The position numbers and the translations under genes are program-made. This document shows positions 1 through 64,000 of a stretch of DNA of 64,000 bases, piece after piece (position 1 is the first letter of the stretch; every line of letters starts with the position of its first letter). Below the pieces are notes generated by a model. It searched no databases, was not told the origin of the DNA, and saw only the letters and a program-made list of their open reading frames with translations. Source of the DNA: Botryosphaeria dothidea (lineage: Eukaryota; Ascomycota; Dothideomycetes; Botryosphaeriales; Botryosphaeriaceae); contig WWBZ02000010.1 of the NCBI GenBank assembly GCA_011503125.2, positions 985,758 through 1,049,757 of the forward strand. Reading direction: 5' to 3'.

Positions 1-800
1 ACAACCAGGTAGTTGGCAAATTCTTTGTCGCTTCTCCTGGGTCCTCGGATGAACGCCTAGAAGCCCCGCTTGGGCATTGTCTCTACTAGCCGCTATGATG
101 GTTAAACATGCTTTAGCATAGATTTGGTCCATCTTCGAAATTTGCAAGTGGGACATCTATATATTATTCTGAATAATGTAAAGTGCATTAACCTAGAGAT
201 ACCGTAATCCAATCTTTTTTACTAGGACCATGGACTCATGGATAGTTCTCGGGACGTATATATTTCTTAGCAAATTGGGCTCCTAGAGTTTAGACGAATT
301 CTCCGTAATATATTCTAGCCTCTTAGTAGTCTTAGTATCTCCCTAAACGTAGCTTAGCGCTACGTAGCGGTAGTCGAGAGTGGCGCGAACAACGTAGGAG
401 TCTACTATATCGATAAAGAACTTAGGTACGAAGGTTCCTATGTTATTAAGGTCTCCTAACGATCTATAACATCCACCAGAATATTTTATATCGCATATAT
501 AGAGCTATCTCTTTACTAGATTCGGGTTAACTTCTAGGGGCACGAGCCGTCCACCGAGGCCTTGCAGGAAAGATTTATCCGGCGTATATAAAACTCTTTA
601 TATGTAGAGCGGATAAAAAAGTGAGTGCTGGTTAGGCTAAACCCTAATCTTAGCAATTAACGCGTAGATATACTCCGAATTAGCAATCTTATACTTCTCC
701 GTCGGTTTTAAACTCTATATAGGAAGGTCTTCCGGAGAAATAAACTAGTAGTCCCTATTAATCTAGGTCTATCTAAACTTAGAAATAAAGAAGTATAACG
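1..800 (-). pseudogene. RIP-degraded HET-domain (heterokaryon incompatibility) gene, cut by the window edge
   Basis: Read on the minus strand, one frame carries the HET signature in order: RYVALSYV followed by a stop where W is expected, then GD (about 339-372), then PRTIHESMVLVKKIGLRYL (about 200-260), then VNALYII (about 171-192) and QISKMDQIYAKACLTIIAAS. HET proteins usually read VDALCII here; the D to N and C to Y changes, and the stop in place of W, are all G-to-A changes of the RIP type. HET proteins trigger cell death when unlike fungal individuals fuse. The frame continues off the left edge, so the C-terminus lies outside. The first 150 bases are less mutated than the rest. The upstream limit near 800 is approximate. 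Family call is strong; the gene is certainly dead. Confidence 0.82.
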
Positions 801-3189
801 TACAGCGGTCCTTCCGTAGAAGAATTTTATTACGCGTGCTAATTTTTATCGCACGTTTCCGTTTACTACTAAGGATAGGGTTTAAAAAGTACGTGGAATA
901 AAGGCTGTCGATGCAAAGTCTAGGAGTAGGCACGAGATTTTCGAAGTTAAGTTGTAAGTAGGTCTTATATAGCTGGGTTAGCGGTTAGATATCTATAGGG
1001 GTATTTATTTCGAGGTAAGTATAAGGTAAAAAGTAGAGGGGAAAGAAGTGTAAGGTGGGACTACGTCTGGGGATAATAAGAAATATAGATAAAGAGTATA
1101 AAAAAGCCCGGTCTTACTATCGGCTATATATAAATAACTAACCTAGCGTGTCTACCTTATAGGCGAACTGCGAGGCTAAACTATTATAGTAGGCTAATAA
1201 CGTGGCTTAAACAACTTAAATGGGCAATGCTCCGGATCTCTATAATTATTACGTGTTACTTTTAGATCGCCGATTAGCTGCTTATATACCCTATTAGCGG
1301 ACGATACTTCCTATTATAGAGGGCGGTTAGGTAGAATCTTGCGCATAGAACGGAGCGCTTTCCCCGTACGTAACGTTTATTTCCCGCATAATAGATTTTA
1401 CTAGTGCCTCGGCCTAATATAATAGTATTTCGAGTGTTTCTACTGGCGTCGCTTGGCTCTAGTCGGCTCGACATGCCGTCGATTCTTTATATTACGTTAT
1501 GCGATAATAACTCTAGAATAACCTTTAACACTAAATCTTAGCTATATATAGTTACGAAGAACGCCTTATAAATACGTAAAAGAGTAACTTTACGGCGTGC
1601 GCTTTTATAATAGTTAGGCTTAGCGGGTAAAGAACGAGAAACTATTAGTAGTATAACTATAGGCCCTGCTAATAATCGGGAAGAGGCTAGTTTGGCGGTA
1701 TTATAAAGAGTCGAATAGTGCCGCCTAAGAAAGTAAATAAGGCAACTATCTATCTCCCCCGAATGTCGTTGCCGGCTTCCTACCCTCCGTCCCGCGCCCC
1801 GAGGGATAGTTAGCCTAGCTATAAAGCTATAAAAGTAGTTATATAAGCATAAACTACTATTAAATCTATAATAAATAAATCCTATAAATTGGGGAATAGA
1901 GAACAGCTAGTGTCTTTCGCGGAGTTAAGATACTCTCGGTTACGCGCGAGCTTATCCTACCCGATAGCTAGACGCTTAGCTTATACGACGCTCCCCCCGT
2001 TAAACTACGCTACTATCCTTATATCTTTTCTATAGATAATAGGCTACTAATAGGTATATAGATATTTAGAAGTAGAATCTATTCTCCCGACGGTTATATT
2101 CTTACGCATTCTCTTATCCCGTTAGCCTCTTATCCCCGCCGACAGCTACTTAGTAGCATACCGACTCGTATAGAGTAGTTAGCTTATTAATAACTATAGT
2201 ATCGTAACCGGGACTAAATTCTTTATAAAAGAACTCGATTATCTACTAGGTTCTATCTTTAAGTGCGTATACGAAAGGTTCGTTATCCTATCCCGTCCGG
2301 CTTTATTAGGTGAATATAACTATATAACGTAGCCGGATTCTTTCGAATTCTTCTCTATCTTTCTTCCTAATAGATTTATAGAGCTTAAGTATTTTATCGA
2401 GGTAGATTTTATGCGTAGAATAATCTCTACGCTATACCGTAGCTAGCTAGAGGATAGTATCGTAGAACTAGCGATATTAAGTATTATTAAAGATACTACG
2501 ATTCGGTCCTCTTATAAGAACTAACTTCGTATAAAAAATAGTAGTTTCCGTAAGTATACGTACGGGTTCCTCCTCGAAGGCTACTCTACGTTAGACCGCC
2601 TTATCTTCGTCGTAGATCGTAAAGAAGACGCTCTTACGCACCTTAGCCCCTTTCTTAGCTTCGGGCCCCGCCCTTAAGCTAGGCTTAATATCTAGACGGG
2701 CTTCGTAGGCACTTCGCTTCCGATAATCCTACTACGGTCTACTATTCTAGACTAGTCGATTCTTAAGTATAATAGTCTCCTCGGAGTCTTCTCGTCTATT
2801 ATAGCTATATAGGCTATCCTAGGTGCTAGTAGGCTCGCGCGAGCTATCTCGCGAGCCCTATAGATTATCGATCGCGTCGTATACGCTACGTCCCTCTTTA
2901 TTATTATCTTTCGTAAGATCTTACGCCGCGAGTTCCTCTAATACGCTAAGACTCTCGCTACTACTATAGCGACTTTCTAACGCGCCTATAATTATAGCCT
3001 TTTCTCTCGGTCTAGGCGTAGACTATACGGTCTCCTCGTATAATAGGGATACTTTATCGAGAACTAGATTCTATTTCGCTAGTAACGTCTTATCCTCGCG
3101 AAGGTTATACGATTTCTAGGTATTTATTTTCTAAGGGCGGCCGTTAAACGTAGACTTATAATTAATAATAGGAGATCTACTATTATCGC
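801..3189. other. Heavily RIPed DNA with no resolved gene
   Basis: CpA and TpG are almost absent and TAG/TAA occur in every frame. I found no recognisable domain, LTR or RNA gene by eye. It may hide further decayed genes, because flanking stretches on both sides decode into coherent frames. Confidence 0.6.
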
Positions 3190-3871
3190 GATATAGGCGG
3201 CGGAAGAAGTTACGTATAACGAAAGTATTTAGCTATAGGTCTCGGACGTAGAGCTCGAAGCTCTCGGCTTAAGAAAGGGACTTTAAGCTTAATAGTAGGC
3301 CGCGAGAGCGCTCGTTAACTAGCTTCTGAGTCTTACCTATAGATATAAGAACGTAGCCGGGCTTCCGAAGTACGAAACGTACCTAGATAAGCTTTGTACC
3401 TGCTTCTACCCCTATATTATTTAGAACCGAGTAGTCGCGTTTATTATAGATAAGCGGGAGGACGTCGGTCGATATACTTCTATTATCGATGTTAAACGCC
3501 TCGGTAGGAATAATTATATAGGTATTTCTTATTTTCTTAGGGCTATTATTAATCTTTAGAGGTACGTAGATATAAAGTAGGAGCTAGCTAGAGCTACTAG
3601 TACCTAGGATAAGGAAATACGGCGGCGAATCCTCTCGATCGGTAGAGAGATCCCCGAGGTATTACTCCTTATCGCTTTCTATATCGTACTACGTAATAAC
3701 GAATCGGCGAAGTAGAGAGAGATAATTTAGGTTCGGCTATACTTATAAGGTACGGTACGCGGAATTATTAGCTTTAGACTCGAAGATAAACTTCTCTATC
3801 TATCCCGAGAAGAAGAATAAATTAATAGAGCTCTATTAAAGAGAAGCGAAAAGCTAAGAGGAATAAAATAA
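3190..3871 (+). pseudogene. RIPed coding remnant of unidentified protein
   Basis: One plus-strand frame stays coherent for about 225 codons, interrupted only by TAG and TAA at places where Q or W would fit. Readable blocks include AARALVN, LLSLTYRYKNVAGLPKYETY, LCTCFYPYII, DVGRYTSIIDVKRLGRNNY, EIPEVLLLIAFYIVLRNNES and a charged tail LSREEE. No TGA interrupts it, which is what RIP of a real coding sequence gives. I do not recognise the family. Start and end are not known; the frame ends at a TAA that may itself be a mutated codon. Confidence 0.45.
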
Positions 3872-6241
3872 AAGCCCTTACGCGCGATTGCGGTAGAAAT
3901 CCTACCTACCTAGGCTTTTAATAAGTATAACGCTCGCGAGTAGCCTTAACTCGCGAGTAGCTTTAGCTAAAAAACTATAGAAGCCTAATACTAATTTATC
4001 CGACCCGCTATTCTAGCTACTTACGTAGTTAGATATAATAGGTAAACGTTAAACCTCCGCCGTCTACTACGAGATTTAGATATAGCTAGCCGGGATATAG
4101 CGGACTAGTTTACTAGTCGGGCGTGCTAGTCGTTACTAAGTAGGGACGAGCGAAGACTACCGTAGATAAAAAGATATAGCTAAGATATTATAAAAATCCT
4201 AAGTAATAAGTCCTACTAAGGGAAGCGAGAAATAAAGAAATAAAGAAACCGAATACGTACGGCGAATAAGAGCGGTTACGAAAGTAGTAGCTTTAGAAGA
4301 GGCCGAATAATCTAGATGTCGAAGGTAAGCGGGGCGCGTTATAGATAAGGTATATACTAAGCGAGCGGAACGGTATTTTTAAAGCGAGGCGTGCGCGCTA
4401 AAAGTATAGCTAGGATCTGCGTATCGGCCCGCCCGGAAAGAGGACGGTCGCTCCGTATTGCACGGGATATAGGCGCGTACGTATACACTCTACTCCGCTT
4501 CGGCTAAAATAACTCTATAACGCTCCCCCCCGCGCGCTACTAGTCGATCGGCGGTACTATATCTTTTAGGGCCTAGGCTAGATATAGGTATCGCGAGGCC
4601 TACGATCTAACGCTAACGGTAGACTACTTAATATCTTTACGTCTAGTATAATTTACGCAGCTTTAACGACGGCTACTTCGTAACCTTAAAGATAGATCCT
4701 ACTAGCTTAATATCTATATTTAGTTATCCGTCGCCTTAGATATCGTAACGCTCTTTATCCTCTTCGCTACTATACCGCCGCCTATTTTCTCTTTCGTTAT
4801 CGCGTATATACCTCGCTAAAATTAAGTCCGTACTAATCGTAATAGCTATATCTCTTACGCTATTATCGTTAATTTCGTCGTATTCGGCGGGTTCTTCTCG
4901 GTAAAATAGTAGTATATATATCGTAAGTAGGGCCTTAGCTTATCGATAAATAATAACTATTCTCCTACTATCTAAGCTAAGAGCTTTCTACTAGCTCTAT
5001 ATCTAGCTACGTCTTAGAGTACGCGAATATAGCGGGTAATAGGCGTCGACCTTCTCTCCTTAGCTCTAACTCGACGCGAGCGATTAATAAGTATAAGAGG
5101 CGTAGCCGAAAAACGGGGTGCTAATATAGCATTCCTAATTAGGAGTATATATTAAGCTATAGCGGCCTATACGGTATATCTACTAGAGAGTATAGAGCCG
5201 GTAGCTAACGTGGCTATACTTCTTAGATAGTAATAGCGCCTATTACGATTTGCTTCTAAAACGCTCGACACGGGCTATATAGGGCTGCGATACCGCCTCT
5301 AGCTCCTCCGCCTTATTTTCTATATATCCTTTAGTAAGGTATTAATCTAAAGAAATATATACTATAGGTAAGTATAATATAGAAGCGTTCCCGGAGCGGC
5401 GAGGATAATATATAACTTAGGTTACGGGTGTCGATATACTTTATATATATATTATAAAAAGTTAAGCTAAGGGGCCTAGGCTTTAGGTATAAGTAGTAGA
5501 GCGTTAGCTTATTTCGCGAATAGGGTAGAGGGATATCTATAGATTTATCTTAAAGTATACCTTCCTAACCTCTACTTCTTAAGATCTTAGCTTACATCGC
5601 TATAATATTTTAACTTACTAATAGAGAATATTACGATATCTCTAGATTACTTCTAGAGCAAGTAGTAAGTTCTAGTTCGACTAATAACGATGTTAATACT
5701 AACTATCGAAGATTAACTTCTTCTACGATTATTCGAATACTAATCTAAATTAGGATATTTAAGTTTATCCCCCGTAGTTTTTATCTAAACTTTCTGAACA
5801 TCTACCTAGAATACCTAAGATAGGCCTTTTAACTTACGAAGACGACGCGCGTTCGAGACTAATAATAAACGGATTTGTTCTACTACTATACTTATCCTAG
5901 GCCCCGGTACCTTCGCCTACGACTCTTTCTCGATACTCCTCTACTACTCTAGTAGTGCTATTACCCTTAAGATAGTTATACGCCGGAGAGCCGTCTTAGG
6001 GCTTAGTTTCTTACTCCCTAAGAAATAAGATAGGGCAGAGTACTATAGATATTTCGTTCTTATTAGAGCGCTGCCCGCTAAAATATAGGCTTTCGTACAG
6101 AGTTCCGGACTATAATAGATACTATTAGCTATTTATAAACAGCTCCACCGCTAGAAGACACGAAAATATCTATCTACTAGCCGAGCTTAGAGAAAGACTT
6201 TATTATACTAATACTAGCTATAAGAAGTCCTTCCTTTATTC
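3872..6241. other. Heavily RIPed DNA with no resolved gene
   Basis: Same CpA-depleted composition as the DNA left of it. It ends exactly at the target duplication of the Gypsy element, and the RIPed sequence resumes at 12058, so the two sides were contiguous before the insertion. Confidence 0.6.
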
Positions 6242-6246
6242 GTTAG

Positions 6247-6496
6247 TGTGATGGCTTGCATCCGGTGCACTCGCGGAAATGCAGTGGCATTACTATCTAC
6301 GAGAAGACTAAGCTAAAGAGAAAAGGAAGAAAGGTTTAAGCAAGATAGCGCTGCTTATATATCTCTCTAGAGTCCCTTTTACTAGTAGCGAGTTGCAGGG
6401 TTTTCTTGTTGAGCTTCGTTGAGCTTCAGGGTCCTCTCAACCCAAGGTCTCGCCGCAGGATCCATCCAAGGCACCCTTAGGGTTCAAACCGTAACA
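6247..6496 (-). repeat. 3' LTR of the Gypsy element
   Basis: 250 bp, identical to the other LTR except position 6384 (A here, G at 11940), a TpG-to-TpA change of the RIP type. On the element's strand it contains TATATAAG as a likely TATA box and the CTTTAGCTTAG tract shared with other Gypsy LTRs in the window. Confidence 0.95.
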
Positions 6497-9400
6497 TCAC
6501 CCCCCTCCCGGCTTTGAAGGTAGGTCTCTAGGGCTTTAGTGTCTTCTAAAGCGCTTGCTGGTTCCCAAGTTGGCCGCGCGTATCCTCTCCACTTAACTTG
6601 ATAGAGTTTCTGCCGTTTCCGCTGGCCTAGCCGTCTTCCCAGTTTTTCACCTAAGATAGCTTCAACCCTCTATTCTTCTTCTCCATTAACGAGTATAGCT
6701 AGTGGTTGATAATCGTCCTGTTCTTGGCTTGGTAAAGGATCTATTCTAGCTGGGCGTAAGAGATCGACGTTGAAGACGTTATGTATCCCAGTTGGTACGT
6801 CTAGTTTATAGCTATAAGGGCCAATGACCTCGATAACTGTGAACTTTGCTGCTCGATCATCAAGCTTCCGGCTTGGGCGGTCCGTTCGTATATTCTTAAG
6901 ATTTAGCCAGACTTTATCCCCTACTTTATACGCTGGTGATGGGTCCCTATGTCGATTTGCTTGGGTCTCCTAATCCTGTTGTGCGTTCGCCATTGATGCT
7001 TCTGCCCATTCGGTTATCTCTTTAATCTTTGCCACGATTACTTCTCCTTTTTGTATTGGTGATATAGGGTTCGGGACTGGTTGAGGATCCTCGAATAACT
7101 GTAGTGGCTCGAGGTGGTATCCATGAGAGAGGAAGAAGGGGCTAACACCTATCGATGAGGATTCTTGGCCATTTATAGCAAGCTCTGTTGCTGGTAACCA
7201 GTCAACCCAGTTATCTTGCGCGTAGTTAACCATCCGGCAGAGCTTCCTTTCTATCTCGGTGTTCGCACGCTCCGTTGATCCATCTGTTTCTGGATGGTAG
7301 GCTGTTAAGATTCGTCTTTCGATCCTAAGTAATTAGCAAACCCTCTTCCATAGCTGGCTAACAAATTGGCTTCCCCGGTCAGAGACAATAGCGGTTGGGA
7401 CTCTATGGTGGCGGTAGAAGCAGCGAATAAATATCCTAGCAACTGTTTCTGCTTCAATATCCTTACAGGCCTTAAGGATGACTCCTTTACCTAATCGATT
7501 AGTAATAACCATAAGCATCCGACATCCTTGGCTCTCGGGTAGCGGTCCAATAAAGTCGACTGAGATCTCTCTCCACTGACGGTTTGGTACTGGTAACGGC
7601 CGTAGTAGTCCTTGTTTACGGTCTCTCCAGACTCTAGTCCTTCCGCAGACGTCACAGTTACGTACGAATCTACGTATATTAGATACGAAGTTCGGCCAGA
7701 AGAACTGTCTTGCGACAAGGGCTATTGTTCCAGTGCGTCCAGGATAAACTACCATTGTTGAATCGTGGAGTGTCTGGATCAGCTTGGTTCTTAAAGGCTC
7801 GTGGTTTAGTACCCAACGTCTGCTGCGGAACAGCAACTCTCCTTAATTATTTAAGGAGCAATTAGCAATTGAGAGCTTAACTGGTTCTTCTAAATCGTTT
7901 AGTAGCGTTCTTCTACCCTCTCTTACTGCTATTATAAGACGTCCATGGTCCGGATCCGCTGCTTTTGCCTCTTGCCAGAGCTGCCGTAAATGGTCTTCGA
8001 TTGACGTTGCTCCTTGTTCGTATACTGGTTCGTCTATAGATCTGTCTGATGGTTCGTCTACTAGTTCATCTGCTGGTTTATCTGCTTGTTCGTCTGCTCC
8101 TTGTTCGGTTATAGCTTGTCGTCTTGTTTGCACTGGTGTTGCCAAAACTCTCCAACAGTTGGCTTGAACCTTATCTGGGCTTAAGAGTCGTGCGATACGA
8201 TATTGAAGCCTCTCATCATCTTAAGATACTGGTAAGTCTTGGTCTCTTCGTGTAAGTGCGTCAGGCTGAGCCCCAAGCTTGCCTGGACGGTAAGCAATGG
8301 TAAAGTTGAATCGGCTCAGAATCAGCTGCCATCTCATTTGCCTCTCAGAGAGCCGTCGGACTATTATAAAGTATTCGAGATTCTTATGGTCCGTAACAAT
8401 CTTGAATTCTTTTACGCTTCGTAGCTCTGCATCCTACTGCTGAAGACACTTAATAATCGCAAGGAGCTCCTTATCGTAGATCTCGTAGTTGCACTCTGCT
8501 GGCGAGTTCTTCTTTGAGAAGTAGGCAACTGGCCGGAGCACTCCATTGTCATCGTATTGGGATAAAATTCCTCCTGTACAGTATCCTGAGGAGTTAGTCT
8601 CGAGGATTGTCTTTCGGTCCGGGTCAAATTAGGCAAGGATTGGTGCCGTGATAAAGGCCTTCTTTAGCTTTCGAAACGCTCTTTCTGCTCCTTCTGTCCA
8701 ATAGAACGGAACGTCTTTCTTTGTAAGTGCATGTAACGGAGCCGTAGTCTTCGAGTATTCATTAATAAAGCGCCGGTAGAAGTTCGCAAAGCTAAGGAAT
8801 CCAAGCACTCCTTTAACTGTAGTTGGTGTTTCCCATTCCTAAATAGCTTTTACCTTAGCTGGGTCCATGCGGATACCTTTCCCAGCTTCGATAATAAATC
8901 CAAGATACTTTGTTGACTGAACCTCGAATTCGCACTTATCGATATCAAGCTGTAGTCCCGCTGCTTGTAGCTTTTCGAGAACCTTAGTTACGTGCTCTCG
9001 GTGTTGGGTACGGGATCCCTCGGTAAAAATAAGCACATCATCGACATAAGCCGATACGAAGTCGTCCAGGAAGTCCTGTAGGGTCCAGTTAATATATCGT
9101 TGAAAGGTGCTTGGTGCATTAGCTAGTCCAAAGGGAGTAACAAGCCACTCAAATAGTCCAAAGCGGGTTCGAAAGGCTGTAAGCCATTCATCTCCTGGTT
9201 TAACCCGAATCTTATTGAATGCTGCGATTACATCGAGTTTCGTAAACCATCTTGCCTTACTAATCCGGTTAAGGGTCTCCTGGATAAGAGGTAGTGGATA
9301 TCGATCCTTCCGTGTAAGTTGATTAAGGGCTCGGTAGTCACAACAGAATCGTAAGCCTCCACCTGGTTTCTTTACAAAGAGGACTGGCGCTGCGGCTGGA

Positions 9401-10173
9401 GAATTGCTCACACGGATAAAGCCTTTATCGAGTAGCTCTGTAAGCGTTTTCCGGAGTACTAGTAGTTCGTCTCTAGACATGTTGTATAAGGGTCCCCATG
9501 GGGCCACTGGTATCCTCCCATTCTCATCTTTCTCAAGCTCAATCTGATAATCGATTCCAGGTCGGTGTGGAGGTAACTTGTCGGCCTTACTTCTATCGAA
9601 GGTGTCGAGAAACCGTTTATCTAACTAGGCTAGTAGTTTCGTCCTTGGGTCCGTATGCTTCTTCTCAGCAAGTGCTTTATTAATATCAGCTAGACTTGCT
9701 AAGAAAACCTGGTAACCGAGTCGTTTCTTCCTCGTAAGAAGGCGGAACCCAGCGGCTCCGACCCTTCTATAGTCGAGTTCTTTTCTCTCTCTCTAGCTTT
9801 GTACTACTAGGCCAGAGTCCTTAAATCTAAGGATTTGTTTTTCTGCATCTAGTTCTACTCTCTCTTTTACTAACCATGGTAAGCCAAGAATAACTTTATA
9901 GCCTTCAATCCTTAGAGCTACATAGAAGTAAGCTCTTTTCGTTTGGTATCCGCCGATATCGATCTCGGCAATTGCTACTTCGGTAATCCAGGAGTCGGTA
10001 ATAGCATCAACTAACTGGATTTGTCTTGGTCGGATAGGGATACGCTGGAGTTTATGTCTTCGAGCGAATCGAGCATCGATAAAGCCATAGGATAAGCACC
10101 CAGAATCAATAAGGGTTTGAGTGGAGATCTCCTTATTGATAAGTACTAAAACTAAGAAAGGTGGTTTTTCCAT
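6484..10173 (-). pseudogene. pol: Gypsy pol: protease, RT, RNase H, integrase, chromodomain (RIP-broken)
   Basis: Minus-strand frame with, in order: aspartic protease (LIDSGCLSYGFID, then VILGLPWL; 9793-10173), reverse transcriptase ([21 protein letters not shown] intact; 8839-9507), RNase H (about 8640-8200), integrase zinc finger ending CDVC (about 7620-7800), catalytic blocks VDFIGPL and VSDRGSQF, then NTEIE after a stop near 7330, a GPYSYKL motif (about 6810), and a chromodomain with LYQVKWRGYARPTWEP (about 6540-6680). The stop is inside the 3' LTR. Breaks are TAG/TAA in place of W or Q, for example in the chromodomain at 6670-6672. Two missense changes matter: the second integrase zinc-finger His is Tyr (7744-7746), and the first RNase H Asp is Asn (about 8588-8590). 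Both fit RIP. Confidence 0.9.
6497..6511 (-). other. Polypurine tract of the Gypsy element
   Basis: On the element's strand GGGAGGGGGGTGA lies directly next to the 3' LTR, the expected place for the plus-strand primer. Confidence 0.75.
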
Positions 10174-10189
10174 ATGCTTATTCTCGAAT

Positions 10190-11408
10190 TGCTTCCAATC
10201 TGCTTAAAGCTTACTTTACTCCTTTCGCTCCTAACGGCGAATTTTATTAGGAGCTACTCTTTTTCCGAATTCTCATTGACCTCTAACACTTCAGTGTCCT
10301 CCTCTAATTGCGGAGGAACTTCCTGCTCCGACTGTCTAATACCAGCAGCTTAAGCTGGGCGACGGGCAGGCGCATAAGGGCATGCATGCTTCCAGTGTCC
10401 TAAAGCACCACAACGCGTACAAAGCCTGTTCTAACGACGTCGGTTGATCTCATCTTAAGTTACCCATTTAGCTCTCCGGGTTAGTGCGGCTTTGGCTGGG
10501 CCTGTTGGTTCCCAGTCCATTTGGTCGTTTTAAAGAGGCTTTAGATACGTAGTAGGTCTGGTAGTCGTCATTAATCGAGTAGATCTCTCATCGGTTTGAG
10601 GACTTGGGCTTCTCCTTCCTTGATACCCACTTCGTATAACTAACTTCTTAGCCTTATTAACAGCCTCTATATCGTCACTAGTTCTAGCCAGCAAGTTGGC
10701 AAATTCGTAGAACGTAAGATCTTCTAAGCTCTTGCCAACTAGTCGGTCTTTCAGTTCCTAGCTAATTAAGTCCCAAAGAGAGTCTTTCTTTTGCTTATCG
10801 TCCCATATAGTACTTTTACCAGATTTAAGCATTAGGTGGCGGAACTTTACAAAGTATTCTCTAAAGGGGCCACCTTTTTGATATAGGGCTCGGAGCTCGC
10901 GACGTGCTTTTTCCTCGCGATATAGGTCGCCAAATACGGCCCTTAGCTATTCGAATAGGTCCTGGGTTGTAGCCGTCTAGCTTAAGGATCTCTACCATAG
11001 TTATAAGTAGATAAGCGCGGTTCCTCGTAGCTAGTTGAATAGCAACGCTGCTTATATCGTTTCTAGGTAGCTTGCGTAATCGATTCGAAGTTTCTAATTT
11101 GCTTAATCAATCTAGGCTTCTAGCTCCTTTCGTTCTCCTTTAAATTCTACTAGCTCGGGTAGAATTTTTCTTGGCCTTTGACTTGCCGTAAGCGCTTGAG
11201 TAACCGCTTTAGCAATTGCGGTTAGTGGGGTTTATACTTAAGCCGTCGGGGTGGACGTAGCTGTTCCTACGCTAGGCTGCCTTATTGTTAGTATAGTAGC
11301 CTAGCTATCTATTCGTGCCTATAGCTAAGTAACCATTATAAATAGTTGGTTCGCCCATTGCGGTGGGTCCTCTTATTCGCGCTGCGGGGCCTCTTGCGGT
11401 TCATCCAT
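10190..11408 (-). pseudogene. gag: Gypsy gag (RIP-broken)
   Basis: Minus-strand frame starting MDEPQEAPQ at 11408 with many TAG/TAA stops. A capsid-like stretch (LRALYQKGGPFREYFVKFRH, about 10840-10900) precedes a CCHC zinc knuckle CTRCGALGHWKHAC (about 10384-10425), with spacing C-x2-C-x4-H-x4-C intact. The end overlaps the protease start in another frame, so pol would have needed a frameshift. Gag packages the RNA; this copy cannot. Confidence 0.85.
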
Positions 11409-11802
11409 TAGTTAGTCGTCTATTCTAGGACGCGTCTTTAGGTATCTTCTTAAGCGTCTCCTTGGGTGTCTTCTTAGGTGCCCTCTCTAAGATCTCCCTT
11501 TTAGATCTTCTTTTAGGGACTTCTTCGTGCCTTCTTAAACGCTACGCTGTCGTTTTATTAAAGGGCTTCCTTCGGGAACCTTCTCAAGTACCTATACGGA
11601 CACCTTCTTAAACGATTTCCCAGGTATAGTTAACTGGCAACGAGCCTAGCTACTATCCTATTCCTTAGGTGACTTAGGTAACTTAGATAAAGAGAAGCCG
11701 TGCTTACGTAAGAGCTTTAGCGCACGGAGGAAAGGGGAATGAGGATGCAGTGCTCACGTGGGAGCTATAGCGTATAGAGGAAAGGGGATAAGCTTAGTCT
11801 AA

Positions 11803-12052
11803 TGTGATGGCTTGCATCCGGTGCACTCGCGGAAATGCAGTGGCATTACTATCTACGAGAAGACTAAGCTAAAGAGAAAAGGAAGAAAGGTTTAAGCAAG
11901 ATAGCGCTGCTTATATATCTCTCTAGAGTCCCTTTTACTGGTAGCGAGTTGCAGGGTTTTCTTGTTGAGCTTCGTTGAGCTTCAGGGTCCTCTCAACCCA
12001 AGGTCTCGCCGCAGGATCCATCCAAGGCACCCTTAGGGTTCAAACCGTAACA
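11803..12052 (-). repeat. 5' LTR of the Gypsy element
   Basis: 250 bp, partner of 6247-6496, followed by the target duplication GTTAG at 12053-12057. Position 11940 keeps the G that is A in the other LTR. Confidence 0.95.
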
Positions 12053-12057
12053 GTTAG

Positions 12058-13749
12058 CTCTCCGCCGCTATAAGAAGAGGAAGTATAACGTAGTTCGAAA
12101 ACCTCGTCGAGGCCGTCCGACCGAGAGGCGTTCTTATATAATATATCTATATTAGTTTCACCTTTAGATTAACTAATACCGGGAGGAATATATTAGACTA
12201 GAAAATTATATAATATTCCGGCGGATCCGGCCGCCAGTATAGCATAAGAGGTGCTCCCCCTACTACCCTCTACAGATAGCTAGCGACTATATAATTAATT
12301 ACTTTTCTTAAAGTTCGATAGATTTATAAAGAATTTCCGACCGTAGCGTTAATATAAGCTTCTCTATACCTACAGCGAAAGCTCTAACTATCCGTTAGCA
12401 ACCCGAAGTAGTAACTATCGACGATAATTCGGATTTAGACCCTTTAAATTTAACGGTAGCCCGACGGGAAACTACCGGGTAAGAAAGCGTTTATTATACG
12501 AATCGGAGGATAAAGATTAGGATAATATACTAAGGTCTAAGAAGAGGTCGAGCTAAGAAGTTTTTAACCGCTATAGTTTACTTAGCCCTACCCGATAGGC
12601 TGTACGGCTATATAAGCTATACTATTTTAATATCTATACACGTCGTATAGTCTTCCTACTTCTACTACTAAGGTTACTTATTAAGTAAGATTAGCTACTC
12701 CTAGACCTAATAAAGGATATAGGTAGTACCTAGAGCTAACTCTAAGGGTAGCTCCACCTCTACTCTATACTATAAGTTCCTACCCTCGCTTTTTATATAT
12801 AGTCGCTACGGTAGAGCTTACCGGCGAGCGGATTCCTTACTATTATTTACCTAATAGTATATACTATTATCGAACGGAGCGCTCGTAAATAGTATACCCC
12901 TCCCGTCGCCGCCGGTTCCTTTTTCGTCCTAGATACCGTAAATACCTATTAGCGTATCTTCCGGGGTTAATTTATTTATACCGTAGACCTAGACTGTGCC
13001 TAAAGTAGGTTTTATCGGGAAGTCTCCGCTATTATATCTATCGCTTAGCGTAATATAGCCGTTCTCTTAATATCTTAGGAGGACCCTATCTAAGGCTATA
13101 GCCTATAATATAGGACTATACGCCGTTATATTCTTAGTCTATTAAGTTAACTTATAGATAAGAACTATCTTAATAACCTCTAAACGTCTAGCGGGAGATA
13201 TAAGATTCTATATTATAAAACTATTAAACGCGGGGTTCGGATAGGGCGCGGGTAAGGGAAGAATACGAGGTACTACTTTTATAAGTGCGTCGTAATAGAT
13301 CCGACTTCTAAGCTACTATACTATTTCCGCGGATATACCTAGGACTACCGGAGATGCTCCTATCTTTATCTAGCGTGCGTATATCGTCGATCTAGGAGTG
13401 GCTAGTAGATACGCGTATAAGGTATAAGAGGAATATAGTAGTATATAGATGTATTTTCTTTTATTAGTATACTATTTGCCTATATAATAAACGTATTATA
13501 GCTTCTTTAATAGGTTCTCCTAAGGGGGGATATAGATAGTTCTAGTAATTTAGAGTGTAGATAGGTGGCTAAAGCGAGCCCGCCTCGCTTTAATCTATTT
13601 TTATAATAATTAATAAATACCCCTTCTATAAGGTATAGAGAATATTAGATTAATACTAAGACTATAAGTCTTATCTATATTTACGTATTTTACGAGATCT
13701 AATATACTAGGCGAAAATATAGCTAAATAAGTATAATAATAGCTACTAA
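12058..13749. other. Heavily RIPed DNA, continuation of the block ending at 6246
   Basis: Same CpA-poor composition. No domain, LTR or RNA gene recognised. Confidence 0.6.
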
Positions 13750-14612
13750 GACTATTAGCAGGGCGCTAGGAGTTTACCCGAGTCGGTTACTTCGTCTAAG
13801 ACTAGCTTCGGCTCGTTTATTATCTCCGAAGCCGAGTACGAGGTAGCTAGCGGCTACCCTAAGCCTTTCCTAACGGACGTTAATCTCCTTCTACCGGACG
13901 AAGGCCTCTATACCGCGAATATACTTAATCTCGAAATTATCGTATATACCTACACTAAAATAGCCCTACAGGCGGTAAATACTAGGGCTTCTTACCTCGA
14001 GAGATACTATACGTACTAATTAATAGCTCTAGCGGCCTAGTAGAATACCTACTAAGACTATTTAGCTAGGACTTAGAGTTAGACCGAAGAGATAGCGCGC
14101 TTAAAGTAGAAGGTTAAAGACCTTAAGGTAGAGATATAGAGCTTATTAGAAGGAATAGATTTCTAGCGGGATACCGCGAGGCCTACTTCGGCTTAATTAG
14201 GACTATAATATAACTTAAGAGGTTACGGGATCTCGATATTACGAACCGAACTTATAACTAGTAACTACGACGGGTAGTAAGGGGATAGCTAGATTAGTAG
14301 GCACGTATATAGTATTTATTAGAGGCGGATTAGAAATTACCACGTAAAGGAGCTAAGGCCACCTCTATATAACTTCCCTACCTTTACTATATTTCTTTTT
14401 CTTCTTTATCTTCTTTAGCTTAGAAACTTCGTTAATCTAAACCTACTTTAAACTTAATTTAGTATAGATCGTAATACTCGATAGAGTCTACGTGGCTTTC
14501 GAAGAACGTAATAGATATAAGCGAGTACTCTACTATTAAGCGGAGAATAGGAATAAACCTTATATATACGATCGTATTCTTATACTTTTATAACGCTATT
14601 ACGGCGCCTAAC
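13750..14612 (+). pseudogene. RIPed coding remnant split by a solo LTR, unidentified
   Basis: A plus-strand frame is coherent from about 13756 to the LTR at 14237, with only TAG/TAA stops: SLPESVTSSKTSFGSFIISE, DVNLLLPDEGLYTANILNLE, then a charged, coiled-coil-like part around EEIARLK and KVKDLKVEI. After removing the LTR and one target duplication the frame continues (STWLSKNVIDISEYSTIKRR). It may be a host gene or an element gag; I cannot tell. Confidence 0.35.
14237..14476 (+). repeat. Solo Gypsy-type LTR, RIPed, with target duplication CTCGA
   Basis: 240 bp starting TATTACGAACC and ending GATCGTAATA; with RIP undone at the tips these are TG...CA ends. Perfect 5-bp duplications CTCGA lie at 14232-14236 and 14477-14481. 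It carries the CTTTAGCTTAG tract also found in the LTRs at 6247, 19724, 34110 and 51969. Confidence 0.85.
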
Positions 14613-17575
14613 TATTAAGGGTCGAGTATAATAATAGTAATTTCCCGCTTATTTACGGGTAGAGTCTCTATACCTATTACGATATTCTAGAGATCGCTAT
14701 AACTATAGTTAAGCAGAAATAAAAGAAGAGTACCGTTATTTATCGCATCGCCGGCCTAGCGTAGACTCTTAATATAACGTTCCGCCTAATATAGCTATTC
14801 TAGGTTATCCTATTTAGCGGGAAGGTCTATTATACCGTTACTACGGGAGCGACGTAGCGGAGAGTAGATAATAGTCCTCCTATACTAGGCCTTTCCGTCT
14901 ACTTACTAAATCTTTAGCCTAGTAACGATAACCTCGTAGTACGCGTATTTCTAGTATTAGGGTAATTATTCGTACGTTAGGGCGTATTCTTAGTTTAGTA
15001 CTAGGAGGTACCCGACTTTAGATAGGATTATTCGCCGTAGTTCGGCTAGGTATATAGACTAGTTATCGTCGATAAAAGATTTATTCTCTCCTAGTATTAG
15101 GGTTAGCCGTAATAAAATAAGTCTTCGCGGAATATATACTTTATCTACTTATAGTAACTATTCTACGTTACTTAGTCTACTCCTAATCGGACTCTAAAAA
15201 TAAATCTTTATAGAAGGTATAAGTCGTAGGAACGAAGCTAGAGTATAGCCGAGCTTACTTAAGTCTAAGACGGTAGTTACTTACGGCTATTTAGTAGTAA
15301 GTTTATTATTATTAGTAGCTAGTATACTTATCTTATTACCTATATCTCTAAAATAGGCTACTTAGGGGACGAAGCGTCGTTCGATACTCTTTCTACGCTA
15401 AGACGATAGGCTATAAGCGAGGCTATTAATATTAGGTATAATAAGCGTAATTCGTAACTTTAGAATAGGGAGAAGACGGGTAATAGTAGAAAACGTAAGC
15501 GATAAAGGAGGGGAAGGATTATATATCTTTCTAGTAACTCTCGGCATATAAACCTAATTAGATCCTCCCTTAAGAATTTAGTACGGCTAGAAACGATAAG
15601 CTATAGCTAAAGTATACGTAGAATAAAACATCTATATATAAGGTCTACTACCCGATTCGAGAAATAATCTCTAGATACTATATATATACTACTAAGATAG
15701 TTAGCAGCTTTCGCTACTTTAAGAATCGCGGTTATAATAGAATTAGAGGAGTTAATAAGCCTAACGGAAGGTAAGATAGCTATAGCTAGTAGTCTAAGAG
15801 GGAAGAAAGTAATATTATAAATACGTCTAGAATTTTATTATTCTCTACCTAACTCTACTAACTCTTTAAGTAGTTCGTAAGACTATAATATAGTGGGATA
15901 TAATTATATAGGGCTAGGTAATAATTAACGAGGAGAAGCGAAGTAGAGGCGTAGAGGGAGTTATATTTAACGTATTTCTCTAACTCGGTACGAGCTAGCT
16001 ATAGGTTAGTCCCGATATTTTAGTGCTAGGGGCTAGGATAGCTTCGGCGTTCCCGTCGTATTATATATACCGCGTTCTTTCTTATTATTAGGCGTAGTAT
16101 AGCTTAGTATAATATAGCTTAGGAAATAGTAATACTTAAGGGTAGGTTAGTATAGATTAGTCTACTATAGAAAGGACTCTAGCTAGATTACTTACTCTTA
16201 GAGTACGTAGTATAGATCTAATAGTATATCTACCCGCTTCTTAGTAGTAATATAATCTTCTTAAATAGTTAAAGCTACCCTTGCCCTAGCTATACCGGCG
16301 CTACTATTTCGCTTCCCGTAATTATAACGCGCGAAGGGCGATATTCTAACTACTTAATACGCTAAAAGTCTAGAAGGAAAGTATTAGATTATTAATAAAT
16401 AACGATAATCTATTAATAATTAGTATAAGAAGAAAGAGTATAGGTAGCCTACCCTCCTTATATACGTAAGTAAGTAACTAAGCTATCTAGTATTGTAAAA
16501 ATAATATATAAAACACGTAAATTCTAATAGAAAGATATTCGTAAGGAACGGTCTAACCCGAAGCGTATACGCCTGTTACTTAGCGCTTTTCTACCGTTTA
16601 CGGCTTTCTAAATCCCTATAGAGCTTATACTATATAAGCGATAAGCCTATAAAGTATAAATATCTTAAGGTATAATTACGCCTATTATAGAAGGCGGGAG
16701 GTAGACGGAGCTTAATGCTTTATACTAGGGCCTAATTTAAGATTATTAGTAAATTATATTTTATATACTTACGGTTATACTAATAGTAGCCGCTAGGTAG
16801 ACCGCTAGCGTAGGTTGCCGTCTAGTAAGGGCCCCCTACTACTTAAGGACTATATTAGCTATTAAAGCGAGATCGGCAAAGCAGGCCGTGCAAGTACTAT
16901 ATATATATATATATTTATTTTACCGCGCTTTTCGTCTATTCCTTCGGTTCCTTCTTAGCTTTTCCTAGCCTATATTATATAGCCCGTCTATCCGAATCTA
17001 TAGTATAAAGATATATAGTTACTATGTAGTTTTTATTTAATCGCCGAAAGGCGGGCTACGGGGAAATTCTAGGTGTCGCGCCCTCTACTAATAAGAGCTA
17101 AAGGCCTAAAGATAGTAGAGAAGAAAGTTAAGGTCTATCTATTATAAGGCCGTATCTTCTCTAGAATAATTAAAGGATATAAAGTAGTAGCAGTGTATAG
17201 TAAATGCTAGGCCTTCTAATTCCCGCGCTTATTATTAGACTATAGGAAGTACGTACCCTACGGGTTCGTTGACGGATATATTAGCTAGTACTAGTCGCGG
17301 CGATCTTAGACTTTAGTATATACGATAGTATACGTCGTGTATACGAAAGAGACGAAAGAGACGGATGCGAAGAAAAAAACGGAAGTAACGGAAGAGACGG
17401 ACGCGAAGGAAACGGCCGATAGGTAGGCATCTAGGCCCTACGCGGTTTCCACGAATAGGATACCTACCGTGCTATAGCCTCCTAGGCACGCTTTAGCAGC
17501 TGCATAGCCCCACTACATATACATCTAATAGGCCGAACCGCGACATTTACGCGCCCGATTGGCCCACTAAAGGCA
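14613..17575. other. Heavily RIPed DNA with simple repeats, no resolved gene
   Basis: CpA-poor throughout. A short TA run lies near 16900-16916. Near 17340-17430 a T/E/K-rich tandem stretch (KETKETDAK, then EETDAKETADR) looks like a decayed low-complexity protein tail. Around 17575 the composition changes sharply to normal, which marks the right edge of this RIPed block. Confidence 0.55.
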
Positions 17576-17988
17576 GGCGTGCGCGAGGATCTTAGGCTAG
17601 CGTATCGTGCTCCCTCCCCTACTCGCTCGCTTAAGGCGAGAACCCCACCTTCGCCAAGCCTGAGTCACACTACGCGCGCCGGCTCGAGCGTTGGGCAAAC
17701 GAACCGCCACTTGGCTCCGATGCTGATATCTGGTTATAAACCTACTGCAGGGATTGCGCAGGCTCGCACTAAACTATTTCTTTTAGCCCACTCGTGTCCG
17801 GAGATACTACGCGCTTCGTTTACCGCGCCGCAACCAGTCTTACACCGTAGTTCTGCTAGCCTATTTCTCTAACCCTCGAGGCTCGGCCCGGTATAAGTAA
17901 ACGTTTCTATAGCAAAACGCCGAAGGCGGATATTGCCAGGGAGATGGGGTAGGATGAACGCCAATATAAGCGGTTCCTTGTGAGTCTA

Positions 17989-18472
17989 TACCTAGTGTAT
18001 CTTGCTTCGAGACGCTCATAACTTTAAAGTATATTACTAAACAAGAGGTTCTGCCCAAGCTTCTTAGCGACGGGTACTGGGCCAAGATTACGAAGCCAAA
18101 GCCACTTATTTGGGATGCTATTCCTCTTAGCGTAACGGAGAAGATGCGTAAAGATGTAAATGAGAAATTAAAGAACGATAACGCCGAAGCCGACTTAGAC
18201 GTCTTAGAATGGCGATTCCGGTCGATCCTGCTGCGTAAATCCAGTAAGTCAACCCCGTAGTCTCCCGCGTTGGTTTTTACTGACATTTTCGACGCGGCAG
18301 AGGAAGGCTCACCGTCTCAAGGGGGGGATCCGCCTGTGGCGAATCCACCCCCTCAGTCAGCAAAATCGCCTGGACTAGCCACCTCTTCCCCGGCAAACCC
18401 ACCTGAGCCTACTCGATCGCGGCCGTCAAGGTTTTGGGATCCTGTCGCGGCAGCCCAGAGAGAAGAATAGGG
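17989..18472 (+). pseudogene. Degraded coding remnant, unidentified
   Basis: A plus-strand frame reads LPKLLSDGYWAKITKPKPLI, WDAIPLSVTEKMRKDVNEKL, LDVLEWRFRSILLRKSS, one stop, then an acidic, proline-rich tail DIFDAAEEGSPSQGGDPP ending at 18472. The single internal TAG could be a mutated CAG or TGG. The upstream end is lost in mutated DNA. The family is not recognised. Confidence 0.4.
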
Positions 18473-19067
18473 GCGTCTATTACATCCGACAATTTTCAAG
18501 AAACGACTCCCACGCTGTTTTCAAAAGGCTGCGACACCAGGTAAACGCAAAGCGTAAATTAGCCTAGTTTGGGATAATCTTAGATGGGACCTCTTCGGTC
18601 TACGTAAATAGAAATGAACCCTTGCAAGCACGCTTGATTTATCTCGCCCATATATATCTTAGCGCTCCTTCCTCGGCTTCTGCCAATCCCTACTCAATGC
18701 ACGGGAGCCTACGATTCATGAGCCAGCTAGCATGAGAGTACGGCGCATGGGATGAGATCATTTCGTGTTCTCGCAATGTGAGCAGCGGCACAGCAGACAA
18801 CCGGGCTGTCGCCTACCCCTATCCACAAAAGGCGGCAAGTGGGACATACAACCGCCGCTCGGTTTTCTATCGCAGTAACTTATATATATTTAGCTCCTTG
18901 GAACAGCCGGGGTGCAGGCAGTTACTCAACTCCTCTCGTCAAATTATTGCTCTCAGGATGATTCCTGAATCAAGCTCTTCACTTTACAGCTGCTGCATTA
19001 GCGGCTGGACGCCACCATACCCCGAGCATCTCGAAGTTGTGGACTGCTCGTATGTCTCAGGAATTGA
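18473..19067. other. Unassigned stretch upstream of the F-box-like gene
   Basis: Normal base composition. Overlapping short frames exist, but none shows a domain or runs on into the neighbouring gene. It may hold the promoter or a lost first exon of the gene that follows. Confidence 0.3.
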
Positions 19068-20810
19068 ACAAACCACCATCAACTTCCTGCTCGGAGGGAG
19101 GAGAGGTTCGACATCACTTGTTCTGGAGCTCTCTTTCCTTCCGCGGTTGCTGCGGTCGAGCTCTGGCCGCCGGGGCTGGAGGTCAGGTCGGTGTTCCGCG
19201 AACTCGCAAGACTGCTCCGGATAGTCTGCGGTAAACAGCTTCTTGCCTTCAACCGCGAAAATTCCAGTCTCGCAGATTTCCTTCACGTTTGGAACGTGAA
19301 GGCATGCGTCAGTAATGGGCGAATTCGGCTGGAGTCACCACAGCGCGGAGATCGAATCGACGAGCTCTTCAGTGGGGTCGAGTACCGGGATGCAGACCTT
19401 CCCTGGCATGACTGGGAGTCCGTCAAAGTCTTGGAGAAGATGTGAGAGACCCATTTCCTGGTATCAGTCCACGATTACCTTTTCGGTTGCTACGTGCCTG
19501 AGGGAGCCTTCGAATATGAAGCCTACAGCATCTTCCTGCAAGAAGTGAGAGCTTGGAAACGAATCAGTAACAGATCAGAAATCCCGCAGGCCATCCCGCG
19601 GCTCACAGGGCTCGTATGCTCACTACTGAACACAACCAAGCTCCAAGCCGTGCTTTACGAGTGGACGGACCTCAACAAACAGACGCCATGTCTGAGCCAC
19701 GTGAACGTAGATGAGGCGCCCGTTGTCACGACCATCACTGAACTGAATTCGAAGTGGGTATAATAGAACGAAGTTCCTAAGCTGAAGAGAAAAAGAGAGG
19801 AAGGTGTAGTGGGTGTAGGGTAAAGGAATATCGCCTTGCACGCTGACTAATGAATAAGTAAGCTAAAGGAAGAACAATTGATCCGGATCCCACGCCCGTC
19901 CTCTACCCTACGATGGGTGCTCTTGTGTAGGATCGTGACACCCGTGGAACAACGAATGGCGTGGCTGCGTCAAATAGAATTGGCTGTTTCCTTCTTGCAG
20001 GCCGGACAGGCAAGTTTAGCGAGGTACGACTGCAAAGGAAATATCGCAGAGCAGATCAGCATCACCAACAACGGGGAAGCGCGCCTGAGGACCATCCACT
20101 TTGGCGACGTCGAGAATTACCGAGGATCTTTCAGCTTCGTGCCTCACGAACCAGCGGACCGCCGGTTCCTCGCGGAACTGCGGAGGTTCCTCAAAATCGA
20201 CGGCGGCACAGCCATCAAACCCGAGCCATTCAACTTTCTCGGCCTCCCATCCGAGGTCGTGAATAATATCTATGAGATCCTCCTCGTGTTTCCTGGCCGT
20301 ACCAGATGGCTGTGGGGATATCGGCACCAGACCGACGCGTCGGCGACAGCTGGCTTCCTGCACGGCGAGATTCCTGGTCTTGGGCTCCTCCGTGCCAGTC
20401 ATCGAGTACGCCGAGAGTCTCTGTCGCTTCTTGTTGGGCAGAACAACCTGCTCTTGGACGCTGTTTGGTTGACATCTTTCCTGGAGAGCAGCACGCAAGT
20501 CGAAGTCGACGGCCACCTTGAACGCGTGATGGTCGGATCCTACCTGAAGAGAATCACCCTCACCGTTACTCTGACGTGGCAGAAGCAAATCGGTCGGGAG
20601 GAGGCCAAGGGGATCAAGGCGTTGGTCCAGGACTGCCCAAGCCTGGAACAGGTAGATGTTTTCATTTATAATAGGCGCGCGTGGTATTGGGAGAGCGATA
20701 TGGTGTGGGCTGAGCTCACAAGGCTGCCGAATGTCCGGGTTGAGGAGCATTTTGAGGGTAACAGTCCTCTCACCCAGCTCGGAACCAGTACAGTATTGAT
20801 GCTTGACTGA
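19068..20810 (+). pseudogene. F-box-like fungal gene broken by a nonsense codon and a solo LTR
   Basis: One frame runs from 19068 to the stop at 20810 apart from a TGA at 19443-19445 (CGA to TGA would explain it) and the inserted LTR 19724-19940. The C-terminal half is intact for about 300 codons: FNFLGLPSEVVNNIYEILL (20228-20284) resembles the degenerate F-box of fungal subtelomeric families, followed by LLRASHRVRRESLSLLVGQN, the usual R-x-x-R-E-E-type second block. LTR plus one duplication is 222 bp, a multiple of three, so the frame resumes after it (DEAP then VEQRMAW). F-box proteins recruit substrates to SCF ubiquitin ligases; here that role is inferred only. No RIP signature, unlike the flanks. 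Confidence 0.65.
19724..19940 (-). repeat. Solo Gypsy-type LTR, 217 bp, with target duplication CCCGT
   Basis: Begins TGTCACGACC and ends GATCGTGACA. CCCGT is duplicated at 19719-19723 and 19941-19945. A second copy lies inverted at 51969-52185 and differs at three bases only. By the CTTTAGCTTAG tract the sense strand here is minus. Confidence 0.95.
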
Positions 20811-21209
20811 AGATAAGACGGTTTCAGCATGGTTCTGCATGGTGATAAGGCGGAGGGCGGTGTGAGCAGCTGAAGATGGATTTGTTTTTGCGTGCTTTTC
20901 AGAGTAACTCCCATTAATCTTTCCACAAACCCTCCCGTCGGGAAACGGATGCAGTGAGGTGACGCAACGAGCAATCAAGTGCGACCAGTCAGTCACACTA
21001 CATCGCAAATCTCATACCCTAAGCAGCAATTATGGTGCAGCGTGCAAGGCCGAACCGGTGAAGGGAGGGCCCGAGTTATAATAAGGCCAGGGCGTCTGTG
21101 ATGGACAGGTGCAAAGCTCACACACCTGGAGCCCGCCCCTTAGCCTCCCTTGCCGCAGCAATCGGCGGATCTGTCCTCGATACCTTAGCGGGGTCGTCTC
21201 GCGCGCAAC
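20811..21209. other. Intergenic, nothing resolved
   Basis: Normal composition. The long minus-strand frame across this stretch is the mirror of the F-box-like gene and has no domain of its own. Confidence 0.4.
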
Positions 21210-21488
21210 ATGCAGGACCTGGAGGTAGTTGTGTGGCAGATGAGCGCGTCGAAGCGCGCTGGCGACAGTGTTTCAGAACAACAGATGGACCGGCCATTCC
21301 AGCCCCGCCGAAGGGCTTGGTCAGTCACCCCGCTTGCTTTGGATCCGCATTTCCGCATTTTGGACGCTACCCATGCCATGGCACAGGACAACGCCGGCCA
21401 GCCGCATCTCAGTGAGGTTGAACTGGGACCGGATATCAAGTCCATTCTAGAAGACATCTCTCGGGGCCTGGAAAGCAACTGGGATTAG
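21210..21488 (+). CDS. Possible small protein, 92 residues, unidentified
   Basis: ATG-initiated frame ending LGPDIKSILEDISRGLESNWD before a TAG. Composition is normal and no domain is visible. It may be a remnant of a longer gene. Support is weak. Confidence 0.22.
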   Translation: MQDLEVVVWQMSASKRAGDSVSEQQMDRPFQPRRRAWSVTPLALDPHFRILDATHAMAQDNAGQPHLSEVELGPDIKSILEDISRGLESNWD

Positions 21489-21820
21489 GGAACAAGGGAA
21501 TTATAGTTCGTCACAAGCTATGACAACATCCGAGATTTGATGCTAAAGCTTATAGACCTTCAAGAGGTAAGCTTATCATTCGAAAGCAATGCATGAGCTG
21601 ACATATACTAGGAATTAATAGGGAAAGACTTCCGCTTCATGCGGTTCCGATCTAAATGTCTCTTCGAAGCTCGCGAGCCGGTATACTTTTTCCCTCTTAG
21701 AACGGGGCCCGAAACCACGCCTCGCATAGCCACTACTGCTCTGAGAGTCGGAAAACGAATATCTGTCACACGAAATGAGGAGGTCATACCCGAGGTGGAT
21801 GTTCTTGTGATAAAGCAATG

Positions 21821-22740
21821 TTAAGACATTAGTAAATCATGAGGCGGGCGCAATCCAAGGAACCAACCTTCTCCCTGCCATGGTGCGAGATAACTGGCTT
21901 CGTTCTCTGACGAGAGTGATGGGTGCACACTTGAACTTGTTTCCGCCAGCTGGGAGAGCCCATATCCAATCGGAAATGCTTGTGCGGTCACCTGCTCAGC
22001 ATAATGTGTGAAGCCTCCAACTGTTCTCTGGCCTTCGGTTGTAGGAAATCCAATAATGGGTTGCTCTGTGCTCTCAGTGCTGCCATGCGACGGCGATTTG
22101 ACGCGGCCAACCAGAGTGGAAGATTCTTGGGTCCTCTGGATAGCTTGTTGACTTGGCACATCATGTTCGATCCGTCCGTGGCCAGATTGGGCGTCTGCTA
22201 ACATGAGCATGGATCCGGAGAGATTTAGGAACATCGAACCTTGTATACCAGTGTACCAGTGTGCCTGAGTTGCTTCGATCGTCCTTTTAGCCGATGCTGA
22301 TTGCTTGCGGCGTTTTCTCGCCCGCGCATGCTCCGGTGATGACTCCTCGCTTGCGGTCTCGTTGTGCGTAAGGACGGAGCGATCTATCTTCTTGGCCGCA
22401 TTTTGCGATACGCAATTCTCTGGGCGTGATGAGCATTTTCCAGGTCTAGTTTGTCCATCAACATACCATCGTAAAGCCGCTGGCAAGTTTCCAGCCATTC
22501 TCCCAGTACAAAGAGTCTTTGGTATAGGTCCTTCTCGCGGTCCCGAAGCAGGTCTATGAATGTGGAAATCTCATCAGGAACTCTCAGGCGCATGCTTTTT
22601 TTCCACGTAAATGCGAAGATTATCGACAGCCCAGGCATGGCCTTCTCTTCGTATCGGAAGAGCTTCTCACCTTGTATGACGTATTGTTGCAGTTCCCTCG
22701 GGAACTTGCTGAATGCGCAGCATATCCTTGCGTGCCTAGG
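21821..22740 (-). pseudogene. Broken minus-strand gene, unidentified
   Basis: Two overlapping minus-strand frames appear to be halves of one gene. The first (about 22740-22384) reads FPRELQQYVIQGEKLFRYEE, then RLRVPDEISTFIDLLRDREK and LDLENAHHAQRIAYRKMRPR before a TAG. The second (to 21821) carries KKIDRSVLTHNETASEESSP, a basic stretch RARKRRKQSASAKR and a Ser/Gln-rich tail. A frameshift, or an intron I could not place, must join them near 22400. The basic run could be a nuclear-localisation signal. The family is not recognised. Confidence 0.4.
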
Positions 22741-22967
22741 GAGAGACGAAGTAGTAGAGAACTCTGTGTTGCAAATGTTCTATCTAAGCTGGTTTATATA
22801 CACGAATGTTGGGCTGAATTGGGTTGAAAGCAGGTAGGAATTGGGCAGAACTTTGGGCAGTAATCAGGTAGAAATACCGTGCACAGAGCACGTTGGGTAG
22901 TAGTTAGGTATCATCGCTCAGCATAGATTAGTTTGGGTATATCTGATCAATATTGATGCCTGAACCG

Positions 22968-23897
22968 TTACACGTATTGTCTGTATAAGCCACGTCTTTG
23001 GCCTGCGCGGTCACAAAACAGCGTTTTGCTGGCTAGGCGGTCATTTGGGCAGCTTCTGAATATCGCGTACTCCCTTCCTAAACTTCGAGTGGCCAGAACT
23101 GTCCGGAACTTTCTCTCCACCGACTGACCAGTGCTTCTAATGTGTATGATTCGAATGTCTTCGTCGGCATTTTCAGGCTCTACTTGAAGAGCTTCATGAA
23201 CTGATCTCTGTAGGAAGTCGAGAATTTTTTGACGGAACGACTGCACGCTACTGAAAAGGTCTTGAACGTTTTTGGATGCCGTTTTGAGATCGTTCGTCCG
23301 GTCGACCGTGCGCTTGTTCGAGTCAGATTTGGTGGAGATGTGTGCTCGCATCTGGAGATCATGTTTAGAAGGTGGATCATTCGTGTCAAACAGGCTAGCA
23401 GACTTACAAATGGAAGTTTTGCTAGTCTATCCACAAGACCGATGACACTTGTCTCGAGCAATTGCAATTCTCTGTCAGAGGCTGACTTAATGACAGTCAT
23501 GGACTCCGCCAAGCTTGGAGACAGCATTTTTGAAGGCAATGTTGAGCAAATAGCTGAGGTAGGAGGCTGCGGACTCGAGTGGAGACCAGCAGCTCTTGGA
23601 ATGATCTCCCTCCCATGCTGAGACCTTGATTGCATTAGCGCTCACCGCACCTTGCACGGCCCGGCCGCGCCACACCAAACCGTTTTGGGGAAAAAATGTT
23701 GCGCGCAACACTTTTTCCCAAAGCGGGATCCTTGACGTTGCAGAAGGCGCACTGTGCTTGCATTCGCACCCTCGCATAATGCGGCACATTCTTCCTATTG
23801 GCTTCTGGCACCCGGTCTCTAGTGTCAAGCCAGAGGTGGCGTCGATGATAGACGCGAGACTCACAGCCCGAGCGTCTGCGTCTCCCTGCCGTGCCAA
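22968..23897 (-). pseudogene. Broken minus-strand gene with one clear intron, unidentified
   Basis: A 5' frame (about 23897-23487) ends AFKNAVSKLGG then a stop. Another frame continues DRELQLLETSVIGLVDRLAK to LPF, followed by a 56-bp intron (23352-23407) with GTAAGT, a CTAAAC branch-like site and CAG. The next exon reads NVQDLFSSVQSFRQKILDFL and runs to 22968. A frameshift near 23490 is needed to join the first two parts. The helical character and position suggest the N-terminal part of a larger signalling protein, but I cannot name it. Confidence 0.4.
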
Positions 23898-24089
23898 GAT
23901 GAAGCTTGCCGCCCTCGATCGCGCTCGGAGTTCAACGGCTGTTCCTTCCTGTCAAGCCTCCAAGCGCTGCCACGGACTCTAATATGTATGCGCCATCGGC
24001 ATTGTCTCGAAATTGGTTATCTCGGCCGGTGTCCATTTTTACTGTCTCAAGTATTCGGCGCTTGTTGCTCCTTTTCAGTCCTAACCAGC

Positions 24090-25636
24090 ATGTCATCTCG
24101 GCGTGCCGAGAGTACGAGGTCACAAGTGCTTTCGATTCTCGTTGACGCAGATCCGCAGCTGGTCGGACAGCTGTTGCGGCTTGACCTTCCCGAGACCCCT
24201 ATCCGTGATCTCCGAGAAAGCTGCGTGCAGGGCTGTCGCGGTGTGAATAGGATATTGACGCAAGTCCAATATCGAGAGAGGATTGAGAAAAGGCCTCGGA
24301 CATCGATTTGGGGTTTTTTTACGACGTGTCAAGCATGTGCCCGACCGGTCATCACACTGACGGAGACTACTTTCTCCTGTGGCCATCTCATTTGCAATTC
24401 ATGTATTGGTAAGGTATCACGGCAACTTGAAGAGGGAAAAGCTGACCAATAGCCACTCCGTCATGCCCAGTATGCGGTCCGCGGTTTGCTCATGATCTCG
24501 ACCTCTCAGCACTTCTCCTGGAAATCCCAAGGATCGAATGGCCAGACGTCTCAATAGCCTGTAAATGACAGCCTACGGATGAGAAGCTCGCTGACATCAA
24601 AAGATGCTTCTACAAGAAGCAAGAAGACACAGTCAAGAGGCTCCCCATCGAGGCTTTGGTGTCATACGCATTGAGCAGCTCAGCAAGCCAAGTGGCACCT
24701 TTTCTCAAGTCCTACGAGGAGTTGATGCGTATGGTAGTGGTTTCTAAACATCATCAGAACTAGCACCTCGCCTAGGAATATGCGTCAAAGGTCTTCCTAT
24801 TCATTAAGACTATTGTCCGAAATAGTGCTGACGGTCACATAGGATGCCAGGGGGACCACACTCCTCGAACGAGCGTTGCTGAAGGGGCTGGGTCATCTAC
24901 CGCAAGATGAGCCGCTCCTCGACTTCGACAACTACTTCATCTGCTCTCTCGAGCCCATTCGACGCATGTACGGAACCTACAATCTTCGGGAATTCTTAAG
25001 ACGCCTTCCCCTTCTTTCAAGAAGGTTGGCTCGCTCCGGGAGACTGGACACGAATTTTGTGATTTTCGACGAGGTTGAGAACATGGGGCGTTATGAACGG
25101 ATATCTTGGGTTATGCGGTCTTATTATACGATGCGGCGGTCAATGGGAGATCCTGAGGGAAGAGCGCTACTCCAGCAATGGAGGCATAGATTGGCGCAGG
25201 ATGTGAAAGACATTTGCCTTCTATCTCCGGACTCGGTCCTATCTTTCGAACAAATTATTGAGGTAATATTGAACACCTTGCCTGCGATGTTCTTGCTAAT
25301 AGTTCTTAGGACGTAATTAGGGTTCAGGATTACCTCACTAGTAGTACAATTGTACTTGGGTTACGAGAAACAAATCCAGACAACGCAGAACGACTCCTTG
25401 AGCGGCTCAGGAACCGGATGAGAAAGTCTGGGGCGTGCATACCTATTCCGGACGAGAAATACTACGAAGTATACTTCACTACCTTAGATCCTGCGTCTTC
25501 GGCCTGGTTAGGGTATCTCACTGAGGCTCCTGAAGAGTTGATGCTTCGTGTTGATAATGGGATTCCAATCACGACTTTGTGGTCTTCTGGAGAAGACTCC
25601 TTTTCCTCTGACAAGGGCTTGATGAGTTTACATTGA
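24090..25636 (+). pseudogene. RING-finger protein gene with introns, damaged
   Basis: ATG at 24090 gives MSSRRAESTRSQVLSILVD. The RING motif spans a 44-bp intron (24409-24452, GTAAGG to AATAG): CQACARPVITLTETTFSCGH, LICNSC, then TPSCPVCG, a C3HC4 pattern typical of E3 ubiquitin ligases. A second clear intron is 25263-25309 (GTAATA, TGCTAATAG, TTAG); after it the frame runs DVIRVQDYLTSSTIVLGLRE to the stop at 25636. Damage: a TGA soon after the RING (SIAC-K-stop), two TAGs near 24763-24778 that fit CAG to TAG, and a frame change near 24840. The C-terminal half (24850-25636) is unbroken and of unknown family. Some apparent stops might be unrecognised introns. Confidence 0.65.
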
Positions 25637-25949
25637 ATAACTACAATATATTTCTTGATTCCAAAGATGCGTCACCGCGTAATCAGACATCTGTAGGATT
25701 CACACTCGTCGTTTATGCCCAGCTCTGGCAGAATTAATGCAGTGAAAGCCGAACGCCATGAACAAAACCGCCCTCACTCATGGGAAAGTGCCAGGAGACG
25801 TAGGAGGAGCCATGACCTCGCCAGTGCATGCAATGGCGCCAGAATCAATGGCCAGACTGCTGCAGACCGAGCTAGGTCAGCTCGATTGGCTCAGTGAGCT
25901 TGCCGATCCTGCATCACAATCAATGCCGGGCCGTTCTACATTGCCTTAG

Positions 25950-26864
25950 CATGGACGGGCGTTTGACCCCGCTTCGGGGGCATGCGCGTATCCAATAATC
26001 AAATGGTCTGCACAACTTAAGAGGCCTAGCGCGCATTTATGCAGCAGATGGCTGACGTCATCGAGCCAGGTGTCGGCAATAAGTATGCGGCGGTGCCAGC
26101 ACCAATCTCCCCTGAACTCATTCTGTCACCAAAAGCCCACCTTTGCAGAGACTCTACAATATGGGTCTCAAAGATCTGATAGATTATGGGCCTCTGCTAT
26201 TCGTGGATCCTACTGTTGATGCGGGAAGCTCCCAGAGGGGAAAACTCACTCGGCCATCATCCTCAGCACCACAAACCCCGAAACTGCCAACCAGATCATT
26301 GATAAGGGGCTTGTTATTAACTTTGCTATCCATATAGCGCAGTACTATAATGCAGCCTTCACAGTAACCCAGTGTTTCAAGTGCCAGGCCTACGGTCATA
26401 TTACCAACCACTGTAAAAAGGAGGAAAAGTGTGGACAGTGCGGCAAGGCATATAATACTAGGGACTGCCCCAAGGAAAGCACGCAGTGCGCAAACTGCTC
26501 CCAAAGGCACACAGCCTGGAGCAACGCCTGCCTAACACGCAGAGCCTGCCATGCTAAGGCCGCCCAGGCCCGCCTAGCAGCACCAGAAAGGCACCGGGAA
26601 GGACCCCTGATAACCAAGACATAGCCCCAAACTAACTGGCTGACGGTCGGACCAAGGAAGAGGATCAGGGAGGAGGAGCCGGTCAAGAGGGGACCAGGCA
26701 GGCCAAGAGACTTAAGCCGCCCCCCGCCTCCTAACCAAATGAGGTTCACTGGACTTAACAGCTCACAACACGCCTTAGAGGAGCCCGCGAGAACTCCCTC
26801 CTCACAGCCCATACCACTAGCCCCCTCGCAGCCGGACCTAGAGATGGAAGGAAGTCAATGTTAG
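25950..26864 (+). pseudogene. LINE ORF1, zinc-knuckle nucleic-acid-binding protein
   Basis: The frame contains three Cys knuckles: CFKCQAYGHITNHC (26373-26414), CGQCGKAYNTRDC, in which the His is Tyr (CAT to TAT fits RIP), and CANCSQRHTAWSNAC. Several TAG stops interrupt it. The stop TAG at 26862-26864 overlaps the ORF2 start in ATGTTAG, suggesting coupled termination and reinitiation. Confidence 0.75.
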
Positions 26865-29800
26865 ACATAGGCTCTCTCTCTATCGTACAGTATAACGTCC
26901 ATAAGAGCAAGGTTAGGGTAATGCTCCCGCTCTTTAAGGAAGTGGACCCAAAGATCCACCATATCCTGGCCATCCAGGAACCTTGGAGGAACCCGAGGGT
27001 CAAGATAACAGCAAGACACCCTGCCTACCACACAGTTTTTCCCCAGGAGGGAGTAGCAAGAATCTGCTTCTTTATAAGCAAGGCCATTGGCCCCGACTCC
27101 TGGCAAGCAACAGTCCATTCACCAGATCTCATCACACTATCCCTCATTACTAGGACATATATAATCCATATCCATAACTACTATAACCCCCCACTAGCCT
27201 CCTATACTAGCACGGCTCTAGAAACCTTAGCGCTTCTCCCAGAAGCCCTTAGAAAACCAGGGGAGCATGTCCTACTAGGGGACTTTAACCTTCACCATCC
27301 TACCTAGGGAGGCATTACCTCCCCTATACACTATACTCTTGTAGACGACCTTATTAAAATAGCTACTATAGCTAGCCTTAACCTAGCCCTTCTAAGAGGT
27401 ACTATTACTAGAAGAGAAGGTAGTAGCGAGAGTACCCTAGACCTTATCTTTACTACACGATAGCTAGAAGAGAGGATCCTTAGCTATAGAGTTAGTCAGG
27501 AGCTCGAATCCTCCTTAGACCACCTACCTATCCTCACTACGCTTGATATCTCCCCTACCCCTACAGAACCACGCCCTCCAAGGCCCTAATGGAAGAAAGT
27601 AGACTGGAAGAGAACTAATAAGGTGCTCCAAATAAAGCTCGAACACCTTCAAACAGCCCCTCTTAATACTAAAGTAGACCTAGATCACTTTACTAAACTA
27701 CTCCAAGAGGCCATCCAAAGGATAATCTAGGAGACTATCCCAGTAGCGAGACCCTCGCCCTGGGCCTCTATGTAATGGACAAAGGAGTATTCGGACCTAG
27801 TGCACCAGGCTAGAGCAGCTAGAAGGAAGTGGACGGCCATAGGGAGAGAGGAGGACTAGGTAGTATACTAAACTATTGCTAATAGCAAGAAGAGGCAGAT
27901 TAGAAGAGATAGAACAAAAGCATGGCGTAGAATAGTAGCTAAGATCACCTCAGACCCATCTGCACTCCGGAAGCTCTCAAAGTAGGCAAGAATAAGGGCA
28001 CTAGAGCCTCCAGCCCCACCTCAGTTCCCACCCCTCTAGGGAGCAGATGGACAACTACGCTACGACAATCCGGCCAAGATAGAAATCCTTACTAACCAGT
28101 TCTTCCCCCCTCCCAGGGCCACCGACCTCTCAGATCTGGATGGGTGTACATACCTAGAGCTAGTGGAGATCCCTCAAGACCTTACTGAAGAGCAGGTCCT
28201 CTATACCATTAAGAAGCTCCCCCTAGATAAGGCACCAGGCCCAGATAAGATCATTAATAGGTTCCTAAAGCAGTGCGCTCAGACACTAAGCGGACCACTT
28301 ACTAGGCTCTTCCAGGGATGCCTCGCACTTGCATACCATCCTAGGTAGTTCAAAAGCTCTATTACCGTAGTCCTAAGGAAACCACAGAGGGATAACTATA
28401 CCAAAGCCAAATCATTTAGGCCGATTGCCCTACTCAACACGCTAGGGAAGCTACTTGAGAGGATTATAGCAGATAGAATCGCCCAGGCTACTGAAGCATA
28501 CGGCCTGCTCCCTAATATATAGATAGGAGCTAGGAGAAACAGGTCCGCAGTAGCAGCTCTCGACCTGCTCACAGAACAGATTCATACTATCTGGGCACAA
28601 GATCCAGGGCTAGTGGCTTCAGTCCTCAGCCTGGATATCTTAGGAGCATATGACCACGTATCCCATAGAAGGCTTCTCTACAATATGAGGATGGCAAGAC
28701 TCCCGGAATGGGTAGAAAGATTTACTTAATCCTTTCTACAGGACCGTACCACTCAGCTATCCTTCGGAGACTTTACTAGTCCACCAATCTAGACCTCAAC
28801 CGGGATTCCCCAGGGATCCTTACTATCTCCGATCCTCTACCTATTCTTTGCCTCTAACCTACTTACATAGCTACGTAGGGGTAATACCTTCCCCCTTAGA
28901 TTCGTCGATAATACTAATATTCTAACCTTTAGTAGATCTACAGAATAAAACTATAGGACACTAGAGAGCGCATATCAAATTTGCGAGCGCTGGGCATCTA
29001 CCTACGGGTTAGCTTTCTCGCCCGACAAGTATTACCTTATTCATTTTATAAGAAAACTAAGGAGATTCAATATAGCAGCAGAGATCCGTATCCCTAGATT
29101 TACTAGATGCCTAGAGCCTACAATCAAGATTCTAGGAGTCCACGTAGACAACAAGCTTAGATGGGGACCCCACATTAGGGAAACAGGAGCTAAGGCAATC
29201 AAATAGTGCATATCTCTCTCTAGACTCGCAGCATCCACCTGGGGAGTTTCATTTACTAAAGCCCGCCATATCTATATGGCTATAGTAAGACCAGTTATGA
29301 CCTACGGCTGTGGGGTATGGCACGTCCTAGAGGGAACCCCAGGGTGGAGAAAGACAGCCACCCAGCCACTGCAGAAGATCCAAAACCAGTGCCTACGCAC
29401 TATCTCAGGGGTATACAAGTCAACCAGCACACAAACTTTAGAGCACGAGACGGGGATTTCCCCACTCTTACTCTACCTGGACGAACTGGCGCTAGCCCAG
29501 ACTATTAGATCTAGGGATGGCCTAGTGGCAATGGTGGTAGAGGACACTTGCCAGAGCATTAAAGAGATAGCCCGGGCCACACTAGGCACCAGAGGCACAG
29601 CCGGCCTAGCCAGAAGAACTCTGCTTAGAGAAAGAGCAACAGCCCTCCTTAACTACTGCCCCCCCACCTACCAGAGTCTCCCGGAGCGAATAAGACTACG
29701 CATGGCATATAGGAAGAAGTGGAAGAAGAGATGGACAAAGTTTACCAGCTAAGGAAGGTAAGATAAGCCAGTAGCCCAAAGCACACAGTAGAACCCAAAG

Positions 29801-30223
29801 ATTCGACAAATTCATAGCGAACTGTCTAAGCCATAGAGCACACTCGCCACTCTACTACGTACTAAGCATATTGGGCTAGAGGACTTCCTCTCTAGGCGTA
29901 AGGTGCCAGGACACCCTAGCCCCGCCTGCCCATGCGGCTGGCATAGACAAACCCCAAAGCACATCCTCCTCTTCTGCCCCCACTTCCAACAGGGCAGGGC
30001 ACAGATGCTCTAGAGGGCAGGGACCACGGACTACGATTCCCTCCTCTCAACGAAAAAGGGGATCAAAGCAGCAACAGACTGGTTCTTACGCCTAGGGCTG
30101 CTCAAGCAATTTAACCTGGCAAGGGAACTAATCCAGGAAGACAACCAAGAAGAGGAACCAGGAGGACCACCAGGACCACCAGGACCACCAGGACCACCAG
30201 GACCCGGACAACTACGAGGATAA
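26858..30223 (+). pseudogene. LINE ORF2: endonuclease and reverse transcriptase
   Basis: Starts MLDIGSLSIVQYNVHKSK, an APE-type endonuclease N-terminus, with AIQEPW, LLGDFNLHHPT then a stop in place of W, and SSLDHLP. Reverse transcriptase follows: LPLDKAPGPDKI, FRPIALLNTLGKLLERII, GIPQGSLLSPILY, and FVDN at 28901-28912 where FVDD is required, so a catalytic Asp is lost through GAT to AAT. The C-terminus has the cysteine motif CPCGWHRQTPKHILLFC, then an unusual Gly-Pro-Pro run (four GPP units, about 30157-30206) and a TAA at 30221. I see no RNase H domain between the two. Nonsense codons are TAG/TAA. Confidence 0.85.
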
Positions 30224-30494
30224 GGACTGAAGGGATAGGTCTAGTGGGTGAATGTAGGGCTGCCACAGCAGCCGCTACTGGTAAGAAGGAAAAACAAGAA
30301 CTAGTATAGGATAGCATGCCCAGAGAGAGGAGGGGTTTTTGCCAGGTGAAAAGGTTTTCCCCCTCGTGTAAAATAACTACAGATAGCCAGCCCCGCATGG
30401 ACCCGTAAGGGAGCTATATCGGGAAGAAATGAATTTATCTATCTATCTACCATTAATCTATGGTCTCATGCCTTAGGAAGAACCTAAATCCTCT

Positions 30495-30950
30495 CTTAAT
30501 TAACTCAATCAGATAACAAACCAACAATCTCAAACCGAAAAGGACTCATCTACTCAACAACTCCCAACACCTTCTCAGTCAGTTAAACCATCAGGAGATA
30601 CCATTGACTCCCAAGAACAAGAACAAGAGCAAACTGAGCAACGACTTGGTCCTCTACTACCTGCCCAATATAATACTCCACCACAACCAGGCGCTGCTCC
30701 CGGCAACAGAGCACCACGAGGAGCAGATATCTCAGCCACATTTGCTGAAGAAACTATCATTCCAGAGAACAGCTCACGGAGTTCTCGGAATCAGAATCCA
30801 AACTACAGCAATGATCCTTTTAGGAAACCTCGAAAACCACGAAAAGAAGCATATACTGCAACGCTTACTCAAGCTCAAGAACAACCGAAATCGACTTTCT
30901 ACAACGCGTTCTCAGCTGCAATCAACACTCCTGATGGAATTTGCGCTTGA
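30495..30950 (+). pseudogene. Copia pol fragment, integrase-RT linker
   Basis: The frame reads GNRAPRGADISATFAEETII, PENSSRSSRN, KPRKPRKEAYTATLTQAQE and KSTFYNAFSAAINTPDG. This matches the linker between integrase and reverse transcriptase in fungal Ty1/Copia polyproteins. The stretch before it is Gln/Ser-rich. It keeps its CpA dinucleotides, so unlike most elements here it has hardly been RIPed. Truncated at both ends. Confidence 0.6.
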
Positions 30951-32338
30951 TGGGTCGGAATGGATGAATGAATGACTTGATTGCTTAGTTGCCGAGGCGC
31001 TCGTGGTGTTGCTCCCCAAGACGTCTCAGAATGAATGACTAAGCTAATATGCTATCCAATAACAGATAACGGAGGTGATTGGGCTCATTTTCCATCAAAT
31101 ATCAAGGCTTGACAAACGGCAATTAAGGCTTGACGGAAAGAAAATCAAAGGGCGAGAACATCTCTTCCGCTCCCAGCCACCGCGTAGCCACATCGGATAG
31201 GTACGGGCTGCGGACGTGTTACTAGGCAGCAGGAAGCTGACGAGTGGTAAAACAGTACGTACGCCGGGAGAGCTAGCCACGCGCGCCTTAGTTATCGACA
31301 GCAAGCGTTTTGCTTTATAGGATTTTCGCTTCCTTAGCGGTGCGCCTGCATTAGGCTATGCAACATTGTATCAACGAGCAAAAGCGCCCGCATTATATGC
31401 GCCAATTAATTTTAGTCCAATAAATTATGCAGGCTAGGTTTAGTTATCGACCTATAGCTGCGTTTCTCGCTATAGTATGCTTATACTATAGTAGAAGGAC
31501 GCGACTTACGGTAAGCGGTAGCTAAGAGACGTTGCGTGCGCGCTTCTAGGCAGTCGCCGCAGGGTCCGCGAAATTTTTAACGGGTTATCCCGTCTAGGCG
31601 CGTGCGTAAGGTATAGCCAAGGCACGACAAGGGATAAGGATACGTTACGCCCTAATTACGACGAGTCTAGTAAGTTTCCGGCTTAGCGCGCGCTCGCGCC
31701 TACGCCCTAGGCCCTATGCCCTGCCGCCGCCGTTCTCGTACATCCTAAAACTAAGGTAGTATCTCTACTCTCGTTACCTTTATCGAGAGAAGAAAGTATA
31801 TCTAGAACTTCTCTATAATATAGCGTATTACCTTAGGTATCCTTAAAACGCACCGGAGGTGCTTCCGTTAATAAAGCGGTCGATTGGATTCTCGTAGCTA
31901 GCTAGTGGCTAGCAAGCGTGTTTTAGCGCTACTAACGAGCTAACGAGAAGAATTCCGAGGGCGTAATATAACTACCGGCCTTGCCGGCTAGTTAGCGTAG
32001 TATCGTATAATATTAAGGGTTTCTCGAAACGTAGTATCTATTTATAGCTTTATAGTTAATTTACTACCGGGGGGGCTACTTTAGTAAATACTATAGCTTG
32101 CGCTCTTAGAAATTTTCCTCTAACGGGAAGAGTAAACTCGTGCCGCTACGGCCTAATATTTCTTAAACCTTCTTTATAAGTACGAGTACGTTTAGTAAGC
32201 TAGGATTTACTAAGTAGGCGTACCTTCTAGTCTACGTAGTAGAGTTTATAAACTATAACGAGCTCGTTTCTATAGGTTAGTAGTCGTCCCGCTTATAATT
32301 AGCCTAGCGGTAATCTCGAGCACTATCTTATTAAAATA
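30951..32338. other. Transition from normal to RIPed DNA, no gene resolved
   Basis: To about 31330 the composition is normal; beyond that CpA vanishes. A short direct repeat TTAGTTATCGAC occurs near 31289 and 31440, and a hairpin with CTATAGTAT arms lies near 31473-31494. No coding frame recognised. Confidence 0.45.
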
Positions 32339-32494
32339 TATTAAATAACTAAGTTATTTATATAGGGAGTAAAGTTTAACGTAGATTAGTATAAGGAGGA
32401 GGAGAGTAGGTAACCCGGTCCCTCTTATATAGTAGCTATATAATAAATTCTCGGTATTAACCCTTAGTTTAATTAGACCCTATTTCTTCTAATA
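32339..32494 (-). repeat. Solo Copia LTR (156 bp), RIPed, with target duplication AAATA
   Basis: 156 bp, TATTAAATAAC to CTAATA, flanked by AAATA at 32334-32338 and 32495-32499. The same LTR occurs at 55148-55303 and 62796-62951; this copy carries the most CpA-to-TpA changes. Confidence 0.85.
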
Positions 32495-32869
32495 AAATAT
32501 ATAAGAAGAGTAGATAATACTACTTCTAGAATTGTTTGCTATCTACTAAGACTATATAGCACGCTTTATAAAAGACTCGTTAAAACGGATGTAAAGCGTA
32601 TAAAGGGAGGTAATTCTATAATATTTTATAAACGAAGGTTAAATAAGAAATATAAAACCGGATAATAGTAGTTAAATTAATGCGTGTACTAAGAAATAAA
32701 TAATAACCTATTAGAGACGTAGTACTAGTAATGTTTAACATTTATTAACCCTCTATATATATAATATATCTTCGAAAAAGAGCTAATTAAGAAGTTCTTG
32801 TTCCTATAGAAATAATACGTAACTCTTACCACTTAAGCTTAGAATCTATTTTAGAATATAGCTTCTACT

Positions 32870-33830
32870 CTCTACCCTAGTTATAGACCCCTCCCCTATC
32901 TCTAAAGCTTTTCTTATCCTAGTAAATACTAGTAAGTACCTTCTTAACGCCTACTTCTAAAATAGAGGCGGAGGGCTAACGGCCGTCTCGATCTAGAAAT
33001 CTTATATACTTATCTAGGATAAGATACGACTTAGCTATAAGAGTATTCGATTTAGGGATAAACGAGGGTTAGTGCTCGTGCCTCCGGTAAAAATATCGAT
33101 ACTCGTCCTCCGTAATTAGAAAGCGCCGTACGTCTCGAAGCCTCTTCTCCGACTCGTTCTCTCCTAGGACGTAGAGGACTTAGAAGTACTTCTACCGATA
33201 CGGCTCTAGATCTTCGACGTGCCGGTTTATATCTTCGCGGAAATTAAGCTTATATACTACCGTATTAAGCTTAAATTTAATACTATGCTCCTTATACTAC
33301 GCGGTAATCCGGTAGAGCTACGGTATCTAGTTGCTAGAGCCTCGGCTAATCTTAATATTAGTCGCCTCGTTAAATAAGTTATAGAATATAGCTAGAATAT
33401 CGATATACTACCTATACCGCGTAAGAAAGTTTCTCGTAACTAGGCTCCCGTTAGTAATAATCGAGATAGACTCTAGATATAGCTCTTCTTTATAGAACTA
33501 GAGTATTTACGAAAGGAACTTATAATATAGGAAAGGCTTACCGCCGGTAAAATTTACCTTCTATATACCGGTAGCCTTAAGTAGACGTAGACCCTATTTC
33601 GCGCGTTCTAGGTCTTCTATATATAACGTCGTCGCGGTATAGAAGTAGAATCTATAAGTCTTATTATATTACCGGGTAAAATAGTAATTAACTAATATAG
33701 GGCGCTTACGGCGATAAAGCTTAGATTTATAGAAGAGTTCTAATATAATAGAGACTAGTAAAAGTAATAAAAGAACTATAGTAATCTCGATTTAAGAAGA
33801 TTCTCTCTTTAAAAGTAAGGATAACTTCTA
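32870..33830 (-). pseudogene. RIP-killed viperin-like radical SAM gene (RSAD2 family)
   Basis: The minus-strand frame, broken only by TAG/TAA, follows the viperin order. A hydrophobic N-terminus (ITIVLLLLLLVSIILELF, about 33745-33800) is followed by RRKRPILVNYYFTR, the radical SAM site, GLRLLKATG, VNFTGGKPFL, SISIITNGSLVTRNFL, YIDILAIFYNLFNE, FKLNTVVYKLNFREDINRHV, FQVLYVLGENESEKRLRDV once a stop is skipped, RRFLITEDEYRYF, FIPKSNTLIAKSYLILDKYI and RFLDRDGR near the C-terminus. About 320 residues, normal for viperin. All three cysteines of CX3CX2C are Tyr codons (33666-33668, 33654-33656, 33645-33647). Viperins convert NTPs to chain-terminating ddhNTPs that inhibit viral polymerases. It faces away from the nucleotide kinase at 35127. 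Exact ends and introns unknown. Confidence 0.88.
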
Positions 33831-34109
33831 TAGTAGGGTCTATATATATAAGATAGTAAGCTATTAATCTATTATAATAGAGTTATACGAAGTTATATAT
33901 ATATACTACCTCTTCCGGATAAGGAGCCTATTTATTTAATACCGGAGAGTTATATAGGGTTACGTATTAGTTCCGCCTCTCCCGGTCTCCCGTATAGAAT
34001 AATAATTCTTCCCCCTTCTTTACTATTACTAGCTAACAACTATTTAATCTATTACTATTAACTACTACTACCTAAGGCTACGTACTTTCTTTACTTTTTA
34101 ATTAATATC
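33831..34109. other. RIPed spacer upstream of the viperin pseudogene
   Basis: Short CpA-poor spacer between the start of the viperin frame and an old LTR; it presumably held part of a divergent promoter. Confidence 0.3.
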
Positions 34110-34413
34110 TATTACGATCTAACCTTAAACTAATAAATAATAAGGCTTTAGGTAGTACTAGACTAATAGATAGCGAATCTTATTATTAAGATAACGGGAT
34201 AAGGTTACCGGGTAGGAGTATTTACTTACTAGGTAACGACGCTAGGCAACGACGCTAGGCAACGACGATAGGCAGGGACGCTAAGAGCGAACCCCCTCGG
34301 CTATCTTATAAACTTTCTTTTCTTTTCCTCTATCTTCTCTACTTCTTTTCTTTTTTAGCTTAGAAACTTAGTTAAATTTATAGATTAAACTTAATTCTCC
34401 TTAAGCCGTAATA
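34110..34413 (+). repeat. RIPed Gypsy-type LTR between viperin and kinase pseudogenes
   Basis: Starts TATTACGATCT and ends GCCGTAATA, the RIPed form of TG...CA tips, and carries the CTTTTTTAGCTTAG tract of the window's Gypsy LTRs. It includes three 13-bp tandem units of the AACGACGCTAGGC type (about 34223-34262). No matching target duplication was found, so the ends are tentative. Confidence 0.5.
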
Positions 34414-35126
34414 TACTACGTTTCTATCTTAGTATCCTATATCTCTAAGCGATTATTTCCTAATCTTTTTAATAAACGCTACCGTAGGTAGGCGTCGCCT
34501 ACTACTACTTATAGCAGCCTTAGCCTAATTAGGTTAGACTAGTATTTAGTATACTAAGGTACCTTCCCGCGCCTAATTAATTAAAATCCTTTTGCCTCTC
34601 CATTACTTTTATTTTATACGGCCCCTCTAAACTTATACGTGCTTCCTCGTATCTTACTATATATTAAGAATAGATAGTATTAATCTAGAGGGCTAGCAGC
34701 GTCTATTCTTTCTCGCGCTATTTAGTAATTACTATTCGGTCTAATATTAGTATAAGCTTCTACTTCTATAACGAGTTTAGTTATATAGCTTATAAACTAA
34801 TAGAGTATACTAAGAGTATAAAGGGTAGTAATTAGAGCTAATTACCGTAGCTTATAATGGAAGATAGAGGCTTGCTTATTCTATTTTTATATATATTATA
34901 TAGGTACTCCTTTCGTGTATATATTAAGCTTATAGGCACTCGTTTAATAGATTATATATCTACTAATTACTACCCTATATATAATTTATAAGCCTTTTTC
35001 GTAGTCTATATAGTTCGAATTACTATCTTATTCCGTATAGTTATAGCTAAAGAAGAACCTAGTATATCCTTTATCTATATTATAGGTATATATAATAGCT
35101 CTTATACTCTTAATAAAATTAATAGA
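34414..35126. other. RIPed region upstream of the nucleotide kinase remnant
   Basis: AT-rich with many TpA steps. Immediately before 35127 an ACTCTTAATAAAATTAATAG tract looks like the 3' end of an intron, so a first exon of the kinase may lie in the preceding 200 bp. Confidence 0.35.
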
Positions 35127-35775
35127 GAATAGGAGCTCTAGGCTCCGGTAAGGAAACACTATATAAGCGACTAGCCTACGATTATAACTACTACTATCTC
35201 TCGATTAGTAACGTACTAAGACGAGTTACGAATAGTAATCCTCCGGAAGTAGATTAGAACGTTATTAATCGTATACGAGATAGTAAGCTCTTACCGATTA
35301 AGGAGTTAAATTTAATTATAAGTAAGGTCTTTAAAGACCTAAAGTAAGAGGGCGTATAGAAAATTATACTAGACGGATTCCCGAGGAGACTAGATTAAGC
35401 TAAAGCCTTTAAAGCTTTAGTAAGTCTTTTATTATCTAACCTAAACCGCTAAATCTTTTTCCTCTTTACTTATACTATTATCTAGTTTAAAGAACCGGCT
35501 CTAGTACTATTCTTCGATTACCTAGAAGAGGTTATAAAATATAGATTTATTACTAGAAATATTACTAGTCGCGATAATAATAGTAGTCTATTCGATAGGA
35601 GATATACTAAGTTTATAGAACTAAATCCGGAGATTATTAAATTCTACGAGTCGAAGAAGATATTAGTTAAGGTAAGTACCTATAATCGACCGTCGTATAA
35701 CTTAAGTCTAATAGCGTATAGGTCGATACGAGGAGAGAGACTAAGATTTCTTACGAAAGTATACGGGATATTATA
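35127..35775 (+). pseudogene. RIP-killed nucleoside-monophosphate kinase (adenylate/UMP-CMP kinase type)
   Basis: The plus-strand frame begins with a damaged P-loop GALGSGKETLYKRLAYDY; the family reads GxPGSGKGT, and GGA to GAA explains the E. Then come LSISNVLRR (family LSxGDLLR), LPIKELNLIISKVF, KIILDGFPRRLD (the conserved NMP-kinase DGFPR block), FFDYLEEVIKYRFITRNITS and a lid/C-terminal part SLFDRRYTKFIELNPEIIKF. Only TAG/TAA interrupt it. These enzymes phosphorylate NMPs or dNMPs. It is the neighbour of a viperin remnant on the opposite strand, recalling animal RSAD2-CMPK2. Missense changes G to S and D to N in the LSxGD block fit RIP. Substrate cannot be told. Confidence 0.85.
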
Positions 35776-35977
35776 AAGAGTTAGTACGGTTCTAGGGGAC
35801 GGTAGTAAGGTTAATCTTCTAGACTAAATACTTAAGTCTTCTAGAGTTCGCGAGCGCGTAAGTAGATAAATTAAAACTCTTTTCTTAGAATATTTAATAT
35901 ACTAGCTCCTTAAGAAAAAGTCCGTCGTCTAGGTAAGGAGTATACTCCTACTTACGATATACGGTAACTCTTCCCGC

Positions 35978-36030
35978 TTCGTATAGCCGGCGGCGGCGAC
36001 TAGCCGGGTCGATTAGGGTGCCGCCGCCTA
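35978..36030. other. GC-rich hairpin in RIPed DNA
   Basis: GGCGGCGGC at 35989-35997 pairs with GCCGCCGCC at 36020-36028 across a 22-base loop. It stands out in AT-rich surroundings. No tail of T follows, so a terminator is not implied. Confidence 0.45.
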
Positions 36031-36209
36031 TAGCTAGCTTAAAGAATATATACCGTAATATTAGAGTTCTATAGAATTAAAAACCTTTAGTAAGGTTACT
36101 AGAGGGCACTAGAGAGTACTACGCGCTACTCTACGTAATCGTCTACTTTTAGTTTAGCGTGGTTCTAAAGACGTAGATATTAATCGCTTCGCCGCGTCTT
36201 ATACCTTTA

Positions 36210-36276
36210 GCCCTTTATCCTTTAATCCTTTAATTCTTTAACTCTTTAATTCTTTAACCCTTTAATTCTTTAACCT
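36210..36276. repeat. CTTTAA-type simple repeat
   Basis: About eight degenerate units of CTTTAAYYC/T in a row just upstream of the CYTH pseudogene. Confidence 0.6.
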
Positions 36277-36399
36277 ATACTCTCTATACCTATCTCTATT
36301 AACCTTAGATAATATAAAAAGATAGTAGTATAGCTACTATATTCTCGCGCGATTTAGTACTAACGCTAATAGTTATAGTAGAACGATATCGGCCTCCTC

Positions 36400-37030
36400 C
36401 GTCTTTCGTATAGCTAATCTTAAAGTCGAGCGAAAATTCGTTAACCTTACGGCTAAGAACTTAATACTAGACGGTAGAAGCCTATACTTTCGAACCTTAA
36501 CGGCGTTCCGCTCTTAGACTTTTACGGACGTATACTACGACGATAAGTTAAATATACTCTCGTTAAACGGTGTCTAGCTACGGGAGCGCGACGGTAATTA
36601 GTAGGCTAAAATTAGACTAGGTAGCGACTTTAATAACTCTAAGTTCGAGGAGGTAACTAACCTACTAGAGATCTTACGGCGTTTACGCGCGCTACTAGGC
36701 GCGAAGATTAGCGACGGGCCTAATAACTACTTTAGTCTAGATATCTTAGCTACTCTATCTACTATACGGCGTAGCTAGCTAGCGGACGGAGAGTTTAAGA
36801 TCGTACTTAATACGACTAACTTCGGTTATATAGTTAGAGAGATAGAGTTAGAACGTTCTATATAGTTTTATACTAAAGTAGGTTTAGATATTACTTAGTA
36901 GAAGGAAGTAAAGATAAAGAAGATAGATAAGATAATTACTAGATTTATAGACTACTACTCGTAGGCTTTCTATCCTAGTATTTCTAAGAGTAAACTTATA
37001 GCCTATTTCGAACGATTTAGAAAGGCGTAG
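36400..37030 (+). pseudogene. RIP-killed CYTH-domain protein (thiamine-triphosphatase-like)
   Basis: The plus-strand frame reads LKVERKF (36419-36439), TFTDVYYDDKLN, LSLNGV then a stop then LRERDG, AKIRLGSDFNNSKFEEV, LADGEFKIVLNTTNFGYIVR, EIELERSI, and ends YPSISKSKLIAYFERFRKA before TAG at 37028. This is the CYTH fold order: the ExExK strand, YxDxxxxxLxxxGxxLRxRxG, xAKxR, and the late ExE of EIELE. The first Glu of ExExK is Lys (GAA to AAA, RIP type), and W/Q positions are TAG. CYTH enzymes bind triphosphates with metal; fungal members resemble thiamine triphosphatase. It lies about 600 bp downstream of the kinase remnant in the same direction, next to viperin. Confidence 0.82.
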
Positions 37031-37506
37031 TAGGGCCTAGAATAACCTAGTATATTAATTTTCACTCTATAATAGCGTAGTAGTAGAACTAATAGACGCT
37101 ACTACTACTAGCCGCCTCTTACTATTACCTACTACTACCTATAGCGCCTAATATCTAAGGCTATATAAGCCTAAGGCATCTTACCGCACCTATCTAATCG
37201 ATATTTTTTTACTTCTTAATTAAGAACATAGTAGTCTAAGGAAAACTTTAAATTTATCGGAATTTAGTTAGTTATATACTATCTCTTCTTAAAGTATATA
37301 TCGTAAAATAGATATCTATTAAGGTTAGTAGTTCTAGTTAGTTTACTATAGATTATTCGGTGTTTATTTCTTCGCCTACGCTACTACCTATACTTCTATA
37401 TATAAATATTAAGTTCGTAGGAACTTTCTAAGTAATCTACGCCTTTACTAAGCACTATTACTACCTAAATAGTATTTTACTATATCTACCGATATCTAAC
37501 GGCACG
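37031..37506. other. RIPed spacer with ACT/AGT-rich stretch
   Basis: A TACTACTACTA-like run around 37090-37140 and no recognisable frame. Confidence 0.35.
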
Positions 37507-38190
37507 AAGAGAATTCCGAGACACGATAGCTATAGCCTAGGAAATTTCCTAAAAGCCTACTAATATTTATCTTATCGGTATATAATATATAGAGAAAATA
37601 ACTCTTCTTTAGGCGCTACGGGACTACTTTAAAGATCTAGACAACCGAAATTATTATAGTCGCTTCTTTCTACGGCTCTTATTAGTTTAGGAAGTCGTCC
37701 GGGATATTATGCGCGATAAAGGATTCTATTCGGCAGATATTAGGGAACTCGATAGGGGATACTAGCTTTAGAATCGCGTTCTTAAAGCCTAGTATAATGC
37801 CGAAAGAGATCTTAATAATCGATAGTATATTTCTAATAGGTCGGGGCTCGATCCGATAGTATACGTACGCGTTTATCTCGGGAACTAGGTAGCGGATAAA
37901 ATATTAGGCTTATATAAATACAAGTTTCTTATAGAAAGAATAAGAAACTCGATCGTTATCTTATGCGAGGTAGGTAGCGAGAAGTAGCTAACTAGTAACG
38001 AGGTAAGGATAACGTATTAAGATAAAAGTTAGTAGAAGGCTTTAAATAAAGAGTTTCGTAGGAATTTAACTAAGTATTCGATCGATTTTACGGTTCTTCG
38101 AGGAGATATAGTTAACTTAAGAGAGAGGGTGGCGTTTATAAGAAAGGTTCTTTCTTTAAGACTAAAATATATATAACTATCTAAAAAAAA
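37507..38190 (+). pseudogene. RIPed coding remnant, unidentified, downstream of CYTH
   Basis: A plus-strand frame runs about 225 codons with TAG/TAA only: ALRDYFKDLDNRNYYSRFFL, EVVRDIMRDKGFYSADIREL, ISNRSGLDPIVYVRVYLGN, KILGLYKYKFLIERIRNSIV, then charged helical sequence (LRGDIVNLRERVAFIRKVL). I cannot assign a family. It could be a fourth member of the viperin-kinase-CYTH group or an unrelated neighbour. Confidence 0.4.
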
Positions 38191-38825
38191 GCCGTTCTTT
38201 CCCCCCGCCCTAGCTATAGCATCTAAGTTTAGGCGCGATTTACTAAACGAGTAGACCTTAAGATAGCTAAATAGTTACTTATAATAGCTATTATATACTC
38301 CGCTATCGTTACGAGCTTCGGCGAAAAGTAGGTTTATAACGAGAAGAACGTTATTAAAGCTCTATAACTTCTATTAACTATACGTATCTCTAATTACGTA
38401 CTTTATCTTTAGTTTAATAAAACTATACTAGCCTCGATACTACCCCTTTACTCTCCGTCTTACTATAGTTAAGGTTAATAAAAGAGCTACCGTATTCTTT
38501 TAAACGCGTAGTATATAGTTAGCTTAGATAGTCTTAATATATAAGATAGCGGCGTCTTCTTTCTCGCACCGTTCGATAACTTCCTACCGACGAGCCTAGC
38601 TTTCGCAAGCTTCGCCCTATAATTATTAATATACTAGCTTAGCGTATATCTAATACTTATATACTTAATATTCTCTTCGAGAGTAGGGGCCGTATACTTC
38701 CGTAAGCTAACCCTACGGCCGATGCTTTAAAGACTAGATATAAGGTAAAACCTCTATCTATAATCGCTCGATTTACTCCTCTAGACGGCCCTACGTATTA
38801 CTCTACTTCTATAACTTATTATATT

Positions 38826-39430
38826 AGAGATAGATAAATAGATAGATAAGTTTATTTCTCCCGATTTAGCTCCCTTTCGGGTCTATATAGGGCGGCTATC
38901 TATAATTATTTTACACGAGGGGGAAAACCTATTCTACTAGGCAAAACCCCCTTCTCTCTTTCTAGGTGCGTTTTCTCTACTATCTTCGTTTTTCCTACTT
39001 ACCGGTAGAGGCTACTATAGTAGCCCTATATTCGCTAGCTATTATTATCCCCCTTAATCCTCTTTCTCGCGGGATTCTAGTTTCTTATAGTCCTAGCGGT
39101 CCTCCTAGCTCTTCTCCTTACTCTCTTCCTAGTAGTTCTTCTAGCGTATCTTCTTAGTAAGGCTAAACTAATTAAGTAATCTTAAGCGTAGAAACTAGGA
39201 TATTACTACTTTAGCTTCCTTCTCTATAGATAGAAGAGAGTAGTAATCTATAGTTTCTACCTTCTAAAGTATCTATACTCTATTCTATTAGAAGTAGGGG
39301 TAGAAGAGAAGAATATACTTTAGAGTTTACTTTTTCTAACTATATAGATAGGTAGGGCTAGAAGCTTACTATCTTATAGTTACGATAGCGTAAGAATTCT
39401 AAAGCCCTTATCGAATATTAGATTAGCGAT
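38826..39430 (-). mobile_element. 5'-truncated, heavily RIPed Tad-like LINE 3' end
   Basis: On the minus strand it aligns by eye with the last 600 bp of the LINE ending at 30466, including the shared block GGTTTTCCCCCTCGTG, a CGGGAG(A)AAAT stretch and the ATCT repeat tail at 38826-38850. Nearly every CpA of the younger copy is TpA here. The homology fades near 39430. Confidence 0.75.
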
Positions 39431-40050
39431 GCCCTTAACGGGGCTAGCGGAGCGTTTCGATTTAGTCGGCGATCTATTTAGGGAGGAGAATAACTATAAA
39501 GCTATAGCTAACTCTATAATATTCGAGGTAGAGGGCAAAATAGAGAAGTCGACTAAATACTCCACGCGGCCGCGAGGAGGCCTCCGGGGCGACGAACGGC
39601 GGGCTCTTAGAATTTTCTTAGTATTAGAAGTAAATAGGATCGTAAGATCGGGGAGGTATTAGAGTAGTATTTATAGGCTTAGGCTATAGTAGGCGACGGC
39701 GTTTCGCTAGGGAGGTAGGCGGTAGAGTTACTAGGGCTTCTTACGCGGCGGGGGAATTATTAGAGGGTCGCTATAAGGCGCTAGAAGCGCTAAGCCTATA
39801 GTAGCGTTAGAGTTATAATAGTCGGCGGGAAGCGTATTAGATTCTATATTATTACGGGAATATACTAGGACTTATAGGCTAGAGGAATCTACTATAGCTA
39901 CGTAGCGTCGTTAGGATTTAGATTCTAAGCTATAGCGTACGGATTACTTACTATAATTTTAAGTATAGCTAGTAGCTATATCTCGCCGAAATATATCGTA
40001 CTAACTATAGAAGTTAGAGCCTATATCCTCGTCCTTAAGAGTATAGCTAC
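39429..40050 (+). pseudogene. RIPed coding remnant, unidentified
   Basis: Begins MPLTGLAERFDLVGDLFREE and runs open for 77 codons, then continues with TAG interruptions only: GFLRGGGIIRGSL, GARSAKPIVALEL, SVLDSILLREYTRTYRLEES. No family recognised; it may be a transposon gag or a host gene. Confidence 0.3.
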
Positions 40051-42639
40051 TTTATATATAATCGTTATCTATACGCCTCCCCGGGCTTCTTATAGTAGAA
40101 TTAAAACGGAGTTCGTCGGGCGTGAATAAGTTATTATTATTATTATTATTATCCGCCGATAAGATAGTAGTATAGGTAGAGTCTATTGCTAGTAAGCGTT
40201 ATAATACGTTAGAGTTAGCCTTTTTAAAAATATGTGTTCCTCTAAAACGTTATAGTATTAAAATTAGTTATACCTTCGTTCTATTATATTAGTAAGTAAT
40301 ATAAACCTTATACTCCTAGAATAGATACTAAGAAAGAATAATTGCGACTAAGATACGGCGTCTAAAGACTATTTAACGTAGGATTAGAACTACGGTTACT
40401 TCCCTACACGGACGTATAATCGAATTCTTCTACGTTCGTCGGCAAATCTTTAACTAATAAGATATAGAACCTACTAAGACGGATTAGTATTCTTACTATA
40501 CTTATCGGTGCTAGAGGCTTACGCAATATGCTCGCCGGTCGCGTTCCGGGGATTCTCGATCCTATAATAGAAATTCTAATTATTCTACTTAATCTATCTA
40601 TAGCGGATGCTCTCTAGGTCTAAAAATTCTCCTAGAACCTTAGTTAAGCTAGTATTTATCTCTACTAGCTTCTTCTTTACTAACCTAAGTCTTCTAAGAG
40701 TAATTATAATATATTAGGTAGTCTAAAAATCTAAGCTTAACCTTAGCTTCTTTTCCTTCTCTATTATTTTACTATATTAGTCGCGTAGGCTCCGGTATAC
40801 TAAATATATATTAGCCTCGTTTATTTTCTTCTTCTAACTATAATTATTATATTAGCTCTCGCACTCTTAAGCGGTAGAGAAACCTATAACTAAGACTTAT
40901 TATAACTTATCTTAAGGAAGCGACTAAGGCTAGCGCCGGTAGCGATAGTAAGATATTTTCTTAACTAGCTAGCTATTAGTCTAAGGTCTTTAACTTTCTC
41001 TCTAGTCTCCCGCGAAGCGATCTCGTACGCGTAAGTACGCTTTAAACGACTACGGAGCTTGTCCTTAGGGATCTCTAGTAGACTCTCGTAGTACTCTATA
41101 AAATATAAGATAAAGAGTATTAAGAAACGGCGCGCGCACTTAGCCTCCTATACTTTTTACCCGTTATTTTTCTATATTTCGCTATACTTCTATAACGGCA
41201 TCTCTACTTCTAAAGCCGAACGGTCTACTCCTTAAGATACTACTTTATATATCGAGTACTCTAAACTTAAGGTTTACCGTTTATAGCTTATAAGTATAGA
41301 GTTAGACGAGAGCTTCTTAAGTTCTTCGCTCCCGATAGAATATTCTTTACCTTTATTAACTAACGCCTAATCTACCTCTATACGTCTTCTTTTCCGGCGT
41401 TTCTTTAGTACTATATTACTTTCCGAAGAAGCGGGTAACGAGTTATTAAGAGTAGGGCGCTTACTTTATACCTACGGCCCGGAATAGAAGCCTTCTTTTA
41501 TTACCTAAGGACTAAGGACGGCGGGTAGATAAGAAGTAGCGTTAGGCTAGGTCGAACTCGTAGATAAGTTTAAGGAACTAAATAACTACGGAGCCTCGGA
41601 GCTACCTAATAGGAGCGAATAGTCCGATAGCTAGGCTAGCGGCTACTAAGAAACTAAGGTAGTTCGTATCTAGACGGAGATATACCGCACTAGCTTCTCG
41701 AGCGTAAATTCTTAAAAGAATTATTAAAGCGATTCTTATAAGAGATTTTCTAATCGCTAGTATATATTAACTTAGCGTCCTAGCTTCCCCTTATTTATAT
41801 TACTTACTAGAGTCCCCGAGAGGAAGCGAGGCGTAATATCTCGTAGGCGGTAAATAGTATACTCTTAGTCGAGGTAATATAGAATATCCGCTATAAGAGG
41901 TGGAAGAGAACTATTAAGGGTAAAGTTATCTATATATAGTCTCCTCTAGCTCTATAAATAAGAATATATTCGTAATACTATACTACGAAAATATCTCCGC
42001 TCGTCCCCGCCTAAGTAATAGCGTGTTCTTAGTAGCGCGTAGTAACGGCGCAAGCGGGGTAGGTAGCGGCCTAACTATACGCCGACCCCACTACCGGAAC
42101 GGTTTCTATTCGATCTATATCGGTCTTCTAGCTACTCTATAAAGATAAGACGCAGCGGAACCGTTCTTAACTTTTTAATAGCTAGCTCTTTAGCTCGCTT
42201 CCCTCCTTTTATTAATATCTATAGAGTTTCGTAGTCTATACTAACTACCCCCCGTAGAGGCGACGCGGCTATTAGTCGGGCAAAGACGATAATAAAGACC
42301 CGTACCTAGTAAATACTATAGCAGCCACTTAAACGCGGATATTATATCCCTTCTCGCGTATAAGTCTATATATTTCGTACGTCTTAGCAGCCCCTAGCCT
42401 CGATAAAACGCTCTAGCGACCCTAGAGACCTAGCGTACGCCTTATTACGAATATACCTATTAAGCGGAAGCAGCCTTTATAATAAACTATCTAGAACTTC
42501 TCCTCCGTATCTCTAGTCTTTTAGCTTACGACTAACCGAGAATTCCTCGATTCTAATTATTTCTATTATCTTATATAATAAGTCTTTCCTCGACTTTCGC
42601 CTCCTCGGCTAGGTCTTATATTATTTAAGGCCTAAGAGT
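40051..42639. other. Heavily RIPed DNA, no resolved gene
   Basis: CpA-poor with a short ATT run near 40134-40150. I could not decode a domain on either strand. The end of it may belong to the kinase gene that follows. Confidence 0.5.
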
Positions 42640-43333
42640 ATATATCGCCAGCGGGTTCTCTAGGGATATCTACTAAATCGATTCCGAGTATATTATTAAG
42701 TAGCTAAAGTTCTTCTTAGGAGAAGACGAGTATAATTAGAATTTCCGCTAGATTATCGATTACGAGAGAAGCGTATTTAAGCGCCTAGGGGGGTATAAAG
42801 GAATTATTAAATTCTTTAGCATCTACGATATGGCGACTAGAGTATTAAAGCTAGAGTACGTAAACGAGGGCGAACTCGTAGACTATATTAGATTATATTC
42901 TAAGCTATCGGAATCCGACCGCGCCGTAATAATTCGAAGCGTGTCGGCAGCTCTATTATACGTATATTCTCGGAAAGTCTTACTCTAGGATATTAAGACG
43001 GAAAATTTACTAGTTTATAACGGTACGTTAAAGCTTAGCGATTTTAGGGAAGCGGTTCTTTATCCTCTAGACGCTAGTATAGAAGAAGTCTATACCTAAG
43101 ATACTTTCCGACTCGACCTACTAGGGATAGGCTATATTATATACTTAATTTTAGCGTAGAAGGTTTTCGATTATAGTTACTTTAAACGGTGTTCTTAGCT
43201 AACTAAGAGAGACCTCCCTACTACGGATTATTTAATATATAAGGAAGTTATTAAGAAGTATTAGTATAGGATCTATAAGAGTATAGAAGATCTTAAGCAC
43301 GGGATATGGAATATATTAAAACCTATAGAATAA
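42640..43333 (+). pseudogene. RIP-killed protein kinase gene
   Basis: The plus-strand frame carries protein-kinase subdomains in order: a nucleotide-loop region near DSEYIIKQLKFF after reading through a stop, ERSVFKRLGGYKGIIKFFSI, hinge VLKLEYVNEGELVDYI, AALLYVYSRKVLL then TAG then DIKTENLLV (42989 onward, catalytic loop), LKLSDFREA at 43034-43054 where SDFGEA is expected (GGG to AGG, RIP type), then RLDLLGIGYIIYLIL, the F-helix region. Stops are TAG/TAA. It resembles the small kinases common in fungal subtelomeres. Loss of the DFG glycine, plus the stops, kills it. N-terminal limit is approximate. Confidence 0.82.
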
Positions 43334-43812
43334 ATAATATGCTAATCGGTTAAGGTCTCTAGTATACTTCTATAATTGCAAGTTTTTATAGTTCTATAAG
43401 ATATATAGGCAGCTTTGCTATATTATTATAAATTTCTACGCACTAGTTAGTAATATTTACTATACTACCCTCCCGTAAAGACCTATCGTTTAGCCTTTAA
43501 AGTCTTCTAAAGAATTATAGTATTAGCTCTTCCTCTACTAAACTCTCGTAGAATATATTCCTACTATATTATCTTATTTCGCACCGCTTATAACGTAGTA
43601 ATCGATATATAGATCCTTTATTTAGCGCATATTATTTATAGCTCCTATTCGAACTATAAGGGATTTTTAGCGCTTTAATAAGCATAGCTCTCGAATAGGA
43701 TTTCTTATCGTAATAAGATAGGCTAAGAATAGTAGAAGCACGATATTACAGAGAAGGAAGTCGGTTTTTCTACGAATTTAATCAAGAAAACGTATGACTG
43801 GAGAAAAAAAAA
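43334..43812. other. Right edge of the large RIPed block
   Basis: RIP signature fades around 43750. An A-rich run (43804-43812) abuts the LTR that follows. Confidence 0.4.
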
Positions 43813-44115
43813 TGTCAAACTATAGGTGGGCCTTAGGCCCAAAACTGTGAGGTTAGAAGAAAGAATTGAATTCCTAACTGTATACTTCTGCCTATCCTCC
43901 CTAGTAAAGGAAAATAAGTGTCCTTAAGTATATAAATCTAAATTAATATAACCGAGGAAATAAGTGTATCCGAGGAAGTAATATCCGAGGGTATTAGGCA
44001 GGAATAGTGGCAAATTGATGCCCTCCTCTTCTCCGGTAGAATCTTCGAGAGATTATAGTAACTAATAAACTGAACGACAAATGCTGCCTGAGAAATAAGG
44101 GGATTCTAGTTAATA
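43813..44115 (+). repeat. LTR of family B, RIPed
   Basis: Starts TGTCAAACTATAGGTGGGCC and ends TAGTTAATA. It matches 57476-57780 along its length, and the nested solo LTR 55008-55464 in inverse orientation. No target duplication was found (AAAAA before, ATATT after), so it may be the edge of a truncated element. Confidence 0.75.
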
Positions 44116-44257
44116 ATATTCGTTGGATAAACGACGGTGGTCGGAGCGTAGTAAGGCAGAGAGGTGTTAGTAGCGTGCTAGTAGTGACGGGTAGATATGT
44201 TAAAAAGGTAGACAATAGAATCGCTGTCTACGGAAAGAGCAAGAAATGCTTATAACT

Positions 44258-44470
44258 ATTACTGTTAAATCTACCTATAACCGTTATAGCGTGTCTTACA
44301 ACGATTGCTGTAACACTCGCAACCGTTGTGATCTCGCTTACAACCATTGCCACGCGACCCGCAACTATTACCGTGTTACCTACAACTATTGCGGCAAGGC
44401 TCGCAATTATTGCTATATAACCGGCAATTATTGCTGTCGACAGTCGCGTTATCGCGAAATAAGAATTCTG
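44258..44470. repeat. 21-bp minisatellite, degenerate
   Basis: About ten units of 21 bp of the type CAACYATTGCxxxxxxxCTC/G, alternating in detail. On the plus strand this encodes a heptad YNxCxxx/RNxCxxx (for example YNDCCNT, RNRCDLA, YNHCHAT); on the minus strand it encodes a hydrophobic AIVVxxx/VIVAxxx heptad. The repeat is what is certain; coding is not. Confidence 0.7.
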
Positions 44471-44665
44471 TGTATTTCGCACCGTTTCTGCGTTCGTAAC
44501 TGGTGAGACGGTTGTTATAGCAGAACGCTCCGCAGTGTTACGAGCTGAATCAGGACTTTTCTAATAGCTAGCATCACTTGCAAGCATAAGAGAATATATT
44601 AATAGTTGGCCGTACTTAGTAGTGTTTAAGAACCTCCCCTTAACACTAGATAAAGAATAAGGAAA

Positions 44666-45119
44666 TGTTAGACTATTTTGCCCCACTATATCAGGCATCA
44701 CATCCTTTCGGGCATTAAGATCAGTAGCTACTCTTTGCCACCTCCTCACTACTCCTCATATTCACAAGCTTCGGATATCAACATCGGCTTCTATTCTCCT
44801 CGGTTATTCAAACACTCTTTGATGGAATGCATGGACCGTAGTGGAGGCCATGGGCCTGGAATGACTCTTCCTTTGTTCTCTTTGTTCACTCATATCTCCA
44901 AGACTATTGGCAGATTAGCTCTAATAGCTCGCTTAACGAGCAGAGCTTGGCAGTTGGGTATATCAACCCCTGCCAACTCTCTCTTCAATCGATCATCCTT
45001 TCGCACCACATCCATCACTCTTTTATGTATATAAGCAAGCCTACCGACCTCCCTCTCAGGAGACAGGCAGAATCTACTCTCTTTTCTGACCTCACAACTC
45101 TTCACTCTCAAATCCAACA
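44666..45119 (-). repeat. LTR of family D (454 bp)
   Basis: On the minus strand it begins TGTTGGATTTGAGAGTG and ends AGTCTAACA. The copy at 59198-59436 shares both ends but lacks about 215 internal bases. No target duplication seen. Confidence 0.65.
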
Positions 45120-45258
45120 TCTTCTCATAGCAGCATTCTAGCGCGGCAACAACAATTGGGAGCTGTTCATGCTATGCTATAAAATGTACTAGAAATGTCT
45201 AAAAAAAGTACCCTATAGTACCAATTTATTAACTTGTATATAAACCTTCATGGAGACT

Positions 45259-47615
45259 TCAGTGCAGTAAACGCCAATGAGCGATGATGCTAGAATGCCC
45301 ATTTAGCTCTTGACCATCTACTGGGCAGATAACAATACTCCTCTCCGAGGCGTGCCGAAGGTGGTGACGACGTAGATGCTTCTCCAAGACCCTTCGATTA
45401 TAGAATTCTTTCAGACGCTTCTGCATCGAAAGTGCTTTATCCCCGAAGCAGATGAAGCACTGCAGCTGTCGGGGCCACGAGTGAGAATCCTTCTCCGCAC
45501 TCGCCTGTACTCCTGAGTGCACCATCAATCGGTTAGTTCGACTGGGTTGTCTCTGTGCCTTCTCCAATGTACGACTCAAGACCTCTGAGCAGCTTGAGTG
45601 GTTTTCTCGAGCTCCGCTTAAGGCGGCCAGTGCAGCGACTGCGCGTTTTATCTGATGTAACTCTTTCTCAGAAGTCGGTTCAGGAAGCGTAAAAAGTGTC
45701 TGAAATACTCGGGCTCTTTGTGGAGGGAGATTCGCATCTGAAGCTCGCGCAGGGATATCGATCGGCTGGCCATGAAGCTGGTCCTGAATATCCGCAATGG
45801 CCTGGTGCCTATCAAAGCCCTTCTTGATCTTTTCGAGCAGCGCCTGCTTCTGCCGTCTTTTTTCTTTCTGGTAGGCGAGTGTAGCGTTGCGCCTAGCACT
45901 TTGAAGGTTCAAAAGCGCTCTCTGAGAGACTCTCATACGCTTCACCTTTGCCAACCCTTCGATTATCTGATCCCTTTTACTGTACAGCTCAGCAACTCTT
46001 GGGTGCATCTCAATGCTCACTGACTGCTCAGCGGTAAGCTTCCGTGGCCGTCGTGGGTCTATCGAACGACGCATGCCGCCCGCATCACAGCCGACTGAGG
46101 TGCCGTCCCTCAATAGGCGGCTTGCGTGTCTACGTTAATATACCGTGGGAGGTAATGTTTCTGGAACACCTCTGACTTGGAATGCTGCATGATCATGTTT
46201 CGTAAGGAGTCGGTAATGTCGTCTGATACCAAGCCTCGTCAACATTATTTGCTTTAACTGGTAAGAAAGCGTGGCTGTGTTTTTTTTCCTTTGTAAGAGA
46301 ATGAAGGAAGCACGTACTGGAGCTGTCGAACGCTTTTCCAGCGGCGTATCGGAGAACATACAGGTGACAGATTTTGTCCATGCCGGTCACCTCCCCGAGC
46401 TTCCTGAACCAAGGGCGGACCGTACTGTGGGGCAGAGGCTCTCTCGATATCCTCGTCCCATAAACTGTCTGATGAGACTTACGGAAGACATGAAGGTCGA
46501 GAACATCTTCTTTCCATGGAACACGAGCCTCCATCAACTCGTCGACTACCCTTAATTTTGATAAGGCTTCAGGCCCAACGAGATCCTGAGATGCAAACGC
46601 TTCATCGCTGAATGCCAGAGCTAAGAAGTACGCGTGTGGAGAGAGCACCAGACACGGGTCGTGCCTAATTCGCGGTATAGCGAAGGTATTATTAATTAAT
46701 ATGTGAGCCGCAAGCTTAGAAAGTAGTTACTAGAACATCTCCGTACCTGTCTTTTGCACCGAGGTACCCTTTGGTGTACTCGTAACTTAGATCAATTAGG
46801 ACAACAGGCTGCTCTCCGCTTATTGGGTCCCGGAGAAGAGTGACCCGAACGTCGCGATAGCGAAGGGCCAGCAATGCTCCTGGTCTACTACCTGAAATTC
46901 CAGCTAGCAGCATGATAAGTGAAAGCTGCGTGCGGTGCCTTTCGTGGTCGAAGGTCATCTCCGTTGAAGCCCACAGCGTCCTCAGGACCTCTAACAGATC
47001 TTCGGCATGCATTGGCACCTTCTCTCTTTTCTTCGTGTTCAGACCAAAGTCTTTGACTAATCTCTGCAGGACCTTGAGCCAGCCTCGTTAGTATTGTATG
47101 GCCAGTATTGAGCAGCATCGTAAAGTCATCATTTGGAGACATCGAACGAACTTACTCCGTGCATTTGCCGAATCACGAGCTTGTCGAGCTTTAATCCGAC
47201 CTTGCGTTCCCGGAGCAGGCAGAAGACTTTCCAGTACGTCTCCAGCGTTCCCTTGGCGCGAAGTGTCGTCTTACGGTAGTTGAGCACCCAGACAAAGAAG
47301 TTGTGAAGTAGTCTGGTGTTGACTTTCTCGATAGCGGCTTCATGATCGAGTGTTCGAATTGCACAGTACCTGGTTACTGAGGTTAGATGATGCTATGCAA
47401 ATTTGCAGCTACACTTACTGCACCCACAACTTCTCCACCTGCTTGAGCAATATCTCACTGCTGTTACTGTATACCTTCTGGGTAAGTGTCTTCTCGTCAA
47501 AGGAGGCCTCAATTTCGTTCAAGTCTTCTGCGCTTAAGCTACCGGTAGTTTGAGCTCTCGTCAGGTGAACTCCATGTCCTGATAAAGCCGCAGGCGCCGC
47601 GCGTCGCTGTGGCAT
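45259..47615 (-). pseudogene. DUF3435 tyrosine recombinase, Starship-captain superfamily, slightly damaged
   Basis: Minus-strand gene with several short introns. It starts MPQRRAAPAALSGHGVHL (47615); a 49-bp intron (47370-47418, GTAAGT to CCAG) leads to NTRLLHNFFVWVLNYRKTTL. Then come SGSRPGALLALRYRDV (box I Arg), YTKGYLGAKDRYGD, LHVFRKSHQTVYGTRISREP, the box II region CHLYVLRYAAGKAFD, IMQHSKSEVFQKHYLPRYI with a candidate nucleophile Tyr, and SIDPRRPRKLTAEQ. The C-terminal part (45259-46113) ends with Cys/His motifs CFICFGD, HLRRHHLRH and CPVDGQ, as in DUF3435 proteins. Damage: a TGA (AAY-stop-GT) near 46115-46125, and a frameshift just after it. Such recombinases mobilise giant Starship transposons. 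A near-complete gene with few lesions and no RIP suggests recent loss. Confidence 0.8.
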
Positions 47616-48447
47616 GACGGCCGAGATAGGTTAGAGGGCCGCTGGACTTCTCAGGACGCAGAGAAAGGGAATTGAGGCAAATAGCATCAGGCAAGACTAG
47701 GCCGGTCTCTCTTGTGTGGATGGCTGTGTGCTTGTTAGGTGACTGCATTGGAGGGAGGTGAGATGGGCTTATATAGATGGATGCCCACCACGAGGACGCT
47801 ATGTCTAAGGCAAAGGCGTAGCATCCAGTACCCTCAGGGTATTGAGACATTGCTGCCTGTTCGGGATGCTTGCGAGCATAGAACGGCGGTCTGCAGTAGC
47901 TGAAGGATCGTCGCGCAGCATGCGTCGCTTCTTTGGAGCGGCATGGCGTGGCGGTCGTGCATGGGAAGAAAATTGGTGGGGTGATAGGGGTCTGCCTCTA
48001 GCGCCGGGCTCTCGCTTAAAGCAGCGACGGATTTGCTGGTGACCACGTCGCCCAAACTGGAGTCGAAAGATGCCGAAAATGGCAACCACAGCACCGTCCG
48101 CTCGTTTTATAAAGTAAACACTTCACTTAAAGTGCCAAGAGATTGAAGTGATTGACGAAGTGACCACTTTCACTCACTCACTCACTCATGCCTCCTAAAT
48201 CTTGACACCCACTCACTCGGCCGGGCCCAAGTGAGTGAGAGTGAATGAGGAGATTGACGGAATCGTGGTAGGCCCGTCTCGCGTTGAGGGGCAAGGTAGG
48301 CCCTCTGCCGAGGCACGGGTTAATGTTGATACAGAGCCTCCGATTGGCTGAGAGTGTCGCGAATCTTGACTGTTTTGACGCGTCCTCCGTAATGCACCTC
48401 CCACCAAAGACGCGTTAAATCAACTTCTACGACCTCCAGCAAACCCA
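47616..48447. other. Upstream region of the recombinase gene; no gene resolved
   Basis: Holds the presumed promoter of the DUF3435 gene, a CACT simple repeat (about 48169-48188), and two copies of a GTGAGTGAG-like motif further on. The overlapping short frames lack domains. Confidence 0.4.
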
Positions 48448-48927
48448 ATGGCTTCTAAAGACGTGTCTTTGACGATTCCTACCCCTACAACTGCGCCCAC
48501 GGGCTCGGATTGCCTAAGGCCTTCCATCCCCTGTCCAGTAGCTCATACATCACACTTGGATGGGCCATGTGGTTGAACCACAGTGGTTCCGGGAGCTAGG
48601 TTTAGGAGCTTGCTCCTTGCATATAACGAAGCTATCATGAGCCTGCTCACGCGGCGAAGGGTCCCATTCTCGGCCGTTGAATGGAAGGCTCTCGGTTTAT
48701 CAGACAAGCACGTAGGTCATTTTTCCTTCCTCTGGCGGCTTCCCAGCTGCCTTGATTGTCTTCCCCCCTTAGTCCGTATGGAAACTCACCGTGAGTCTTT
48801 GTCGTTTCTGCAGAAATACATTAAAGTTGCCGAGGACGAGAAACAGCGCTACGCCCGTGAGTACAAGAGCACGTATGGCGAAGAGGCGCCATTTCTTACT
48901 AAGGCAGCTGCGCAAGCCAATGCTTAG
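48448..48927 (+). pseudogene. Small gene with one nonsense codon, unidentified
   Basis: ATG at 48448 gives MASKDVSLTIPTPTTAPTGS. After DGPCG there is a TGA (CGA to TGA would explain it), and the same frame then runs VVPGARFRSLLLAYNEAIMS, RRVPFSAVEWKALGLSDKHV and a helical tail YIKVAEDEKQRYAREYKSTY to the stop at 48925-48927. About 160 codons. No family recognised; it may be a recently broken gene or use an unrecognised intron. Confidence 0.4.
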
Positions 48928-49167
48928 ATGTCTTAATAGCTCAAGCGCAAGCACCACTGGCACGAAAACAATCGGCGTACCTCCATATGAGGTATGGCAA
49001 TTAGACACTCAACAGCCAGTGCCACCATAATGTGCTTTCAGGTGTATTATTTCGGCTTTCTTTCTTATGGCGCGAATAGGCTACGTGTTATCCATGCTTA
49101 TGCGTTGCGCTTTGGTAAATCATTTGACACAAATATTCTTCACCTTCAGCAGCCATAAACATGGTCC

Positions 49168-49239
49168 ATGATGGACCTACCCACCGAAATCCGACTTGAG
49201 ATTTGGAAGCGTCTCCTCGTCTCCACCACACCCTTTTAG
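49168..49239 (+). pseudogene. F-box N-terminal fragment
   Basis: MMDLPTEIRLEIWKRLL is the characteristic start of fungal F-box proteins, followed six codons later by TAG. Only the first 23 codons remain before the convergent gene ends. Confidence 0.45.
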
Positions 49240-49259
49240 CATTCGTAACAAGGAACAAA

Positions 49260-50462
49260 CTAAAAAGAAAGAGTAAAAGACATGCTGCTAAGATCGTTCT
49301 TAATCTTATCTTCCGTATATTTCAATTCATCTGTAATGTTTTCGCGTAGTTCGTCCCTCAACAGTTCCAGGTGCTCCTCCATACGCACATCAACCAGGTC
49401 GCTTACCTCGTCAAGCGCAGTATCTGCCGCTTCCTCAGTCTCGTCGAGGCGCTCATCTACTTTGTCCAACCGCGCTAAAAGGCGGCCTTCTAGCTCTTGC
49501 AAGCCATCTGCGACAATGCGCTTCATCTCTTCACGTAGCCCCTGCAGGCTCTGTTGCATTCGTTCATCCATCTGATGCTGGAGGTTATCACGATGTTCAG
49601 CGACAATCCGTTCACGGAAATCTTTGTCGGCCAGAAGTTGTTCCTTGATTGTCTCACAATACCGATCATAACGTTCAGAAAATATGCGTTCCGCCATCTC
49701 GCGAAGTTTATCCTCATCAGACTCCCGAGCCTGACTCTCTTCCCGGCGTCTCTTAGCAGGGCGCGGTCTGGGCGGGGAAGGCAGTGCGAGCTCGTCGTAC
49801 GAAGGCGGGCTTTCCCGGAGGCTGTCGCCACTTCCCTGCGCGTCGCGGCTCCCGGTCGACGACAAATGGTCCGGATGCACAATCCAGCCGCCTTTGCCGC
49901 GATAGAGCGTACGGATGTCCGCCTGGCTCGGGACGGCAGGCCAGCGGCCGCGAGCGGCCCAGTCGACGGCGCAGATGGAATCAACATCAGAGCGGGCCAG
50001 ATCCTTGCCGGACATGTAGATGGTGAGCTCCGCCGCTTGGGCCAGCGATTGCATCATGTTTAAGGCATTACCGTGAGCTTCGTTCTTCGGCGAGAGAGGC
50101 TTATTGGACGGGGCGACGAGGACGACCTTCTTGTCCACGCGAAACTTCAGTCCAACCGAGGCCGATCTGAACACGCTTATAACATTATGCGGTACCTCGG
50201 ACTCGTAAGTGATGGTACGAATGCCGTCGGGAGAGATGAAGGCGAAGACAGGGGGTTTCTGACGAGAGGCGCCTTTGAGGAGCACGGGAACGCGTAGGCG
50301 GAAGACGCCCTTTGTCTGGGATGCGTCGAGGGAGATGGTGCACGAGACGTGGAACGAGGGGTCGGGGTGGCGAAAGCAGACCGTCTCGTGCCTGCGAGGG
50401 CAGTGCCAGGCAACAACGGCCCGCGCGTCGGAGAGGTGCACGGGAGCGGGGAGGGAAGCCAT
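49260..50462 (-). CDS. Intact 400-residue coiled-coil protein, unidentified family
   Basis: The only long uninterrupted gene in the window. I take MASLPAPVHL at 50462 as the start because CTCCCATGGC is a good initiation context and because upstream codons of the same frame are Arg/Pro/Ser-rich and look noncoding. The N-terminal half (residues about 1-160) reads like a beta-rich domain (CTISLDASQTKGVFRLRVPV, VFAFISPDGIRTITYESEV). Next come AVDWAARGRWPAVPSQADIR, a proline-rich linker with SPPSYDELALPSPP and a basic PAKRRREESQ (possible nuclear signal), then about 150 residues of coiled coil to the end (LREEMKRIVADGLQELEGRL and similar). No signal peptide or membrane segment. No intron and no RIP. 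Function unknown. Confidence 0.7.
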   Translation of the reverse strand: MASLPAPVHLSDARAVVAWHCPRRHETVCFRHPDPSFHVSCTISLDASQTKGVFRLRVPVLLKGASRQKPPVFAFISPDGIRTITYESEVPHNVISVFRSASVGLKFRVDKKVVLVAPSNKPLSPKNEAHGNALNMMQSLAQAAELTIYMSGKDLARSDVDSICAVDWAARGRWPAVPSQADIRTLYRGKGGWIVHPDHLSSTGSRDAQGSGDSLRESPPSYDELALPSPPRPRPAKRRREESQARESDEDKLREMAERIFSERYDRYCETIKEQLLADKDFRERIVAEHRDNLQHQMDERMQQSLQGLREEMKRIVADGLQELEGRLLARLDKVDERLDETEEAADTALDEVSDLVDVRMEEHLELLRDELRENITDELKYTEDKIKNDLSSMSFTLSF

Positions 50463-51663
50463 GGGAGGCGCTGTGCCACCATCAGAACTATTAGCAGCGG
50501 AAGGGTTAAGGGGGAAAGCGAAGCCCCTCGAGCTGAGGATCCCACCCACCCGGGCTTTCGTGCAAGAACACGGAGCAGCCCTGGCTCGAGAGCAGACGGT
50601 ACGACGGACGGGGAGGCGTCCCCGCACGCGGCACACCACGGGCACCACACGGTCGAGTATCAATGACGGCGGCAACGCGGAGATTGCCCCATAACAGAGC
50701 CCCAGGTCTTCCGGCAAAGGCCGCCGACGCGAAGGACGGACGTTTGGCGGGTAGAGGCTGGACAGATGGCCCTGCTCATGAGCGACACGACAGTGGATGC
50801 GCGTCGTGGAGTTGCGTGCGCGGCTACCCGCAGGAGCGAGTACCTTTGAACAGTAGGTGACGGTCGAGCAGCAACGGATGCGCCAGACAAGGGGAGCGAT
50901 GGCGAGCGATGGTGAAGTGGAGTTGAAGTTGAAGGTCGGGTGGAGATCGGGGAAATGAGGGGATTCTGAGTCATGTGACTTTGCGAGAGAACAGCAACAC
51001 CAAACCAACCCGTCGCCGAATCTTTTATTATTTTGACCTGATTACACTTGTTGAAATAGCCATTCTCGCGAGAAGACGACAGTGGATAGTATCCGGATAT
51101 TGCCGTGGGTGTACCATAGCATCAGCACGTGACGATTGCTCCGCCCGGTTATTGCGGCTATGCTACTACAACCGAACATAGGGGGCCGCGAAATCCTACT
51201 GCACGCATCCTCGTCGCCGCGGCTGGTAATATCCATCAGAAGAGAGTCTCTGATGGGTAGCTGAGTGCAGAGGTGATGGATGGCAGTCTATAACATGCCA
51301 TTGCGGGCTGTTGGGGTGCGGCTTCGACGCGATGAAAAGTTTTCATCGACGCGCCGACCGCGACCACAACCACGCTGCCTACTGCCTCCGCTTGGGCAAC
51401 GCGACCATCCATCTAGGGAGGCCCATCGAGGGAAACTGGGATACGAAAACCACCCGACGTACGACTACCTAGCTCGCAGCCAGGCCCGATGCTAGCCCAT
51501 CCAGCCAGCCGATGTGGACGCGCCCTAGGCGTACGATAGGACACCCTTGGGCTTGTACCGGCTCTAAAATCGCTGAGAACGCGGCGAGGGCGTAGGGGAA
51601 CCTCTTTTCTAAGAACTTGTTAAGACTAACGTGTTGTAGACCCTCGGTGCGAAACCTGTTAAG
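50463..51663. other. Upstream region of the coiled-coil gene, no gene resolved
   Basis: GC-rich with normal dinucleotides; short frames on both strands are low-complexity Arg/Pro/Ser readings without domains. Probably the promoter and 5' leader of the neighbouring gene plus spacer. Confidence 0.4.
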
Positions 51664-51910
51664 GCCTCTCCGAGAGAGCCAATCCGGTGCGCACACAGGA
51701 GACCTAGCAGAGGGCCTTAATGGGCGTGGTGCTCGCAACCTGGCACGATGCGACCGGTCGGCTCGACGAGACGGAAACACGGGCAAGCTCTGGGGAAGGG
51801 AAATACAGGCCAGCTTCGACGGCCCTCACCGACCCTGTTAAGCGTGCGTCTAGGCGACTCGATAGAGGGTCTTAATAGGCGTAGAGCACGCAACCTACGA
51901 CGATGACACA
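51664..51910. repeat. Two-unit tandem duplication, about 150 bp apart
   Basis: AGAGGGCCTTAATGGGCGTG at about 51711 recurs as AGAGGGTCTTAATAGGCGTA at about 51863, each followed by CGCAACCT and GATG. The second copy has RIP-like changes. Confidence 0.5.
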
Positions 51911-51968
51911 GGCCAGCGGTAAGGGGAGGCTCTCGAGGAGTTATAGGCCAGTCGCATGTTACGAACCC

Positions 51969-52185
51969 TGTCACGATCCTACACAAGAGCACCCATCGTA
52001 GGGTAGAGGACGGGCGTGGGATCCGGATCAATTGTTCTTCCTTTAGCTTACTTATTCATTAGTCAGCGTACAAGGCGATATTCCTTTACCCTACACCCAC
52101 TACACCTTCCTCTCTTTTTCTCTTTAGCTTAGGAACTTCGTTCTGTTATACCCACTTCGAATTCAGTTCAGTGATGGTCGTGACA
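51969..52185 (+). repeat. Solo Gypsy-type LTR, 217 bp, with target duplication AACCC
   Basis: Begins TGTCACGATCC and ends GGTCGTGACA; AACCC at 51964-51968 and 52186-52190. It is the inverted partner of 19724-19940, 214 of 217 bases identical by eye; the three differences are all CpA/TpG versus TpA. Confidence 0.95.
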
Positions 52186-52976
52186 AACCCCAGACCACAC
52201 GGACTTTAGTACCCCAAGGGCAGGAAGCCCGTACGGGAGAAAACACCGCAGGGACCAAGCTCCCGCACGACTAGCAGAGCCGCACCACAAGAGATCCCGC
52301 ACGGGAAGATCAGTCCAAAGGGAGTCGGCACTCAAGGGATTAGTCACCAGGACCAAGGCCCGTACGGGAGGAAAGCCCACAAGGCACAAGGAAACCGGCG
52401 AAGCGCCAATGAGTCAGAGAACCCGCAAGGGAACAACACGACCAAGGGCCGTCGGCAACGCTGGGCGGTCAGGTAGGCGGGATACACGCCTACCAAGAGA
52501 AAGAGGGCAGGTTCCGGGAAACCGACATAGGACGCAGGAAACGGACAAGAGAAAGGTGGTTATCGCGTCCGTTCACAAGGCCAGAAAACGGGATTCGGAA
52601 AAAAGGTCTAAGCGCCCACATCACGTGAGGACCCACCTTGGATCAGGACTGATCCAAGACCCACCTTTGGATCTCTACTAATCCAACACCCACTGGATCA
52701 GAAAAGATCCAAACACCATACCAGATTGTCATAGCTTTCCTACTTGTATATAACCACACTTATTAGATAGTACTTTGACCTTCGTGGTCAACTTAAAGTT
52801 CTAATATAATACTATTGGAGGTAACGAGCCTTTCGCACACTGTGCACCAGCCTATCACGTGATCACTGCCTATTGTTCCAATCCTTTACCCTTTACTTGT
52901 CATTCAAGGTAAACCCCTCGGTTACCCGAACCTGCTAGGTAACTCCGAAGCCTAGTGGAAGAGGCCCGCCGTTACA
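52186..52976. other. Repeat-derived region with CCGTACGGGA motifs and an LTR-like end
   Basis: CCCGTACGGGA-like decamers recur near 52229, 52297 and 52360, with looser copies between. 52640-52760 has GGATCAG/GATCCA motifs, then a TATATAA box and a terminal CCGTTACA at 52976. This could be an LTR whose left end is TGTTACGAACCC at 51957, split by the solo LTR, but no target duplication supports that. Confidence 0.35.
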
Positions 52977-53444
52977 ATACTCTAATATAAAAAATACGTC
53001 TTATTTTTTTTCCCCTAACCGGCTTATTCTTCCTACCTAACTACCCCGCCCCTTATCGCCGCTAAACTATCTAACTCGTCCCGTGCTACTACCGGCTATA
53101 CGTTCGCTCGCCCTCTACCTACCCGGCGATCCTACCTATCTACTACCGCTCCGCTCGGGCTACTTTTACCCTATTAAATCCAACCCTAACTTACCCTAAC
53201 TACGAAACTACGCTCGAACGCGCGATTGGGCGGGTATATCGTACGCGAAAATTCTTATCGCCCGACCGCGCTCTATAATATATCTTAGTTTTACGCGAAT
53301 CCGACATCTTTTTTCTAAATCGACCGTACTTAATCGACCGTACTCGTAACCCTAACCCTAAACCTTAAATTTATATGGGACCTAAATCGACCCTTATAAC
53401 GGTCGATTCACACTTTTCGGTTTGAGTTAGTGGCAGAAGCGGGG
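52977..53444. other. Small RIPed patch with interstitial telomere-like repeat
   Basis: CpA-poor, C-rich DNA. At 53350-53362 lies CCCTAACCCTAAA, two units of the C-strand telomere repeat, opposite in orientation to the chromosome end. ATCGACCGTACT occurs twice just before it. Confidence 0.5.
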
Positions 53445-53790
53445 CCAAGATGGGGGGATATATCGTTTCTTTTAGGAGGATAGAATGGATAGGAAGACAG
53501 GCAGACGGGGAAGCCGATTGACGGCCCGAAGGAGAAGTGGAAGCCGAACCTTGCAGTAGTTAAGGCGGCCATACAGTTCCTACAAAGGACTGGAAGGCTC
53601 CAGGACGGAAGAGGGGAGGCGGGTACGGCAGACCTACCACAGGAAACGTAGGGATAGCGGAGGAAAACCCAAATACGTCGGACTGAGAAGTGAGAAAAGG
53701 CTAGAGACGAAGGTAATGACAGGGAAACGGAAAGAACGGCTCATATACCACCTTAGACAGTATCGTAGCCTGATAGAATCAATCAATCAA
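53445..53790 (+). mobile_element. Truncated LINE 3' end
   Basis: One frame reads KWKPNLAVVKAAIQFLQRTG and RLQDGRGEAGTADLPQET then a stop, like the last residues of a Tad-type ORF2, followed by a 3' untranslated stretch and an AATC repeat tail (about 53776-53794). 5'-truncated. Confidence 0.5.
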
Positions 53791-53793
53791 TCA

Positions 53794-53936
53794 TTACGGT
53801 TAGGCAGCGCACGTGATGACGTGTAGGCAGCAGGCGCGCACATACGCGGTGACGTCACGCACTTCGCAGCTCTCGCTTGTACGTACACTCTCGCACTTCG
53901 TGCGACCTCTCTGTAGCAGCATCGAGTCTCATTACA
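53794..53936 (-). repeat. Repeat E, inverted copy
   Basis: On the minus strand it begins TGTAATGAGACTCGATGCTG and matches 59816-59960 with few differences. It contains TGACGTCA and CACGTGATGACGTG. Its other end is cut by the LINE tail. Confidence 0.7.
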
Positions 53937-54211
53937 TGTCCGTACCACCCACCTAAACGTGGGTACACTTTCTATAGTCTCTAACACAGCAACAGCAATC
54001 GTAAACCTATAGTAGGTTAGCTATGCATCAGAGGGAATTCAGATGACATACTCCACTTCCACCTAAGAAAGCTAGGCTTCCTAAGCACCATGTAACTGCA
54101 ACTGGGGTCAATCCTCCTGGAACTAGGAGAGCAAGACAGCCTCCACCAACAAAAAGAAGAGATCCCGCACATCCTATACATTTTAGACTTATGATATATG
54201 TTTATAGATAA

Positions 54212-54508
54212 TTACCTACTCTCGGCACGTCTGAATCCACATTTCAGACCCGGGATCATCAATTTAGAATCGTCGCCAAAATCCATCAATGCATTTCCGT
54301 CAACAGGGCGCGCTCGAGCTCGTACGTCGGCTACCGGATCAAAATTCGCTGGGAGAAATGGCGGCAGTGGAGGAGCAACATCGCGTGCTTGAACCAGCGA
54401 GTCAGGTGAATCTAAAATTTCTGGCATAGATTCTGCCGCTGGATCATCATACGATGGGACCGCCATACTAGGCCCAATAGTGAGAAAGATAACAGAAAGT
54501 AAGCGCAT
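54212..54508 (-). CDS. Small secreted protein, 98 residues, candidate
   Basis: ATG at 54508 (a further in-frame ATG lies upstream at 54571). MRLLSVIFLTIGPSMA is a good signal peptide with likely cleavage after A16. The mature part is acidic and proline-rich (VPSYDDPAAESMPEIL, VAPPLPPFLPANFDP) with one Cys near the C-terminus. The gene stands alone among repeats, and its composition is normal, without RIP. Short secreted proteins in subtelomeres can be effectors, but nothing specific supports that here; it could also be the first exon of a longer secreted protein. Confidence 0.5.
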   Translation of the reverse strand: MRLLSVIFLTIGPSMAVPSYDDPAAESMPEILDSPDSLVQARDVAPPLPPFLPANFDPVADVRARARPVDGNALMDFGDDSKLMIPGLKCGFRRAESR

Positions 54509-54599
54509 AATAAACGTCCACTTGTAAGAAAAAGGCGACTGTTTGTGTTGTAAAAAATACCATTTGATCATTTATATAGAGGAACCTAAAGAAAAGTGG

Positions 54600-55007
54600 G
54601 GGTTATCACTTATCGCGATTTCATATTCATATCAAAAGATGGAGTAGAATTCGAATATCAAGGTTTGAGACCTTATCATAATTCAATGTTTAGACTTCGA
54701 TAAAGAATATTTAAATTAATAAATTTCTTTAAGATTGGAATTCTATTATAGAAATAGAGAAAGTAAAATAATTATAACGGCGAGCCTCTTCTACTAGGCT
54801 TTCGAGTTAACTAGTAGGCTCGGGTAGTCGAAGGGTTCACCTTAACTTGAATTGAATTGAGTCAAATTGAACCAATTTAATGCCCGGCGGCTCCGAAACT
54901 AGGTATTACGCCGACGTTCTTTCTGGGGGAGGACGGCATATAGTCGGGTAGCTTGGCCTTTCTGAGGGCCGTTGTAGTACGCAGGGAATGTTCGCACAAT
55001 AACATGG
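54600..55007. other. AT-rich spacer, nothing resolved
   Basis: AT-rich stretch with no coding frame; it ends at the CATGG duplication of the nested LTR. Confidence 0.35.
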
Positions 55008-55464
55008 TGTCAACCACAATCCCCTGTTTTAGGCAGCACTCTTTTTTCCTTACTACCTCAGGAATCACTTCTCGAATGTTCTATTACCCATCGGATGGAT
55101 GGAAACTCCTCTCATTGATGCCTAACCCCTCATCGGCACTTAGTATCTATTGAACAAGTGGGTTATTTGTATAGGGAGTGAAGTTCATCGTAGATTGGCA
55201 TGAGGAGGAGGAGGGTAGGTGACCCGGTTCCTCTTATATAGTAGCTATATAACAAATTTTCGGTGTTGACCCTTGGTTCGATCAGACCCTGTTCCTCCCA
55301 ACAGTATCGGATCATAAACATTCTTAGTTCTACTACACTATCATTCATGTACATAAGCAAGTTTACCCACCTTCATTGCGGGAGATAGGTAGAAGTACAC
55401 AGTCAGAAATTCAGTTCTTTCTGAACTCACACAGTTCAGGGCCTGAGGCCCCCACAATTTGACA
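55008..55464 (-). repeat. Solo LTR of family B split by a second solo LTR; target duplication CATGG
   Basis: TGTCAACCACAATCCCC at the left and CAATTTGACA at the right, with CATGG at 55003-55007 and 55465-55469. Removing the 156-bp LTR at 55148 and one GTATC leaves 296 bp that matches 57476-57780 in inverse orientation. Confidence 0.9.
55148..55303 (-). repeat. Solo Copia LTR (156 bp) nested in another LTR; target duplication GTATC
   Basis: TATTGAACAAG to CCCAACA, with GTATC at 55143-55147 and 55304-55308. Same family and length as 32339-32494 and 62796-62951. On the minus strand it has a TATATAAGAGG promoter-like motif. Confidence 0.93.
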
Positions 55465-55469
55465 CATGG

Positions 55470-56127
55470 ATATGAAAATCAATTAAAAAGATGACTACAA
55501 TGGTCCTATCTACTGGTATATACGCTTCTCCTATGAGATAACGGTGGCCCACTAGTTGGATCACCGTGACCCAGTGAACTAAGTGGTCCTTGGCCAGTGC
55601 GTGGGTTTCTGGCGCTGGGAGCGTGATCTGAGCTAAAGAGTCTCCATTCCTGGGTCCATGGCTTTCTCAGGGAAGTGGGGCCGTTCATAAGATGCTTCCT
55701 TTATTCCCTTCAGCTGACATCGTACGAGTTTCTACAAGTCTTGCGACTCTGAGTCAACGCCGATTGCTGTGCCTCGTAGAGTTCCTGGGTGATCTTACTG
55801 CGGCGAATTGCATATGGCGAGATCTCTGATTAACTGTTCAATAATACACACCGTGACTCAAGGAATAACTGATACTTTGAAACTCTGAGCCGTGCTGAGA
55901 ATATTGAGGGGAAAAGACTCGCTGTGTGTTTTCTACTTTTCCGTTCTTAGAATAGTCTCTGCCAACTTCCAAGAGTCGCATGGCAACCCGTCAAAAGGTA
56001 GATGCGTGAAATTTCCTGACAAGCTGGGGATGAATATCCTTCCTGCAAAGCTACCTATTGTGCTCTGGCTCATACTCTTTCCCTAATTGACGTTGCTAAG
56101 GAAGATGGAAGAAGTGGTTAATGTAAA
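55470..56127. other. Unassigned spacer
   Basis: Normal composition, only short frames without domains on both strands. No repeat or RNA gene recognised. Confidence 0.35.
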
Positions 56128-56574
56128 TGTCGGACTGCAAAAGTACGACGCCGCACTGTTACCAGTGCGTGCTAATCTGCCTTATATTCTGACACACCCC
56201 CTCACCTGTGGCGAAGTGCTTGAGGCACAGGTGGAGAGATCTCATGTCGTTGTAGTGGAGGAATAGTCTCTCTCTGTGGTGAGGCATGGTTGATCTTGCT
56301 GTGATTCGAACGCATGGCCTACTTGCGACTGACACGGACCCCGGCACCACAAGGTCGTTGTTGTGATTGGGGAACACCAAGCCCCTTGAAACGTGGATTG
56401 TGTGGGGCACAGCCAAACCCCGTGATGGTGCGTATGGATGATGCGCGCGTTTTGTGTCCAAGTCTACCACTAGACTACCGCGGCAGAAGTGATTCCGGGC
56501 TCATAACTGTCGAACTGCAAAAGTACGACGCCGCACTGTTACCAGTGCGTGCTAATCTGCCTTATATTCTGACA
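56128..56574. mobile_element. 447-bp TRIM/SMART-like element with 67-bp terminal direct repeats
   Basis: Direct repeats 56128-56194 and 56508-56574 begin TGTCG(G/A)ACTGCAAAAG, end TATATTCTGACA, and differ at one base. A perfect 5-bp duplication GTAAA flanks the whole (56123-56127, 56575-56579). The 313-bp interior has no coding frame. On its minus strand it contains TAGTCTAGTGG (56467-56477), a good pol III A box, inside GCCGCGGTAGTCTAGTGG, which looks like a tRNA 5' half, and GTTCGAATC (56303-56311), a good B box, 155 bases further on. TG...CA ends, terminal repeats and duplication mean integrase-type insertion of a non-autonomous element. Confidence 0.85.
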
Positions 56575-57019
56575 GTAAACTATTATGTACTGCTGGTGAG
56601 CAGGCGATGATACGGTCATGTTGTATAGAGAACATTGAACTAAGGCCAGGCTATGCAATGCACACTCTACAGCACTGGCTGGGCCTAGAGCCTAATTAAG
56701 GCTCCGTGATTTGTTCCATTGGTCCAACGTTGTGTTACGGCATAGCCTTCACAGGGTCAGAATAGTGATGATGATGATGATGATGATGATGATTCATACA
56801 CCCGTCGGCCTTAGTAGACCATAGGGACAAGTAACGCTATTCAACGCTAATCTACATTAGGATCCCGGTTCATTTAAAGCCCAGCACGCTGAATGCAAAG
56901 AAACCATTCCTCCCTCCTATTCAACAATCTGAAAATAGACATAAACAAAAGCACAAGCAAATAACACTAAACAAAATGCAAGGAAAAAAAAACGAAGGAA
57001 ATGTAAAAATAGAGCTATC
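56575..57019. other. Spacer with GAT microsatellite
   Basis: Nine GAT units at 56767-56793; an A-rich tract follows near 56985. No gene. Confidence 0.55.
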
Positions 57020-57475
57020 CTCCATGCACCCCTCATACCATCCCCTTCGAGATTACTTCCCGAGTGCTGTTAGTCCCTGTAGCGGCGTGACGGCTGGCTC
57101 GAGAAGGGATTAATTTGCTTTGAGAAGGATTAAGCTCTTAGTCTTTGGGTGTAACTAGTCTTCCCTTGGCTAGGGTAAATGCCGCCGTTGCTTTAACTGC
57201 GCGCATATCTGCCCGCCACTTCTCCGGTGGGCCGTGTACATACCTACCGTCGGGCCTTTTCGTGCCCGACAACCTACCTAGCATGAATGCGAGATCTCCG
57301 AATCTACTTCCTAGACCGATTTGCAATTTAGTCTGGAGATCCATCTATCGTGGGCACTCCAGTAGGAAAGGCCTCACGGTTTCCCTCTCGGCTCCGCACC
57401 CACACGTAGGTACATTTACTCGTTTGATTTTATATAGCGGCTCATTCAGGCTCGCTTTCGAAGTCCTTAACTATG
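57020..57475 (-). mobile_element. Tad-like LINE ORF2 C-terminal fragment
   Basis: Minus-strand frame with the LINE C-terminal cysteine motif (CGCGAERETVRPFLLEC), then MDLQTKLQIGLGSRFGDLAF, PEKWRADMRAVKATAAFTLA and the stop near 57138. Little RIP. The upstream end is cut by the LTR at 57476. Confidence 0.65.
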
Positions 57476-57780
57476 TGTCGAACTGTGGGTGGGCCTCAGG
57501 CCCCGAACTGTGTGAGGTCAGAAGAAAGAACTGAATTTCTCACTGTGTACTTCTGCCTGTCCTCCCTAGTGAAGGAGAATCCGTATTCTTAAGTATATGA
57601 ATCTGAACTGATATAACCGAGGAAATGAGTGTGTCCGAGGAAGTGATATCCGAGGGTATTGGGCATAAATAGTCGCAAATTGATGCCCTCCTCTTCTCCG
57701 ATAGAATCTTCGAGAGATTGTAGTAACTAATAAACTGAACGACAAGTGCTGCCTGAGAAATAAGGGGATTCTGGTTAACA
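57476..57780 (+). repeat. LTR of family B (305 bp)
   Basis: TGTCGAACTGTGGGTGGGCC to CTGGTTAACA. Least mutated member of the family that includes 43813-44115 and 55008-55464. No target duplication (CTATG before, GCTTT after): the flanks, LINE on one side and Gypsy on the other, were probably joined by recombination. Confidence 0.8.
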
Positions 57781-57879
57781 GCTTTTGTTGTAGTTGTCAG
57801 GATCTGACATGCGTGCTCCAGTAGTATTTGTACGTTGGGTGTGCGATCACTTCGTGATCGTACATTGTGCCTTTTGGGC

Positions 57880-58694
57880 CCGCTTATGGCTGGTTGGAAA
57901 CCCAACAACTTCCGGTTCGTGACAGGGATAGGGTAGCGGTTCTTCTCAGTGATGGCATTGAGGGCCCTATAGTCTACGCACACTCTAAGTCCTCCGGAGG
58001 GCTTTCGGACTACGAGTGTAGGTGCGGAGACGTGAGAGGTGCTAGGGCGAATCCAACCCTTGCCTAGGTGTTCCTAAATGTACTTCCATAGCACATCACT
58101 CTCCTGGGCGGACATAGGTTTATAATTCTTGACGTAGGGGGGTTCGGAGCCGGGTTTAAGGTTGATTTCGTGGTCTTCTAGGCGATGAGGAGCTAGCTCG
58201 TCCGCCTTCTTAATGTCCCAGAGTTCCTCAATCTAGTGGTACTCCTTTAGGAGTCTGTTAAGCCGGTCTTCCTTAGTCAGTTCCCCTTTTCCCTTTATAA
58301 ACTTATAGTAGTCTGATTCCTTAACCGCGGCTGTAGTAGTAGCGGCAAAGGAAGCTTCGTCGGAAGCTCTATTAAGGACAAAACCTTAATGGTCCTTTTT
58401 GTTGGCAAGCCGGAGGAATGTTGCTGCGCTGCAGAACTGGATATCTGCTTTTTGTTTCTTAGTCTTAGGCTGGGGAAGGCGGTAGTCTGTAGCTCGTATA
58501 GTACAGGGTTTGCCATGGGCGAGGCAGCCGTGCTTAAAGCAGGCTGCGGAGTTGAATGTTACTGTTCGGTCTGCAAAGCTAATGCTAGGGTCGTGGTGAC
58601 GGAGCCACGAATCTCCTAGGACGATCGGGTACGTGCCTATACGAGCTACGTCAATCGGACAAACAACGAAGGACATCAGCACACCGCATCTCAC
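57880..58694 (-). pseudogene. Gypsy pol fragment: protease end to RT start
   Basis: Minus-strand frame with protease-type IVLGDSWLRHHDPSISF, a spacer, [20 protein letters not shown], and the reverse transcriptase block [20 protein letters not shown], where homology stops near 57900. Stops at W/Q positions. Between it and the LTR at 57780 a short inverted repeat GTGCGATCAC/GTGATCGTAC lies at 57841-57863. Confidence 0.8.
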
Positions 58695-58969
58695 ACCTCG
58701 AGAAAAAGCGCCAAGACCGGTACCGCTCGAAAGCTCTTAATTCCCCTAGCTAGGCCCTCGAATCTTAGCCTCGCAGCTACACGCGCTGCTGCGTAGTTGC
58801 GTGGAAAAGAGACGTTTAGGGGCTCTAGAATCCAACGCGAATTTCGCACACCTATCCTAACCTTGAACCACTCCCGATTCCTCCCAAATTCTATCCTAAG
58901 CTTCGTTAGTATATAAAGAAACCCTAGATAGAGTTGTATAGGGATACCCGGAGGGGAATACCCGCTAGC
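58695..58969. other. Possible 5' untranslated part of a LINE
   Basis: No frame; it leads into the ORF1 remnant that follows. Confidence 0.25.
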
Positions 58970-59815
58970 CCTAGTACAGCCCCTCCTGCCCCGACTTCCG
59001 CAGAATTTTCAGGGTTCGCCAAGCCCCGCTAAACCTTATTTCGACCACGAGAACCTACCCAGCGATATGCCCCTAGACCCCCCAGGCAGTCTACCGCCTA
59101 ATAGGGTAATCCTAGGCTCTCCTATTATAAGCCCCTCAGCCCCACCAACGGAATACGGAGCCCCCTAGCCCGAACAGAACGAAATCCAAATAGAAAATGT
59201 TGGATTTGAGAGTAAAGAGTGTGAGGTCAGAAAAGAGAGTAGATTCTGCCTGTCTCCTAAGAGGGAGGCCGGTAGGCTTGCTTATATACATAGGTGATAA
59301 CTAAATAACCGAGGATACTAAAGATCCGAGAGAGAGTGCCGATGCGGGGTTGGGCATCAAAGAGTGTTGTTATATAAAGGATGGAATATTCGAGATAACT
59401 GGGATGCCTGAGGTAGTAAGGCAAGAAAGTCTGACAGAAAACACCCAGGACGATACCATCGAGGCTCTTACCCCTATAGCCCAAGGGCAAAAGCGTATAA
59501 TCGACCTAACTGGCCTCTCTCCTCCCCCGGTCTTTAGATTCCAGGCACGTGCCCGGCTTCAGGAGGGCGAGGTACAGGCCGAAGGCCTCCGAGCCTCAAC
59601 CCATGCCCCATTAGCATACTAAGCTTAAGAGACCCTAGAGAGGGCCAGCTTCTCTGGACAGATTGAATCAGTTCAATAGGCTATTGATATTGCCTTTGAC
59701 TGCCTTACAAAGGCAATCCCTCTCGAGAAAGACCGAACTAAGGCTCGGAACCTCTCGGACCTGATTCAAGTATTTAGAGACTTTACAGAGAAAGGTGCTG
59801 TAAGTAGGGCCAAGG
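58970..59815 (+). pseudogene. LINE ORF1 N-terminal fragment split by a solo LTR
   Basis: The frame NLPSDMPLDPPGSLPPNRVI continues, after removal of the LTR 59198-59436 and one GAAAA, as TQDDTIEALTPIAQGQKRII and IDIAFDCLTKAIPLEKDRTK to about 59818, where repeat E starts. Stops are TAG only. Such ORF1 N-termini precede the zinc-knuckle part of Tad-like elements. Confidence 0.5.
59198..59436 (+). repeat. Solo LTR of family D (239 bp), target duplication GAAAA
   Basis: TGTTGGATTTGAGAG to AGTCTGACA, with GAAAA at 59193-59197 and 59437-59441. Partner of 44666-45119. Confidence 0.92.
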
Positions 59816-59987
59816 TGTAATGAGACTCGATGCTGCTACAGAGAGGTCGCACAAAGTGCGAGAGTCTACGTACAAGCGAGAGCTATAAAGTTGCGAAGTA
59901 CGTGACGTCACCGCGTGCACGCGCGTCTGCTGCCTACACGTCATCACGTGCACTGCCTCAACACCACTTCTTCGTTCAGCCGTTACA
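59816..59987 (+). repeat. Repeat E, LTR-like
   Basis: Starts TGTAATGAGACTCGATGCTG and ends CAGCCGTTACA, which immediately meets TGTAACG to make a CGTTACATGTAACG palindrome. The first 145 bp recur inverted at 53794-53936. Contains TGACGTCA and CACGTCATCACGTG. No target duplication. Confidence 0.6.
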
Positions 59988-60751
59988 TGTAACGCCATCT
60001 CGCCCGGCGCGGTAGATGAAAGCGAGGCTGTGGAGCCACGAAGGTCCTTCTGTCGCAAGCCTAGACCGTAATAGGTGCTAGAAGGCCCCGCTCTTGTTGG
60101 TACCGGCGCCTGGTACCATTCCGTGTGGAGCTCAATATGTTATTTGCTTGTACGCTCGCCATGTCCCGGCTTCTCTTCGGATTATAGAGCTAAGAGAGAT
60201 ATAGCGGAGGTTAGCTATGCAGCCACCCAGGTAAAGACCTCTCAGATGTGTTGGCATCTGTGCATTGATAGGTGTTGTCGCCGTCATGCCGCGCGTGACT
60301 AGTGCAAACTAATTTTACACTTCTGGTACCCACGTGTCCAGTCTGTGTAGAGAAGCCCATGGCTGATTAGCGACCTTGAGCGTGGGCATCTTGGTACTGG
60401 CCGGACGGGGAGCAAGCAATCTCTAGCCCTGCAAATAGCTTTATTCCGCGAGTGTTGATTCTCTCGGGCATAGTAACAGAACTTCAAATATGGCTAAGTG
60501 TATAGGGGCTGTATTACTGATAGAACTTCTTAAATAACGGACAATCTTAGCTCTGCGTTTATAAATTACTAAGTTAAGAAAACCGTCGCCCGGGTTAGGG
60601 TGAGGGGATTTCGAACGTTCTATGTTTATTTATTGCAGAAGGAGCCTGTAGACTACCGTTAATGCGGCACAGGTTTAAGCACAGGGATAATAACATTATC
60701 CGAGTTAAGTGCTAGACTTTTCATAACTATCCCTTATAGTCTATGCCCCGT
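59988..60751. other. Unassigned spacer
   Basis: Short frames without domains. A single telomere-like GGGTTAGGG lies at 60592-60600. Confidence 0.35.
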
Positions 60752-62795
60752 TATATTTATTTATTTATTTATTTAGTTTTACGTCCTTTTTTCAGCCTAC
60801 GACTATTAAAGACGGAGTTTCTAGAACTCGTGGCTATGGAAGGGTAATACCTCTTTTGGTAAAGGTGGGCTTTTTAGGTACAGTGAACGGTATAGCGTCT
60901 ATCGCCTAAATGGGCTAGTAGCCAAAGGAAGTAAAGAGGAAGTATATAAGGAAAGTAAAAGGAAGTACAGTAGGTATACGTTTATTTAGAGCTCCGCCGA
61001 GCTAGTTTCTAGATACTACCTCCGTGTAGATATCTATATTTATTTTAGAAACTCTAGCGTACTAGATATTCCTTTTATCGAGGTAAGAAGCTCCTTTAGG
61101 TCTAGATATTCTCTTCTAAGTATATCCTTAATACTCCTTCTTTCGTAGGAGTATTTTAGGCATTTTAGTAAAAGATATCTAGGTGTTTGTTTTGCTGTGT
61201 TCGTGCAAGGGCACCTATCGGTTCCAGTATATTTAAACCTAAAGAGATAGGATCTAAAGTATCCGTGTCCTATCTTTAGTTAGTAAAAGGCGGAGGCTAA
61301 TTCCCGCTCCTTTAGAGGGGGTTTTAGTTTCCGTTTAACTTGATAGCCGTATAGGTCCTTATAGATAGAGGCTGGGGTATTTTTAAGCTTCTTTATCCAC
61401 TCCTTATAAAGCTCCTCCTTTAGCTATATTCTATAGAAGGCTAGGCTATTTTTAGAGCTTGATATGGGTAGTCTAGTAGCTTCTTTTGCGAGTTTGTCCG
61501 CGGCCTCGTTTCCAAGGATATCTTTATATCCAGGTGCCTATTCTAGAGAGATTTTGTTCCCCTTATCCTATAGGATTTTTACTGCTTTAACTGCCCGGAT
61601 TTATTAATCTTAGCTAGGAGTATTAGCTAGGGTTTATAGCCGTAAGAGTGCGGCCTAGTTATCCGTATAGACTCTTATTTCTCGGTTTTTATATCCTCGT
61701 TTACTAGCAAATTTAAGGGCATTTATAATACCTTCTAGTTCGCCGTTATAAACGAGGTAGTTAGGACCGTAGTTTCTAACTAGTTCTTATTATATAGTAT
61801 CTCGAGATTGGCTAAGGTCTAGTATTCCTATTCCTATTCCTATCCCTTTTCCTGTTGGAAGTTGTAAGGCGTCGGAGTATATAGATACTTAACTATTTGG
61901 GGCTTCTAGGAGGGCCTTAGCGTATGCTTTAGCTTCGGCTTCCTTCTCTAGGGTAGATATCCTAACCGAATAGGGGGGACTTCCGCTCTATAGTTTAAAA
62001 AGAAAGGGGTCTACCTCTTCTATCTCCTTAGGGATTTTAGAGTATATTCTCCTTATTCTTTCTACCTGTGTAGGAGGTATACCTCCTATATTTCGGTTAG
62101 ATTCTCTCTCTATTTCGTAGCGGATTAGATGTTCCTTTTTAAGCTATCTTATTCTAAACGTATACTTTTTTAGGGTATCGTCTAGGCGGAGCTCGGAGGG
62201 TGGGATTACCGTCTCTAGTTCTAGAGGAATAATAGGGGTAGTTTTAAAAACTCCTAGAATCTTTCGTAGAGCAAGATTTTAGAGTAGTGTATATTGGCGT
62301 TTAAACTGTGCCTGATTTTTCTAGAAGATCGGACAGCCGAAATCGGCTACGCTGGTAATACAGGCTATATATAGCTGTCTAACCGCGTAGGGGGATAGAC
62401 CTCGTTCGGTATTAGCTAGTCTAGAGAGGCGTTAGAAGGCTAAACGGGCTTGGCTAACTCTTATAGAGACGTGCTCCTTAAAAGTAAGTTTTGGGTCGAA
62501 GAAGATTCCTAGCCACCGGACGAGTTTTTAAGGTTCTACTATATTACCGTCTAGTAAGATAATAGAGGTTTAGCTAGCCTCTTTGTTGTTAGAGAAGTGT
62601 AGGAGTTCGGTCTTTAAAAGGTCGAATTCTACCCCGTTCTCTTGGCCTCGCTTATAGAGCTGTTTTACCTCTTCCTCTAATAGATATTTATTACGCTTAT
62701 AACTAGAAGAACTAGCTATAAGACTAATATTATCTATATAGGATAGGTAGGTAATTTTGTTTATTTTAAAGAGCTCTCGGGTATATATAAGGAAT
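60752..62795 (-). mobile_element. 5'-truncated Tad-like LINE with RNase H domain
   Basis: The minus-strand frame has the RT C-terminal part (KINKITYLSYIDNISLIASS), then GVEFDLLKTELLHFSNN, VRWLGIFFDPKLTFKEHV and PPYSVRISTLEKEAEA. The RNase H domain follows: VSIYSDALQLPTGKG, YNGELEGIINALKF, IRVYTDN, GNEAADKLAKEATRL (61470-61515). The C-terminal Cys motif is CPCTNTAKQTPRYLLLKC. YIDN (62729-62740) should be YxDD: GAT to AAT again. RIP-type stops throughout. The 3' end carries a TAAA repeat tail (60752-60772). The 5' part is cut by the Copia LTR at 62796. Confidence 0.85.
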
Positions 62796-62951
62796 TATTA
62801 AACAAGTGGGTTATTTATATAGGGAGTGAAGTTCATCGTAGATTGGTATGAGGAGGAGGAGGGTAGGTGACCCGGTCCCTCTTATATAGTAGCTATATAA
62901 CAAATTTTCGGTGTTAACCCTTGGTTCGATCAGACCCTATCCCTCCTAACA
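62796..62951 (-). repeat. 3' LTR of a truncated Copia element
   Basis: 156 bp, same family as 55148-55303. The sequence just inside (62952-62960, GAAGGGGGTA on the minus strand) is a polypurine tract, so this is the 3' LTR of a minus-strand element, not a solo LTR. Confidence 0.85.
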
Positions 62952-63838
62952 TACCCCCTTCGCGTAGTATAGAATAAGTAGTACGCGATAATCCTACTAT
63001 GTTTTACTTCTATTATAGTGGCGAGAGGTCTAAGCCTTGCACGAAGTGGACGTGCTTCTATTTAGGTAATGGCTTTGTAAGGCCATCTGCGATCATCTAA
63101 GCTGTTAGTGTCCATCTAAAGTAGATATTGCCTGCTTGAGCCTCTTATCTAAGCCAGTGATAATAAATATTAACGTGACGAAGCTTCGTAACGAGCTTGC
63201 CAACGTTTTCCTCTATAAGACGAAGCGTCTACGTGTTATCGCACTCGATCTAAACGAGGTGACCTAGCTTAAATTAGATGCCTCTAAAGAAGCGTCTCCA
63301 CTAGTAGGCTTGCTTAGCGGTCTCTAATAAGGCGAGGAGCTCTACTTCCGTTATTAAGGTCGTTACTATTAGTTACTTGGAGGCCTTCTAGTCCACGGGT
63401 CCTCCGAACAGCATTATAAGTAATCCTTAATAACTTCGACGTGTGGCAGCGTTATTAGCGAATAACGCGTCGCTGCTAGGTACGAATATACGTTGGTCAT
63501 CTTCTACTTTAGCTTAATATACGATCGCAAGATCTTTAGTATTTACTAGATACTCTAGTAGGCGCTAGGCAAGATATAGGTGCCGCTTAGAAGGGTTCGT
63601 CAAATACGTCGAGAGGGCTAAACAGGCGTGGCCTATATTAGGTCTCGTACTAATGGCAGCGAACTAGGTAGATCCTATCTTACTCTAGAACGTGTAGATA
63701 TCTTAAGATATTGCATAAGCATCGTCGTTTAGTACCGGTTAGTCCTCTATAGAGAGAGGCGTTATAACCGTTAACTCCTTAACGTTATATTTAGCCTTAA
63801 GGCTGGTAAGGTAGGATTCTTATAATAGCCATAGTAGT
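62952..63838 (-). pseudogene. Copia pol C-terminus (RNase H), truncated by the telomere
   Basis: Minus-strand frame, reading toward the LTR: NPSKRHLYLA after a stop, RLLEYLVNTKDLAIVY, RIFVPSSDALFANNAATRRS, LFGGPVD, TLITEVELLALLETAKQAYW, a stop-riddled HVNIYYHWLR, and MIADGLTKPLPK then KHVHFVQGLDL. This is the order of the Copia RNase H domain ending in the classic ADGLTKPL. The upstream RT, integrase and gag are missing: the element stops at the telomere repeats. Moderate RIP. Confidence 0.8.
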
Positions 63839-63840
63839 CC

Positions 63841-64000
63841 TTAGGGTTAGGGTTAGGGTTAGGGTTAGGGTTAGGGTTAGGGTTAGGGTTAGGGTTAGGG
63901 TTAGGGTTAGGGTTAGGGTTAGGGTTAGGGTTAGGGTTAGGGTTAGGGTTAGGGTTAGGGTTAGGGTTAGGGTTAGGGTTAGGGTTAGGGTTAGGGTTAG
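63841..64000 (+). repeat. Telomere, TTAGGG repeats (right chromosome end)
   Basis: 26 perfect TTAGGG units plus TTAG, no variant unit, starting directly after Copia sequence. The G-rich strand runs 5' to 3' to the right, so this is the right end of the assembled chromosome. Confidence 0.99.

Follow-up and report, generated by a model that had tools for sequence, protein, structure and literature searches.

The stretch of Botryosphaeria dothidea DNA analyzed here (64,000 nucleotides, hereafter the window) contains a dead copy, destroyed by RIP-type mutation, of a four-gene cluster that is preserved intact elsewhere in the same genome, on C6. The cluster joins a viperin with a nucleoside-monophosphate (NMP) kinase of the ADK family, a thiamine triphosphatase (ThTPase)-like CYTH protein and an AAA_28 P-loop protein; parts of it are linked in other fungi as well. 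The window genes themselves do nothing, being RIP-killed, and are a record of the intact cluster. We hold, with slightly better than even confidence, that the four genes as one cluster make up a conserved fungal viperin module that makes and handles ddh-nucleotides. The features are as follows.

Window 30466..45094, no strand assigned: RIP-mutated inverted segmental duplicate of C6:382726-397098, from purine/pyrimidine seed matching and alignment
Window 32826..33779, minus strand: broken viperin (radical SAM nucleotide dehydratase), from a Radical_SAM Pfam match and the intact paralogue P0004
Window 35043..35808, plus strand, introns included: broken NMP kinase (ADK family, UMP/CMP-kinase-like), head-to-head with viperin, from an ADK Pfam match
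Window 36386..37030, plus strand: broken CYTH gene, thiamine-triphosphatase-like, from a CYTH Pfam match and the intact paralogue
Window 37532..38176, plus strand: broken AAA_28 (NadR/Ttd14-type P-loop) gene, the fourth partner, from an AAA_28 Pfam match and the intact paralogue
C6:389445-390107: intact AAA_28 paralogue
C6:390585-391235: intact CYTH paralogue
C6:391855-392505: intact kinase paralogue (ADK, PF00406)

The inverted duplicate is about 14.4 kb long and holds all four broken genes, which span window positions 32826-38176 (viperin on the minus strand, the ADK-family kinase, CYTH and AAA_28 on the plus strand). Alignment with the C6 copy yielded 1644 substitutions in 14355 compared columns, 1594 of them C>T or G>A when read from the C6 copy to the window copy. 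Within the window block, C-to-T change affected 1398 of the 1751 CpA sites (79.8%) and at most 8.5% of the sites in each of the other contexts (CpC, 134/1585; CpG, 45/1550; CpT, 17/2042), that is, the bias to CpA in duplicated DNA that characterizes RIP. Classical RIP mutates both copies, whereas here the mutations are confined to the window copy, the C6 copy being unchanged (GC 0.483, TpA/ApT 0.95). The same pattern is seen gene by gene: all 127 differences between the window viperin and P0004, all 92 in the kinase (over 766 bases), 86 of the 87 in CYTH and 84 of the 85 in AAA_28 are of the RIP type. The viperin has acquired 16 premature stops and lost its Fe-S cysteines, CYTH carries 9 stops, AAA_28 carries 14 along with a damaged P-loop, and the kinase reading contains stops as well. 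Retroelements surround the window block, and a DUF3435 recombinase-type protein adjoins it.

The intact cluster (C6:389436-394802) has the same gene order as the window, and the coordinates of the window genes were mapped from it; amino acid identity between the two copies is 76% for viperin, 82% for the kinase, 76% for CYTH and 73% for AAA_28. The occurrence of intact paralogues in the same order excludes chance. Scanning of the window readings against Pfam, with stops read as X, matched ADK (E 7.3e-10), AAA_28 (E 3.8e-6), Radical_SAM (E 1.1e-5) and CYTH (E 0.0041), the last two falling below the Pfam cut-off. Together with the intact paralogues, these matches bear out the preliminary description, which had placed a dead viperin on the minus strand beside a dead NMP kinase and a dead CYTH gene on the plus strand; its suggestion that the frame at 37507-38190 might be a fourth partner was also correct, this being the AAA_28 gene. 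Separate duplications of three unlinked genes, a possibility raised at the same time, are ruled out by the seed matching and alignment, which reveal a single duplicated block.

Despite its decay, the window viperin frame shows the viperin pattern up to the C-terminal tryptophan, and P0004 possesses both this tryptophan and the CxxxCxxC Fe-S motif; among the relatives listed, the motif is found in 118 of 119 viperins and the terminal tryptophan in 114 of 119. The viperin passes the equivalog model NF038283 (246 bits against a cut-off of 180) and misses the 450-bit cut-off of TIGR04278, a model of the kind 'exception' (367 bits for viperin A, 394 for viperin B). Genome searches found four viperin loci. 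A viperin pattern search of viral contigs returned 22 matches, none of which was confirmed as a relative. One fungal viperin is reported to produce the ddh analogues of CTP and UTP (PMC9642334).

Each of the four viperin loci that the searches found has an ADK-family kinase head-to-head with viperin (1264 bp from ATG to ATG at locus A), and these pairs account for four of the seven ADK loci found. For the intact kinase, TIGR01359 is the best model, with 111.9 bits against a cut-off of 207.6, and we therefore describe the protein as UMP/CMP-kinase-like rather than as a member of that family; its closest match in the PDB is yeast uridylate kinase. Animal CMPK2 belongs to the thymidylate-kinase family. 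A CMPK2 homologue of this type beside viperin was considered and rejected: the only thymidylate-kinase-family matches in the genome are on contig C47, where no viperin was found. The pairing with an NMP kinase put forward in the preliminary description by analogy with CMPK2 stands at every viperin locus found here, with a kinase of another family. At loci B and C, no CYTH or AAA_28 gene was found beside the viperin-kinase pair by family searches in six frames without introns, a procedure that also missed the broken window copies of both; CYTH and AAA_28 are therefore not obligatory.

In other fungi, linkage was assessed by matching contigs of equal size within a shared source among the relatives listed, with shifted sizes as the control. 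Among the rows listed, 22 viperin/CYTH pairs were linked in other fungi (control mean 0.1, maximum 3), along with 3 viperin/AAA_28 pairs (control mean 0.06) and 4 CYTH/AAA_28 pairs (control mean 0.13). Eight of the 22 viperin/CYTH contigs are 20 kb or shorter; the other 14 exceed 20 kb, and there a shared contig does not amount to adjacency. One contig of 8.3 kb carries viperin, CYTH and AAA_28 together. Two assemblies that list both proteins, A. alliaceus and one A. melleus, have viperin and CYTH on contigs of unequal size. For 97 of the 119 viperin rows compared, the listed rows include no CYTH partner, which reflects either true absence or the fact that only 120 of the 282 CYTH matches were listed. 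Two further candidates were set aside: a CYTH and AAA_28 pair on rows of size 919, which have no common source and, at 919 bases, are too short for both genes; and a single viperin/AAA_28 protein of Alternaria panax (P0029), not counted as a fusion, which is probably two neighbouring genes joined in the gene model, given that its AAA_28 part has no P-loop.

The expectation that viperin, kinase and CYTH would be neighbours is thus upheld by the intact C6 cluster and extends to other fungi for viperin with CYTH and, less often, with AAA_28; the kinase linkage is seen at the loci of this genome, which is also the range over which its co-occurrence with viperin was followed. That intact fungal viperins never neighbour these families is contradicted on both counts, by CYTH and AAA_28 in other fungi and by all three families here. 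These data also bear on the explanation that the genes are linked without a common function, carried, for example, by mobile or fast-evolving regions. The location of the window block among retroelements, next to the DUF3435 protein, is compatible with such carriage, but many fungi show the linkage, well in excess of the shifted-size control, kinase pairing extends to all four viperin loci found, and viperin and CYTH distances are correlated (r 0.81 over 23 linked pairs; best of 2000 permutations, 0.47); we consider this explanation highly improbable. A point against the module is that viperin and CYTH have the same closest relative within the linked set in only 9 of the 23 cases.

The sole CYTH family match in the genome search lies within the intact cluster, and this protein shows the ThTPase features, namely ExExK, the catalytic Tyr/Lys, the substrate-stacking Trp and the tunnel fold. 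ExExK is present in 115 of 120 CYTH relatives listed (of 282 matches); in 34 aligned CYTH rows, with residues equated by alignment to a PDB thiamine triphosphatase, the equivalents of the catalytic Tyr/Lys and the other catalytic positions are each conserved in 34/34, and a Trp matching Trp-53 in 32/34. By fold, the protein matches mouse and human ThTPase best, and all five sequence matches in the PDB are thiamine triphosphatases. Given that CYTH retains the thiamine-stacking residue of the mammalian enzyme, a role with thiamine triphosphate is a serious rival: CYTH could be a true thiamine triphosphatase that, as a repair enzyme, removes thiamine triphosphate formed as a by-product by the cluster's ADK-family kinase and leaves ddhNTP alone. 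Thiamine triphosphate is a product of adenylate kinase 1, and ThTPase has been proposed to act in repair (PMC8615392); to judge from the alignment, the stacking tryptophan favours thiamine triphosphate over ddhNTP as the substrate. Nevertheless, an aromatic residue could equally stack a nucleobase, thiamine triphosphate is described as mostly low even without ThTPase activity (PMC8615392), and ADK-family loci exist elsewhere in the genome, so that nothing would require a repair enzyme to sit beside viperin. We rate the repair role as unlikely on balance, if a real contender. A comparably tentative and bolder proposal is a dedicated ddh-nucleotide cycle, in which AAA_28 and the ADK kinase would load the substrate, viperin would make the terminator, and the ThTPase-derived CYTH would be the first known ddhNTP destroyer, the cell's off-switch for its own antiviral nucleotide.

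The sole AAA_28 family match in the genome search also lies within the intact cluster. The intact protein scores 85.4 bits against PF13521 (cut-off 27) and has an intact P-loop, as do 119/119 AAA_28 relatives listed; its fold model is nucleoside/nucleotide-kinase-like and resembles AbmG, solved with cytidine and 4'-thiocytidine. This resemblance would suit a small nucleoside natural-product cluster in which viperin makes ddhNTP, CYTH and other phosphatases dephosphorylate it, and the ddh-nucleoside is released against competitors. We regard such a cluster as distinctly unlikely, and the accompanying role of the kinases, supplying the precursor or protecting the producer, as equally so: inspection by eye of the open reading frames listed around the intact cluster revealed no transporter or tailoring enzyme, and at loci B and C the viperin-kinase pair was found without CYTH and AAA_28.

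The favored reading is that of a ddh-nucleotide module in a filamentous ascomycete: viperin and its dedicated NMP kinase are transcribed head-to-head, and next come the ThTPase-like CYTH and the kinase-like AAA_28 P-loop protein. The kinase, possibly with AAA_28 acting on the nucleoside, would phosphorylate pyrimidine nucleotides step by step; viperin would dehydrate the NTP to a chain-terminating ddhNTP directed against RNA mycoviruses or other elements; and the CYTH triphosphatase would limit the product or a triphosphate by-product, sparing host polymerases. We infer the substrates and the direction of each step from these assignments, and the antiviral use by analogy with the viperin family. 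Fungal viperins are known as enzymes, and the conserved cluster names candidate partners for them in the fungus: a kinase that parallels CMPK2 but belongs to a different family, a triphosphatase, and another protein resembling kinases. The cluster opens to experiment the possible use of ddh-nucleotides by fungi against mycoviruses and the self-protection of polymerases from a general RNA chain terminator, and would offer a lead to why fungi have thiamine-triphosphatase-like proteins at all.

Comparison with known systems reveals both precedents and differences. In animals, the viperin gene RSAD2 adjoins that of a nucleoside-monophosphate kinase, CMPK2, and is transcribed divergently from it (PMC12889620, PMC10058120). 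The fungal pair shares this adjacency and divergent orientation at 4/4 loci found but differs in the kinase, which is of the ADK/UMP-CMP-kinase family and not a thymidylate kinase. We know of no counterpart of CYTH or AAA_28 at the animal pair. Fungal viperin is homologous to prokaryotic pVip (E 1.3e-66) and shares with it a kinase partner, PADLOC modelling the prokaryotic viperins that have an associated kinase apart from those fused to one, but it scores highest with eukaryotic viperin structures; 36 prokaryotic pattern matches included three relatives, and inspection by eye of those neighbours whose sequence was printed turned up neither a CYTH protein nor an NMP kinase. The fungal CYTH is like mammalian THTPA, of the CYTH/TTM superfamily, in fold, ExExK, catalytic dyad and stacking Trp, and unlike it in its fungal host and its linkage to viperin; in this superfamily, fungal members are described as RNA triphosphatases and metazoan members as ThTPases (PMC8615392). 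AAA_28 shares the P-loop kinase fold with NadR (TM 0.62-0.67 over the model), AbmG and thymidylate kinases, and belongs to the AAA_28 Pfam family, but its sequence identity is 9-20% over the 50 fold matches shown. For the combination of kinase and CYTH, Arabidopsis TTM1 and TTM2, in which CYTH is accompanied by a uridine kinase domain (PMC8615392), provide a precedent. A link between viperin and a kinase is already known from animals and bacteria, while CYTH and AAA_28 seem to be new as partners.

The viperin, NMP kinase and CYTH remnants that the preliminary description had placed in the window are real. Pfam searches of the window translations, with stops rendered as X, produced a minus-strand Radical_SAM match (E 1.1e-5; 26.2 bits, below the 29.5 cut-off) along with ADK (E 7.3e-10) and CYTH (E 0.0041, below the family cut-off) matches on the plus strand, and the viperin pattern can be traced in a minus-strand frame, starting at the Fe-S region and running through to the C-terminal tryptophan. 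The frame at 37507-38190, suggested earlier as a possible fourth partner, turned out to be an AAA_28 gene (Pfam, plus strand, E 3.8e-6).

Broken genes in the window, mapped from the intact copies
32826-33779, minus strand: viperin, broken
35043-35808, plus strand: kinase, broken
36386-37030, plus strand: CYTH, broken
37532-38176, plus strand: AAA_28, broken

The window copies of viperin, CYTH and AAA_28 contain 16, 9 and 14 premature stops, respectively; the kinase reading includes stops as well, and the viperin is devoid of the Fe-S cysteines. Outside the window, each gene has a single close counterpart in the genome (51.7 Mb, 78 contigs). These four counterparts lie together on contig C6 (C6:389436-394802), with order and relative orientation preserved (amino-acid identity, window against C6 copy: viperin 76%, kinase 82%, CYTH 76%, AAA_28 73%). 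Seed matching in a purine/pyrimidine alphabet showed that window positions 30466-45094 are an inverted duplicate of C6:382726-397098. Across the 14355 columns compared there are 1644 substitutions, 1594 of which run from C to T or from G to A in the direction of the window, and C before A is altered at 1398 of 1751 sites, compared to at most 8.5% in other contexts. Such transitions also make up 389 of the 391 differences within the four genes. Repeat-induced point mutation (RIP) leaves this signature. Over these two segments, only the window copy is mutated in this manner, with very few other differences between the copies. Classical RIP usually hits both copies of a duplicate, so this one-sidedness is odd and, for the same reason, the untouched C6 copy may have arrived by crossing or may have escaped RIP. 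Just beyond the right end of the mutated duplicate, there is a DUF3435 protein in two pieces (window 45262-46134 and 46196-46726, minus strand); DUF3435 is the family of Starship captain recombinases.

The C6 copy has open frames for viperin (317 aa), for CYTH and for AAA_28, and its kinase gene has three introns with GT/AG ends, the predicted splicing of which yields a 200 aa protein. The viperin scores above the cut-off of the NCBIfam equivalog NF038283 (246 vs 180 bits) and below that of TIGR04278 (367 vs 450); in the PDB it is closest to solved viperins and viperin-like enzymes, and its nearest named relative among the matches listed is from Neofusicoccum ribis (85%), which points to a Dothideomycete, perhaps one of the Botryosphaeriales. 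For the kinase, the best-fitting NCBIfam family is UMP-CMP kinase, with a score below the cut-off, and the best PDB match is yeast uridylate kinase. Viperins convert NTPs to chain-terminating ddhNTPs (PMC10732462, excerpt), and a fungal viperin takes CTP and UTP (PMC9642334, excerpt).

The CYTH profile (34 sequences: our own and 33 of the 120 listed matches) retrieved only thiamine triphosphatases from the PDB (5 matches), and the best fold matches of the AlphaFold model (pLDDT 92.4) are mouse and human ThTPase (E 2.1e-13). All 34 profile sequences share the ExExK motif, which is present in 115 of the 120 matches listed, as well as two arginines and, at the catalytic-dyad positions, Tyr and Lys; the position of Trp-53 is occupied by Trp in 32 and by Tyr in the other two, with residue equivalence taken from the PDB profile alignment and the roles of the dyad and the stacking Trp-53 in thiamine triphosphatase from PMC8615392 (excerpt). 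The CYTH protein would be expected to remove a triphosphate. The stacking tryptophan speaks for thiamine triphosphate, which the ADK-type kinase would make and the CYTH protein remove as a form of repair, over ddhNTP, hydrolysis of which would amount to self-protection; a pyrimidine base could, however, occupy the same site.

The AAA_28 model (pLDDT 91.7) matches the folds of shikimate kinases, NadR (among the best over the model, TM 0.62-0.67), AbmG with cytidine, and thymidylate kinases. As far as the model goes, the protein appears nucleoside or nucleotide kinase-like, and the assignment stops there because sequence identity is just 9-20% across the 50 matches listed; it may be a nucleoside-level kinase.

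Either intact viperin, used as the query, retrieved the same four loci in this genome: the C6 cluster (A), B (C6:719564, viperin intact), C (C12:1804203; 6182-7258 of the extracted locus L027), where the viperin is interrupted by one in-frame stop and no longer has its third Fe-S cysteine, and the window. At each of these, an ADK-family match lies head-to-head with viperin; the start-to-start distance is 1264 bp at A, where the genes are divergent, 579 bp at B and 443 bp at C. Locus C, where the kinase frame adjoining the damaged viperin is open, is another decaying pair. The DNA-level likeness of loci B and C is confined to the gene pair (blastn, 26 kb around each). Genome-wide, four of the seven ADK loci found adjoin viperin (the other three are two on C12 and one on C1), and CYTH and AAA_28 each gave a single match at E <=0.001, in the intact cluster (for AAA_28, 29 of 51 candidates scored); these counts are lower bounds because the six-frame searches, which ignored introns, missed the broken CYTH and AAA_28 of the window. 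On the far side of viperin B is a PNP_UDP_1 (nucleoside phosphorylase family) gene (L024:7490-8620, minus strand, in the extracted locus). Two Radical_SAM matches at C36:3552758 and C78:2667088, with equal scores and frame lengths, possibly represent a duplicated chromosome segment or an assembly duplicate.

Among the matches listed, CYTH genes share contigs with fungal viperins above chance; the preliminary description had proposed to test such co-occurrence. Among protein-database relatives (viperin 2133, CYTH 282, AAA_28 319; 120 of each listed), linkage was scored when the longest contigs had equal size in bases and a shared source. This compared 119 viperin, 119 CYTH and 118 AAA_28 rows, once three rows of this fungus itself, all with a contig of 6543 bases, and one that gives no contig had been set aside. 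At least 22 viperin/CYTH, 3 viperin/AAA_28 and 4 CYTH/AAA_28 pairs coincided; with sizes shifted by 1-100 bases, the mean numbers of pairs were 0.1, 0.06 and 0.13 (maxima 3, 2 and 2). In eight of the viperin/CYTH pairs the shared contig measures 3-20 kb, which puts the two genes near each other; for the remaining 14, on larger contigs, the evidence reaches no further than a common contig. Among the named genera in the matches listed, short shared contigs come from Glonium, Periconia and Aspergillus, and Trichoderma pairs from long contigs only. An 8288-base Periconia contig carries viperin, CYTH and AAA_28 together, and an A. melleus record has locus tags 000382 (CYTH) and 000384 (viperin). 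Among the matches listed, with names sorted by eye, 16 of the 18 named assemblies with both proteins have the same contig size, the exceptions being A. alliaceus and a second A. melleus. For 97 of the 119 viperin rows, no CYTH row of equal contig size is among the matches listed, either because the gene is absent or because the listing is cut short. Across 23 linked pairs, this fungus's own among them, viperin and CYTH distances are correlated (r 0.81, a value reached in none of 2000 permutations), as expected for co-inheritance, vertical or joint; the two proteins agree on their closest relative in only 9 of the 23 cases. A single database protein, P0029 of Alternaria panax, consists of viperin joined to a partial AAA_28 lacking the P-loop, probably two neighbouring genes joined in annotation. 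Near a viperin relative of Acinetobacter gandensis lies an orotate phosphoribosyltransferase-like gene of pyrimidine synthesis (L030:7629-8321, minus strand; identified by eye).

In the excerpted sources, CMPK2 adjoins RSAD2 in inverted orientation and is reported upstream of viperin action in pig cells (PMC10058120), and transcription of the two is divergent (PMC12889620); the fungal ADK-family kinase would fill the CMPK2 role beside viperin with another enzyme family. No publication on viperin together with thiamine triphosphatase was found in a search of mostly open-access papers, and among the papers listed the titles or abstract openings on viperin, CMPK2, mycovirus and fungal genomes gave no description of a viperin-CYTH/AAA_28 cluster; the excerpted main text of PMC10012557, on Epstein-Barr virus, names no CYTH domain and viperin only as an interferon-induced gene. 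PADLOC has separate kinase-associated and kinase-fused classes of prokaryotic viperins. The viperin-kinase link is already known in kind; the CYTH and AAA_28 partners appear new.
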